Below are positions 1 through 64,000 of a DNA stretch of 64,000 bases, one piece after another; position 1 is the first letter of the stretch, and each line of letters opens with the position of its first letter. The position numbers and the translations under genes were made by a program. The notes under the pieces were generated by a model. The model had not been told where the DNA came from and ran no database searches. It saw only the letters and a program-made list of their open reading frames with translations. The stretch is from Deroplatys truncata (taxonomy: Eukaryota; Arthropoda; Insecta; Mantodea; Mantidae). The DNA lies in assembly GCA_030765065.1 (NCBI GenBank), contig CM060977.1, forward strand, positions 96,737,795 through 96,801,794. Direction: 5' to 3'.

Positions 1-475
1 CATTTTTCTAACAAGGATCATTTTTAACGCTTCAGGCACGGTTTTAAATTTAAAATATTGTACCAGATCATGAATAGATTGTACTGGACTTGAGGAAGCG
101 TTAAAATAAGGTAAAGGTAATTCATTGAGCACAGAATGATAGTTTGACACTTGATTTGGTACATGTGTGTTATCATTATTGTTTGAGATGCTGATGCTAT
201 GGAAAATACAGTAGCCTCTCTTGTATTATTAGTTAACAAAGGTTGAAACACTTCTTTCAACACATATTATTAGCATGCATTTGATTAGCATTTATTGGAC
301 TAGTTACATTTGTATTTGTCTTTGGTACACTGGTACTTAAACTTTCAAAACTATTATTAAGTTTATTTATTTCTTTGCTACTTTCTTGTACTTTATCATT
401 AATTTTGTCTATCATTGACATTACTTGTCCTTGCCCTGTATGTGCTTCTTTAATTGCATTTGTTTTAGCCATTTC

Positions 476-852
476 CGTGGCCGAGTGGTTAGACCGCTCG
501 CCTCCCACCGAGGCGGACCGGGTTCAATCCCAGGGACCTGCATGTGGGATTTGTGGTGGACGAAGCGGCGTCTGGGCGGGTTTTCTCCGGGTTCTCCGGT
601 TTCCCCCGCCATTCATTCCACCAACTGCTCCATCATCACCTTTCCTTTCATCCATTTCACGAACATTTCGCTTCATCCACTTCCTTCATCCCATACCAGG
701 CATCGGGCTGATCACCCATCCTGGATGTTCTGTCTGATCCATGAGTGTCTGCTCCTCGACGGGCCTCTAACCCCAGGCACCCGCCTGTAAGTCCTGGGGG
801 GTGTAAGTCCTATATAAGAGGAGGGTAAACAGATAATGAATGAATGAATGAA
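476..852 (+). mobile_element. SINE-A copy 1 (tRNA-derived, full length)
   Basis: A 377-bp tRNA-derived SINE. The head carries a pol III A box (GTGGCCGAGTGGTTAGACC from 477) and a B box (GGTTCAATCCC at 521-531), resembling a Ser/Leu-type tRNA. The tail is a run of TGAA repeats. A perfect 15-bp target duplication (TGTTTTAGCCATTTC) lies at 461-475 and 853-867. The body is nearly identical by eye to the copy at 47465-47852, so the family moved recently. The insertion lies inside the gag-like region of the older LTR element. Confidence 0.93.
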
Positions 853-2039
853 TGTTTTAGCCATTTCATGCATTTTATTTATTTACCCTGTTAAATCTAC
901 TTATATTTTCACAAGATCTGCATTTGTATTTTCCACCATTGTTTTTAATTGTTCACACCATTTATCTAACCTGTTACAAATACCCTGTTTAGTATTAGTA
1001 AGTTTCAGCTCCAAATTAGTTAGATTTTTATCAATATGGCTTGACAATTTCTGTTCTAGCTGGTTACAACCTTTATTTACTTTTAAATCGTATCATTTTG
1101 AAGTACTTTAGAATATTGTTCTATTTTGATTTCTAACCTCCTACTTTCAACTTTACTTTCTTTCATACAATTTTCTATTTGCTTAGCTAGCTCATTTTTA
1201 TACTAGATAGCTCTGTATGAGTTAACTTATTACTTAACTCTGTACTGGTTTTATTTAGCTTATTATTTAATTCTACTCTCATTTCAGATATTGCTTTTAA
1301 AATGCACATTAAATTTTGTTGTGATGAGGTTTCCTGTTCTTTTAGGCTAGATGTGTGAGGGATAATGTTTCTTGCATTTGTTGTTCCCTGCACTAACATA
1401 TGTGGTGATTGGCCTTGAATCCTATTGCTATCTCTTTAATGCCTAACTGTGAATTTATAGATGTCTGTCCTTCTATATCTAAACAATTTGTTGTTTCCTC
1501 TGGCTCTGGCTGTACATTTACACTATAATCAGTAATGGCTGACCTATCCTCTCCTAATTCCACATTTCCATTGTTTTCTGTTTCCATTTTATTTTATGTA
1601 TTTTCTATTGTTATATTTGGTTTGGAACTGCTGAATTTTAATTTTCCACTTCCTAAAAACATGTAATTATTTTTAATAACAATATATTCGTAACTATCTT
1701 GACAATTATATAAATATGGTAATGGAATTTTCTGACCTTTTTTCTGGCTGTGTTTTATCTTTATCCTCTGGTGTTCCCTCGTAGATTCTAGTTCAATTGT
1801 TGACTGCGTGCCCCGTAATCCTGAAAGAATTGTCTTTGCTGTCATTGGGTGACGTTGTTGTATGATGATCTTGAAGTTCTCTGAAGTTCTAAGGTGATCT
1901 TGTAGTAATTGTAGTTTCGTTGATTCTGGTAGTTCTACGATGTTCGTTAATTCTTTTCTTCTGCTCACCTATTATTGCCTATTCTTGCCCCACGTTTAGG
2001 CGTCAAACTTGAAGGGGTTTAATTGTTGTACCGATTGCA

Positions 2040-2055
2040 CCACGTTTAGGCACCA
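2040..2055 (-). other. Primer binding site, tRNA-Lys-like
   Basis: On the minus strand the LTR ends in TTCA, followed by AAT and then TGGTGCCTAAACGTGG. Its complement ends in CCA and resembles the 3' end of tRNA-Lys (known retroelement sites read TGGCGCCCAACGTGGGG). The position just inside the LTR fixes the element orientation. The tRNA assignment is by resemblance, with two or more differences from the common site. Confidence 0.6.
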
Positions 2056-2058
2056 ATT

Positions 2059-2420
2059 TGAAGCTGTTTTGGACCACGAACGTATTGGATGCCAATTTGC
2101 GGGAGATTGTTTCTAGGAGTGTTTGCCCCACGCACGGTACAAAGTTTCCGGTGGCCTTCGCCCACGATTACTTTATGTGTAATAACTATTTTTATGCTTT
2201 TATTTAAATATTATACATGTATGCCTCGGCTGCGTCAGTAGTAATTTGTAGCGCACGTATCTCTTAGCAGGTCTGGTACGGTTAAAGAACAAGGCTTACA
2301 CAAATTATAATACACTTTATATATTATATTATACACACATTGCTTTAAGGCGGGCTGTTATTTTTTATATTAGGTATATAATTAAACTGATATCATTTAA
2401 GTGTTAAAAACACTGCCTCA
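2059..2420 (-). mobile_element. LTR (family LTR-1), 362 bp
   Basis: Read on the minus strand it begins TGAGGCAGTGTTTTTAACAC and ends CAGCTTCA, the TG..CA form of an LTR. The first 80-100 bp match the starts of the LTRs at 53404 and 62635. Motifs near its other end (GACGCAGCCGAGGC, ACCGGAAACTTT) also occur in the 53404 copy. It is much shorter than that 943-bp copy, so it is either a short subfamily or internally shortened. The other LTR would lie outside the window. Confidence 0.7.
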
Positions 2421-3418
2421 AAGTCTCCGCTTATTATGGCATGGTCTGTTCTGGTTACTTTTGTTACCTCTTTCTGCATTTCGTCATAAAATCCTTTTGT
2501 GTCTTCTTTTCTTCCTTCTTCAGGGGCACAAACTCCTATAACTGTTAAAAGCCCTCTCACAATCTTAAGTTTACATGCAGTTATTCTCTAATTTATATAG
2601 ATATAGCTTATTGTTCTATTTCTCCATTAACTAATACTGCTACTCCTGAGCAGGCACGTTTATTCTGTGGAATCCCACTATAAATCATTATAAAATCTTT
2701 CAATTCCTTTATACCTTTAAACTTCCTCTTAGTTTCACTTATACTGCTACATCTACATTTCTCTCTTTTAATTCATTATTAAGATCCTCCTCTTTGTTTC
2801 CTAATGCCCTCACGTTCCATGTCGCACTTTTTAGTCTTTCCATAATACCAAATTGTTTGTCCTTGTCGCGCCTGGGTTGTCGACTGATTGTTCCATTTGG
2901 CTGGATCTGAATGCGAAGATTATGAATAATATTTTTTTTTACGTAGAGGAGATAACATCCTCTCGCACAACCCCCAACCTGGAGAATCATGTTTTTGTTT
3001 TCTCAAGATCTCCCTTCCTTAGACCAAGGGTGGCGAAAATGCCTCGAGTCATCAAATATGCAACACGCACTACGCCACTCAGCAGCACATGGAAAACAAT
3101 GAATACACGGTTACAAAAGGAGTTGCGCCTGCGAGTCACAATGCCTCGCGAGTCGCGTTTTCGCTACCACTACCTTAGACGGTTGTCTTCCAAGACTAAC
3201 GAGAGACGTCTTCCCGGAGTTTGATTTTGGAGTCTTCTTCTCCTAGATGAGTGGTCCTACAGGATTGTCTAGGCTCATCTACCCGATGTGGCATGCTCTT
3301 AGCTTCCTCTCTCCTCTTGTCTATTGGTAGATTGCGCACACACAACTGGCCGTCTGGATCATTGGGTACTGAGACCCTTCGCCGCGACAAGGCGACATTC
3401 CCTGGAGGGGTAGAAAAT
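2421..3418 (-). pseudogene. LINE 5' fragment with AP-endonuclease start
   Basis: The minus strand carries a LINE 5' region and the start of its endonuclease. A frame with an ATG at 2843 reads MERLKSATWNVRALGNKEED, the N-terminal signature of an APE-type endonuclease (WNVR, then ERNVDVAV). A frameshift near 2740 is followed by SETKRKFKGIKELKDF, IMIYSGIPQNKRACSGVAVL and finally IISGD, where the LTR element interrupts the catalytic GDxN motif. Stops also lie between about 2570 and 2620. A GC-richer 5' region extends to about 3418. It carries a hAT MITE at 3025-3172 and is itself inserted in an FB-1 copy. The clade is not assigned. Confidence 0.7.
3025..3172. mobile_element. hAT-like MITE copy 1
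   Basis: A 148-bp element starting CAAGGGTGGCGAAAAtG and ending with the inverted CGCGTTTTCGCTACCACTA. It is flanked by a perfect 8-bp duplication CCTTAGAC at 3017-3024 and 3173-3180. The 8-bp duplication and CA-starting terminal repeats fit the hAT superfamily. There is no coding capacity. Two further copies lie at 18671 and 42552. Confidence 0.88.
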
Positions 3419-5415
3419 GCTATTTCTGCAAAAGTTCATCTGGATTTACATACAGTAGATACGAAAATAAATTTTAGTAAAAATGATTTATATACCTCAA
3501 TATAAACGATAGAGGTATAGAAGGTCATGTGAATGTGTGACATCAGCATTTTTATAGCCTTCATTTTAATACAAACAAATGTTTGCAGAAGTGTTACATT
3601 AAATGTTTCGTTACAGATACAAAGGGATTAGCGATATCCAAATGTTTAAGAACTGGGAACTATAAGCTGACCATAGCTTCTGCAGGCAATGCCGAGCGGG
3701 ATGACTCAGGCGGTAATATCTATGGCTCGCATTCGGGAGGTCCAGAGTTTGATTCCCAGTGGCCGTCCACTCAGACCACGGGGTTCTTCGTGGTTTTTCT
3801 CTGGTCACCTAGGTGAATGCTGGGGTGGTGTATTCTACCACGATTTCTGCTTTCCCTTATTTCCTATAATTTCATCTTCCTACCTTATCTTTCAGGCAGT
3901 GTCTCCAGGTTCCGTAGTGCATGTGATGGTAGGTAGAATGTATGGTCGCTGCGCTTTAGAAAGATTTCTCCCCGCCAGCGACTGCCTACCTGCAAGGGCT
4001 GCTTCGTGGCTCTCTCGCGGGATTCCGCGTCTACTGGTCGAGTGCGGATGTTTCGAACTAGAAACGATAGAGACTTCGGTGCGTCACGCATCACTGTAAT
4101 CCGTCTGTCAGTGGACCTGCGACCTCCTGCGGCTTCTTCACTTCATCCCTGCTTCCCCTGGAGTATAGTCACAATGACCGAGATGGTCGTAGTGGTGAGG
4201 TTTGTATACCTTACTTCTTCCATGCAATCACTGGGAACAACTGAATGTTGACAGGACTTTAAAGGAATCAATCTTGAACAATTCGAACCATTAATGACGG
4301 ATATCTCAGTAATGGCTTATGACACTAAGAAGTTATTTAAAGTAAGTTGCGCTTTAAACCGATCTACACCTTTTATTTAATGCGTTTTCGTCTTAACGTT
4401 TACTATTTATACAAAATTCCTTTCGAGTGAAGCGGACTTCACATGTTTATCCCAGAAAATTAAAGAATACATTTTATTGGGCCTGCAAATATCTTTAATA
4501 TAAGGTAACCCAATAAAATCGTTAGAGTAATTTTTAGAACAAATAAATCTTCCAAGAAAATCCTCTCATCGTATCTTTGGCAAGTACTGTAATTAAACAT
4601 TAAGTTTGGTATTTATCCACTTTTCGTTTTTGAGTTACACTGTTCACAAACACACACACACACACACACAGAAACACATGAACTTTTTCTAAAACTGCTT
4701 TTTTGTTCAGGGACCTCAAAGCATTTCGGTGAAATCTCGACGTAGAATTTTTGTTTGGAATACCTACCTACAATATGCACTGTTTTCAAGAAAATATCCC
4801 CCACCCGAAACTATCCTTTACTTCTTTACATCCTTTAAAATCTTTGATTTTCTAAAAAAGTACTAGCTATTTTTTTTAAAAAAATACCATATATTAAGGA
4901 TATTTACACGAAAAATAAAAGGTATATCTGGAATTTGCTGGCAATAGCTTATGAAGTCCTCTTCATTCGGAATAATTTAGTATAATCTTGTATAACTGAT
5001 AAACCTTAAGGGATAAACGAAAACGTGCTATACAATAAATGTATATCTCCTTAAACACACAGTTTATTACAAATAACTTTTTTGTGGAGTCAGTAATTTC
5101 CGAGATATACGTTATTAATTGTTAGAATTGATTAATTCTTTGTCATTCTTGACAAGTCTTTCGATATTCAGTGGTTTCTCTGCATTGTACACAAAGAGCT
5201 TGGAATGTTTGTGCCACTAAATGGTGTCCAGTTCCTAAACATTTGACTATCATTATTCTCTTCATATCTATAATGAATTCTGTAATGCAGTTACATCCGG
5301 AAAGGCTTATCTCGATTAAAGTGAAGTAAACAGGAAAATAAGCTTTCGTAACAATAGTGTGTATACCCATTAATAAGGATAGAGGGTAGGGAAGGTCATG
5401 TGAATGTCACATATC
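3419..5415. repeat. FB-1 repeat block 1, inverted copies
   Basis: FB-1 is an unclassified AT-rich repeat. Its outer end reads CATGACTTTCTCTACCCTCT (this copy differs at a few bases) and its inner end contains TATCGAATTTTTGGGTGG. Here a minus fragment (3419-3548) meets a plus copy (about 3549-4775, split by SINE-B), which is followed by an inverted copy (about 4785-5415). The plus copy carries the family landmark TTTTCGTTTTTGAGTTA followed by a CA microsatellite near 4650-4670. The pair can form a hairpin with arms of roughly 0.5-0.6 kb. No reading frame is conserved between copies. Confidence 0.75.
3686..4215 (+). mobile_element. SINE-B copy (tRNA-derived)
   Basis: The head reads TGCCGAGCGGGATGACTCAG and then a B-box-like GAGTTTGATTCCC, a tRNA-like promoter. 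A conserved core follows around 3768-3840 (ACCACGGGGTTCTTCGTGG). The 3' module contains GACCTGCGACCTCCTGCGGC and TCACAATGACCGAGATGGTC. The same modules recur at 5926, 7420, 14766, 17660 (minus), 55515 (minus) and 59600 (minus). It interrupts an FB-1 copy. I could not define a clean target duplication. Confidence 0.75.
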
Positions 5416-5925
5416 AGATTTTTATTCATTATGGTGTTGAGGTTTCCTTGTATACAATATCTTTAGTTGTTTATCTATACTGTCCAGTTGGTCTCTGTAT
5501 TAGACAGCCTCATGGGTACAAAGCGTTGAATTTGCTTACAAACTGCTTCCTTGAAACTTCACCAGCTAATGATAAGCCCACTGTGGCGGTGGATCAACCG
5601 TCTAGGATATAATATCTGCGCGAGAATGCAGTTGTTTTTGAGATGATGCGCGTTGGGTTTAATAGTAGGTACTTCAGAAATTAGCTTGCTTCCGACGCAG
5701 GACTGCAGTTTCCACTAATATGGGAATTACTAACATGTCTGCATCACCGTATTTGGTGAATGGGCTGGGATCAAGCCTTGTTCTTCACTGGGCTTAACTT
5801 CCAGCTGCAAACTTACGTTAGCTCCTTGTTTTATTAATGGCGTACACACTGCTGCGTAAGCGTCCATGGGCCCTACAAGAGTACGTTGAGCCAAGAGAGG
5901 ACAAAGAATTAAAATGCCTTTGTTA
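5416..5925. other. Unclassified stretch
   Basis: There is no reading frame with recognisable similarity, no terminal repeats and no match to the other repeats of this window. It is moderately GC-richer than the flanking FB-1 DNA, so it may be host intergenic DNA or an old unrecognised repeat. Confidence 0.4.
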
Positions 5926-6460
5926 TTGCAGGCAGAACCGAGCGAAATGTCTCCGCGGTAACATGCGAAGGTTCGCATTCGGGAGCGTTAATTCGATTCC
6001 TGGGACCGCCCACTCTAATCATGCTTTTTTCGTGGTTTTCTCTGATTGATAAGGAGAATGCTGTCATGGTCTCTTTTCTATCACAAGTTTCCTTTCCCTC
6101 ATTTTCTATGATTTAGCTTCTACTTAAGGGCTGTGCAGTGTCGATTGGTGTCGGGCAGTTGGAAAGATTTTCTCAACCCCTTCAGATAGCAGTGGGTCAG
6201 TTCACCCCGCTTCCGCCAAAGAGAAACCTTCTAAGGGCACCAACAATGTGGTAGGGTAATCAAGCTTGTAATCTTTTAGATGCCTCTGCATCTCCGTCGG
6301 TCGGTCTGTCTGCTGCCTATAACTTCCTTCTGTTCATTCACCTCATCCGTTCATCCTGGTAGTGGTAAGTTCAAAATGTCTACTTTGGGACGAGGTACGA
6401 GGTGTCCCCTCCGTTCCCTGTCCATGGCCATACTCATACTATGGCAGAATATATGTGGGG
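5926..6460 (+). mobile_element. SINE-B copy, diverged
   Basis: This has the CCGAGCGAAATGTCTCCGCGG head, the CATTCGGGAG motif and a B-box-like ATTCGATTCCTGG. The core TTTTTTCGTGGTTTTCTCTG follows, then a 3' part with the CGGTCGGTCTGTCTG and CACCTCATCC motifs of the family. It is more diverged than the 3686 copy. The boundaries are approximate. Confidence 0.6.
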
Positions 6461-6719
6461 CGTTGTAAGTGTTTTTTATTATTTTATTTTATTTAAGTCG
6501 CTTAAACTTTACAATCATATACATACATTATGTTTCTGCATAGATTTGTACTCGTCGATAGATTATACAAAACTGATAACATTTTCACATGAAACTACAT
6601 CTAATGTTCTCGGTTTGACCAAAAAGAAAATATAATATTTAATAAAATAAATAATACTAAATAAATCCATTTACTACAACGACTTTTCTGTTTTTTTAAC
6701 AACCCGTAATAATATAAGA
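6461..6719. other. AT-rich unclassified stretch
   Basis: AT-rich sequence with no recognisable gene or repeat. Confidence 0.4.
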
Positions 6720-8162
6720 TTTGTTCCACTGTTTAAAATAACCTTCTGTCTCATCATTAAGCCCCTGATTTGATATGAATCTTCATCCACCAACTCATTT
6801 CTTCAGATTTGAAAATAAAAAATACTCAGCTGGGAGACAACTTCGGCGAATGTGGTGGATGCGGAAGCACTTGGAAGCGAAGGTGATGTAGTTTTGCAGC
6901 CAAAATTGCATGCTATACAATATCGTGATAAAAGAGGAGATGTGGAAGTCGCAAGGTGTAGACGTTTAACACAAATAGCATTCTTCAAGTGGTCTAGTAG
7001 TGATGCGTAATGCTCACTGATGATGGTTCTACCGTTCTGGAGGTAAGTCTACGGGCACCACACCATGAGAATGACCGGAAACCATAGCTACGACTTTTCA
7101 TGCGGGTGGAACCGCTTTCTCTTTCCATGGAGCAATTTCACTTGTTACTACCCAGTTTTTGGGCTGCTCCTTCATCTCTGGCGTGTAGTAGTCAATTCAG
7201 GTTTCACATTATAAGAGAAACTCGCTGAAATTGCGTTTCAGTAAGTTTAAAGCTATTCAGAGGTATTCATTCACGTGGTTTTGATCCATTAACAAAAGCG
7301 GCACCAATCGAAAAAAAAGTTTTCTCATACCCAAAACTTCGAGTAAAATGTAGTGAGCACGACCTATCGAGGTCTTTACCATATAGGCAACTCATATAAC
7401 TTCAATCGCTGATCATAAGTACGGTAGGGTGGCAACATCTGTGGCCTGTATTCACGAGGTCCGGGGTTTGATTTCCGATGGCCGCCCACTCTGTCCATGG
7501 GGATTTTTGTGTTTTTACTCTGATGGCCTAGGTGATTTCCCCATTCCCTTTCGCTTCACCTCCCCCTCATATGTTTCAGGAGCTTCTTCAGGTCCTGCGG
7601 TGCTGATGCTGTCGGACAGATGACGTACTTGGTTGCGCATTGTAAAGACTTCTCCCCGCGAAAGCCATGATGGTGCGTTGTCCACCCGCTAGGGTCGCTT
7701 GGTCGCCCTCTCTCGGGATCATCGCCTCTACTGGTGAGTGGGTGTTTTAATCTGGAATTATTAGGAACTTCTACGCATCTATGTGGGTCTGTCTGTCTGT
7801 CTGTCTGTAGATCTGTGCCTCCTGCGGCTCCTTCACCTCATTCCTGCCTTCCGGGATGTTTAGTCACAATAGATCAAGTTGGTCGCAGTGACGTGTCCCA
7901 CGCCGATAAATACATCCTATATTCTATGACAGGGTGAATTTTTGTCACAAACTCTGGGTGTAATAGCTTCGGGACGCCGTGAGCGTTCTTGAATCTCTAC
8001 GATTACGTCTAAATTCATCAGCCCACTTCTTAACTGTCGAAATCGAATAGAACAATCCTTTAATACTGAACCTAACTCGTATTTTATTTCTGTTGAGCTT
8101 ATGCCACTCAAAAAGAAGTTGGTTTTATCACGCTGGTATAGTTTTATCCAACTATTTACCAC
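6720..8162 (-). pseudogene. Mariner transposase relic split by SINE-B
   Basis: The minus strand encodes both ends of a mariner transposase. The N-terminal part (8162-7917) contains SSTEIKYELGSVLKD and ends in a region resembling the RSGRPVEATTP linker of mariners. The C-terminal part (about 7020-6720) contains HPPHSPKLSPS followed by ISKSEEMSWW-like remains of the (Y/F)xLFPNLKKWL signature. Between them lies SINE-B (7420-7912). Stops and frameshifts throughout make it an old copy. The HPPxSPxLxPS wording resembles the mellifera subfamily. The D-to-K change at the third catalytic position (SPKLSPS for SPDLxPS) is one of many decay marks; terminal repeats were not found. Confidence 0.65.
7420..7912 (+). 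mobile_element. SINE-B copy inside mariner relic
   Basis: The tRNA-like head is worn (GTACGGTAGGGTGGCAACATC), but the core (CCGCCCACTCTGTCCATGGG) and the 3' module (CCTCCTGCGGCTCCTTCACC, TCACAATAGATCAAGTTGGTC) are clear. A GTCT microsatellite lies near 7787-7807. It separates the two ends of the mariner relic, so it inserted later than the mariner. Confidence 0.7.
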
Positions 8163-8172
8163 TTTTTACTAG

Positions 8173-8375
8173 TATGGCTTCCTTTGGAAGCGAAGTAAAG
8201 CCGGTAGTTCCGTGTTGTAGATTTATGGCACGTAAAAGAACTTCAAGCCTGATAAAGAGGCCTCTGACGAACATTTTCGGTCTTTCACGCCCTATATAGA
8301 ATGGGACCCTAAGAATCGTAGCAGTTAAAGAGCGTCCATATATATAATTCAACTCAATTCACAGTTTGTTTACAA
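8173..8375 (+). mobile_element. SINE-C 3' fragment
   Basis: The 3' two-thirds of the SINE whose complete copy lies at 57874-58177. Shared motifs are TATGGCTTCCTTTGGAAG, GGCACGTAAAAGAACTTCAA, CGGTCTTTCACGCCC and AAAGAGCGTCCATA. The tRNA-like head is absent. It abuts the 5' end of the mariner relic. Confidence 0.7.
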
Positions 8376-8654
8376 GATCCTCACAAATAAGAGACTATAT
8401 TTATGTGTCCGAACTTTGGAGCTCGCCATATAAAGTTCTATACTTAAACGTCAAGGCGCATATCTGAGTCAGGACGTGGTCATTTCCCTCGTAATTTCTA
8501 AACCAATAAACAGTCAGTAATTTCTAGTCAGTGTGCGTTTTAGAGGACTGAGATACCAAACTTAGAGGAGTTTAGAACGCTAAGGATGTATTTAATATAA
8601 CCCTCTCTTTGATCCCTAATGTTTATCAATTCTCTATTCCAGCACAGAAATGAA
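8376..8654. other. Unclassified stretch
   Basis: No recognisable gene or repeat. Confidence 0.35.
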
Positions 8655-10135
8655 CCAGAAAAATTTGAGTGCTACACTCACATGACTCTCTACCCTCTAT
8701 CGTTTATTAGTGAGTATACAATCTATTCTTCTAAAGCTTATTTTTCTATCTCTACAATTCAATCCAAATAAACCTTTGCAGAAATAGCTACATTACACAT
8801 TTCGTTATAGACGAAAGTGAACAGCGATAGTCAAATGTTTAAGAACTGAAACTACATGCTGGCCTTAAAATTCCGTACTGTTTCCACGAAATCGCGACGT
8901 AAAATTGAAAGTTGAATTTAAGTGAATGGCCGAATAATGAGCAATTTAGACCATTAATAACGAATATTACTTATGCCAGAAAATACATATTTGAAATAAA
9001 TTGCGTGTTTTGAACAAATCTATATTTTGATGTGGTACTTTTAAATATATCGCTTAAAGTTTACACGTTATGTAAGATTATACAACATTTCTTCCGAATG
9101 AAATGGACTTCACAGGTTGTTCCAAAAAAATTCAAAATATATATATTTCATTTATCATGTAAAAGCCTTTAATATTCAGTATTTTAATAAAAATCGTTAC
9201 GCCAATGTGTAGAAAATATAATTTTCGAACAAAGTACCATGTAAAACAAAGTTAGAGTGGAGAGATTTTCTCTAAAATCTTCATCTCGTATCCTTGGAAG
9301 ACACTGGATATAAATACTAAGTTTGGTGCTTATACGATTTTTCGTTTACAGACACACACATACATTTTTCTAAAATGATTTTTGTATTCAGATGCATATT
9401 TTGGGGTACTCTAAATTGAAAAAAAACAGTGTTAGGAAAATGTCTGTGTGTGCATAATTCAAAACCAAAAAGTTAGATAAGCACCAAACTTCCTGTTTAA
9501 GTTGAGAACCTCTCAAAGATGCGACACAAAGTTTTTGAAGAAATTCTTTACACGCAAGACTTTTAGAGACTTCGATTTTCTAAAAAGTGGCTCTAATGAT
9601 TTTGATTAAAATACCCTACATTAGAGATGTTTACATCGCAAATGAAAGTATATCTTGATTTTTTTTTGGAAATAGCCTGTGAAGTCCCCTTCATTCCGAG
9701 GAAGTTTGTACAATCTTGTACGACTTGAAAACGTTAAACCATAGACGAAAACGAACTACACTATAAGTAGATCTGTTTAAAACACACAATTTGTGTAAAA
9801 TAATGTTTTTGGCATAGGTCATTTTTGGGATATTGGCTATTAATTGTCCTAATTGTTCAATACTTGGCCATTCTCTTAGAGTGCTGTCAACATTCAACTG
9901 TTTCTCTATGACGTCATGGAATTTTAAGGCCAGTATGTATATAACATCCAATGTTGAAATGCTTGACTGTCGCTGTTCCTTTTGTAACCTAACAAATTGC
10001 TAATTGTTAAAATGAAGTAGATATAAAATTATTTCACGAAGACTCAAAGCGTGTATTTCCGGTGAAATCTGGGTATAAAGTTTTGGATGAAATACAACCC
10101 TTCCCCTACTTACTGCAGGCGAGTGGTAGAGAAAA

Positions 10136-10550
10136 TAATGATACAATAATTGAAATTATGTAATGTGCTATAAACAAGACTATATCTGCTACTCTGCTAC
10201 TCCACAGCTGCAACAATCATTACAGGGTTTGGAATATGGCAGGTTTTTGTGCATGAGAAGGGCGTTATAGTGTTTTGATTATCCGATTTTAATTACACGG
10301 CTGCTATACGAGGCCGCGTTATTATCCCAATTCGCTTGGCCAAGTAACGATGCCATTAAAATAATTCAATATATGATGATACTTATGGTCTTGGTCTATA
10401 CAACCCTGGATCAATAACCTTGTTCAGGATCAGTGCTTTTAGAGAGACATCGAAATGCTGTTTGTATCTGCCGTTGGTTCTCCATATTACTTCTAGTATC
10501 ATAACTAGAGTCTTTAAAGTGAATGTTGCAGATAAAATGGTTTCGTATGT
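10136..10550. other. Unclassified stretch inside FB-1 block
   Basis: AT-rich DNA with no terminal repeat, reading frame or match to another part of this window that I can see. Confidence 0.35.
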
Positions 10551-10845
10551 TTTACTTTCTCCACTACCAGATAGAATATTACTTCAACTCAAAAAATCGA
10601 TACCCATTTTTCACCGGAAACATAAATTTTGAGGCTGAATTTGAAAACAGCATTAAAATAAATCTAATGTCATACATTCACATGACTTACTCTTCCGTCT
10701 ACTTTTATTAGTGTGTATACAAGCTATTCACACTAAAATTTATTTTTCTAACTATTTCATTTTAATCTAAATAAACATTTGCAAAAATAGCTACATTTTG
10801 CAATAGATACAAAGAGAACAGCGATAGTCAAATATTTAAGAACTG

Positions 10846-11125
10846 GATGTTATTCTGGATTCTGGACTCTAGTTTCGGGCAGGCCTTCCTTGAGGGAACT
10901 CTCGTTGGCTGGGGTCTGTGGGTGTGTACGGGTGGTGTTAAATGCGTTCAATCTGAAAAAATTAGGGACCCCGTCCATGATTATGCCGTCGTCACCAGGA
11001 TCTGGTTAACCTTCGGGTACCTCCCCTCACCCCTCCCTTCCAGAGGTCACGATAGAGGCACATGGAGCCGGATGGCCTACATGCAGTAATCTGATCGGGT
11101 TTCCGGGGACCCTCCTTCGTCACTA
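10846..11125 (+). mobile_element. SINE-B-like 3' part, tentative
   Basis: GC-rich insert within an FB-1 copy. The segment CCCCTCACCCCTCCCTTCC resembles the corresponding part of the minus-strand SINE-B copy at 55515-56047 (GGAAGGGAGGGGTGAGG). The tRNA-like head is missing. Confidence 0.35.
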
Positions 11126-12845
11126 CTTTTTGCTTTCTCTACCACGCACATAGTAGATAGTATTGCATTTCAGCCAAAAACTCGATACCCAGATTTCACC
11201 GGAAATTTGAGGCTCCCTGAATACAGAAAGGAAGCTTTTTAGAAAAAAGTCCGTGTGTGTATTTGTCTGCCTGTGAACAGCGTAAGTCAAAAAAGATAAT
11301 TCCGAAAGACACAAAACTTGGTATTTAGGTTCAGTAACTTCCAAAGATGCAACTCAAAGACTTTAAAGAAAATCCCTTCACCCATACTACACTTTACATG
11401 GAACGTTTTTCGAAATTTTTTATTTTATAAAAAACGGATCTACAGGGTTTGATTAAAATACCATATATTAAAGATATGTACATGAGAAATAAAATGTGTA
11501 TCTTTAGTACTCTGAGAATAGCATCTTGGGTCCTTTTCATTAGGAAGGAACTTTGTGTAATCTTTTATAATCTTGATTAAACGTCAAAAGGTAGACGAAA
11601 ACGCATTACACAAGAATTGTAGATCACTTTAAAACACATAATTCATCTGAAATAAGCTTTTTGTGGCATAGGACATTTAGGAAATATCCATTATTAATGG
11701 CTGGAGTTGTTCGTTACTTGTTCATTCAATTGAAGTCCTTTCTACATTCAGTTGTTTCTCCCGATTGCGTGGAAACAGTATGGAATTTCAAGGCCAGTGT
11801 ATAGCGTCCAGTTGTTAAACATTTGATTATCGGTGATGCCTTTGTATCTATAGCGAAATGTGTAATGTAGCTATTTCTGCAAAGTTTATTTGAATTAAAA
11901 TGAAGTACATAGAAAAAATGATACGATACATTAACTTTTGTCTGCGCTCTATCTATTTTTAGTGTATACACAAACTCTCGTACGAAAGCTTATTTTTCTA
12001 TCTTCTACATTTTAATTCAAATAAGCCTTTGCAGAAATAGCTTCATTACACATTTCGTTACAGATACATAGTGAACAGCGACAGTCAAATGATTAAAAAC
12101 TGGACGCTATATGCTGCCTCAAAATTCCATACTGTTTCTCCATGTAATCGTGAGATACAACTGAATGTTGAAGGGAATTTAAGAATGACTAAGTAATGAA
12201 CAATTTCAAACTTTAATAAGTATAGGTATCTCAAAAACGGCTACTAAACCTTATTAAAGTAAATTGTGTCTTAAATATGTACATTTTTGTTTAGTACGTT
12301 TTCGTCAATTGCTTAACGTTTAGCAGTTGTAAAATATTATACAACATTCTTCCAACTGAAGTGGACTTAGGAGGGCATTCTCAGAAAATTAAAGACACAC
12401 ATTTTATTTTACATGTAAATATTTTTAATATACTGTATTTTAATCAAAAACGTTAGATTCATATTTTAGAAAAGCAAAAGTTTCGGAAACTGTTCCATGT
12501 AAGGTGTAGTTTGGGGTAGGAAGATTTGATTCAAAATCTTTGAATGACATCCTTGGAAGGTATTGAACCTAAATACCAAGTTGGGTATTTATCCGACTTT
12601 TCGTTTTTGAATTATGCTGTTCACAACAGACAGACACACACATATTCTGTTTTGTATTCAGGGGGCCTGAAAGCATGTATTTTCGGTGAACTCTCGGTAT
12701 CGAATTTTTGGGTGGAATATAATACCCCCCTAGTAACTATACGTAGTAGCGAAAGTAAAAAGCTTTAGAAAGATGAGTCTGTATACCGAGTAATAAACGA
12801 TAGAGAGTTGAGAAAGTCATGTGAGTGTGTCACATCAGAATTTTG

Positions 12846-14765
12846 TTTCCTTTTTGGGTGACAGTGGATCGCCTTTTGTTACTGCTGTTTGTAGTTTGAA
12901 CTTCTTCCCCTGTTTGTCTAGATGTATTCTCCCTGTAGCGTTTGGTTAACGGTGATGATAATCCTCAAATCATCATCACCAACCGCTCTTGTTGCTTAAA
13001 ACATTTATTATTCTCGTTACATTTCTGCATTTGCAGTGCACACGCATGGTAAGGTTCAAACATAAAATAAATGTAACTGTTTCACTATAGCTGTTCCTTT
13101 CACACGAAACTACCTTGTGTAGCGGTACTGGGGTGTTATGCTAGGAGCGGAACGAATATTTTCATAATTTAAAACGGCAAGGTTATAGGCCACAGAGGGG
13201 CATAAGCCTGCGTGCTCGTGCACGCGCTTGTTACGCTTAATTACTACACGGTGTGTATGGGTGCACACTAGAGGGCGAACTCTGTCCTGCTGTGAAGTAA
13301 ATGTCATACCAACGCTGTGCACAACTTTTCCACCAAACGCACGCTCACTTCGTGTTAATGAGTGGAAGGCGAAAAGACTTGTGATAATTATGCCTAATGA
13401 CTTGTGGCACTCTTGTTTTCGTTTTTGTATACCTCTGGCGTTTACAACAAAGAAAGCGAAGTATGTCTTTCAACCACGATAATATACAACGTGCAGTTGT
13501 TCCCCGCTGAATGTATTTTGTAAACGCGGGTTGGTGTATTAACTCGTCCTTTTGAGCATAACTTGCAGTGTGTCCACATGCCAATATATTAATATATGAA
13601 TTAATATATTATTTCTGATAATTATCTTGGTATTTTCGTAGTTATTATTAAATTGTTTATGATGTTATTATACTTTTTGCCACGGATTCTGTTGTATGGG
13701 CTTTTGGTAGAGCATTTTTAACTTATCAGAGTCTGGTACGGGAAGAAAGCATGTGGTAACAATAGTAACACAAGATTAAATCAGTGGAACTACACAATTC
13801 TTTAATGACACACGCATTTTCTGCTGTATTAATAAGGTACACCGTTACTTTAGAAATAATTGTGTTAGTTGGAGCTGTAGAAAGGTCGCTTAGTAATCAA
13901 GTATTTTATAAGTGCTCGATTAATAATGGTATTAATGGTGCCTAAACTATACTTTGTTTCCCTTCTCATAACTTTCCATTTCAAATTGATATAATTTCAA
14001 CGTTCCTATTACATTATGCTAGGTAACTAATAACTCCTGCTTCGGAGAGCTTATACCTATGTTCTGCACATCGCCGCATTTATACGCAACTGAATTTGGC
14101 TTGGGGACTCTATCTTTAATTTCCCTAAACTTAAACATTTAAACACATTTTTCTTAAAACCTTATTGGCTGTCTTTCTTCAGCTTGGAGCATTCCAGAAA
14201 ACCTACTAGGCTATTGTTCGTGGTTTCCAAACATGTGACCTCTCTTCAAAAATATGTTGTGTTAGCTTGTCGCATATTTTCTTACACAGTGACTCAAGGT
14301 CTTACTATTGTGACTTCCCTACAAGTCGGTTTGCCTCGGCCCTAATTCTAACGAAACATGTATGTCTGCTTTTAATAAGTGTCCCACAGCTTAAGCTAAA
14401 CTTTTAGACATACATAAAACTTATGCTTTAACATATATTTATATAACAAGTTTTTTGCTTATTAATATTATTTTACATAATAATTTAAATTATTATGTAC
14501 ATGGTATATATGACCATAGTTACTGTTTCAGGGTAAAACATCTGTTCCAATTTTTCTTATTAATATGCTAATAGAAACACGTAGGAACCAATGAATAACA
14601 ATACACAGCATCATATCAGACAGGAATAAACATGGTTGAAGATTTTACACAGATAGGTACAATAATTAACAACAATGGTGGAATTCGAGAAAAAGAATTG
14701 AACAAATTAACCTTATTTGGCGCTTTTATCGATATTTCAGTCTAAAGACTACACACCGAGCGTGG
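12846..14765. other. Long unclassified stretch
   Basis: About 1.9 kb without a supported gene or repeat. Frames up to 84 codons occur on both strands near 13110-13580, but they overlap each other, show no motif and end quickly. An AT-only palindrome-like run (AATATATTAATATATGAATTAATATATT) lies near 13584. This may be host intergenic DNA. Confidence 0.45.
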
Positions 14766-14985
14766 AGGTGCTGAGGTGACGTATGTGACTCGCATTCGGG
14801 AAGTTCCGGTTCGATCTCCGGCGACCGACCACTCCGGCCCATGGATTCTTCGAGGTTTTCCTGGGGTCAGTAGGCGAATGTTGAGGTGGTTTCTTCTCTA
14901 TCATGATTTCCTTTCCGCCATTTCCCTTTCATTCCCTTTCTTTCTTATCTTACAGTTGTGCTTGGGTGTGCTAGGTTAAATCACA
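14766..14985 (+). mobile_element. SINE-B 5' part
   Basis: This includes CTCGCATTCGGGAAGTTCCGG, a B-box-like GGTTCGATCTCCGG and the core (CCACTCCGGCCCATGG, then TCTTCGAGGTTTTCCTGGGG). The 3' module is absent. Confidence 0.65.
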
Positions 14986-15164
14986 CAGCACTGCCAAGGT
15001 ATGCATAGAAACATCAGAACCAGATATTATAGAACATAAAATCTCAAGAGCACCCACAGTGATCATACGGATTATTTAGGAATAATTTATTATATTCAAA
15101 ATAATTGATTAGCTATTTTAGCATGTTGCATTCTAAAATTTTTGAAAAAATATGCACTACAAAT

Positions 15165-15770
15165 ATAAAAGGCGTGTTTTTAAAGTAAGTTCTGTTTTAA
15201 TATTTTGCCGCTGCGGTCGCGATTTTGAGCATACGCCATCACTTTCTCTTTTCATTAGGAAGCCAGATGCAGCTGTAAGAGATCGTTACTTTGTGTTTTT
15301 CTGTTACTAAAGCGTTTCGAAATGTTCAAAACAATCGAGCGACCCGCCGACAGCGAGGTCAGATCAGTGATTCGTTTTGAATACTAGAAATGTTGCCAGC
15401 AAACGTTCATCGCCAATTGTGTGACGTTTATGGGGAAACGATGAGGGATAATGCCGGCCACACAACCAAACAAATCCAAACTCTGATCGCATCATTTCGT
15501 TTTGAATAATTGGAACGCCCTCCCTACAGTCTGGATTTTGCACCAAGCGATTTACATCTGTTTCTTCATCTCAAGAAAATCCTTAGAGGAAAAAATGTCA
15601 ACGACGGTGTTGTGAAACAATAATTGCAGACCTGGCTTTCGTCACAGGTGGCCTCATTCTTCAACCAAATCATACAAACACTGGTTTTCTGTTATGATAA
15701 GTGCTCGAATAACGGTGGTGACTGTGTGTAGAAGTAGTTTAAAGTAATGAGTGGTAATAAAGTATTTAGA
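15165..15770 (+). pseudogene. Mariner relic, internally deleted
   Basis: The plus strand reads FKTIERPADSEVRSVIRFE near 15320-15380, the typical N-terminus of a mariner transposase. It then jumps, after losing most of the middle, to PPYSLDFAPSDLHLFLHLKK near 15510-15580 and a C-terminal tail. Relative to complete mariners roughly half the gene is missing. A close relative with a larger deletion lies at 40366-40700; both begin with GCGTGTTTTTAAAGTAAGT. Stops interrupt the remains. DD34D-family wording (FAPSD) is kept. Confidence 0.7.
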
Positions 15771-16835
15771 AAATAGTGTTCTGTTATTTTAAAAAGAAAC
15801 AATGGCTACTTACCTGGTGCTTGCCTTAAGTACAGGCCTCGTAGGTCTATAATTAATAGGCAGAGAAGGTCAATCTTTTTTAAAATGGAGACAACTTTAT
15901 AAAATTTAAGGGTTTCTGTAAATTTGCGTTCATCAATTATTTATGGAAAATATCGGAGTTGTAAATCACACCTTCTACTAAGTTACCACATATATCATAA
16001 GCATCCTGATATTTAGAATTATTTAGGTTTTGGAAAGGTGTAACATGAAAATCTGTAACCAAAATCCAGTTAAACATACTGCTTGACAAATTATAATTCT
16101 ATAACAACATCATAGAATGGTGGGCAGCATTACCAACATATGTTTGAAATTGCTTAATTGAATTAATGGAGTATGAGTTAAGATCATTTGTATGTGTAGT
16201 ATTATATTTTAACAGTATTAAAGGAATTCTTATATTATTCATGATTTTCCAGCTTGCTTTGATTTTTTCTTATAATTATTTATATAATTTTGAGTTTAAT
16301 TGAGTTTAGCCCGACGTTAAGCAATTTTTTTTCCAAAGCATTAGAATATAAATTCCTTGTTTCAACATGATGGGTTTAAAAGCTCCTTACTCACTGTATA
16401 TAGTTATGTAAGTAGGAGAGAGAATATTAGCACTGTAAAAACACTAACATATTTTACAAGATAAGAAGCATTGTCATGCATGCTAATCAATAATACCCAA
16501 CTGAAACTTGAAACTTTAGTTCTTTGAATTAAAATTGCTAGTTTTCAACGACATGGGAAATCCATTATTGTCTAAAAAAGAATTTCTCTAATTCTTAAGA
16601 TTCCATAGTTGCTCTACCCGTTAGAAGTGTAGGTTTAATTTATATTAGTTTCATGGCAAACGAAGATTTATTTTTTTTTGAAGCAGCTTATTTGTAATTG
16701 AGTTCAAAAGGGTATACTCGTATGTGTCCATTCCTGCTTTAAAAATCAGGTATGTTAAATTTACTTAATTTTTCCCTACTCACTCTCGTTTATGGCTTGT
16801 AAAAACTATTCTTGCAAAGTATTGTGGTTTCACCT
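15771..16835. other. Unclassified AT-rich stretch
   Basis: About 1.1 kb of AT-rich DNA with no coding signal, terminal repeats or cross-match found. Confidence 0.4.
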
Positions 16836-17180
16836 TATACGGGGTGAACCTTTAAGGTTGAGACTGTACAATATCTCCAAAACTAAGCGTTATAGAAGGA
16901 ACTTTCTTTGATAAAATTTGCTTGATATTATGGGGAAAAGTGAATGCGTGTTTTGTTTGGAGGATGTTATGATGGTCACTTTAGGGCCAATTTAATTTTT
17001 GAAACTAGAACCTACCGTTTATGTTGTTTTCTCACTCCTTATAAAAAAACTAAGCATTTGTATAAATAATTTTGCAATTGTTCTTACACCAATGTAAATA
17101 TCAATGAAAATAGTGAAGCTCTGAAATGCTTAGGTTTGGAAATATTGATCAGTCTCTACGTAAATGGTCAACCTTATATA
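16836..17180 (+). repeat. FB-2 repeat, single arm
   Basis: One arm of the foldback family seen complete at 42519-43287. It starts ACGGGGTGAACCTTTAAGG and shares GACTGTACAATATCTCCAAA, TTGCTTGATATTATG, TGTTTTGTTTGGAGGA and GATGGTCA with that copy. The far end (about 17130-17180) holds a short inverted match to the start, so this copy has lost most of its second arm. Confidence 0.65.
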
Positions 17181-17659
17181 TTTCTTAAACGTTTGCTGAA
17201 TTAATTTTATTACACATTTTGCTGTATCTAGAAGAGAGATGCAGGAAAGTCATGCGTAGAAGTAAAGTTAAAGGTACTGATGAACGGAAGGGGTCCCCAA
17301 AATCTGAGCAGAGCACCACGCGCAGGCTACCTGCCCCCTTGTGCTTACACCTTGACCCTTGGGAGGGATGCGGGAAGAGTCTCGAAGAGTAACCAGACAC
17401 GCATATCCACGGACGCAGGTACGGATTGGGTCCTTAATGCTTCCAGATTAAATGCCTCCAACGGCGCCCGAGCCTCCTCGGGATCCCCAAAGAAGAGTTT
17501 GTCCTAAAACATACAGAGGCGGATATCCAACCGAGCAGCCCCTGGACTACGTCAGAAACAAACCTCTACATAAAGCATATCCCCCATACACACCTCGCAT
17601 GGTACTATAATCCTGAAACAGACGGCAATAAGGACGATAGGTACAAGAACCGAGGGACT
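17181..17659. other. Unclassified GC-richer stretch
   Basis: It is GC-richer than its surroundings and leads directly into the minus-strand SINE-B head. It may be an unusual 3' part of that SINE, but the 3' module seen in other copies is not recognisable. Short overlapping frames on both strands have no motif. Confidence 0.35.
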
Positions 17660-17830
17660 GGAGAGTCGTGGTAGATGATGTATCACCTCAGCATTTGCCT
17701 AACCACTCGGAAAAACCACCAAAAACCCATGGGTCAGAGTGGACGGTCACTGGGGATTGAATCCGTGACCTCCCGAATGCCAATCATATACGTTAACGCG
17801 GTGCCACCTTGCTCGGTAACCGATGCTATG
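17660..17830 (-). mobile_element. SINE-B 5' part
   Basis: Read on the minus strand it gives the B-box-like GGATTCAATCCCC, the core GTCCACTCTGACCCATGGG and TTTTTCCGAGTGGTTAGGCA. The A-box side (GGTTACCGAGCAAGGTGGCA) is at the right end. Confidence 0.65.
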
Positions 17831-18015
17831 GTCAATTATTTAAAAGCGTGTCACTATATACTGCCTTTAAATTCCTACTCCTTGCTTAACATGGCGAGAA
17901 ACTACTGGATAGCGACAGAGTACTGAACATTTAAAACATAACGGATATCTAGGAAATGGCTATAGGCACAAAAAATATATTTGAAACAAATCTCGATCTT
18001 TAAAAAGATTAACGT
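17831..18015 (+). repeat. FB-1 fragment
   Basis: A diverged piece of the FB-1 middle, with ATAACGGATATCTAGGAAATGGCTAT and AAAAATATATTTGAAA landmarks. Confidence 0.5.
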
Positions 18016-18083
18016 TTTATGTGGAGAGGGATTTTGTTTGGAATTAATTGTTCTTCCACATAAGCCGTGTGTTGGATAAGGTT

Positions 18084-18371
18084 GGAAAGGTAGAATCATA
18101 CGACTGAAAAATTCAATGCCATAGCCGGGATTTGAACCACGGATCTCCCAGTTTCCGTCCGGTTGCTCTAACCACTGAGCTACGATGGCAACATGTCAGT
18201 AGGACATTAAAGTTACCGGAAAACATGCGAATCAGGTGGGGAATTTTAATGTCCTACCGGCAAGTTGCCATGATAGCTCAGTGGTTAGAGCAACCGAACG
18301 GAGACCGGGAGATCCGTGGTTGAAATCCGGCTATAGCATTGAATTTTTCAATCGTCTGATTTTACATTTCC
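18084..18371. repeat. Palindrome of two tRNA-like sequences
   Basis: The two halves are inverted repeats of about 125-130 bp around a spacer of about 35 bp. Each contains a tRNA-like unit: minus strand 18189-18118 and plus strand 18267-18337. Both carry the A box TAGCTCAGTGGTTAGAGC. The B box is GGTTCAAATCC in the left unit and GGTTGAAATCC in the right. Acceptor-like ends (GCCAT..., ...CTATGGC) pair partly. The T stem folds poorly and the anticodon loop lacks U33, so these are probably tRNA-derived repeats rather than working tRNA genes. The flanks GACTGAAAAATTCAATGC are also inverted. Confidence 0.75.
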
Positions 18372-18670
18372 AAGTTTTTGTCTGTCTTATATTTGCCAGT
18401 GTATATGTATATATCTTAAATTCCTTACAATGTATTTAACTGAGGTCGTATTTTGAAGGTGTTTGCTCTTGAAATCAATAAACCAAACCAGGCGTGTAAT
18501 CTTTTTCTTCTGTTAAACAAGCAATCTTCTGTAACCAATGGAAAAACTATCAGTATGTATTTGTCTATTAGTTTCGATTAGAACCACTGATGTTTAGCTA
18601 CTACACTTACTACAATTTATTGACATTTCTGCTGTTTTCTTTAAAATTCTTTGGTTCCTATGACTTAAAG

Positions 18671-18825
18671 CAGAGGCGGCGAAAACGGGACTGGCGAGTC
18701 ATTTTGACTCGTAGGAGCCATTTCCTCTCTGCCACATTCCATTTGCTATTCACATGCTGCTGAGTGATGCAGTGCGCGCTGCATATTTGGTGACTTACGG
18801 AAGGACGGCGTTTTTGCCACCCTTG
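18671..18825. mobile_element. hAT-like MITE copy 2
   Basis: A 155-bp element with terminal repeats CAGAGGCGGCGAAAACG and CGTTTTTGCCACCCTTG (inverted). It is flanked by 8-bp duplications ACTTAAAG (18663-18670) and ATTTAAAG (18826-18833), which differ at one base. It is inserted within an S monomer. Internal motifs GCGAGTCATTTTGACTCG match the other copies. Confidence 0.85.
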
Positions 18826-19109
18826 ATTTAAAGTGTAATATCCAGGAAATTGCATGCTTTACCCCTGATGGTTTGGCAACTTCTCTGTCTTGGCTAGCTT
18901 GCGGGCGTAAAGCGATATCAGGGAATATCCAGCTAATAGAAATAATTCCTCTTTTGTTGCTGTAGTATCTTTGATGCTCTAGAAATGATAGAATCCCTTC
19001 TGCTGAGTTGAGATGAAATAATGGTCAGAGCTTCTTAAATACATGTGTGAAATAGAGTATCCACAAGGTAGTTAAAAATAAGTTAAACACAGGTGTATAT
19101 TTATTGTAA

Positions 19110-19925
19110 CAAATGAAAACATCAGTTACTACTACGCTAACACAATTTATTTATCACTAGGCACTCAACATAACATAAACGTTACACTTGAGTCACTTTG
19201 ACATGCACACGGAATACAACAAAAATGATCCATCGAATCAAATTACAACTAAAGTGCACGACTCACAACTTACTGCTGAGTTACAATTCGCAATAATTAA
19301 AACTACGCTGTCCACTTGCACTGTCACTTCTAACAGAACTCAACTCAACACTGCTCGCACTGACGTCAGCAGTACCTTGTATACAAAGCGCAACTTTAGA
19401 GAACAAGAACCTACTAGAAGATGTCCAGATGAAGGTTTCGGAACAAGTAAGTGGCATATAAAGGAACTTTTTATTCCACACTCGCATTCTATTTATTCCG
19501 CGTTGGCTATCATTCCGATCGGCCCATCTCAGGCTCCACCGAGGTCCCGGTTCGGGAGGCACATAAAGGTTCGCTCGCACGGTCACATTATTCAAGCTTC
19601 TTAACTCAGGTCGTATTGTGAAGGTTTTTGCTCTTTAAGTTCACACACCAGCTAAACGAGTACATAGCTTAGTCAACTGAGGGGGATCATTGCATACCGC
19701 CCTCTACAGAGATTTATTGTGTCAACCACCCTCAGAAGGAAAGGATGAAGTGAGGGAACAACACAGGAGGATACAGGCCGTAGAAACCAGGACACAGTGG
19801 CGCGCGGAAATCCCTACATTTTAAATGTCTCATACCCGTCTCACTGTTGGTGCCGCCAAGAGAAGGCGATGAACGATTCTCCAGTCGAGAAGCCCTCTGT
19901 TGTCGACGCGGAATATTCCTTCCAT
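19110..19925. repeat. YZ segment copy 1 in S array
   Basis: Two stretches match 22500-23220. Y (about 19125-19520) shares TTACACTTGAGTCACTTTGA, CACTTCTAACAGAACTCAAC and CATAAAGGAACTTT-like motifs. Z (about 19685-19920) shares ATTGTGTC.ACCACC, AGGAGG.TACAGGC and CATACCCGTC.CACTG motifs. An S tail piece lies between them here. Overlapping frames of 138 codons (plus) and 104 codons (minus) show no motif. On the minus strand Y has LTR-like features (a TATA-like TTTATATGCC and AATAAA), but no TG..CA ends or duplication were found, so the class is open. Confidence 0.5.
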
Positions 19926-20337
19926 TTGTTCTTTTGTTAAGAGAGTAATTTGAGGTGGTTTGTGGCCTCAGGCTATACCCTCAGTACGTGTTCCCCTATT
20001 AATTTTGATGCGAAGCGATGACCCACACTACAATTTATGAACATACACTCCTATTGACACCTCTGCCGTAACGATCAAAGGTCTTCGCTTCTTTCGTCTT
20101 GGCGTGTAACATTCCGCAAATGGAATACTTTACTCCCGATGGTTCGACAACTTCTCTGTCTTAGCTGTTTGGCGGGTATACAGGGAATACTAGCTAATTA
20201 TAATCGCTCTTATTTTCTTACTAGAAATAATATAATATTATAGTATGGTCATTGCTTTAGAAATAAAGATCAGAATTAGATTACTTGCAAATAGTTAAAT
20301 AACACACTAAAACCCATATATATATATATATATTATA

Positions 20338-21449
20338 CACTACGTGATCAAAAGTATCCGGAAACCTGCCTGAAAATGACGTGCAAGTTCGTGGCGCCTT
20401 CCAATGGTAATGCTGGAAGTCAATATGGTTGTTGGCCTACCCTTAGTGTTTATGACAGCGTTCACTCTCGCAGGCATACTATCAATCGGGAGCTGGAGGG
20501 TTTCTTGGGGAATGGCAGCCCATTTTTCACGGAGTGCGGAACTGAGGTGATGTAGGTCGGTGAGACCTGGCGCGAAGTCGGCGTTCCAAAACATCCCAAA
20601 GGTGGTCTATAGGATTCAAGTCCAGACTCCGTGCAGGCCTGTCCATTACAGGGTTGTTATTGTCGTGTAACCACCTCGCCACAGCACGTGCAGTATGAAC
20701 AGGTGATCGATCGTGTGAAAGATGCAATCGCCATTCCCGCATTGCTCTTCAACAGTGGGAAGCAAGAAGGTGCTTAAAATATCAATGTAGGTCAGCGCTG
20801 TGATCGTGCCACGTAAAACAACAAGGGGTGCAAGCTCCCTCCAGGAAAAACACGACCACACCATAACAACACCACCACCTCCAAATTTCACTTTGGCACT
20901 ACACACGCTGGCAGATAACGTTCATTGGGCATTCGCCATACCCACACCCTGCCATCGGATCGCCACATTGTGTACCGTGATTAGTCACTCCACTCAACCT
21001 TTTGCCACTGTTCAATCGTGTAATGTTGACGCTCTTTACACCAAGCGAGGCGTCGTTTGGCATTTTCCTGCGTGATGTGTGACTTAAGAGCAGCCGCTCG
21101 ATCATGGAATCCAAGGTTTCTCATCTCACGCCTAACTGCCATAGTCTTGGAGTGGATCCAGATGCAGTTTGGAATTCCTGCGTGAATTACTCTTCTGTAT
21201 AGATGTCTGCCTGTTACTCTTTACGAACCTCTTCAAATGTCAGCGGTCTCTGTCAGTCAACAGACGAGGTCGGCCTGTACGCTTTTGTGCTGTACATGTC
21301 TCTCCACGTTTCCACTTCACTATCACATCAGAAACAGTGGACCTAGCGGTGTTTAGGAGTGTGGAAATCTCGCGTACAGACTTCTGACACAAGTGACACC
21401 CAATCGCCTGACCGCGTTCGAATTCCGTGAGTTCCATGGAGCGTCTCAT
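20338..21449 (-). pseudogene. Tc1-type transposase, frameshifted
   Basis: The start codon is at 21449. The N-terminus reads MRRSMELTEFERGQAIGC and has the paired-like helix-turn-helix (SVREISTLLNTARSTVSDVI). Pieces in other frames follow: a segment with VMVWSCFSWRELAPL (about 20860) and one with DRSPVHTARAVARWL (about 20700) and RSLDLNPIDHLWDVLERRL (about 20600). The last motif normally reads NPIEHLW, where E is the third catalytic residue of DD34E; here it is D. The gene is split across at least three frames, so no full transposase can be read. Confidence 0.88.
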
Positions 21450-21583
21450 TCTGCTGTTTCACGATGTCTAATTACTACTGAGGCCGCGGATAATGAGTAC
21501 CAGGCAGTAGGTGGCAGCACAATGCACCTAAGATGAAAAACGTATGTTTTTGGGCGTGTTCGGATAGTTTTGATCACATAGTG
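20338..21583 (-). mobile_element. Tc1-like transposon
   Basis: A 1246-bp element with terminal inverted repeats CACTACGTGATCAAAAGTATCCGG (left, abbreviated) and CCGGATAGTTTTGATCACATAGTG-like sequence at the right, flanked by TA on both sides (20336-20337 and 21584-21585). It is inserted in the S array at a TA-rich run. The length is usual for Tc1 elements. The transposase is on the minus strand. Confidence 0.92.
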
Positions 21584-21585
21584 TA

Positions 21586-24045
21586 TATATGTATATATAC
21601 ATATAGATAATGTCTCTTAACTGAGGGTGTTCTGAAGGTTTTTTTCCCTTAATGTTGGTATACCAGACAGACGTCCGTATAGTTTTTTTTATTTCATTAA
21701 AAAATCAATATTAGGCGGTTTGTGGCCTAAGTCTATACCTTTCAGTACGTGTTCTCCTATGAGTTTTTATGCGAAGTAGTGACCAATACTACAATTTATG
21801 AACACACACTCTTATTCACCCCTCTGCCGTAATGATGAAAGGTCTTTGCTTCCTTCGTCTTGACATGTAACATTCCACAAATAGTATGCTTTACCCCCGA
21901 TGGTTCGACAATTACTCTCTCTTGGCTGCTTAGCGGGTATATAGATATATCAGAGAATGCTAGCTAATTGTAATCACTCCTATTTTCTTACTAGAAATAA
22001 TATAATATTATATGGTGATTGCTTTAGAAATAAAGCTCAGAAATATATTACTCGCAAATAGTTAAATAGCACACTTAAACGTATATATATGTATACATAA
22101 TGCCTCTTAACTGAGGGTATTCTGAAGACTTTTGCTCTTGAAGTTCGTACACCAGACAGATGTATAGTTTTTTTTTATTTCATTAAAAAGCAATACTCGG
22201 TGGTTTGTGGCCTAGGGCATATCTCTTAGTATGTGCTTGCCTATTAGTTTCGTTTTGAACCACTGACCTTCGACTATTAAATTTAATACAATTTTTGAAC
22301 ACGCACTTTTATTGACGCCTCTGTCGTTTTGTTCAAAATTCTTCGATTCCTATGACTTGGCGTGTAACATTCAGAAATTGTATGTTACCCCTGATGGTTT
22401 GACAACTTCTCTATCTAGACTGATAGGCGGGCGTAAAGAGATATTAGGGAATATCTAGCTAAGTGAAGTCATTCCTGTTTTGTTGTAGTATCTTTGATGT
22501 TCACACTTTATCACTAGGCAGTCAACGTAGCATGACGTTACACTTGAGTCACTTTGAACACACCCGGAGTACAACACAACTTATTCGTTGAATCAAATCA
22601 CAACTGAAGTACACGACTCACCTGTCTGCTCAGTTACAGCTTAAATTGCACTGCCACTTCTAACAGAACTCAACACTCGATTTAATTCTTCACTGTTTTT
22701 CCTGGCATCAGCAGGTCCTTATTAAGGTCCCACACACAAAGCGGGCTTTCGAGAACAACAGCCTACTAGAATATGCCGAAAGGAAGGTTACGGAACAAGT
22801 CAGCGGCACATAAAGGAACTTTGTATTCCACACTCGCTCTTGCTGTATTGTTTTCACGCTGGCAATTGTTCGAAGGACTCAGTCACTGGCAGCCCGCAAG
22901 TAGCACCGCTTGCGCGATCAAACCAGCCCGGTTTTTACAGGAATAGGTGTGTCAAGACAAAGGGATCTATTGTGTCTACCACCTCCAAGATTAAAGAATG
23001 AAGTGAATACCCCGCACAGGAGGCTACAGGCTATAGGAAGACAGACCAGAGTGACGCATGGAAGTCCACATCATTTTCAAGAATGCATACCCGTCCCACT
23101 GCTGGAGCAACCGAGAAAGTGCAATGAACATCCTCCAGTTGGAGAGCCCTCTGGAGTCCACGGGGAATTTCGTTGTATTAAGTATGTGTCTGAGCCAGCG
23201 AGTCTGAGCGAGTAACTTTTTCTTTTATTAAACAAGCAATAAGCGTGATTTGTGGCCTAAATGCACACTACTCAGTATCTATTTTTCTGTTAATTTCGAT
23301 TCGAAACCCTGACTCTTGATTATAGAACTTACTACAGTTGTTGAACACCCACAGTATTGGCACCTCATCCGTTTTGTTCAAAGCATCCTGCTTCTTAAGA
23401 CTTGCGTGCAACATTCCGCATATTGTATACTTTACACCTGACGTTTCGGCAACTTCTCTATCTTGAGTGCTTGGCGGAGTACAGGGATATCAAAATACTA
23501 GCTCATTGATGTCACTCCATTTTTATTGATGCAGTGCGCTTTATATCCTAGATAGCATAGAATTCCATCTGCTGGGTTGAGATTAAATCATAGTCAGTGC
23601 TTTAGAAATACATGTCAGAAATAAAGTATCGGCAAAGTAGTTAAGTAGCTAATTTAAACTCATATATATCGCCTATTAATTTCGATTGGAACCACTGATC
23701 CCTGGGTATTAAACTTGCTAAAGTTGATTAACGCCCATCTGTACCGTTTTGTTCAAGGTTACGACTTGCTTCTTACGACTTGTCTACTAACATCCAAATT
23801 CTTTATTCTACGCCTATAGTGCGGCAACTTCTCCGTCTCTAGTTTGCGGGGGTACAGGTACTTCAGAGAATGTCAGGTAATTAAAATCGTTCCTATTTTG
23901 ATGCTGCAAAATGTTTGTTGTAGAGAGTTCCTTCTGCACCTTGAGAAGATATCGTGGTCAGTGCTTTAGAAACATATGTCAAAAATAGAGTATCTACAAA
24001 GAAGTTCAATAGCAAACTTGAACCCTAATGTAGCCTAACATACTA
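21586..24045 (+). repeat. S repeat array, block 2
   Basis: Several S units lie in direct orientation, with unit starts near 21684, 22185, 23225 and a partial one near 23665. The YZ segment (22500-23220) cuts into the second. Units end in TA-rich microsatellite followed by CTCTTAACTGAGGGT and GCTCTTGAAGTTC.TACACCAG. Divergence between units is obvious by eye (often 15-25 percent), so this is not a freshly homogenised satellite. Confidence 0.75.
22500..23220. repeat. YZ segment copy 2 in S array
   Basis: Y (about 22503-22870) and Z (about 22950-23210) match 19110-19925 in the same order and orientation, here without the S tail between them. Z again ends directly at an S unit start. The repeat distance between the two YZ copies is about 3.4 kb including the Tc1 insertion, or about 2.1 kb without it, suggesting a higher-order unit of S plus YZ. 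Confidence 0.5.
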
Positions 24046-24054
24046 AGAGGAATC

Positions 24055-24300
24055 TAGACAGAACGAAATGGTTCCGCGGTAACGTGTGAGGCTAGAATTC
24101 AAAATATACGGAGTTTAAAACCCACAACACCGTCCACCCAAACGAAGTTTTGTTTCCAGGTTTTCCTTATTCTTCATAACTAGGCATAGCCAAGGAGGTA
24201 ACGTAAACGGCTCTGGAAGTTTTCTTTCCATTTTCGGTTCCCAATTACCTCTTCGTTTCATGTATCCTAAGTTTCCACTACCTGTGGTGCCGTATGCTGT
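24055..24300 (+). mobile_element. SINE-B-like, strongly diverged
   Basis: It has CAGAACGAAATGGTTCCGCGGTAA (compare the 5926 copy), ACCGTCCACCCAAACG and a TTTTCC-rich core in the family order. The head and core are recognisable only by position and short matches. Confidence 0.45.
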
Positions 24301-24324
24301 AAGAACAGGTGTTAAATACTACTT

Positions 24325-25590
24325 AAAAGAAATATGGTGTGTTACATTCACAAATACCTTTTCTGTCTACTATTTCTAATAAACGGATGTAGAAATTATT
24401 GTTAAAAAATTTAATCTTCCTATCTACTATATTTTAATGAGATGAAACCTTCCGGAAATAGCTGCATTACACATTTTTTATGGGTGTAAAGATAAATACG
24501 GCAGTAAAATCTTTAGGACGCTATATACCGGCTTTAAAATTCCATACTCTTTCCAATAGCGAGAAACAGCTGAAAATCGACATGTCTTAATTATAAGCAT
24601 TGCAAAATGCAACCATTAATAACAGATATATCGGAAATGGCTTATGCCACAAGAATTCGTTTGAAATAAATTATGTATCTTAAAGACATTTACATCTTTG
24701 TGTGCTACGTTTCCCTGTATTGCTTAAGATTATACAAAATTCCTTCCGTATTTAGAGGAAATCAAAACCTTTACAACTGCTTTTGAGAAAATAAAAATAA
24801 CAAAAAGATTACCAGGTAATGTGTAGGTTTGGGCTGAAACTAAATACCAAGTTTCGTGTCTCACTGACCTTTCGTTTTGTGTTATGCTGTTCATAGACAT
24901 ACGGTCACACGCTCACCCATCCAACCAACCCCCCCCTCCCACACACATACACACACACACGGGCGCGCGCATAATTTTCTAAAAGTCGTCTATTTATTCA
25001 GGGAGCCTCATAACTTGTATTTCCGGTCAAAACTTGGTATCGAATTTTTGGGTGATATAACAATACCTTTTCTACTAAGGTAAGTAGTAGAGAAGGTTAA
25101 AAAGAATCTGGTGTGGTACATTCACATGACTTCTTCTACCGTCTATTTTTATTAGTGGATATGCTAACTGTTCGTAATAAGCTTATTTTTCTATCTACTA
25201 TATTTTAATCCAAATTAACCTTTGCAGAAATAACTACATTACACATTTCGTTAATAAATACAAAGAATACAGTGGCAGTCAAATGTTTAAGAACTGGATG
25301 CTATACGCTGGCCTTAAAATTCCGCACTCATTCCATGCAATCGCGGGAAACACCTGAATGTTGACATGATTTTAAGAACGCGCTAAGTAATTAACAATTC
25401 GAAACATTAATAACGGATATCTCATAACTGGGTTATGCGTTTTCGTCTATCGCTTAAAATTTACGAGTTATACAATGTTTAACAAAATTCTTTCCGTGTA
25501 ATTAACTTCTCAGGCTACTCCTAGGAAATTCAAGATATAAATTTTATTGTAATGTGAATATCCCTAATATTATGCTACTTTAAACAAAAT
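24325..25590 (+). repeat. FB-1 repeats in direct tandem
   Basis: Two plus-oriented copies follow one another: about 24325-25090, then about 25095-25590. The junction runs from the inner end (TATCGAATTTTTGGGTGATA, then AGTAGTAGAGAAGG) straight into the next outer end (CTGGTGTGGTACATTCACATG). This shows the full unit from outer to inner end. A CA/CACG run lies near 24940-24970. The second copy is truncated where S begins. Confidence 0.72.
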
Positions 25591-26817
25591 CATCATAGCC
25601 ATCTTTTATTAAACAAACAATATTCAGTGGTTTGTGGCCTGAGGACAGACATCTTAGTATTCGTTTCCAATTAATTTCGATTCCAAATCCCAAAACCTTG
25701 ATTACTAACCTTACTAAGTACACCGATGTGTACCGATGTACACCGACCAGTATTGATACCTCATCTGCTTTGTTCAAAGTTCCTTGTTTCCTACGACCTG
25801 CGTGCAACATTCCGCAAATTTTATACTTTCGGCAACTTCTCTGTCTTGGCTGCTTGGCGGAGTACAGAGTTATCAGGAAATACCTAATGATTGAAATCAT
25901 TCTTGCTTTGGTATCTTTGATGTTCTAGAGAGCATAAGAATCCTTCGGCTGGTTTCGGTTGAAATCATGGTCAGTGCTTTGGAGATACATCTCACAAATA
26001 AGAGTATCAGGTATCTAGTTATGAAGAAAACTTAAAGCCAAATGTGTATATATTTATACACATATATAAAAACACCTCTTAACTGAGAGTATTATGAAGT
26101 TATTTTCTCTTGAAGTCGATATACCAACAGGGAGTAAAATTTTTTCTTTTCTTAAACAAGCAATATGCAGTGGTTTCTGGCCTTATGGCATAACCTGTCA
26201 ATATGTGCTTGCCTATTAGTTGCGATTCGAACCATTGACCCTTGAGTATTAAACTTACTATAATTGATGAACACGCAATCGCATTCATACCTTATCAGCT
26301 TTCTTTAAAATTGATTGCTTCCTTGTCTTGCTATTATGTAACATTCTGCAAATGTTTAAGAACTGGACGGCAATTTCTCGGACGTAGTAGTCTTGCAGGC
26401 ACGCGGAGATGCCAGGGAACGTCAGTTAATTGAAATGATTCCTGTTTGCTTGCAGTTAAGTGTCTGAAGTTTTGGAGTTGTTAGAATTCCTTCTGCTGCA
26501 TTGAAATGAAACTCTGGTCAGTGCTTTAGAAATGCATGTCAAAAATAGAAAAAATGCAGAGTAATTAAGTAGCAAACCTAAACCGAAATATATGTAAGAT
26601 ATTTTCTATATTATATATAATAAAAAGATGTGGTGGTTTGTGGCCTAAGGCCAAAGCTCTCAATATGTTCGCTTATTATTTTTGATTCGAACCACTGACC
26701 GTTGAGTACTAAACTTGCTAAACTTGAACCCAGACTTAACCTTGTGTTCCATTAACCCTCGATTCTTACGACTTGCGTGTAACATGCAAATTCTTTTTTC
26801 TACCCCTGATAGTGCGG
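25591..26817 (+). repeat. S repeat array, block 3
   Basis: Unit starts lie near 25605, 26143 and 26620 (spacing about 538 and 477 bp). The last unit stops at TAGTGCGG (26810-26817), where the composite LINE block begins. The same unit resumes at about 35370 with GTGCGGCAAGTTTTCCG, so the two halves belong together. Confidence 0.75.
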
Positions 26818-27850
26818 TTTTTTTTCGAGTAGAGGAGAAAATGATTTAATTACTAACCCCAGCCCCGATGGGAGTCGGGACTGAGAGTGTGGGACTCTCC
26901 GAGCGTCGGCATACCCTCTAAAACCTCCTCCACCGGAAGAAAAATGGACAGTAGAAGGAAAAGTGGAATAAAACGTAGTTTTGTGCGGTCCCGCACAGCA
27001 TCCCGTTAGTACTTGCAGGCTGTTTGCTGCCGCCCTATGGTGGTGTCGGCAGCTGTGGAGTTGTTGGCTGCGATGTAGATGCTGGTGGATTCGGCGGTGC
27101 CTTCCTGCGAGGAGGCAGGGGACAGAGGGCTTAGGCGGTGTAGTGAGACGACCCTCCACAGGTTGCACAGTAGCGGTGGCGGCGGCGTAGGTCATGCTGC
27201 TTACACGATGCTGTTGCGTTGGCGGAACCACAGTAGTGGCACCTTGGTTGTGGTGAGGAGGTCGTCTCCTCGTGCCCGTAGGCACAGCAGCGCCTGCAGG
27301 GCACCTGGCGTTCTACTCGGCTGGTCTCGATGCGTAAGCACCGCCCTAACAAGGGCAGGCCCGCCCTCAAGGCCGCTTCGTAGTCGCCAGGGTCTGCGAA
27401 CTCAATCCTGACGAGCGATGTGGGTCCCTGGGCGCCGAAGATCCGAGCGGCCTTCAAGGCTGAAGGCCGCTGCTGGTGAGCTGCGCTGATGAGGAACCTG
27501 AATGGCAGATCCTCGGGAACCCTCGGATGACAGCGCTGTACCTCCCATGAAGTACAGGCTGTATCTGCGCTGGCTGGTAGCTCGCAGGATCGGCGGCGTG
27601 GACACCGGTGAAGGTGGCGGCAACTGCGGAGGCAGTCGCGTCAAAGATGTGGTGGATGACGGCGAAGCGACGGTCGAGGCATAAGTAGCCCCAGGCTGCG
27701 GCGGCAACGTCGATTTCTCCTCGGCGGATGCCGGAGTAGAAGAAGAGGATCCTGCCTTAGCAGGATCGACGACTCTACGAAGCGCAGTCGTGCAGTGGCA
27801 GGCGTGCCGTGCGGTTGTCTGTCCGCTGTTAGTGTAACCGGCCGGCACTG
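26818..27850 (-). pseudogene. Internally deleted Jockey/I-type LINE (ORF1 plus 3' end)
   Basis: On the minus strand, GC-rich sequence encodes a gag-like ORF1 in several frames. It includes SLVRIEFADPGDYEAALRAG and zinc-knuckle pieces PCRRCCAYGHEETT, RCHYCGSANATASC and RYCATCGGSSHYTA, as in Jockey/I-group ORF1 proteins. The N-terminal part (27848 onward) is rich in Pro, Ser and Thr. Soon after the knuckles the sequence passes into a short 3' region ending with eight A (26818-26825), with no endonuclease or reverse transcriptase. It is therefore an ORF1-plus-tail deletion form. It abuts the 5' end of the Tx1-like LINE. Confidence 0.7.
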
Positions 27851-27958
27851 GTGCGAGTTATTTGTGTGCTGTTGTGTACCGTTTTCAGTGTCTCCGAGTA
27901 CACGCTTGTTTAATTGGGTGTACTTTCTTTCTTGTTTCGTAAGTTCTAAACGGTGACC

Positions 27959-28955
27959 ATGGCGATTTATAAACGTGTGAATACTCTCAAAATTCAGTTT
28001 ATGACGACGGCGATTAAACTCACTGCACTAGAAACCTACCAGTGGCTAGTGAATTTCATGGGGCTTCAAGCTGATCAGGTTGACACGCTCCAGCTTTACA
28101 CCAGAGAACGAGCTATCTATGCGAAATTGTTATCGGCGGTATTGTATGATAATCTTCTCTCGCGTTATAAAGAGGAACAAAATTTTACATATGCCTCCGG
28201 CGACATAACAAAAGTGAATATTACACCGGGTGATCAGCAAACAGTAAATGTTCGGGTGTTTAACCTGCCTTCTGAGGTGCCCTTTACGGCACTGTCACAG
28301 GAACTGAGTAAATATGGTACAGTGTATGATATCCGTAGGGAAAGATAGGGATCGCAGTATCTTCTTTCGTCTAACAACGGAGTGCATGCTGTAAAAATGG
28401 GGCTCAAACGTCATATACTGGCTAGTTTAGTTATCGATTCGTATTTGATTGCCATCAGTTACATCGGCCAACCACAGGCTTGTCATTTGTGTCGTGACAC
28501 TACCCACTTAAAGGCAGCTTGTCCTCTTCGTGCCACGCGGCTACCTATAACTCCAAGGAATCGACCGGTAACATTCAGTGAGGCGGCGAGTGCTGCCACC
28601 TCTTCTGATGCAGTCGCCCAGAAGCGGGCTTCCATTATGTCACAAACGTCTGTGGTAGAACCTTTGTCGGTGAACCTTCCAGCGCACTCTTCCAATTCAG
28701 GAAATGGTGGTCCTGCTGGGGCGGAGACACCGCCGTTGACTGCAGCAACCGAACATGCAATTGTGGATGGATCTATTACGCCCTTTGTTGATCGGAAGTC
28801 GGCAAAATTCTCAGGATGGGGACTTGGAGATCGTTTGTGATGAAGAAGTAGAGATATCGGCGAGTGAGGTAGCACTTTTAAGGCAAAAGCCTTCTGCTTC
28901 TTTGTCTAGTCGAGATTCTCGGATACGGAGCCAGCATAGGCGGATGGATGTATAA
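27959..28955 (+). pseudogene. Tx1-like LINE ORF1, broken (copy a)
   Basis: The start codon at 27959 sits in a good context (GACCATGG). The product begins MAIYKRVNTLKIQFMTTAIK and contains NVRVFNLPSEVPFTALSQEL followed by KYGTVYDIRRE, then a TAG at 28346-28348. The same frame continues with a CCHC zinc knuckle, CHLCRDTTHLKAAC, near 28480. After about 28810 the reading shifts frame and ends RDSRIRSQHRRMDV at 28955, comparable to the SSRDPRIKKRR tail of copy b. ORF1 proteins of this group bind RNA and form the retrotransposition particle. Confidence 0.78.
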
Positions 28956-29205
28956 AGTGCCATGACACGACAGCACTCCCAAGATGTGCAACCGTTGCCC
29001 GGTAACTCTCCGGCTCGTTCCACAACGAAAGAGGCGGACTCAGGCAAGCGGCCGGTAGTAGATGACAGCGATGATTTTGAGGATCACCAACGTTCCCCTA
29101 AACTTACAAAGGATGACCCGCACCCGGATAGTGATGATTGAGATTGTGTTGTTTCTGGAGTGCTCCCTGGTTGTTCTCCGATTGCAACCATTGAATATAC
29201 GATCC

Positions 29206-29661
29206 TTGCCCTTTAAATGCCGGTAGGTCTTTAAATATGGGCTTCGCACAACGTTAACGGCCTGCGACAGGTTATTAAACAACAACTTTTAAGGGACTTT
29301 TTGATCAGTAATGACATAGACATTTGTTTTTTACAGGAGGTGAATCTTTGTAATCTGGATTTTTTGTATGGCTTCGATTACGAGGCCAATCTTGGCCCCG
29401 AGGGTTCCGGTACGGCAATTGTTTACAGACAAGGCTTACGATTACACAGTTTTGGATACCATCCTTTCGGTAGGGTTCTTTCGGCAGTTAATGATGACGT
29501 GACTTTCGTGAACATCTACGCACCTGCTGGTAGTAATAAACGCAAACAACGAGAGGAGTTTTTTCGGCAAGACCTCCTGACCCATATCCCATCGGGTGCT
29601 ACCTTTGTGCTTGTCGGTGATTTTAATTATACGTTGGCGGCCAAAGATCAACGCGGAGCCT
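29206..29661 (+). pseudogene. Tx1-like LINE ORF2, endonuclease part (copy a)
   Basis: The frame reads WASHNVNGLRQVIKQQLLRD, then ICFLQEVNLCNLDFLYGF, GSGTAIVYRQGL, FVNIYAPAGSNKRKQREEFF and VLVGDFNYTLAAKDQRGAF. These are the N-terminal motifs of an APE-type endonuclease (SHNVNG, QEVN, GDFN). The coding sequence stops at the TTAA where piggyBac inserted and continues at 32162. The likely initiator is the ATG just upstream of WAS (about 29237), though the context is worn. Confidence 0.82.
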
Positions 29662-29665
29662 TTAA

Positions 29666-32157
29666 CCCTCCGTCAGGCGCGCGCTTTGGTAGAACGCCGT
29701 TAGTCGCGCAGGGCCTAGTAGACCCGCGCTATATTTTTGTTGTTATTGTTTGTATTTTTGTTTTATTTCGTTTATTTTCTTTTTTTCCTGTTTTTACCTT
29801 TATTTAGATTAAGCGTACAAGGCTTTCATTAATAGGTATTGTCTTACAACATAAAAATACAAGCTAAAATATGAGTACATATACGTTATAAATTGTATTA
29901 CAGTAAGTATAAAGAAATACATTGTCATTTCCAGGTATACATACAACTTGTAATTTCAAATGTTCAGTTACTCAGAATCATCTACTATCTCACCCGTGTT
30001 TTCCCCGACTAAGCAACTTTCGCAAATAATTTTAGCATGCTTACTCAAACACAGGGGGATGTTGCATTTCCCACATGCATATTTAGTTTTGCAGTTCATT
30101 TTGTCTTTGTTGCAAGGTTCACATCGTTTACTTTTCAATGTGCATAGTGGTGTATTTGACAATTCATCTACGCCGGATTCTTCAGGTTTATATTTTGTCA
30201 AAAGCCCTTTCAAATCACCGGGTAGATTTGATGCTGTTGCTCTCCTTTGTAGCTGTTGCAACAGTAAAGCTAAAGATAGTGCTTTCAAATACTCTTGCCT
30301 TGTGGAATATTTATTTTGGTTTCCAAGGAAGATAACCCTAGAATTGATACCTGCAATGTTCAAGATATGGTAAAAAATTACCATGGGCCACCTTCTCGTT
30401 GTTCTGGCTACATTGTAGGTAGCACACAATTTATCTACTACATCAACTCCAGATTTCGTGTCGTTGTAATGCAGGATTATTTCAGGCTTTTTCTCAGCAC
30501 CTTCTGATAACTGTGTGGATGAAAAATGTAGACTTGAGAGCAAAACTACTGTTTTACCCTTTTTTGGAACATATGAAACAAGCGTTGCATTTTTTGTGAA
30601 GCCAAATATACTTTCGTACTGTCTGCGATCTTTTGGAGAAGTAAAATTAGTGGGTAACTCTTTTTGTTCTTTCGCACTGTACCTACGAAAGAAAGTTGTC
30701 TTTTGCGCAATTCATTCACCAGCGTTACACTGGTAAACCAATTATCTGCAGTAACGTTTCTTCCAGTGCCAGAAATTGGTTCAGTTAGTCTCATCACTAC
30801 AACCTCTGCCGAGTTAGTTTGCAAATATGGTCCTTCCGGCTGCTGTCCACGATAAATCTCCATGTTAGTTGTATAAAACAGTTTTGCATCACTCAAACAG
30901 AATATCTTTATGCCATACTTGTTTGGCTTGGATGGTATATATTGTCGAAAACCACATCGACCACGAAATGCCGGCAACTGTTCGTCGACAGTTACATTTT
31001 GTCCAAGAGAATAATGGTTCTGACAGTTGTTCAGAAACAATGTAAACATTTCTCTAACAGCAGCCAATTTATCCAATCTTCGTCGTTCCAGTCTTGAGCT
31101 TTTGTCACCAAAGCGAATACAGCGTATTAGAAAACTGAATCGTTTTTCAGACATAGCCATTCGGAATAGAGGAATTCCAAGGTCATCGGTTCTCCAAAAA
31201 TCGTGAATATTCTGGCGTCCACCACGAAAAATTCCTGCCAGGTCCAATAAGCCTAGGAAAGCTCTTATTTCTATTACATCTGTAGGCCTGCTGTCTCTTT
31301 CACGATCAAATTTGTGCTGCACACTACTAATGTAAGTATTTAAGATTTCAACAATCAAATCAACTATATCTTCGGTAACAAAAAGGTTCCAACAATCAAT
31401 TTCCGTTTTCGCATTTTTGGCAGCTCCTACCACACCAGGAAGTTTGGTCAATATATTGTGAGCCCTTGTCTGTGTCATTTTCAAAGGTGTTTTTTTCCAT
31501 TTTGTTCCATCTCTTCCTGTAAATAACAACAGAATGTATTGTCAGTAATAATAATAATAATAATAATAAGAAGAAGAAGAAGAAGAAGAAGAAGAATTAC
31601 TATGATACGCATATGATGTTACCTATAAAATACATGCTATCACACAAGCTGCTTTCATCGTCTTCCTCTTCATCTTCATGGTCAGTTTCTGAATATAAAG
31701 ATCTCGTTTCGAGTTTATCTTCTGAATCAGAGTCATCTGATTCATATAAGTTGTCATCCACGGGCAAGGCATCATCATTGCAAAGTAGACGATGTACTTC
31801 TTCCAAATCCTTGGGATTTTGTAGATCGTACCTTTTACTCGTATTCATGACGAAGCAGTAACAGTTCCTTGCATAGCAAAGCAATATTGCACAAAAGCTA
31901 ATAAGAAACAAATCTGTCAACAATATGTAACGAGAGCAGGCGCGCGGGGCCTGGTTGACCTGTGCGACACGTAACTGCTGATTATTCATTCCTCCAGCCA
32001 AACAAATAAACAGATAAGGTTATCGCTGCAGCAAATAATCGCCAAAGGTGTAATGTTAGATGTCCTAGTCAGGCAATTGCATAGGTGCGTTCGTTCGAAA
32101 ATTATAACATTTATATAATGCCAGGGGTCCCTCTGGCCCCTAGCGACTGACGGAGGG
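29666..32157 (-). mobile_element. piggyBac transposon, nearly whole
   Basis: A 2492-bp element flanked by TTAA at 29662-29665 and 32158-32161, with terminal inverted repeats CCCTCCGTCAG(G/T)CGC. TTAA duplication and CCC-starting ends define piggyBac elements. The element interrupts the endonuclease of LINE copy a between GAF and the following LQQLVEQI, and the reading resumes across a single TTAA. It carries one transposase gene on the minus strand. Confidence 0.95.
29968..31848 (-). CDS. piggyBac-type transposase (two exons, one frameshift)
   Basis: Exon 1 (31848-31623) starts MNTSKRYDLQNPKDLEEVHR and is acidic at its end. A 106-bp intron (31622-31517) has GT..AG borders and contains a TTC/TTA microsatellite. 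Exon 2 continues IGRDGTKWKKTPLK, the usual entry to the DDE domain. Catalytic aspartates sit in TVDEQLPAFRGR, ADNWFTS and SGVDVVDKLC. The C-terminus has a cysteine-rich domain (CEPCNKDKMNC, ACGKCNIPLC, CESC). One frameshift near 30660, in a short A run, separates GTVRKNKK from ELPTNFTSPKDRRQYESIFG; apart from this the gene is open. A sequencing error could explain it. Confidence 0.88.
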
Positions 32158-32161
32158 TTAA

Positions 32162-34990
32162 TGGGTGTGTTACTTTGCAGCAGCTGGTGGAGCAAATCCG
32201 GTTAAAGGATACCTGGGAGCATACGCATGATTCCTCAGTACAATTTACTTTCGTGAGAGGCCTATCAGCATCGCGGCTGGACCGCATGTATGTTCCGACT
32301 GAACTCTTATCACGTCTTCATCGTACAGAGATAGTGCCTGTCGCATTCAGTGATCATAATGCACTCATACATGCCTTTGAAGGTAGAGCAGCGATCTACA
32401 GCATAGGTAGAGGTTATTGGAAACTAAACTGTTCGTTGCTTATGGATGAGGACGTGCTAAGGGATTTCCAGGATCTTTGGTCGCGGTTGCGGGTATCCTT
32501 TCTGCTAGCACAGAATAAAGCCTTCTGGTGGGTGTGTAAAGCCAAGCCTGCGCTTCGGTATTTCTTTCGGGCTGCAGCCTGTCGTCGAGCTCTGGCTAGG
32601 AGGGAAACCATGGACTATTACCTTCAAGTTCTTCAGAAACTACACATACGCCAACAGCAAGGTGAAGATGTTCAGTCTCTTATGAGAGGCATCAAAGAAC
32701 ACATTAAGGCCCGAAAATCTAACGAGTTACAGGGGTGTTTGTCCAAAGTACACTCGGCGGAAGTGGTGTTTGGGGAAAGGCGAGTTTTTACCATCTGGCG
32801 AAGGAACGTAAACATGGTCGCCGGAAGCTCGTCACTCATTTGGAGGTTGATGGACAGAAAATTTCCACTACAGCCGGAATTCTTCGTGAAGGGCACTCCT
32901 TTTACGTCCAACGCTTCTCCGTCCCAGCGGAATGCTCCATGCTGTGGACGAGTATATGTCTGGGGTTGCTCCGGTTGTCCCGGAGGAACTGCGGCAGGAT
33001 ACGACACCTGTTTCAGCAGCAGAGTTCATGGAAGTGATCCAGTCGTCAAAGTTGCATGCGTCTCCAGGACCTGATGGTCTACCATATGAATTTTACAAGC
33101 ACTGTTGGCGCTATATTCGGGAATAATTACTTCAAGTTTTCCAGGTAATGTGGACCTCAGAGCGATTGCCCCCTACTTTTGCAGATGGGATAGTGGTCCA
33201 GCTTCCGAAGTGTGCGCAGCCGAAGACTCCACAGGATTATCGGCCGATCTCGTTATTGAACTGTGACTACAAGTTGTTTGTTAAAACATTAGTGTTCGTA
33301 TGCAGAAGATTCTACCCTATATACTTAGCGAGATGCACGCTGCCGTACATAAGGGGACGGCCATTCATCATATGCTGGCGGCATTGAGAGGTGGTATATT
33401 GCACTGTGCACAGGAACAACAGTCCGCTGCAGTCATTAATTTAGACCTTGAGAAGGCCTTTGACAACGTCGTTCACGGGGCACTATGGAAACGTTTGGTT
33501 GCATTGAAAGTGCCCGATAAGCTCCGTAATCTTATCCGAGCCCTATATGACGTTGCTTCGTCTAAGATTCTCTGCAATGGGTATCTCACAGCTGCTATAC
33601 CGGTTAAACATTCCGTCCGACAAGGTTGTCCCATGTCTATGATACTATTTGACTTGTATGTTGATCCTTTACTTCGAGTCTTCAATCTACTCTTACCGGA
33701 ATCGATGTGTATGGTCAGAGACTGGTGGTACGAGCCTACGCTGACGATATTACTGTAATGGTTACCACACCCCACGGTATTATGCGCCTAAAAGATTGTT
33801 TACAGCAATATGAGGAGAGTACCGGAATGACATTTAATATGAGGAAGTCCGAGATATTGCCCATTGGTTTACAACCTCCGGATACATCAGTTTTGGGCAT
33901 TCCTGTTGTGCAGCGTACGAAGGTTCTGGGGATCTACTTTAGTACTGACGCAGAGGATATGCGGGAATACAACTGGACGTCTCGTATTAATATCTTACGT
34001 GGTGTGATGTAATCAGCAGAAAACCAGGATGCTGAATCTGGTACAACGTATATGGTTTTGTAATAGCTTTGCGCTCAGCAGAATTTGGTTCCTTGCATCT
34101 GTTCTTCCGCCCTCAAAACGCCATTGCCAGAGAATAGAACAGATATTAGGTTATTTTATCTGGACAGGAAAGCTTTATCGCATTGCGCGTACTCAACTCC
34201 GTCTCCCTAAAGGTCAAGGTGGCTGGGGATTATTAGTCTCAGGTCTTGATGTTTCGAATGCTCTTGCTTGCCATGAATAACCAGGGTGACCCCGTGAATG
34301 TTGCGCTACAACGACAATACTCATCTTTTTTGAATCGGGGCGAGCGTGACAAGGTTCCCCAAATGTTACGTGAAGTTTATCAGGTCTTGGAGAAGTTACC
34401 ACCGGAGAAAGTGGGGAATGGTGACTTTAGTACGGTGAAGAAGATTTACACCTTTCTTGTTCCTATTATCCCTCATGTCCAGCTGAAATACCCACAACTG
34501 CCCTGGAGACGCATTTGGAGATGTTTTAGCCTTCCACAGATTAACTCCGATTGGATGGCAGTAACGCATGCGGTGGTAAACGAAATCCTTCCAACGGCGG
34601 ACAAACTCTATCGCCACCGGATGGTTATTTCCCACAACTGCCCACTTTGTAATGCCGCAGATTTCCTTCCTCATCGACTGATGGAATGTTCCGGTAAAAC
34701 TGTGGTCTGGACTTGGGTTTTAGGATATTGTCGTACTTGGATACCTACCGGATGGATTCCTCAACCCTCGGATATTTTGCATTTGAGCCTTCCTAAAGTA
34801 ACCCCACCATTGTATAATTCCCTACTCTGGCTGATTATGGGCACCTTTACTTAGCTACAAAGGTTGGACGATCCAGCTGATTGTGTACTGCCTCAACTAT
34901 GACAATGTTTACGTGCTGAGAGATGGCAGATGATTCGGCAACACAGAACAGAGCCATTGCAGCCTTGGATATTCAGGTTTAAGCTCCACT
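32162..34990 (+). pseudogene. Tx1-like LINE ORF2, rest of gene (copy a)
   Basis: This continues the endonuclease (SASRLDRMYVPTELL, FSDHNALIHAF), then the linker, RT and C-terminal region. RT motifs seen are SPGPDGLPYEFYKHCW (about 33060), DYRPISLLNCDYKLF (about 33240), INLDLEKAFDNVVHGALWKR (about 33435), VRQGCPMS (about 33620) and AYADDITVMV (about 33730). The C-terminus has a Cys/His cluster, HNCPLCNAADFLPHRLMEC (about 34635). Breaks include shifts near 32735, 32930, 33280 and 33700, a stop after CWRYIRE (33124) and one after GVM (34010). The catalytic YADD survives, so decay is moderate. Confidence 0.82.
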
Positions 34991-35115
34991 AGCAAAGTAA
35001 TACCCTTTTCCCTTTTTGTTAGGATCCTGTTCTTCCTTGCTTTAAAAAAAGTTATAAAACTGATAAAATAAGAAATATAAAAAAGATTATTTTTCAAAAA
35101 ACAACAAAAAAAAAA

Positions 35116-35369
35116 ATCTAAGACTATTTATGATACGTAGTTTCAATATACGTAAAATGATTATTTCCATAGTTTGGATCAAATGACCGTATTTTCAGAA
35201 GTGTGTACAATTTTAAAAGGCAGACTTTCTTTACGCCTAATGAATAAAAACGAAGGAATTGCTTGAGCTAACTCACTTCTAGCAATAGCAAAATCTAGGT
35301 AATGCTTGAAGAAAACAAAAGCTATAACGTCATATTAAAAAAAAGCTTCTTCTTAGCCATCTCGGAGTT
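35116..35369. other. Unclassified stretch after LINE tail
   Basis: AT-rich, with a run of nine A near 35336-35344. It lies between the LINE A-tail and the resumed S monomer, so it arrived with or before the composite block. No coding signal. Confidence 0.4.
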
Positions 35370-35465
35370 GTGTGCGGCAAGTTTTCCGCCTTAGGTATAT
35401 TGTGGGGGTACAGAGATATCACGGATTGCCAGCTAATTGAAATCCTACCTGTTTTGTTACTGTGG
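35370..35465 (+). repeat. S monomer, second half
   Basis: GTGCGGCAAGTTTTCCG, TACAGAGATATCACGG and GCTAATTGAAATC.TACCTGTTTTGTTACTG continue the S unit cut at 26817. GTGCGG appears on both sides and could be a short target duplication. Confidence 0.65.
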
Positions 35466-35799
35466 GGTCATCCAAAAGCGGAATTTCAAATTTCAACCAC
35501 AGAAGAAATTAGACCAATATGGAGTCCATCCTACTTCAAGTTCTCCTACAACCGAGCCTTCTAGTTCACCTTTGGCAATTACGTAAACTACCACCTGAGA
35601 TCCTACCATTCGACTACATGGGTCTACATATCCTGGGTTTTTGGAGCGTGCATTAGTCGACTTTAAAATTACTGATGATGGGGCCTTGACAGCCTTGAAA
35701 CGATCGTACATCTTTTGACCATCTTGATGTAAGTGAAGGCTTTTAATATCATTTCGACTCATAATTTTAATGAATTGACACTTCACTGTTAATATTGTC
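35466..35799. other. Unclassified stretch with 97-codon minus frame
   Basis: A minus frame (35786-35493) contains NDIKSLHLHQDGQKMYDRF and TNARSKNPGYVDPCSRM, which look like real protein but which I do not recognise. It may be a fragment of an unidentified element. No second copy was found in the window. Confidence 0.3.
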
Positions 35800-36600
35800 C
35801 CAATTGCAAGATAATGTTCCCTGGTAATGTGTAGTTTCGGACTGAACTTGAATACCAGGTTGCACGGTTAACGGGCTTTTCGTAGTGTGTTATGCTCCTC
35901 ACGGTCACATCCACACACACGCACGCGCATGGATATCTTTTAAAATGCTCGTTTAATCAGGGAGCCTCAGAACGTGTATTTCCGATGAAAGCTTGATATC
36001 GAATTTTTGGGTGTATACAATACCTCCTCTACTACGTTAGATAAGTAGTAGAGAAGGTAAAAATGGATCTGATGCAACACATATACATATCTTGATAGTG
36101 GATATACTAACTACTGTTACTAAAGCTTCTCTTTCTCTCTTCTACATTTTAATCCAAATCAACCATTGCAGAAGTAGTTATATTACACATTTCTTTACGG
36201 ATACAAAGGAAACAACAATATCCAAATGTTTAAGATCTGAACGCTACATGTTGCCTTAAAATTGATACTCTTCCATGCAAACACTGAATGTTGACAGGAC
36301 TTTAAGAGAATGACCAAATAATGAAGAATTCGAACATTATTAACGGATATCTAAGAAATAGCTATGCCAAAAAACTATTTAATAATAATTTCTGTGTTTT
36401 ACAGAAATTTATATTTGTCGTGTAATGTGTTTTCCTCTATGGCTTAAAGTTTACGAGTTAGACAAGATTATACAAAATTCCCTAAAATTTTACTGTCTAT
36501 TCCTATGTATATAATTCGTATAGTACGTATAGTATTTTTAATGTAAATATCTTTAATATGTTATTCAATTTGAACCAAAATCGTCAGTCCAATCTTTTAT
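35800..36600 (+). repeat. FB-1 repeats, direct pair
   Basis: An inner-end fragment (about 35800-36060, with GATATCGAATTTTTGGGTGT and GTAGTAGAGAAGG) is followed directly by a new outer end (GGATCTGATGCAACAC) and the first 0.5 kb of a second plus copy. The junction resembles that at 25080-25110. A small palindrome, CTACTACGTTAGATAAGTAGTAG, marks the inner end. Confidence 0.68.
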
Positions 36601-37390
36601 TAAACAAACAAAATATGCTGATTTGTGGCCTAAGGGTATACCCCTCCGTATGTGTTTTCCTATTAATACGATTCGACTCCCTGACTGTTGACTATTAAAC
36701 TTACTACAGTTAATGAACACTCACCAGTACTGACACATCATCCGTTTTGCTGAAAGTTCGTTGCTTCCTAAGACTTGTGTGTAACATTCCACATATTAAA
36801 TACGGTACCCATGATGGTACGGCAACTTCTCTGTCTTGGCAGCTAGGCGGAGTGCAGAGATATCAGGAAGTACTGGATAATTGTAATCACTCCTATTTTC
36901 TTGCTGTAGTACGTCTGATACTCTATGGAGGATAGAATTCCTTCTGTTGGGTTGAGATGAATCACAGTCAATGTTTTAGAAGTGCATGTCAGAAATAGAG
37001 TATCCGGTAAGTGGCTAAGTAGCAAGGTATATTTTTTTCTTTTGTTAAACAAGCAATACGTGCTGGTTTTGTGGCCTATGGCCATACCTCTCAGGATGTG
37101 TTGCTTATTATTTTCGATTCAGACCACTTATCCTTGATTATTAAACTTACTAAATTGATGAACATGCAAACATATTGACAACTCAACCGTAACATTCCGA
37201 AAACTGAATACTTTACCCTGATTGTTCGGTAACTTCTCCGATTTAGCAGTGCTGCGGCCGCACGGAGATATCAGAGATTGTCAGATAATGACATCATAAC
37301 TGTTTGCTTGTAGTAGTGCCGGATGTTCTAGAGAGGATAGAAATAGAGTATCCGCAAGGTAGTTATGTAACAAATGCAAACCCAGATACA
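36601..37390 (+). repeat. S repeats
   Basis: Two S units start near 36601 and 37035 (spacing about 435-445 bp). The second ends at a TA where the mariner inserted and resumes briefly at 38709. Confidence 0.7.
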
Positions 37391-37392
37391 TA

Positions 37393-38706
37393 CGAGGGTA
37401 ATTCAGAAAGTCCCAGACGTTTTGAAATAAACAATTAACAAAATGCAAATATCAACGTTTATTATCCCATTTGAAAGGTACACTCTTAAGCTATTTTTTA
37501 CATAATCGCCATTCAAATTGAGGCGTTTATCATACCGTGGCACAAGTTTTTCAATACCCTCTCTGTAGGGGTCTGCCACCTGCGACTTCAACCACTGGTG
37601 TACACCGGCATGCAGTTCGGAGTAGGTATCAAAGCGTTGTGTACCGAGCCATTTCTTCATCGCTGGGAAGAGGTGATAGTCGCTCAGCGCCAAATCTGAG
37701 CTGTATGTTGGATGGTCAAATACCTCCCATCCAAAACCATCCAGAGTGTTCGGATACGATTGGCCGTGTGTGGGCGTGCATTGTCGTGAAGAAACGTCAC
37801 CTTGGTGCTATGTTTTCCCCAACGCTTATTTTGTACGGCACGCCTTAACTTTCTTAGTATTTCACAATACCTCTCTGAGGTTATTATTGTTCCACGTTTC
37901 AGAAACTCAACGAGAAGCACACCCTTAGAGTTCCAAAACACAGTAGCCATGACCTTTCTTGCTGACAGCGTTTGCAAACACTTTATTGGTTTCTCAGGAA
38001 AATGTGTGTGTCCCTAATCCATCGACTGCTGTTTTGGTTCTCAATTGACATGCTTCACCCTACTCTCGTCCCCGGTTACGATAGGATCGAGTAAAGCGTT
38101 ATCATATTTGTTGAAATCTTGGAGGAAGGTCAGTGCTGCGGCCAGTCTGTGTTTTTTATGGTCTTCCGTTAGGATTTTCGGAACCCACCCAGTACAAAAT
38201 TTCTGGTAACCAAGCTTCTCCACCACAATTTGATGCACCAAACTCCGTGACATTTGGGGAAAATGTTCCGAAAGTTCTGTAATAGTGAAACCACGATGTT
38301 CACGAATTTTGTCATTGATTTGCATTGACAGTCCATCAGTCATAAGGCTACGCCTACCACTGCGATCCTCGTCATGAACATTGGTACGGCCATTTTTAAA
38401 ATCAATGCAGTATTGCCTGTCTTGGCTTTCACTCATAATTCCCTGCCCGTAAATATTACAAAGTTAACGATAAATTTCAATTGGTTTGTTCTTTTTGGCC
38501 AACTGCATTTCACAAGTGGCGGGATTTTCTATTTCAGCGCACATTTTAACAACTCACAGAGAGCAGAGTAAGGAAGGCACAGTTCTTAAGCTACCACAGC
38601 TGGATGCGTACTGAATGTAAGAACGTTCTGACACCAAGATGGCGGCTCCTGCCCTACTCATCGCCACGATAGGCCAAATCGTCTGGGACTTTCTGGACTG
38701 CCCTCG
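37393..38706 (-). mobile_element. Mariner transposon
   Basis: A 1314-bp element with terminal inverted repeats CGAGGGTAATTCAGAAAGTC (left) and CGAGGGCAGTCCAGAAAGTC (right, inverted), flanked by TA at both ends (37391-37392, 38707-38708). It is inserted in an S repeat. Size and ends are typical of mariner elements. Confidence 0.93.
37470..38544 (-). pseudogene. Mariner transposase, broken
   Basis: The first ATG is at 38544 (MCAEIENPATCEMQ, then KKNKPIEIYR followed by a stop). A longer frame (38436-38041) reads NGRTNVHDEDRSGRRSLMTD and ILTEDHKKHRLAAALTFLQD, with the first catalytic D in IVTGDES. Further frames give KVMATVFWNSKGVLLVEFL and TFLHDNARPHTANRIRTL (second D), and ALSDYHLFPAMKKWLGTQRF (third D, DD34D). 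The C-terminus follows in the same frame. At least one stop and two frameshifts separate the pieces. Confidence 0.88.
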
Positions 38707-38708
38707 TA

Positions 38709-38830
38709 TAATAGCAATACGTGATGGTTTAGGCCTAAAGGCATACCTCTCAGTGTGTTCGCCTATTAATTTCGGTTCGAACCGCTGACCCTTGAGCATT
38801 AAGAGAACTACATTCAAGATTTGGTTGGTC
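38709..38830 (+). repeat. S repeat fragment
   Basis: It continues the S unit interrupted by the mariner: GGTTTAGGCCTAAAGGCATACC and TTTCGGTTCGAACCGCTGACC. Confidence 0.65.
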
Positions 38831-38839
38831 TCACGTCTT

Positions 38840-39545
38840 GCTGTATTGCTCAAACCTACTTCACTTTCAACAAGAACTTTTATAAACATATTCACTAACT
38901 ATGATAAGTCACTGTCTGCACGTCTTACATGCCTTTACATGAGCTATTTGGAAAAGGCTGTTACAATATCACATCCATATTTTTTTAAGATTTGGTATAG
39001 ATATGTGCATGTTATTTTTGCTATTATTCCCCAACAGTGTACAGAATTGGCATTGGATATTCTGAAGAATCACGATACAAATATTAAATTTACAGAAGTA
39101 AATAATATCTTACCCTTTTTGGATTTAACTATTGAAAGAAAGGATAATGGCATAAATTATGAAATCTATATGAAACCTAATTATTTGGATAACTACATAA
39201 AAAGTTTTTTTATAACCCTATTTCACACCAATATGCAGTATTTAGAACCTTAGTTTTCAGGCTCATCGAAATACCCTTGGAAATGGAAGACTATCATATT
39301 GAATTATAATACATTAAGAATGTAGGTATTGAAAATGGTTTTATCCTACAACTTATTAATTACTTAATCATTAAACACAAAAAGAAACATATTCTACATC
39401 TGCGTAGTACCTTACAGAGCCCTAATAAAAAGACTTAGTATACAGGAAATCCACATATCCCCCTGTTATATTCAAATATCTTGAAAAATTATTCAGAAAA
39501 TATAACATTCAGCTTGCATCTCTTGAGAAACATGTTGAATAAACC
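38840..39545 (+). pseudogene. Penelope-like element RT fragment
   Basis: The plus strand encodes TFINIFTNYDKSL, then YRYVHVIFAIIPQQCTELAL, NHDTNIKFTEVNNILPFLDL and IERKDNGINYEIYMKP, followed by DNYIKSF and remnants such as IKNVGIENGF. The spacing of the FT.E..N.LPFLDL segment and YxKPTxxDxYI-like segment after an RT active-site region matches Penelope-like reverse transcriptases. The GIY-YIG endonuclease is not seen and the remains are degraded. Confidence 0.65.
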
Positions 39546-40340
39546 TTTAGCTAATATATAAATTTTATTTTTAATGTAAATATGTTTAATATGTTATGAC
39601 ATTCTAATAAAATTCTCCAGAGGCATTCCTTAGGAAATTAAACTTTTCGTAAAATGTTCAACGTAAAGAGTAGTTGGGGCGGGGTATTTTCTTTAAAATA
39701 TTGTATAGCATCCATGGAGATTTTGAACTAAAATACCAAGTTTGGTACTTATTCGACATTTCCTTTTTGAGTTATAGTGTTCACAGAAACACACATGAAC
39801 GTCTTTCTACAAGTGCGTTTTTTTTTGTTTCAGGATGCCTCTGTACATGTATTTCAGGTGAAATCTCGGTATCGAATTCTTGTGTGGAATGCGATACCTT
39901 CTCTACCTACTATGTTCATGATAGATAAAGCAATAACGAGTTAGCTATTTCTAAATTGAAAGCTCCAATATTTAGAAGGGGGCTCTTAAAATGAACAAAG
40001 AAAAGGAATTTAACATTTAAAAATGGTTTGGCGTTTAACTCATTCAAATTATGTTTATTGCATTTGATAAGCGTTGTTTTTATATATATATAATACTATA
40101 TATTAAAATATATATTCTATTCTTTATATATTCAAGGCATGTCAAATGCAATAAAAATGTGAACCTAATCGAAAACAAATTCCAAATGTTCACTCTTTCG
40201 GAGTTGTACTTCTTAAATAAACACTTATAACTGGAGATAAACCTGTATAATGCTAGCAGTAACAGGAAATTACAGGGAAAATAATGTAAGAAATTTTGTA
40301 CTAAGGCCAATAATAAACTGCCATTTGAACTATTTCACAT
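39546..40340 (+). repeat. FB-1 inner half plus X segment
   Basis: The inner half of an FB-1 copy (about 39546-39930) is followed by segment X (about 39935-40340), beginning ACGAGTTAGCTATTTCTAAA. The same order recurs at 40795-42010. Shared X motifs include AGAAGGGG, ATTCAAATTATGT.TA, CAGTAACAGGAAA.TACAGG and GTAAG.A..T. X has no coding signal. Confidence 0.62.
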
Positions 40341-40365
40341 TGATTTTGCACAAGTATCAAGCTAG

Positions 40366-40790
40366 CGTGTTTTTAAAGTAAGTGGCGTATTAATATATTG
40401 CCTCTGCAGCCCTACGTCACAATTTTGAGCAAGGACGTACACTTCCTCCATTCATTGGGAAGCCAAATGCAGCTGTGAGCGATCATCACTTTGGGTTTTC
40501 CTGTTGTTAGAGCGTTTCTAAATGTTTAAAGCAATCGAACGACCAGTCGATTGTGAAGTCAGATCAGTGATTTGTTTTTTGAATGCGAGAAATATTACTC
40601 CAGCAAACATTCATTCCGCCACAAGGAGACGAACTGATCCCATCATTCAGTTGGAAACAATTTGACCACCCTCCCTACAGTCTGGATTTGGCTTGGTGGA
40701 AAACATTACAACAACGAATTTATTGTAAAACAAGAAGTGCAGGCTTAGTTTGCATCACATTCTTTGACGAAGGCATAAAAACTTACTGTC
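40366..40790 (+). pseudogene. Mariner relic, more strongly deleted
   Basis: A relative of the relic at 15165: GCGTGTTTTTAAAGTAAGT start, FKAIERPVDCEVRSVICF near 40520-40580, then SFSWKQFDHPPYSLDLAWWK near 40645-40705. Almost the entire catalytic domain is missing. The right end is replaced by FB-1 at about 40795. Confidence 0.66.
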
Positions 40791-40794
40791 GCAT

Positions 40795-42010
40795 GATCTA
40801 CTCTACCCTCTATCGTTTATTAGTACGTATACGAATTATTCTTGCTCAAGCTAATTTTTATACCTACTTCATTTGCCCCAAATAAACCTTTGCAGAAATA
40901 GCTACATTACACATTTCGTTATAGATACAAAGAGAATAGCGATACTAAAAATTTTAAGAACTGGACGCTATACGCTGACCTTAAAATTAAATAAAGTTTC
41001 CATGTAATCGTGAGCAACACCTGAATTTTCAAAGAACATTAAGAGAATAATTAAGAAATGAACAATTCGAACCATTAATAACGGATATCTCAGAAGCAGC
41101 TCATACCAACAAATTTATTTCAATCAAATTGCTTGCTTTAAAGAGATCTACATTTTTAAGTACTACGTTTTCGTCTATTGTTTATCATTTAGCAGTTATA
41201 CAAGTTTATACAAAATTCCTTCCTATTGAAAAGGAATTTATAGGCATTCTCAGGGAAATTAAAGATATACATTTTATTTTTCGTGTGTGCATCTTTAATA
41301 TATTGTATTTCAATCATAAATGTTCGTCATTTTTTTCAATATCAAAAAATTTGAAAAATGTTGCATGTAAAGGATAGTTTGTTGTAGGGGATTTTATTAA
41401 AAATCTTCTTATCGTATCCTTGGAAGGTACTGATTCTAAATACCAAGCTTGGTGTTTATCCGATTTTTCGTTTTTGAGTTATGCTGTTCATAGACATCCA
41501 GGGTGATAGATGGACAAACAAACACACATTCACGGATCCTTTTCAAACAATGTTTTATTTGTATTCAGAGGATCTCATAATATGTATTTTCGGTGAAATC
41601 GGGTGGAATTTTGGGTGGAATGCAACACTTTCCCTACTTATTATACGGAGTGGAGGGAGGGAGAGAAATTAAAATACAAAACGAGTTAGCTATTTCTAAA
41701 GTGAAAGCCTCTATAGTTAGAAGGGGACAATTTAAACGAAAAAAATAGTATTGAAAAAATAGTTTAGCATACCTGATTCAAATTATGTATACTGTATTTG
41801 ATATCTGTTGAATATAGGTAGCAAGGATATTGGCCTAATCCAAAGCAATTTGTGGATTTTTTCTCGTTCAGATTTGTATTCCTTAAGTGAAACCTTAAAA
41901 CTGGAGGCTAGATTTGTATTGTTCAGCAGTAACAGGAAAGTACAGGAAATAAAATTGTAAGTAACTCTTATATTAAGGACAAGGTAAGCTGCCAAATATC
42001 TTATGCAATT
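40795..42010 (+). repeat. FB-1 copy plus X segment
   Basis: A near-complete plus FB-1 copy (about 40795-41665) runs from TACCCTCTATCGTTTATTAG to the inner end. It is followed by X (about 41675-42010). It is the more complete of the two FB-1 plus X units and a good reference for unit length, about 0.87 kb without X. Confidence 0.72.
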
Positions 42011-42518
42011 TATAAATATTTCGCAACGATTTCGGACAAATATCTAAACTCTATGACGCTCTGCAGCGCGGTTTCCATGGCAGCTATGAACTGTTACAAG
42101 CCATTTGTCAGCCACTGTATGAATAGCTAGTAAGTGTAGAAGGCAGAATATTCTTAAATTTTGAACCTACAAATTTTCATGCATCCCAGGTTTACCAACT
42201 GAGACATTAGGTGTGACGTTCTAACATTATGTCTTCCTCGTAGAAGTTTCCGTGGGGTGTTAAAGGTGCAAGTGTTGGAATGTCCCTAAGGGCAAGTTAG
42301 GTTCAGAGCGAGCAGTAATTAGATTAAACGTCCCACACCTCTCACATCACCCATCATGTTATGCGTCTCTTGAGTACACCTGATGGTCTGTTAATGTGTT
42401 CCGTAAAGGATCAACCTTACATCTACACTCAAAATCGTTTTGCTATATTATTACAGTTGAAATTTCTTTTATGCGTTAGGTCCCTTTATTTACTTTCTCT
42501 ATCCATTTGGTATCCAAT
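42011..42518. other. Unclassified stretch
   Basis: No recognisable gene or repeat. A short frame on the plus strand near 42361-42627 runs into FB-2 and the MITE and is not supported. Confidence 0.4.
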
Positions 42519-43287
42519 ATACAGAGTGGATTATAAGTTGATAGTGTACAACAAGGGTGGCAAAAACGACTTTCTTCCGCGAGTCATCAAATATGCAACA
42601 CGCACTACATCACTCAGCAGCATGTGAAAAACAAATGGACGGTTGAAAGACGGAACGGTGGCTGCGAGTCAAAATGACTCGCGGGTCACGTTTTCGCCAC
42701 TTCTGGTGTACAATATATCCAAAACCAAGTCTTGTAGAAAGAAATGTCTGCAATAAACGTTTCTTGATATTATGTGGGGAAAGTAAATGTCATTAGTTGT
42801 ATTTTGTTTGGAGGACGTTGTGATGGTCATTTTAGGGTCAGTTTGTTTATTTAAACGGTTTTGTATGTTGTTTTCTCATTAGAAAATGGTTTATAAAAAT
42901 CTGTTTATTTTGTGATGACGAATAAGGAAACAAAATAAAGAATGTTGGTTCCCAATTACGAAACGTAACTTTAGCCTCAAATGACCATCCATCCAGAATT
43001 TTTGCTTTTATTTACGTTAGTGTAAAAACAATTCGAAAGTGCTTTATAAATATGTTGTTTAATTTTTTATGAGGAGTGAGAAAATAACATAATAAAGGTA
43101 GGTTCCCATTTAAAACGAAATTAAGTTGACCCTAAAATGACCATCGTAATCTCCTCCAAACAAAACACGACAGATAGCATTTAATTTCCGCACAATATCA
43201 AGCAACTTCTATTAAACACATTTCTTTCTAAAACGCTTATTTTTGGACATATTTTACAGCCTCAACTTAAATAGTCCACCCTATATA
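42519..43287. repeat. FB-2 foldback element with hAT MITE insertion
   Basis: The left arm (about 42519-42900, minus the MITE) is an inverted repeat of the right arm (about 43287-43010). Paired motifs include ACTATTTAAGTTGAGGCTGTA, TTCTTGATATTATGTGGGGA, TTTTGTTTGGAGGACG and GATGGTCATTTTAGGGTCA. The loop holds another partial arm segment (TTGGTTCCCAATTACGAAAC). Ends lie in ATATA, so a TA duplication is possible. No reading frame. A second, one-armed copy is at 16836. Confidence 0.72.
42552..42705. mobile_element. hAT-like MITE copy 3
   Basis: A 154-bp element with terminal repeats CAAGGGTGGCAAAAACG and CGTTTTCGCCACTTCTG, flanked by a perfect 8-bp duplication GTGTACAA (42544-42551, 42706-42713). 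It lies in the left arm of FB-2, and the other FB-2 arm shows the empty site. Confidence 0.9.
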
Positions 43288-43374
43288 TGTTTGAGAATAA
43301 AGCCAGGGGAGGCAATATTGACATTTGGAATTTCTACAACTTTGGTCCAATTTTTCTTTTTTCTTTTACTTTGT

Positions 43375-45020
43375 TTACTATGGTACAGTAAGTAGGGAAA
43401 GAACTGCATTCCACCAAATGCATGTCAAGATTTTGAGATTTTACCGGAAATACATGTTTTAAGGCGCACTGAATGCAAATAAAGCATTTTTGGAAACATG
43501 ACAATGTGGGTGTGTCTGTGGGCTGTGTATCTATTTGTGTGTGTCTTTGTATATCCGTCTTTGAACAGTATAGCTCAGAAAAGAAAAGTCGGAACTTTGT
43601 ATTTCAGTTTAGTATCTTCCAAGGTTGCAGTACGAAGATTTTTAAGAAAATCCCCCACCCCAGCTAACCCTTAGGTCTAAAAACTGTCGAAAATTTTGAT
43701 TTTCTAAAAAATGGCTCAAACGATTTTGATTAAAATACCATATAAAAGACATATACATGGAAAAGAAAATGTACATCTTGAATTTTCTGGGAATTCGCTA
43801 GCAGGCCCGCTTCATTTGGAACAAATTTTGCATAATGTTGTATAACTTGTAAACTTTAAGCGAAAGTCGGAAACGCACGACACAAAAATGTGGATCTCTT
43901 TAAAACACACAATTTACTTAAGTTTTTTGTGGCATAGTCCGTTTCTGAGATATCCGTTATTAAAGTTGTTCAATACCTGTTCGTTTTAAGTCCCTTCGAT
44001 TTTCAGTTGTTTATTGCGATGTCAGGCAAACAATATGGAACTTTCAGGCAAGCATATAGCGCCCAGTTTTTAAACATTTGACTATCGCTGTTCTCTTTGC
44101 ATCTATAACGAAATGTGTAATGAGATAACTATATATTTTTTCAAATGTTTATTTTGGATAAATGTAATAGATAAAATAAAATCTGTTGTGTTACACTGAT
44201 ATGACTTTATCTACCCTTGTACACACTATTTTTACAAACGCTTATTCTCTGTATGCTTCGTGTTAATCGAGATATCGAGATTTAATCTTATTGCCAATTT
44301 TCTTGTAGATGCAAGGGGAATTGGTAGGCTTTAAGCGATAGTCAAATGTTTTAACAGCTGATTGCTATATAGTGTATTCCATTCTCTTTGCATTACCAGG
44401 ACAAAAAAGTTATTAACGAATTCCCATTTGAGAAAAAGTACAAGTGTTGGAAAATCTAAGGGAATAACAAGCAATATCTCGAAAATAGTTCACTCAACAA
44501 AAAATGTATATGACATAAATTGTGTATTTTAACGCGATATACATTTTTGTGTAGTAAAACTTTGTCTATCTGTTATGGTTTACCAGTTTTGCAACAATAC
44601 TTTTGGAGACATTCCCAGAAAATTCAAGATATACATTTTATTTGTCATGAAAATATCTTGAATACATGATATTTTAATCAAAATCGTTAGAGACATTTTT
44701 GAGAAAATTAAAATTTTCGAAAAATGTTCCATGTAAAGGGTAATCTGTGGTAGGAGAATTTTCTTGAAAACCTTCGTGTCGCATCTCTGGAAGATACTGA
44801 ACGTAAATACCAAGCTTGGTGTTTATGCGACTGTTCGTTATGCTGTTCACAGACAGACACAGACAGGCAGACAGACACGCACACGGCCGTGTTTCCAAAA
44901 ATGATTTTTTTTGGATTCAGGAGGCCTCAAATCATATATTTCCGGTGAAATCTCGGTATCGAATTTTTGGGTGGTTCACAACACTTCCCCTTACGTACTA
45001 TACGTAGTAGAGAAAGCAAT
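43375..45020. repeat. FB-1 palindrome
   Basis: A minus copy (about 43375-44180) and a plus copy (about 44190-45020) join at their outer ends (AAATCTGTTGTGTTACACTGATATGAC at the centre). Arms are about 0.8 kb, the same geometry as 11127-12765. Both inner ends carry TATCGAATTTTTGGGTGG or its remnant and the TATACGTAGTAGAGAAAG border. Confidence 0.78.
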
Positions 45021-45035
45021 AACTGCACCTCCGCT

Positions 45036-45365
45036 TCCACACGTGCCGAGCCGGTGGCATGAGGGTGCTGTCCAGTTTACCTGCTTCCATTATCTGTGGA
45101 TAGATAATGAGTGGTGGATAGATGACAAAACATTAATTTCACCATTCATTTTTCAAGTTTTTCTATTGTTTTTAAACTTAAGTTGGAATCTGTGGATCGT
45201 GGTATTAAATATCCAATCCGGTATTTACCTTGGTGACTGAGCAAAACCATGGCAAATACCTATTAGGCCAGACGGCTCAGGGGATTTAAACCCTGGAACT
45301 TCCGAATGCGGGCAACAGACTGCACGCAACAGACTGCACCACCTGAACCATTCCGCTCAATATAT
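45036..45365 (-). mobile_element. SINE-B-like pieces
   Basis: The clear part is about 45245-45362: on the minus strand GAGCGGAATGGTTCAGGTGG, then CATTCGGAAGTTCCAGGG and GGTTTAAATCCCC (B-box-like), then CGTCTGGCC. A possible second head, GTGCCGAGCCGGTGGCATGAG, lies at about 45045 on the plus strand. Confidence 0.5.
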
Positions 45366-45724
45366 GAATATTATTTTGAGATAATTGACTGCTTTGGTAA
45401 ATATGAATCCGAGGAATGTTTATGATGAATATACAAAATGGTAAGACTTGGATTATCTTATCATGCTTCAACACGCACCAAGCTCTCGTCTTATGTTTAA
45501 TAACATTTGTGTTCATAGAAACATTGTATTTCTTCTAGCCACGAGATAAACCAACTGAATAATCTATGCACTAAACACTCATTACTACTAAATTACCTTA
45601 AAGCTATATTGCTTAACTATTACTTAAAACTATAATGAAATAAAATATACACCGCTCACAGCACTTATTCACGGAAAAAGGTAATTAGAACCAAACAAAG
45701 TACCAAGAAGTGAACACAGTTTCA
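45366..45724. other. Unclassified stretch
   Basis: AT-rich, with no recognisable gene or repeat. Confidence 0.4.
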
Positions 45725-48268
45725 CAAATCCTTCACGAAAATCTGTTGTCTTACATTTACATGATTCTTTCTACCCTCTATTTTTATTAGTGCGTATACA
45801 AAGTAGTATTACTAATTATTAGTTTCTTTACTACGTATAATAAATAGGGGAAGTATTGTATTCCACCCAATAATTCGATATGGAGATTTCACCCAACATA
45901 CAAGATTTAAGCTGCCCTGAATTCAAATAAAGCATTTTTGGAAACACGTCCGTGTGAGTCTGTTTGTCTGTGAACAGCATAACTCAAAAAACAAAATGTA
46001 GGTAAATACCGAACTTGGTATTTGAGTTTAATATCTCCCAAGTATTTGTAATAAAATTCCACTACCCCAGACTGCCCTTTACATGGAAACTTTTTCAAAA
46101 ATTTTGATTATACCAAAAATGCACCAACGACTTTGATTAAAATATCATGTATTTAAGATATTTCCATGGAAAATTAAATGTATACCTTGAATAATCTGGA
46201 AATTTCCTTAAGAGTCCTCTTCATTCTAAATGGCTTTCGCATAACTGGTAAACTGTAAGAGATAGACAAAATTTATTACACAAAGGTGTAAATCTCGTTA
46301 AAACACACAATTTATATGATGCACATTTTCTTTGTCAAGTGATCCATTTCCGAGACGTTCCTTATCATTTGTTTCAGTTTTGTAATATATATTCTTTTTC
46401 TGAAATAGTAATTCGTTATTAATTGTTGTTTTTATGTCCTGGTTGCTATGTGAAACTCTCCACATAGCAACCAGCTCTTAAAAAATTTGACTATCTCTTA
46501 AATTCTACCACATTCCTCTTGCACCAAGAAAATTAGCAATAAGACAGTTCCTGCAAATGTTTATCTGGATTAACATTAAGTATATGGAGAATAAGCGTTT
46601 GTAAAAATAGTTTGTATAAGAGTAGAGAAAGTCATGTGAGTGCAACACTTCGGACATTTTTTCTATCTACTTAATTAATCCAAATAAACCTTTGCGGAAA
46701 TACCTACACTTCACATTTATACATACAAAGGGAACAGCGGTAGTCAAATGTATAAGAACTGGATGCTATACGCTGGTCATAAAATTCCATACTATTTCCA
46801 TACAATCGCGAGAAACAACTGAATGTCGACAAGAACTTTAAGAGAATAACCAAGTAATGAACAATTCGAGCTATTAATAACGGATATATCAGAAATCGCT
46901 TATGCTACAGAAAAACTTATTTGAAATGCATTGTGTGTTTTAAAATATCTATAGTATTAGTACGTTTTTCTTTTATCGCTTAATGTTTACAAGTTATACA
47001 AGATTATACAAAATTCCTTCCTAATGAAGAGGACATCATAAGCTATTCCCCGAAAATTCAAGGTATACGTTTTATTTGTCAATAAATATCTTTAATATGT
47101 GGTATTTTATTCAAAATCGTTAACTAATTTTTTTAGCAAATAATAAATTTGAAAAGTTTTCCATGTAAAGGGTAATTGGTGGTGAAAGATTTTCTTGAAA
47201 ATCTTCGCGTCGCGTCTTTGTAAGGTACTGAACCTAAGTACCAAGTTTAGTATTTATCCGACTTTTCGTTTTTAAGTTATGCTGTTCACAGAAACAGACT
47301 CACAAATACACACACACACACACACACACACACGGACCTTTTTCTAAAAATCTGATGTGATACATTCACACGGCTTTCTCTACCCTCTATCGTTAATTAG
47401 TGGGTATACAAATTATTCTTACTCAAGCTTATTTTTCTATCCACCACATTTTAATACAAATAAATTTTTCATTCATTCATTCATTATCTGTTTACCCTCC
47501 TCTTATGTAGGACTTACACCCCCCAGGACTTACAAGCGGGTGCCTGGGGTCAGAGGCCCGTCGAGGAGCAGATACTCATGGATCAGACAGAGCATCCAGG
47601 ATGGGTGATCAGCCCGATGCCTGGTATGGGATGAAGGAAGTAGATGAAACGAAATGTTGGTGAAGTGGATGAAAGGAAAGGTGATGATGGAGCAGTTGGT
47701 GGAATGAATGGCGGGGGAAACCGGAGAACCCGGAGAAAACCCGCCCAGACGCCGCTTCGTCCACCACAAATCCCACATGCAGGTCCCTGGGATTGAACCC
47801 GGGCCGCCTAGATGGGAGGCGAGCGGTCTAACCACTCGGCCACGGCGCCGCCTTTTAATACAAATAAAGCTTTGCAAAAATACTACATTGCACATTTCGT
47901 TATAGATACAAAGACAACAGCGATAGTCAAATGTTTAATAACTGGACGCTATACGCCGGCCTTAAAATACCGTACTGTTTCCACGACATCGCGAGAAACA
48001 ACTGAATGTTGAAACAACTTAAAGATAATGAACAAGAAATTAACAATTCGGACATTTAATAACGCCTATCTCAGAAACGGCTAATGGCATAAAAAGCATA
48101 TTTGAAATAACATTGTGTGTTTTAAAGAGATCTACATTCTTTCTGTGGTACGTTTCCATCTATCGCTTAACTTTTACCAGTTATACAACATTACAAGAGT
48201 ACTTCAAAACCTATGTGACAACTTCCAAATGAATGGAGGAAATGATCGTACGTGCTCAAAATTGCAAC
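45725..48268. repeat. FB-1 block 3
   Basis: The block holds a plus outer end (about 45725-45820), a minus copy (about 45822-46655), a plus copy (about 46660-47343) and another plus copy starting at 47345, which carries SINE-A. A perfect short hairpin, CTGGTTGCTATGTG / CACATAGCAACCAG, lies at about 46439-46475. The last copy is cut by the Tx1-like LINE at 48269. FB-1-like sequence resumes at about 53336 and 54351, though the last 60 bp before the LINE match the family poorly. Confidence 0.7.
47465..47852 (-). mobile_element. SINE-A copy 2 (full length)
   Basis: A 388-bp minus-strand copy of the SINE at 476-852, with A box GTGGCCGAGTGGTTAGACC, B box GGTTCAATCCC and a TGAA-repeat tail ending in a short A run. 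A perfect 16-bp target duplication (TTTTAATACAAATAAA) lies at 47449-47464 and 47853-47868. The target is the FB-1 sequence, whose uninterrupted form is visible in other copies. Confidence 0.95.
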
Positions 48269-48677
48269 TTTTTTTTTTTTCCTGTTTATTTACTCTTTCA
48301 ATTTTCATACAATAGTGTACAAATTCCGTCTCCTCTACAACTCATTAGCACATACAAGTATTTTTTTTAAAAAAGATTAGATAACATCTATCTCAAAAGG
48401 ATTTACAATAATTCTTATATTATTTTGACAATTCCATGTTTCTTTACAGTATTAATTTTCTCTTCTGAATGTATATAAATTTCTAAAAGTCTGTTTTATT
48501 GTCTTATAGATTGTATTTGATTGAGTATGTGGGTCGAATGCCTGATTCAAAGTTTCTAAATTTTACTGTCCTACACTTGCACCGTTTCCTGTTTTTTGGG
48601 GGGGATTTTATTAGGAAAACTTAATCGTAAAGAAAATACATTTAAAAATTAAAATTCTTCTTTACAAAAGCCCCTTC

Positions 48678-51600
48678 TTAAAGAGAGAGAACATCTAAGT
48701 TATGGCCGATTAACAACAGTGTCTCGCATTTTTTCCTTTTTAGTCGTGTCCGGTGGTCTCTCAGAAAGGTCTCGAGACCTCGCACGCTTGGAGCGGGATC
48801 TTTCAGCATGTAATGGAGATACCCCATTACAAGCCATACTTGGGCAAAAACATAACGCGGAATCTGTATATCGAGTTGTAAGATAGCCCTATTAATAGTA
48901 TTGGGGTTCTCCGACATAGTAATGCAGCGGATTTTATGTTTGATCCATTGCCACGTTTCAGGAATACAGGTTGTGAACCGGTGATGAAGGGTATCAATAT
49001 TGCGGCAACGGTTACAATATGGCGAATTACAAATATTATGTCGATATTGTTTTTCTGCTGTGGGTATTATGGCATTTAGGATCTTGTAGGCGGAGGCCTT
49101 CCAGTCCGTCGAAATCTCGGTGTATCGAAAAACCCGCCAGATATTCTTCCACGGTATGTTAGGATATTTATCCTCTATAGTAGGAGTAGAGGAGCGTCTC
49201 AACAGAAGATGACGATACAGCTGCTTCGTAGTAGGAAATGGACCTCCAGAGAAATAACTCTGAGGTAAACTGGCAATGCATTTCACCGTTCGGCGAAAAA
49301 TGGCATGACGCATTAGGTTTCCATTACTGGACTGAAGTTGTTTATTGTCCTTTAATAGTCCCAGATTGTACAACGTTTTAATCAACAACGCTGAACACTT
49401 TTCAGATACTGCCATTAGTCCGAGACCTCCACTAGTGATGGGACGCCAGAGTTGAGACTTCGCCACCTTGTACATATGGCCACTCCACATATAATAGGAC
49501 ACTGCTAATTCAATGCGTTGGGATATCTCCGTTGGCAGGGGTAGTACTTGTGCCAGATACCATAACTTAGACAATGCAAACAGGTTAACAAACCAGGCTC
49601 TTTGAAGTATATTGAGGTTTCTACTTTGGTGGTGGTGTAAAGTGTAGCGGATTTGATGTAGTAAAGATGTCCAGTTTAAACTTATCATTTCAGAGACATT
49701 CGATATAATTTGGAGGCCTAGAACAGTGACGTGGTCCTTGATGGGTATTTCCGCCAGAGTTAATATCCTAGGCCATCTCCCAAAAGGTAGTAATGAGGAT
49801 TTCTGATAATTAATCTTCGCAGAAGATGCGTGTTCATAAACTTGTAATATGTGAGGGAGCAAATACAACTGTTGCCTATGACGGAGGAACAAGATCATAT
49901 CATCGGCATAGGTCTTTATAGTGAGTAAACCTGTCGACATAGCAGCTGAAAATACATGTTTCATCATCATTCGAACCAACGGTTCAGTACAAATTGTAAA
50001 TAACAACATAGACAAGGGGCATCCTTGACATATACCACTCAAAATAGGAATAGGCCTAGTGAAATATCCATTTATGTGTATCCTGGAGTAGGCAGAGGTG
50101 TATGTTAATTTAACGGCAGTGAGGAGGCGGTCAGGAATATTCATGCACTGTAAGACACCAAATAAGTAGTCATGATCTACATTATCAAATGCCGTCTCAA
50201 GGTCCAGTGACAAAAGAGCTGCCTCTTCCTCAGGATGTTCCTCCATATATATAACTGCATCACGTAGTTGTACCAAGTTATGGGTTAATTTTCTACCCGG
50301 AATTCCACAGGTTTGTTCAGGACCAATCAATGTTGGCAGTACTTGGCGCAGTCTGTTCGCTATAATTTTCGTAAAAATCTTAAAATCAGTATTCAGCAGC
50401 GTAATTGGCCTATAGCTGGTAAAGTATCGGGGCCTAAGACGTTTTGGAATTAAGATCACAATGCCTTCGTTTAATCCTGACAAGTTTTCGCGCATTTCAA
50501 AAATGGCATTCATCAACTGTAACATGCGGTCTTTAATAATGGGCCAAAATACTTTGTAGAATTTATAGCTAATTCCATCCGGTCCTGGTGCAGAATTGTT
50601 ACTCGCCTTAAAAATTGCCTCTCGAAGTTCATCCATAGTAATGGGTGCTTCCAAACCATCTGGGTCTACATCAACTAAAGTTCGGTCAATAGCTTTATAG
50701 AGGACTTCTTTAGAGGAATTAAGAGTAAGGCGTTGTCCATATTGCCTTCGAAAATGCTCCTCGGCCCCTCTGAGAATCTCAGATGTGGTGTGTAGTGGAG
50801 TATCATCATGAGTGAGAATATCAGACATGAATTTACGTTGATGTCGGTTCTTCTCCGAAGCCACATGATACAAGGCAGCGCGCTCATCGTCTGTAATAGA
50901 GAATGCGCGGGATCGTACCTGTATACCATCCATAATTGATTCTTGAATTTTGTTAATTCTTCGTCGAATCGCTGACAGTCTGGCAGTAAGTTCATTGCCG
51001 GCATGCTGTTGTCCTGTCAAATCATGTAATAACGCATAGTAATAATGTAGCATGGTAGCTCGTTCAGTTGCCTTAGCTTTACCAACAAATTTGAAAAATG
51101 ACTGTATGGCAGGCTTATAAATCAAAAGCCACTGCAGAAGATCATTGTAGCGAGATCTATTCGCTCTGAGGGTAACGCTATCCCAAATCATACGAAACTG
51201 TAGTTGCACTTCATCATTATATAAGAGAGCATTGTTTAATTTCCAGTAACTTCTGCCAAAAATGGGTAAAGGGGTGGTTGCTGCTACTTTAACAATTAGA
51301 GCGTGATGGTCACTTACTGCAGTAGCAACAACAGCAGCACTCCGAATGTTGTTTCTATGAAGTGCATTGACATACATCCTATCAAGTCGTGATGCTGAAT
51401 TATGACGATAATACGTGTAGCATACTGTATTACCATGTAACAATTCCCATGTATCAGTCAATTGCAATTCGCTACAAAGCCGTTGTAACGCAGGAGATGG
51501 ATGATATAGCCCTCGTTGATCCTTGGCATGTAATACACAGTTAAAGTCGCCACCCAGTAACAAATAGCTGTATCTTTGGTGGAAAAAGAATGGCATATGA

Positions 51601-52013
51601 GCGTCAATAAAGGCTTCACGTTCACGCCGTTTGTTGGAGCCAGAAGGCAAATAAACGTTAACTACTAATGTATCGTTGTCGATAATAATATTTAAAATTC
51701 GTCCGCTAGGATGCAACTCTTGATGAGTTATGTTCAAAGCAGCTCTGTATATTATCGCTGTACCCCTATTGTCGTCACCCACATTACAAATATAATTATA
51801 TTGAGGACCAAGGAAATTGAAATTGTCAATGTTTACCTCTTGTAATAGCAATATATCAATATCATTATTGTAAATAAAACTCTTCAAGAGCTGTTGCTTA
51901 GTGGCATTGCGAATACCATTAATATTTAATGAAGCATAAATTCGTGTATAAGACATGAAAATGAAGAAGAAAATGCATAACAAGCAAGGAAGAAAGAAAA
52001 GATAGCGTATCAT
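48678..52013 (-). CDS. LINE ORF2: endonuclease and reverse transcriptase (Tx1-like)
   Basis: A 1111-residue protein for target-primed reverse transcription. The APE-type endonuclease spans about residues 24-245 (SLNINGIR 29-36, QEVN 58-61, GDFN 155-158, SASRLDRMYV about 206-215, SDHHALIV about 234-241). The reverse transcriptase spans about 475-750 (PGPDGISYKFYK 476-487, SLDLETAFDNVDH from 602, CQGCPLS near 662-668, YADD 702-705). A Cys/His cluster near residue 1010 (CNSPYCNRCRNIDTLHHRFTTC) fits the C-terminal zinc finger of L1/Tx1 LINEs. The ATG overlaps the ORF1 stop as ATGA. The first 19 residues are strikingly hydrophobic; a second ATG at residue 20 (51956) lies just before the endonuclease and could be the real start. 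Confidence 0.92.
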   Translation of the reverse strand: MIRYLFFLPCLLCIFFFIFMSYTRIYASLNINGIRNATKQQLLKSFIYNNDIDILLLQEVNIDNFNFLGPQYNYICNVGDDNRGTAIIYRAALNITHQELHPSGRILNIIIDNDTLVVNVYLPSGSNKRREREAFIDAHMPFFFHQRYSYLLLGGDFNCVLHAKDQRGLYHPSPALQRLCSELQLTDTWELLHGNTVCYTYYRHNSASRLDRMYVNALHRNNIRSAAVVATAVSDHHALIVKVAATTPLPIFGRSYWKLNNALLYNDEVQLQFRMIWDSVTLRANRSRYNDLLQWLLIYKPAIQSFFKFVGKAKATERATMLHYYYALLHDLTGQQHAGNELTARLSAIRRRINKIQESIMDGIQVRSRAFSITDDERAALYHVASEKNRHQRKFMSDILTHDDTPLHTTSEILRGAEEHFRRQYGQRLTLNSSKEVLYKAIDRTLVDVDPDGLEAPITMDELREAIFKASNNSAPGPDGISYKFYKVFWPIIKDRMLQLMNAIFEMRENLSGLNEGIVILIPKRLRPRYFTSYRPITLLNTDFKIFTKIIANRLRQVLPTLIGPEQTCGIPGRKLTHNLVQLRDAVIYMEEHPEEEAALLSLDLETAFDNVDHDYLFGVLQCMNIPDRLLTAVKLTYTSAYSRIHINGYFTRPIPILSGICQGCPLSMLLFTICTEPLVRMMMKHVFSAAMSTGLLTIKTYADDMILFLRHRQQLYLLPHILQVYEHASSAKINYQKSSLLPFGRWPRILTLAEIPIKDHVTVLGLQIISNVSEMISLNWTSLLHQIRYTLHHHQSRNLNILQRAWFVNLFALSKLWYLAQVLPLPTEISQRIELAVSYYMWSGHMYKVAKSQLWRPITSGGLGLMAVSEKCSALLIKTLYNLGLLKDNKQLQSSNGNLMRHAIFRRTVKCIASLPQSYFSGGPFPTTKQLYRHLLLRRSSTPTIEDKYPNIPWKNIWRVFRYTEISTDWKASAYKILNAIIPTAEKQYRHNICNSPYCNRCRNIDTLHHRFTTCIPETWQWIKHKIRCITMSENPNTINRAILQLDIQIPRYVFAQVWLVMGYLHYMLKDPAPSVRGLETFLRDHRTRLKRKKCETLLLIGHNLDVLSL

Positions 52014-53149
52014 GACAGGGAAGTGTTTTCAGCTGACTCACTCTCAAAGGATGCACGCGTTTTCTCTTTCTTTCTGCTACCAGAGGTGAGTCCACCATTG
52101 CTACTTTCCGTGCGTCTCTTTTTTATACGGGGGTCACGGCTACTACAAGAAGCGCTATCAGTCGTGGTGCTCAGTATGTTTATATCACTATTTTGCAGGC
52201 CTGCTGTACCGGCATTCGGCGCAATATTTACAGCGTCAGGTTCTTCCTCGGAGTGTTCCTCTTCCATCATTACAGCGCATAAGGTCGACATTACCATATC
52301 CGTTTCCATGCCAGCATCAGCAAAGGCTGTAGAATGAGACAAAGTCACATCCGCTTTTGCAATCAAATTACATGGTATTTTGCTTTCGACAGCACTATCT
52401 TTTCCGGACGAGTCGGACATAGTGACTTGCTCCTGCGTATTACTTGACATCTCTGTCGAGTGCACAACTGTTACCTTCTCAATATCTAGCGGTACCCGTT
52501 TAATGGGGAACTCTCCCTGTACTAACTGCGACCACGTGGGAGCGTCTGTGGTGCCTGGTGTCTGTGTAATTACCCTTCTTCTTGGACATGTGGTACGTAA
52601 ATGTCCCGTGCCGTTACACAATGCACACGTTATAGGTTGACCTTCATAGCTTATAAAGCTTTTAACTCCAGCAATATCTATATATGATGGAATATGCTTT
52701 TGCAAATCCATCTTTGCTGTTCGTACTCCATTACTAATTTGGTATCTAAGATGGGGACCCCAAGTATCCATAGTCAATGATATCACCGTACCATAAGTTT
52801 CCAGTTGCTTTCTAATAAATTCTGGCTTGAGATCCTTCGGTAAATGGTACAGTTTCACAATACGAAATCCTAGTCCTGCAGTTGTGATCGTAACCTTGCT
52901 TCTCTGCCCATTACTATGAATAAAAATTGACTCACCGTTGGTGTCCGTGATGGCTTTTTTGACTTTCATCTCTTCTTTGCATTGGATATATAGTTGTCTG
53001 GTATAATTATTTAGCTGAATCATCTCTAAATCATCTTCTTCAAAACGAAAAACATCGTAAATCCATTCGTGTAGTTCATACGGCGAAGGCTTTGGAACAT
53101 CGCGCTCCACAAAGGTCACTACTAAAGTATTCTTCCTTTCTACAAACAT
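52010..53149 (-). CDS. LINE ORF1: RNA-binding protein with zinc knuckle
   Basis: A 379-residue protein. The N-terminal half (about 1-165) resembles the conserved part of Tx1-group ORF1 proteins, including VKLYHLPKDLKPEFIRKQL and ETYGTVISLTMDTW. One CCHC knuckle lies at about 175-188 (CALCNGTGHLRTTC). The C-terminal half is Ser/Thr-rich and acidic and ends with a basic stretch (SSRDPRIKKRRTE). It binds element RNA in related LINEs; that role is inferred. The start at 53149 has AAAACATGT context and is preceded by a leader of about 190 bp. The stop codon TGA overlaps the ORF2 ATG. Confidence 0.88.
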   Translation of the reverse strand: MFVERKNTLVVTFVERDVPKPSPYELHEWIYDVFRFEEDDLEMIQLNNYTRQLYIQCKEEMKVKKAITDTNGESIFIHSNGQRSKVTITTAGLGFRIVKLYHLPKDLKPEFIRKQLETYGTVISLTMDTWGPHLRYQISNGVRTAKMDLQKHIPSYIDIAGVKSFISYEGQPITCALCNGTGHLRTTCPRRRVITQTPGTTDAPTWSQLVQGEFPIKRVPLDIEKVTVVHSTEMSSNTQEQVTMSDSSGKDSAVESKIPCNLIAKADVTLSHSTAFADAGMETDMVMSTLCAVMMEEEHSEEEPDAVNIAPNAGTAGLQNSDINILSTTTDSASCSSRDPRIKKRRTESSNGGLTSGSRKKEKTRASFESESAENTSLS

Positions 53150-53335
53150 GTTTTGATACCAAGAAACTCGAATCTAATTTCGAAAATGTCGAATTTTAGT
53201 AATTTATACACAAACAAAGCTTGTGTAAAATGACACGTAGCAACAGCGGTAACAGAAATAAAGTAGGTCACGGAGCTAAGCACACAGTGCAACCTGCCTC
53301 TCTACTCGCACAAGCGAGACTGAACTGAAACGCTG

Positions 53336-53403
53336 CAACGGTACTTACCTTAAAGACATGCCTCGTACCAAGTTGGTTTTTAACTGCTTTTCGTTTTTAA
53401 ATT
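53336..53403 (+). repeat. FB-1 piece between LINE and LTR
   Basis: GGTACTTACC...TACCAAGTTGG and CTTTTCGTTTTTAA match the FB-1 inner region. It is interrupted at AATT by the solo LTR and continues at about 54351 with ACACACCCACGC, GGGACCTCAAAACG and TATACGTAAGTAGTGGAG. Confidence 0.6.
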
Positions 53404-54346
53404 TGAGGCAGTATTTTTAACACTTAAATGATTTCAGTCTAATTATATAATATATAAATTTAATAACAGCCCGCCTTAAAGCAATATGTGTATGTAACAA
53501 GACATAAAAAGTGTATATAACGGTCATTGTATATGTTTATATTATTGTATACATGTTAAATAACGTTATATGAATATATTACGTAATTTAATAATGTAGG
53601 AGTTGTGAGAATAACAGGTTAAAAGTTGCTGAAAATGAGGTAACCTTGAGGCAATAATGAATTTGAAAGTTTAGCAATACTATTTGTGATTCTTGGAAGC
53701 AATAATGTAATTTTTGTGACAGTTCATAAAATAGCCAATCAACAACCAGAAAAGAAGCCTTAGTTAAATTATTCTATTAGAGTAGGATTAGCCAAACATA
53801 AACTGAAATATAGCAACATTTGCAAATTTGGGCTGTAGAAATCAAGTCAGTTGCTTGTAGACAGCCCTCATAACTGGACCCGTTGGTTGTAGACAGTTTT
53901 CCTAACCGGACGCGAGATGTGTCCTCGAGAAGTTTAAAACGCATTCGTGTGAGACGAAAATACTTTACGTGTTAAAAAGTGCAAGTAATTAATAAAAGAA
54001 TCTCATAGCTCTCTATATCAGTGGTGTTATTTAAATCGTATCATGCATTAATAAAAAGGAGTGAGGTAAAATTATAATCTGTGTAAGCCTACTTTCTTAG
54101 CCGCACTACTCTCTGCAAAGAAATCCATGTCTCTAACAAAAGTACTGACGCAGCCGAGGCAAACATAAATATATAGTATTCAAAGAAACGTCAAATTACA
54201 AAGTTAATATTTTTAAACTTGCGGCAAAGGCTACCGGAAAGTACATTTGGGGCGAAGGCTACCGGAAACTTTTCACCATACGTGCGGTTGCAGCTACTTC
54301 AAGTTCGGCTCCCCAATAGTTGAACTACAATACAACTCATACTTCA
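53404..54346 (+). mobile_element. Solo LTR (family LTR-1), 943 bp
   Basis: It starts TGAGGCAGTATTTTTAAC and ends AACTCATACTTCA, flanked by a 4-bp duplication AATT (53400-53403, 54347-54350). TG..CA ends with a 4-bp duplication fit an LTR of a Ty3/gypsy-like element. No internal sequence accompanies it, so it is a solo LTR fossil. The repeat GTTGxTTGTAGACAG occurs twice near 53842-53900. Related LTRs lie at 2059 (minus) and 62635 (plus). Confidence 0.85.
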
Positions 54347-54350
54347 AATT

Positions 54351-54505
54351 AACCTCTTCACACACCCACGCACCCATGTATGTGTAAACTATCTAAATGT
54401 TTTTATGGATTCAAGGGACCTCAAAACGTTATTTTCAATGAAATAAATCTGCATATCGCAATACTTCCTGTACTTACTATACGTAAGTAGTGGAGAAAAT
54501 AAGAA
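54351..54505 (+). repeat. FB-1 inner end after solo LTR
   Basis: Continuation of the copy broken at 53403, ending TACTATACGTAAGTAGTGGAGAAA. Confidence 0.6.
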
Positions 54506-55009
54506 TTTCTTCTGTGGATAATTATTTAATATAATGGTTTTCTAGATCATTGTGCACTAACTACAGAACACATATCATATGAAGTCATCATTCGAGGTTT
54601 AGAATCCCACGGCTAAGACAGTATTCATAGAAGGAGGTCGCTTCTAATGGTACATACCTCGCATACATCTTTGAATAGGGAGTAGGTACTCCAACAAAGG
54701 AGGCAGTTTGGCAATGTATTGTGAGACAAACTACACACAGTTAGCCAAGGGATATTTCAGAACTAATCGAAGTGACTGTGTGGGAAATTCGGACGTGGGC
54801 GTAGGTAACTATATTGGTTCTCCACATTAAACATAAGCCCCAGTCAATTACTGGAACACGGTGAGCCTCAAATTTCATGGAAATTCACCTTTATTTCCTG
54901 AGTTACACGTAGGCGTCGTCCATTCTACGGTATACAGCATATTCTGTACATTGAAACCAAGTTTTTTTGGAAGTAAATCTTTGTTCTGCTACTTAAAATT
55001 ATCGTATAA
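54506..55009. other. Unclassified stretch
   Basis: No recognisable repeat. A 124-codon plus frame (54861-55235) crosses from here into an inverted FB-1 copy and is therefore not a gene. Confidence 0.4.
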
Positions 55010-56365
55010 TAATACAAAACAATCTGAGGTGTTGCATTCATATGACCTTCTCTACTACATGCTTACACTAAGTAGAGGAAGTATTGTATTCTATCCTGGA
55101 ATTGGATACCGATATTTCATCGAAAGTATATGTTTTTGGAGGCCTACTGAACCCCAAAAACAAAAACTTCTGCGTGTGTTTGTAAACAGTATTACTCAAA
55201 AACGAAGTCGGATAAATGCCAAACTTGGTATTTAAGTTATATGTATCTTCCAAAAATGCGACACCACCAACCCTAGCTATCCTTTCCATTAAAAATTATT
55301 GATCATTTTTTATGTTGTTTAAAATATTTTCATGACACAATGCATATATTCAATTTTCTAGGAATAATCTGTGAAGTCTTCTTCATTTTGAATGAGTTTT
55401 GTATAATCAGTACATCGTAAGCGATAGACAAAGTACTACTACGTATGTATATCTCGTTAAAGCGCAAAATTTATGCTAAATACAATTTTTGTGTCATACA
55501 TATCATTAGGAGAAGATAGAATTGAACTAAGAGCTGCGGGGAACTTAGGACATCGACCCATGCAGATCTTTTGTACCCAGGTCCCTGAAAGAGCGTCCCC
55601 GGAAGGGAGGGGTGAGGTGAAAAGGGACAGAGGGTGGCCGGACTAGGAGGAACGACAGGCAGAGTGCAGGGTGCATACCGCTTACAGATTTAAACTCCTC
55701 CTGTGGGCTTACATATCCCCTAGTTACCCGGAGACATCCCCCATTCCGAGGAACAAGGTTTACTCAGAGCATCCATTTCCCCTGCCATGCACACGCTGGA
55801 ACTTCCCGCCGACACCTGAAACCCTGAAAAAGATCAAGCAAATGAAAAGTGAAGTTAAATGAGAATAGAGGTGAAATAGAGAGACAGGAAATTCGGTAGA
55901 TGCAATGATACTTTCCAACATTCGCCTAGCAACCCGAAGAAACCCACGCAAAAAACCCATGGATCAGGAAGGTAGGCCGCGGAAATCGAACCCACAACCT
56001 AAATAATGCGGGCAAGAGATTTTACCGCCTGAGCCATCTCACTCGGCATTTTATTGTTAGTTTTAATTTTAAAATACGTGTACTTTTCTGAAGAAGAAAA
56101 TTGCGGTTCGTTTTTATCTCGTGGTGATGCTAAGCGAACAGAATTTCAAAGCCCTCACATAGCGACCTGTTATTAAACAATTTGACTATCCCTTAAGCTT
56201 ACAATACCACCTATCTCCTTCTAGCTACAAGGAAATATGCAATTAAACTGTTTCTGCGAATGTTTAACTCGATTGATATACATCGAAGAATAAGCGATTG
56301 TAAGAAGTACTTGCTGGAGAATGTGCAGAGAAAGTTATGTGAGACTAACACATTAGATTTCTGTC
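55010..56365 (-). repeat. FB-1 minus copy, split by SINE-B
   Basis: A short plus outer end (about 55018-55065) is followed by a minus copy from about 55066. It is interrupted at about 55515-56047 by SINE-B and then runs to its outer end at about 56365 (GAGAATGTGCAGAGAAAGTTATGTGAG). The outer end is part of the inverted arm described at 56314-57756. Confidence 0.65.
55515..56047 (-). mobile_element. SINE-B copy, near full length
   Basis: Read on the minus strand: TGCCGAGTGAGATGGCTCAGG (A-box side), CCCGCATTATTTAGGTTGTGG, GGTTCGATTTCCGCGG (B box), CCTGATCCATGGGTTTTTTG core, and a long 3' part including TCACCTCACCCCTCCC. The length of about 530 bp matches the copy at 59600-60145. Confidence 0.75.
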
Positions 56366-57756
56366 CAGTAAATGTTAATAAAATTGATCGTAGCAGCCCA
56401 ACAACTAGTACAGAAATAGAAACAAATGACCTACACTTGAAGCTATAAGAGAAAAATTGATTTCACATATCCCCTCAAGATAGCAGCGATGTTTGATTTT
56501 CGAATGAAAAAGTATGTATTTCATAATAGACCTAAAGAAAACGTAAAAACATAATTAATAATACTCGTATACCTGAGAGTCCCCAAATGTCTCCAACAGC
56601 TCAACATTAGACTCCCCCTTGAGTCACAAATAAACTCCTCTTAACCTATTCCGCCCAGGACAATCATTTTATCTAAAATAAACTTGGAATTGAATATATT
56701 TTCCAAAGAACACACAGATTCCTTAGTTTATCGCCAATTATTTAATGAATTACGTGACAGATGTAAAAAACATACAACAATTCACACAAATGTATCAAAG
56801 TGTAATGATAAAACTACTTTCACCGTTATTTATCCAGATCACACCCTACTATTCTGTGTCCTCCAGTCCCCAGTCTAAACCATGCCATTCCTGATCTTTC
56901 CTTTCTTCCTAAATTAAGTACATATGCCTCTTTACCCCAGTTCAATTTTATTTCGTTTGCCAGACTTAGCGAAGGTTTAATTTTACAATCCGATTCTATT
57001 TCTAATTGGTTGATGTCCCTTAGTATTCTTTTAATACCTTTCCATATGTTTTTGTCATTTATTTCAGCTCTTAGCCATACTGACCCCATTCCTATTCTCC
57101 TCAAACCCCTTTTCAAATCAGCTGCCCAAAACTTAGGAGACAGGTTTTCTCGTTGGTATTTATAACATTTGGATCGTAGTTTGGATTTATCCCCATGCAT
57201 CGGCCTTAGCCATTACTTCACTGCTCTATTTTGCAGTGTATTGTGTCTTCATAACATCCCACCTCCCTCAATACCCCCGAATTTGATGTGCCTTGTGAAA
57301 CTCCAGAACTCTTTTCCGAAATGCTACCTGTGTTTTATTTACATGCTCTATTCTTTCCCATTCCCAGATTTCACTTCCGTATAACAAAACCGGCTTTATC
57401 ATAGAGTTATACATCTTTTCTAATGTATCTACAGATACATCCGGTATCCGCGATAGAGCACGTAATAATTCATTTAACTTCCCTCGTGCTTTGTAGTTAG
57501 TCGGACTTCCTGTTTTAGAAGTTCTTCTCAAGTGAAATGTTTGCAATTAAATCACGTTTTTCATTCGAAAATCAGGACATTGCTGCTATCTTGAGGGGAT
57601 ATGTTAGTCAATTGTTCTCTTATAGCTTCAAGTGGACGTCATTTTGTTCTATTTGTATACTAGCTATTGAGCTTCTAAAATCAATATTGATTAATATAAA
57701 GTAGACCGAAATCTAATGTGTTAGACCCACATAACTTTCTCTACACATTCTCCAGA
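56314..57756. repeat. Foldback with LINE fragment in its loop
   Basis: Two arms of about 200 bp are inverted repeats: 56314-56511 and 57756-57556. Paired motifs are CTGGAGAATGTGxAGAGAAA, CTAACACATTAGATTTC, CACTTGAAGCTATAAGAGAA and CATATCCCCTCAAGATAGCA. The outermost parts of both arms are the FB-1 outer end. The loop (about 1.04 kb) contains a minus-strand LINE reverse-transcriptase tail. Confidence 0.75.
56826..57546 (-). pseudogene. LINE reverse transcriptase C-terminal fragment
   Basis: On the minus strand (57546-57268): GSPTNYKARGKLNELLRALS, then MYNSMIKPVLLYGSEIWEWE, the post-catalytic thumb region of a LINE RT. A second frame (57200-56826) gives WAADLKRGLRRIGMGSVWLR and MAWFRLGTGG, the segment that usually precedes a C-terminal zinc motif. 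One shift separates the pieces and the catalytic part is absent. The clade is unassigned; it could belong to the same family as the endonuclease fragment at 2421-3418, which I cannot test without overlap. Confidence 0.68.
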
Positions 57757-57873
57757 AAATTTGTAATATACTCAGATACTAAAATCGCACTATTTGCAAT
57801 AAACAATCTATCAACAGCCCATATTATTTACACAAGATATTCAATAGAGCCAATAACTAAGGAAAACACGTGT

Positions 57874-58177
57874 CTGCCGTCCTCCGTGGTGTAGTGGTTA
57901 CAATGGTAGCCTCTAATTCCCAAGGTCGCGTGTTCAAACCCAGCGGAGGGTGATGGATTTTTTCGGGCGTAAAAATCCTTAGCATGGCTTCCTTCGGAAG
58001 GGACATAAATCCGGTGGTCCCGTGTCGTAGATTTACGGCGCGTAAAAGAACCTTAAGCCTGATAAAGTGGCCTCTGAGCAAGATTACCGGTCTTTCACGC
58101 CCGATATAGAATGGTACACTAAGGAACATGGTAGCTAAAGAGCGTCCATAAATAAAAAAAACTCAATTTAACTCCTC
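57874..58177 (+). mobile_element. SINE-C, complete (tRNA-derived)
   Basis: A 304-bp SINE with a tRNA-like head: A box GTGGTGTAGTGGTTACAATGG and B box GTGTTCAAACCC. The body contains CATGGCTTCCTTCGGAAGG, GGCGCGTAAAAGAACCTTAA and CGGTCTTTCACGCCCG; an A-rich tail follows AAAGAGCGTCCATA. A 9-bp duplication AACACGTGT lies at 57865-57873 and 58178-58186. A truncated relative is at 8173. Confidence 0.82.
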
Positions 58178-58189
58178 AACACGTGTGTA

Positions 58190-58830
58190 ATATGGATTCT
58201 ATCCCACGTTAGGAAACAAGACAATGAATTGGCCGATCAGGCAGCAAAAGAAACAACTAAAGTTCCACTAAGTGACACATCTATAAGTACACCAGTCATT
58301 GAGGTTATCTCAACCATTAAAAGCAAACCCAATCAACAGTGGAAGATAGGACAACTGGATTAGCTGGAGTAAAGTTATCAGGGTCTTCTAGATTATATGG
58401 TTCTTTAAGAGATAAAAGTGATAGAAATATTAATAATAATCCCAAAATATCTTTGATTTGCTCCACAAATTTCTGAGCATTGATCATAAAATACTCCAGG
58501 ACGATTACATCAAAATGTTGCTTGATTTGGCTTGACTCTACGAGAAGCAAACTCCGTGGTTTAATTCCGAGATTTTTCTATAGAACTTCCAAGGAATTCT
58601 CTTCCCAGACAAGATCACGCTTTAATACCACAACTGAGAATGGGCCACACCAACATCACACACGGCTACCTTCTATCAAAGAGCCGCCAGTGTAACATAC
58701 CTTGAACGACTAAAAGATAAGTGTGGAATGTCCATAATGCTATCAGTGGAGACAATATTATCAAACGACCAATAAGCTACAAATAGCACTGAACTATTCG
58801 ATGTATCCTAAGCTAGTTTAATTTTTTAAA
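58190..58830 (+). pseudogene. LINE RNase H and 3' coding fragment, with an insert
   Basis: Plus strand SHVRKQDNELADQAAKETTK (about 58200-58260) is the C-terminal motif of an RNase H domain as found in I/Jockey/R1-group LINEs. The frame continues to KPNQQWKIGQLD (about 58355). After about 200 bp of unrelated sequence, LRMGHTNITHGYLL (about 58635-58675) gives the conserved segment that follows RNase H in these LINEs. The middle piece (about 58357-58555) has a minus frame of its own with [20 protein letters not shown] and EPYNLEDPDNFTPANP, which I do not recognise. Confidence 0.65.
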
Positions 58831-58959
58831 AGCATAGACTTATATAACAGCATTAATGTTTAACTAATTTGATTTGTTAGAGTGTAACAATCATATAGTT
58901 TATTGTAATATCGTAAAGCTTCCAGAATGTTAAAATAGCCCCATATTTATGTTATAAAG

Positions 58960-59590
58960 TTTGCGACTATTAACTTAAAAAGATTAAGGATTATACATTT
59001 CGAAAACCAAACGATAGTCATGGTTTAAAACTGAGTCGCTCTTTCCACACATCGCGACAAGCAACTGAATGTGACAAGAATTACAAAAGTATCGGTTGCA
59101 AAATTAAAAACAGTTTTATATAAAATCTCCGAAATAGTTGATACCATAAAAAAGGTTATTTTAAATAAAATGCATGTTTTGAAAGCTCTGATCTATGCCA
59201 TATGATTTAGCGTTTACACAAAATTATACGAAATACCTTCCGAATCAATAGGATTTTACAGGCCGTTTCCAGAAAATTCAAGATATAGATACATTTTATT
59301 TGCCTACAACATATCGTGTTTTAATCAACATTTTTGGAGATATTCTTGAGAAAATAAGGAATAACGTAAATGTTTCTATGTATATGGTAGCTTGATGGGA
59401 GGGGGTGAAATTGTTTGTATAATATATTTGAAAAATACTGAACTTAAATACCAAGTTAGGTTTTAACTATAGTTTTGCTTTCTATAGACACACACATGGA
59501 TCTTTTTCTAAAAATTCCGAATTTTGTGTGGAATGAGATACTTCCTTACATACTGGAAGTGGTTGAGAATGTAAAAATAAAGTAGATCTT
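58960..59590 (+). repeat. FB-1 plus copy, diverged
   Basis: It follows the FB-1 order (CAACTGAATGTGACAAGAA, ATACCTTCCGAATCAATAGG, GAAAATTCAAGATATA, GAACTTAAATACCAAGTTAGG) but is more diverged and lacks the outer end. Confidence 0.62.
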
Positions 59591-59599
59591 GTAAACCAT

Positions 59600-60145
59600 T
59601 ATTCGAATCTAATGGGATTGGATTGTGAAGCGGGGGCGGCATTCGGCACCGATCCAGGGATGAAGATATTGTACTGACGCCCAAAGAGAAGACACCCCTG
59701 GGAGGAAGGCATGAGGTGAAGGGAGACACCGGGCGGCTGGATCCAGAAAACACGGCACAGTAATTACATGGTCTCTAATGTTTCCAGATATAGAAGCTCC
59801 CGGAGGTTAGTGACCCCTCCCCACAAAGGGTCCAACACTCCCCCAACGGACGTTCTTTACATCGCGGCAACCAGCCGAATACCGAGGGATGGATACAGTT
59901 CACAGAGAGCATCTTTTTTTCCCTGCCACGCCGCACCGAAACATCATCGCTGACACTTCCAACCCTCAAATATCCCAAAATATGAATGGAATGATTAATG
60001 GAAGGAAAGGAGGAACAGGAAATTCGGGGGATGAAAGAAACCACTCCATCATTTGCCTGACGGCTCGGAAAAACCATGAAAAAACCCATGGGTCAGAGTG
60101 GCAGGTCAATGGAAATCGAACCCGGGACCATCCGAAATTGTATAT
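59600..60145 (-). mobile_element. SINE-B copy
   Basis: On the minus strand it gives GGTCCCGGGTTCGATTTCC, the core CCACTCTGACCCATGGG and TTTTTCCGAGCCGTCAGGCAA, then a long 3' part with GCCTTCCTCCCAGGGGTG. The A-box half is worn or missing at the right end. Confidence 0.68.
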
Positions 60146-60479
60146 GTTATATACTGTCATATATTGACACACAAATAGCGGTGATGAATGTAATACATAT
60201 AACTCCAAGACCGATACCCTAGACTTATTGAACGATCGGTGTAACCGCTGTCTCCATCAGTAGTGGCATAGGACGTTAAGGGTAGATAGAGGACAGTGGT
60301 GGGGTGACATGTGGTGAGCTTACCGAGAACTCAGTCTGACTGTGCGCGGTTTTCGAGACAGGAAGCCACTACCTCTCAATCAAGCCAGTAATCGATTCAC
60401 AAGTATTTCATACTACGAAGCACTAAATGGATGATATGGTTTAGCTAGTTGTCTTATTTGGTGACGTTGAAGGTTTTAA
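60146..60479. other. Unclassified stretch
   Basis: No recognisable gene or repeat. Confidence 0.35.
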
Positions 60480-62600
60480 AGCTGATTTTAACTACAATAA
60501 TCGATGTGTTACATTCAAATTACTTTTTCTACCCTTCTTCGTTTATTTATGTGTAAACAAATTATTCTTACAGAATGTTTATTTTTTTACCTACCATATA
60601 TTAATCGAGATAAACCTTTGCAGAAGCAGCTACGCTACATATTTTGTGGTAGATACAAAGGGAATAGCGACATTCAAATGTTTCAGAACTGGACGTTATA
60701 CATTGGCCTTAAAATTACATATTGTTTTCATGCAACCGCGAGAAATAGATGAAAACCGACAGGACTTGAAACGAATGACAAAGTATCAAACAGTTCAAAC
60801 CATCAATAACGGATATCTCTAAAATGGCTTATGCCACAAAAAACTGTGTGCTTTAAGGGTGCACAGTTGTGAAAATTGAAAAATCTAGGGTTTTTGTTGG
60901 ATTTGTTTCAAATTTATGTCACTTATTTTTTAAGTTCAAAGATGAAAGAGTATCAAGTTTCAGTTTTTTAGCTCTAATATTTTATGCAGAATTAATGTTT
61001 TTATACATCAATTGCAAGCGATTTTAAAACGCCCCATATGTAGTAATTTTCAAACATCTATGGGAAATAAAATTCTGCACTCATTTTAATCTATTATTGG
61101 CTTGTACACATGCAACTTCTGATATTGACTATATCAATGAAAGAAAAAAATAATCTTTAAAATATTCTATTTACCTAATTCTTTAAAATAACAATTAAGC
61201 ATTATAATTTTAAGTCCAAATAACTATAATATAACAAATGTAAATAGATGCACTTAATTTGAAGTCATTCTTAAAATTGTGTTTAAACTTTCATGCAGAG
61301 TGATAGAAAATTGCAACGTGTGGGACATTTTGAAGTTATGAAGATGTAGAAAACACGGAAACTAAGAAAACTGAGGTTAAACATATTTTAAAATATTTTG
61401 TGAACTTTGTGAATCCATTTAAAATTCACCACCTCCATAAGTAACCGCATTTTGCTTACCCAATAGACTTCTCTTGGTTGGTCTTTTAGCCTTATTTCTG
61501 TTATGTTTTATCCTATATAAGTTATAATATAATTACATTATAACTAGTGAACGCCTAGCCCTATAAGTAAACTAACCTAGTTGAACTATATGTAAAAAAT
61601 CGTGATTTTATTTTATAAATACCAAATTGTTATCCTAACATTACAGATTTGGTTTTGTATATATAATAAACTTTCTTCACACGATATAAACACTACCACA
61701 CTAACACTAAAATCTTCAAATTAGCTCATAAACATGCCAAGCATTGGGATAAAATGAGCCCTATATCCTAATGTGATAGTGAGTTGTCTGTCATAGGGTA
61801 GCAAACACACAAAAACTTCCGTACACCTCTAAACAGCGCCAAATTTAAATGCAGTATTTGTAATATCACAAATAATATCCGATCTATCATGACAGTGTGT
61901 ATTACATAGTGGGCGTGGCAGCCATGGCACATGCATGTAGGGTTATTTAAATCGTTAGGTGACGCTTTTTGTAGTTACGCTAGAACAAAGCATACTTTTT
62001 ACTACTAAAGTACAAGGTGTATATTATTTTTAAGACAAAAAACCAAATTTGCGACTTGGTCAGTTTTTGACCAATTTTCACAGATATGTCCCCTTAAAGA
62101 GATCTATATTTTTCAGGTAGTATGTTTTCGTCTATCGCTTAACGTTTACCAGTTATACAACTTTATACAAAATTCCCTCCGAATGAAGAGGACTTACAGG
62201 CTATTCCCAGAAAATTAAAGACAAAATGTTATTTATCGTGTAAATATCTTTAATATTTGCTAACTTAATCAAAATCGTTACAGACATTCTTGAGAAAATC
62301 TTAAATTTCCAAAAATGTTCTATGTAAAGGATAGTTTGTGGTAGAATATTTTCTTCAAAATCTTTGTGCCAGTCTTTGGAAGGTACCGAACATAAATACA
62401 AAGTTTGGTATTTATCCGACTTTTCGTATTTGAAGTACGCTGTTCACAGACAGACAGACGCAAGAACCTTTTTCTAAAATCATTTTTCTTCTGATTCAGG
62501 GGCCTCAAAACATCCATTTCCCTGAAATATAAGTATTGAATTTTTGGGTGAAGTACAATACTTTCGATACTAGTTATACGTAGTACAGAATTAGATAAAT
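60480..62600 (+). repeat. FB-1 plus copy, interrupted by TTAA element
   Basis: A complete plus copy: outer end at about 60505 (GATGTGTTACATTCAAATTAC), middle to 60856, then from 62094 (AAAGAGATCTATATTTTTCAG) to the inner end (TTATACGTAGTACAGAA) at about 62590. The empty form TTTTAAAGAGATCTAC in other copies confirms where the insertion took place. Confidence 0.78.
60857..62093. mobile_element. Non-autonomous TTAA element (piggyBac-like)
   Basis: A 1237-bp insert flanked by TTAA (60853-60856, 62094-62097). The ends begin GGGTGCACAGTTGTGAAAATTG and, inverted, GGGGACATATCTGTGAAAATTG (17 of 22 matching by eye). It has no long reading frame. TTAA duplication and GGG..CCC ends suggest mobilisation by a piggyBac-type transposase. 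The ends do not match the piggyBac at 29666, so a different helper is implied. Confidence 0.82.
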
Positions 62601-62634
62601 AAACAAATAAATAGGTTCAGAGGAGCATATGAAT

Positions 62635-63068
62635 TAAGGAAGTATTTTTAACACTTAAATGACTTTCAGTCAAATTATATAATATGTAAATTTAATAACA
62701 GCCCGCCTTGAAGAAATATGTGAATGTAATAATTTGTAAAATGTATGTAACAGTCATTGCATATGCTTATATTATTGTATCCATGTGTAATAATGTTATG
62801 TGAATATATTACGTAATTTAATAATGTAGGAGCTGTGAGAATAATAACTTCAATATTGCTAACAATGAGGTAACCTTGAGGCAAAAATGAGTTTAAGAGT
62901 TTAAATGTTATTTGGGATTGTTGGAAGCAATAATGTAGTTTTAGTGACAGTTTATAAAAAATAACCAATCAACAACCAAAAAAAGCTTTAGTTAAATGCA
63001 GGTATTCTATTGGAGTGGGATTAGCCAATCAGAGACTTGAAATACAGAAATTTACAAGTGTAGACGGT
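62635..63068 (+). mobile_element. LTR-1 copy, first part (interrupted, runs off window)
   Basis: It aligns with the first 430 bp of the LTR at 53404 (AGTATTTTTAACACTTAAATGA, AATAACAGCCCGCCTT, ATGAGGTAACCTTGAGGCAA, GGAAGCAATAATGTA, CCAATCAACAACCA). The alignment stops near 63068, where an opposite LTR lies. It seems to resume at 63973-64000 with AGTCAGTTGCCTGCAGACAG, matching 53845 onward. This is a fossil; the rest lies outside the window. Confidence 0.75.
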
Positions 63069-63972
63069 TGAACTTGTCGCAGTAATCGGTTCGTGTTATC
63101 TTATTTACTGGGTGTCCGTTATTGTTTTATTATTTTGAATTTTGGGTTCTTCGTTCTGTGGCTAGCTATTATTACTCAGTCGAGCAAATATCTCTGAGCA
63201 GGGCGTGTAAACAGAAAGGAGTTGTTACTAAAAGATAACACTGATAAAATAATTAATTTTCACACTTTTATTGCCGTCACACTTATTTAATAGTTCTTAT
63301 CTTTAATCTTTATACACGCCTGACTGAAACCGTTATATTTCCGAATGTAATTACTGTCGTATTAGTTGCCGCGTACTTCACACTTTGTAACTAACTTTAC
63401 GACGCGAGAGATTCTTCCACACTGTATAATGTGCACTCCACGATAGATTCTTCAAGACTGCGCGACGTGTACCTCGTGAATGATTCCATAGAACTGCGTG
63501 ATGTGTACCTCGCGAATGACTTTTCAAGACTGCATGATGTGTACCTCGTGAATGATTCCTTAGAGCTGCGTGAAACATGCTTGTAGCTCAAGAATATATA
63601 CTCGTTCACCTCGAAATGCCTAAACATTATAATAGAGCTACTATTGGTTACCAAATCGCGCCAACATTAGGTCTGTTTTGTCAGCCTATCACAATTACTA
63701 ACACATATGCTCAAGGAAAGATATTCCCTCCATTTCTAAAGAAAGGCACGCTACCCTGACGTCATTTGTCTGTCTCCTCTTAAACATAAACTACTCACCC
63801 CATTGGTTCATTGTTACCCACTTCTATTGTCAGTTTCAGTGTGGCCGTGTAAACTTATTTCCTAACAATGCTTATGGCTAAAAAACAACTAAAATCATTG
63901 TCATACAATAATGTTAATTTACACTACAATCACTGTGACATTCACAGTGTTGTGATATAAAATACTGCCTCA
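63069..63972 (-). mobile_element. Second LTR type (LTR-2), inserted in LTR-1 copy
   Basis: On the minus strand it begins TGAGGCAGTATTTTATATCA, sharing 14-15 terminal bases with LTR-1 but little else, and ends GACAAGTTCA (TG..CA, 904 bp). A TATA-like GAGTATATATTC and an AATAAA follow in the expected promoter-to-polyA order. It carries tandem 36-bp repeats. The 4-bp flanks (CGGT, AAAT) do not match, so the insertion history is uncertain. Confidence 0.6.
63408..63572 (-). repeat. 36-bp tandem repeats in LTR-2
   Basis: Four to five units of about 36 bp, each with GCG(T/C)GA(T/C)GTGTACCTCG-like and GAATGATTC-like parts. Because 36 is divisible by three, one minus frame reads a 12-residue repeat (NHSRGTHHAVL pattern). 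Their position upstream of the TATA-like sequence on the minus strand suggests U3 enhancer-like repeats rather than coding sequence. Confidence 0.75.
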
Positions 63973-64000
63973 AAATCTAGTCAGTTGCCTGCAGACAGTG

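Follow-up and report, generated by a model that had tools for sequence, protein, structure and literature searches.

Several palindromes with arms of about 0.8 kb occur in a 64,000-nucleotide stretch of contig 3 of the Deroplatys truncata genome (4.29 Gb, 818 contigs), hereafter the window, and they raise the question of what kind of element builds them and why its copies alternate in orientation. In a first-pass annotation the repeat, FB-1, was said to match no known class, and a foldback transposon, a dispersed satellite and the terminal repeats of a larger element were suggested.

The FB-1 unit and its copies in the window

Self-alignment confirmed that the alternating palindromes of a single unit are real. 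It recovers 11126-12762 as an inverted pair (73% along 1,696 columns, E=0) and also 8853-9939, where the match is weaker (66%, E=3e-76). The unit also recurs across the window as had been reported, since its profile detects 35 fragments covering 14,382 of the 64,000 bases (22.5%), while the same profile detects none on the reversed window. To define the unit, the left arm of the main palindrome was matched to the genome, 39 loci surrounding its best matches were fetched, and a consensus was built on the 40 arm-spanning copies in these loci, a set that lies outside the window and is biased toward the best matches to the arm. The consensus has 885 bp, and conservation among the 40 copies falls at TTTTT/ACTTTC on one side and at CATCAGA/TTTTT on the other, so that T-runs terminate the unit at its 5' and 3' ends. 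The repeat unit of 0.8-0.9 kb proposed earlier is thus upheld, but not its inner end, as the unit runs about 85 bp further.

The consensus ends are TTTTTACTTTC and CAGATTTTT. A 12-bp inverted repeat is formed by ACTTTCTCTACC at positions 6-17 and its partner GGTAGAGAAAGT at 847-858 of 885, in agreement with the short inverted border noted before, whose sides contain CTTTCTCTAC and GTAGAGAAAG. The 3' subterminal inverted repeat (subTIR) sits 27 bp inside the 3' end, and a second inverted repeat, GGTAGAGAAGG, lies at 30-40 beside the 5' subTIR; the inverted repeats of FB-1 are asymmetric. A GT-rich microsatellite (GT/GTCT), the CA/GT array seen in the first pass, was located at about 139-158, and a long AT-rich body extends from it to the 3' subTIR. 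Further downstream, a hairpin with a 6-bp stem (ATGTGA-ATGTA-TCACAT) occupies 860-876 and is followed by CAGATTTTT; the last 45 bases fold at -8.5 kcal/mol. The unit was rightly called non-coding, given that no open frame of at least 120 aa was found in 8655-12845. A search of 8000-14000 against Rfam gave three matches, all to microRNA families and far under the gathering scores, which we rejected as effects of AT-rich hairpins. The mean likeness among the 40 copies is 79.8%, and the copies are old.

The main palindrome consists of two copies. The left arm of the host copy (element 1-799, plus strand) spans 11127-11917, starting with TTTTT and the 5' subTIR GCTTTCTCTACC at 11132-11143. A second full copy at 11913-12761 lies on the minus strand, reversed within the A5 run of the host (element 795-799), which belongs to GATAGAAAAATAAGC; this insert is bounded by A6 at 11913-11918 and A5 at 12757-12761. 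The host copy then resumes on the plus strand at 12762-12844 (about element 800-885), with its 3' subTIR, hairpin and T-run end. An analogous arrangement is found at 43364-45021, where the profile places a plus-strand host copy (element 2-801) at 43364-44178 and a reversed insert (element 883-2, minus strand), at the A5 site of the host, at 44179-45021. In addition, a plus-strand copy at 45818-46656 (element 3-882) lies reversed, near the A5 site, in a minus-strand host represented by the fragments 46658-47351 and 45738-45834, and the T5 run at about 121-127 of the same host received a copy with an intact 3' end in direct orientation (47347-47468, minus strand). Similarly, a plus-strand fragment at 10550-10654 (element 2-123) is broken at its A7/T5 sites (112-126), and a copy with an intact 3' end (element 883-682) lies reversed at about 123-126 of it, on the minus strand at 10660-10853.

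The palindrome reported at 8740-10015 as joined at inner ends is present, although its junctions do not fall at clean unit ends. According to the profile, its left arm (8667-9391, minus strand) runs from element 876 to 104 and its right arm (9392-10031, plus strand) from 85 to 801, with both ends missing, and it is followed by a minus-strand fragment at 10032-10138 (element 109-4) with a GTAGAGAAA border. The junctions therefore join element 104 to 85 and 801 to 109, and the whole of 8667-10138 is presumably a damaged relic with deletions. The direct tandem described before is also real. Its first copy, internally deleted and split into three fragments, lies at 24331-25101, and its second, in two fragments, at 25104-25621; both are damaged, lie on the minus strand and are joined head to tail via the terminal T-run. 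Head-to-tail runs in the window never exceed two copies.

The window contains other elements as well. Two long open frames of 1,116 and 387 aa are present on the minus strand at 48678-53173; by eye the former resembles an endonuclease/reverse transcriptase and the latter a zinc-knuckle protein, and we take them to form a nearly intact non-LTR retrotransposon, of which 27950-34854 (plus strand) is seemingly a broken relative. Open frames on the minus strand at 29968-31541 and 37403-38463 look by eye like transposases of the piggyBac and mariner type, respectively, and are presumably such. Another repeat occurs twice, at 285-790 and 47530-47934, with the common apparent frame RVVRPLASH..GGPGSIPG, and a 36-bp tandem repeat of 3.6 copies is located at 63446-63573.

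Nested insertion and the origin of the palindromes

Five of the fetched loci (L013, L021, L022, L031 and L040) contain a lone two-ended copy, with no second arm match at E<=1e-5 within 5.7-5.8 kb, and the palindrome is therefore not the mobile unit. The arms were also aligned, a check suggested in the first pass, and in three palindromes the two arms resemble one another no more than they resemble other members of the family. Specifically, the likeness between the arms is 77.6% for 11127-12761, while each averages 78.0% against the 40 other genome copies; the respective values are 68.8% against means of 75.5 and 71.6% for 43364-45021, and 70.7% against 76.4 and 74.7% for 8667-10031. The arms derive from separate insertions of an old family and not from inverted duplication.

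Insertion targets were studied at 163 copy ends (86 5' and 77 3') from the window and the 39 loci, an end being considered adjoining when it lay within 12 bp of another copy. This applied to 37 ends; the remaining 126 were left out. Of the 37, ten are head-to-tail joints at the terminal T-run and 27 are interior; a run of at least four Ts (T4+), read along the insert, is found within 8 bp of 19 of the latter, the chance expectation from the consensus being 0.195. After merging ends into events, 14 of 19 nested insertions lie at T4+ in insert orientation (P about 5e-7). The 20 event rows were reduced to 19 because the ends at 45816 and 46661 of the window belong to one insertion; the two ends in L047 were likewise merged but may represent two events, in which case 14 matches among 20 give P of 1.3e-6. 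Among the 20 rows, seven have only a T-run, one has only an A-run, five have neither and seven have both within 8 bp, the last being uninformative on polarity. Five of the 19 nested insertions are away from any T4+ run. Thus, insertion at an A-run of the old copy gives a reversed insert and a palindrome, and insertion at a T-run gives a direct insert.

The A5 run interrupted in the main palindrome has been broken repeatedly. Within a few bases of element 799, breaks were also found at 3551, in the host of 45818-46656, in L009, in L034 and at 44178/44179. Five of the 19 nested insertions fell at 795-799; with the 28 A4+/T4+ runs taken as equally likely targets, P is about 4e-4. Three of the five come from this window, and the sample is small and uneven. 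The insertion at 44179, which was dropped by the length filter and stands outside the nested-event counts, is a sixth at this site.

Empty sites were sought for 39 full copies, and 12 junction-crossing matches were obtained. Five were discarded as matches to the copy's own locus (L019, L029 twice, L042 twice) and two as gapped matches to other loci (L018 and L044), while those of L027 and L043 were ambiguous, leaving three usable cases. The joined flanks of 11912-12761 of the window, 3260-4121 of L009 and 144-1075 of L026 match the uninterrupted consensus. In these three clean empty sites no base is repeated outside the A/T run, and the number of Ts following insertion exceeds that of the host run; the runs in L009 and L026 are interrupted, and a few A/T bases may be duplicated there. 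Furthermore, no fixed-length duplication of 4, 5, 6 or 8 bp at offsets of 0-12 bp stands out among the 39 full copies, the best z being 3.1 in 676 offset tests and the top identity 0.718 versus a permuted mean of 0.717, although variable T-run lengths weaken this test.

These observations bear on the suggestion of a foldback transposon or MITE with 0.8-kb terminal inverted repeats, in which the palindrome itself would be moved by a DDE transposase. The several palindromes of the window are what such an element would leave, but we consider it very improbable, given the single two-ended copies, the arms that are not sister copies, the asymmetric inverted repeats and the 39 copies in which no fixed-length target-site duplication was found.

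Class of FB-1 and its candidate autonomous partner

HINE/DINE-1 elements are described as having subTIRs, an inverted repeat beside the 5' one (in DINE-1), a microsatellite, a 3' stem-loop and two to five border Ts (PMC4067079; PMC2374699). FB-1 carries subTIRs and a 3' stem-loop, has T-rich targets and T borders, is non-coding, nests in its own copies and shares its ends with a Helentron that encodes Rep, helicase and endonuclease-like domains. Its anatomy thus fits a class that is already described, contrary to the first impression, and FB-1 is almost certainly a HINE/DINE-1, that is, a non-autonomous Helentron that shares both ends with an autonomous one. The idea that it represents terminal repeats belonging to some larger element came close, in that the FB-1 head and tail are the two ends of the autonomous Helentron.

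At least 152 genome matches to Helitron_like_N were obtained (150 of 291 candidates scored), and among the matches listed at least 18 lie in open frames of 2,108-2,543 residues. In one copy, assembled from L048 and L049 with one unknown base at the seam, a 2,387-residue frame contains Helitron_like_N (PF14214, E=2e-27), a PIF1 helicase (PF05970, E=1e-28) and an endonuclease-like domain (PF14529, E=8e-6) whose 26.1 bits are just below the 27.4-bit cut-off. Its Rep motif (HxH motif), VEFQMRGSPHEH, has a serine between G and P, a feature given as diagnostic of Helentrons (PMC4067079). From the head to the first tail this copy measures about 10 kb. The N-terminal part of the frame (3-3095 of L049, minus strand) also matches Herpes_teg_N (PF04843, E=2e-9) and DUF6570, and a K/E-rich repeated stretch appears in an overlapping frame at L049. 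A second Helitron_like_N group, whose matches reach higher scores (up to 196 bits), mostly carries stop codons, e.g., at 38116489-38117034 of contig 1; it possibly consists of older canonical Helitrons.

The ends of four further Helentron copies, picked for long frames (2,324-2,441 residues), were fetched. Each of the five sampled Helentrons starts with an FB-1 head of about 565 bp, which reaches element 568 and matches at 77-84% in blast, and in each the first FB-1 tail corresponds to the last 37-38 bp (94.6-94.7%). Compared with the FB-1 consensus, the heads show 87-89% likeness. L053 and L055 diverge from the other three directly after the T-run of the first tail. Before the T-run of the head, the sequences preceding the L056 head and the first L054 head are unlike one another and unlike all others, while the remaining heads have a common upstream stretch, which also joins tandem heads. 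Since the flanks differ outside head and tail, we take the FB-1-like head and tail as the Helentron's own ends; the five copies are near-identical by descent and do not constitute five independent proofs.

Two FB-1-like heads lie in tandem in L054 (223-791 and 850-1413, 627 bp apart) before the coding part, partial heads occur upstream of the Helentron head in L052 (471-1053) and L050, and a second tail follows 216-231 bp behind the first in three of the five (L048, L051 and L057). Tandem heads and second tails fit composite elements formed by self-insertion.

The 3' 500-bp stretches of the Helentrons are 99.2-100% alike, and the sampled Helentrons are young. As FB-1 is old, it was probably mobilised mostly by earlier Helentron relatives. 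Moreover, the Helentron ends that were fetched contain no full counterpart of consensus positions 569-847, and a simple internal deletion of these copies would therefore not produce FB-1. Judged from its ends and domains, the Rep/PIF1-helicase/endonuclease Helentron is the likely partner of FB-1.

A non-autonomous canonical Helitron (Helitron1) would likewise be expected to have a Rep/PIF1 partner and a 3' hairpin and to leave no target-site duplication, and no fixed-length one stood out here. Nevertheless, this reading has very little to recommend it. Helitron1 is defined by a 5' TC, a 3' CTRR and insertion between A and T (PMC4067079; PMC5148889), whereas FB-1 ends in TTTTTACTTTC and CAGATTTTT and inserts in T-runs; it also has asymmetric inverted repeats, and its partner combines a GSP Rep motif with an endonuclease-like domain.

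For FB-1 as a HINE, we propose that proteins of the autonomous Helentron, supplied in trans by this Helentron or an older relative, would copy it by rolling-circle replication along a single-stranded route. New copies insert in T-runs with fixed polarity, and FB-1 itself carries A5-A7 and T4-T6 runs. A new copy landing in the A-run of an older one is reversed and produces a palindrome, while one landing in an internal or terminal T-run keeps the same direction and produces a tandem. The alternating palindromes thus follow from fixed-polarity landing in T-runs together with the A- and T-runs inside FB-1.

Abundance and comparison with known systems

The kind of element is already known, and its abundance in this genome is the notable part. 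With up to three mismatches, an internal 26-mer, the 33-base tail and an internal 27-mer of FB-1 occur 118,882, 264,191 and 297,800 times in the genome, respectively, and the tail occurs 1,626 times exactly; the reversed versions of each pattern gave no occurrences. The first pattern had been chosen because it is frequent in the window, and counts for repeats may be lower bounds. The densities of the three patterns are 27.7, 61.6 and 69.4 per Mb in the genome versus 172, 31 and 94 per Mb in the window, and scaling the genome share from them was dropped because the ratios are discordant. In eight 2-kb pieces taken at round coordinates FB-1 covers 13.7%, all of it within three pieces. Together with the window, an 80-kb sample in total, this points to FB-1 making up 10-25% of the genome.

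Among the matches listed, 15 exact matches to the 26-mer, all on the minus strand, are clustered within 0.37 Mb of contig 1 (39,027,785-39,393,472), perhaps as a local amplification of FB-1. The very high copy number, some head-to-tail pairs and this same-strand cluster might suggest a dispersed satellite spread by recombination without transposition of its own, but a satellite is hardly credible for copies that are dispersed, have sharp ends shared with a coding transposon, target T-runs, insert inside one another and in the window form head-to-tail runs of at most two.

We found no account of an 885-bp FB-1 family in the literature searched, where families were compared by description and not by sequence. 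On that basis, the HINEs of the mite Metaseiulus and of Culex, as described in PMC4067079, resemble FB-1 in their subTIRs, the 3' one being set in, in a palindrome near the 3' end, in microsatellites, border Ts and T-rich targets, and in a partner Helentron with Rep, helicase and endonuclease. The 3' subTIR is offset by 27 bp in FB-1 and by 38-60 bp in the mite elements, and identity to the partner is reported as 84-99.9% in the mite and above 95% in Culex (PMC4067079), compared with 87-89% for the FB-1 head. Unlike these HINEs, likened here by description, FB-1 has a part of its body without counterpart in the fetched Helentron ends. The features given for DINE-1/INE-1 of Drosophila (PMC2374699) also agree with those of FB-1; however, the FB-1 consensus is without central tandem repeats, its subTIR differs from the ATACCCGTTACTC given for D. 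melanogaster (PMC2374699), and its copy number is far higher. FoHeli, a Helitron2 of Fusarium oxysporum, is described as having asymmetric terminal inverted repeats like those of FB-1, and as inserting into itself to give nested elements and multiple 5' ends (PMC5148889), which resembles the nesting of FB-1 and the tandem heads of the Helentron seen here. A high share of rolling-circle elements has a precedent in grasshoppers, where Helitrons are reported as 7-20% of repeatomes (PMC7486953).

The repeat thereby gains a class, a partner and a mechanism, where a repeat annotator might label it as unknown, foldback or MITE. Its kilobase palindromes are explained without inverted duplication, by polarity-locked insertion into homopolymer runs of older copies. 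Tentatively, and at somewhat less than even chances, we suggest that a single HINE family accounts for between a tenth and a fifth of this 4.3-Gb genome and carries the landing pads for its own copies, in that A5-A7/T4-T6 runs, above all the A5 at 795-799, would draw copies of fixed polarity, and self-nesting would write long palindromes genome-wide. If the window is typical, the share of FB-1 would exceed the Helitron figures given for bat (6%) and Heliconius (6.62%) (PMC4067079), and rolling-circle passengers would be a main cause of the size of this genome.
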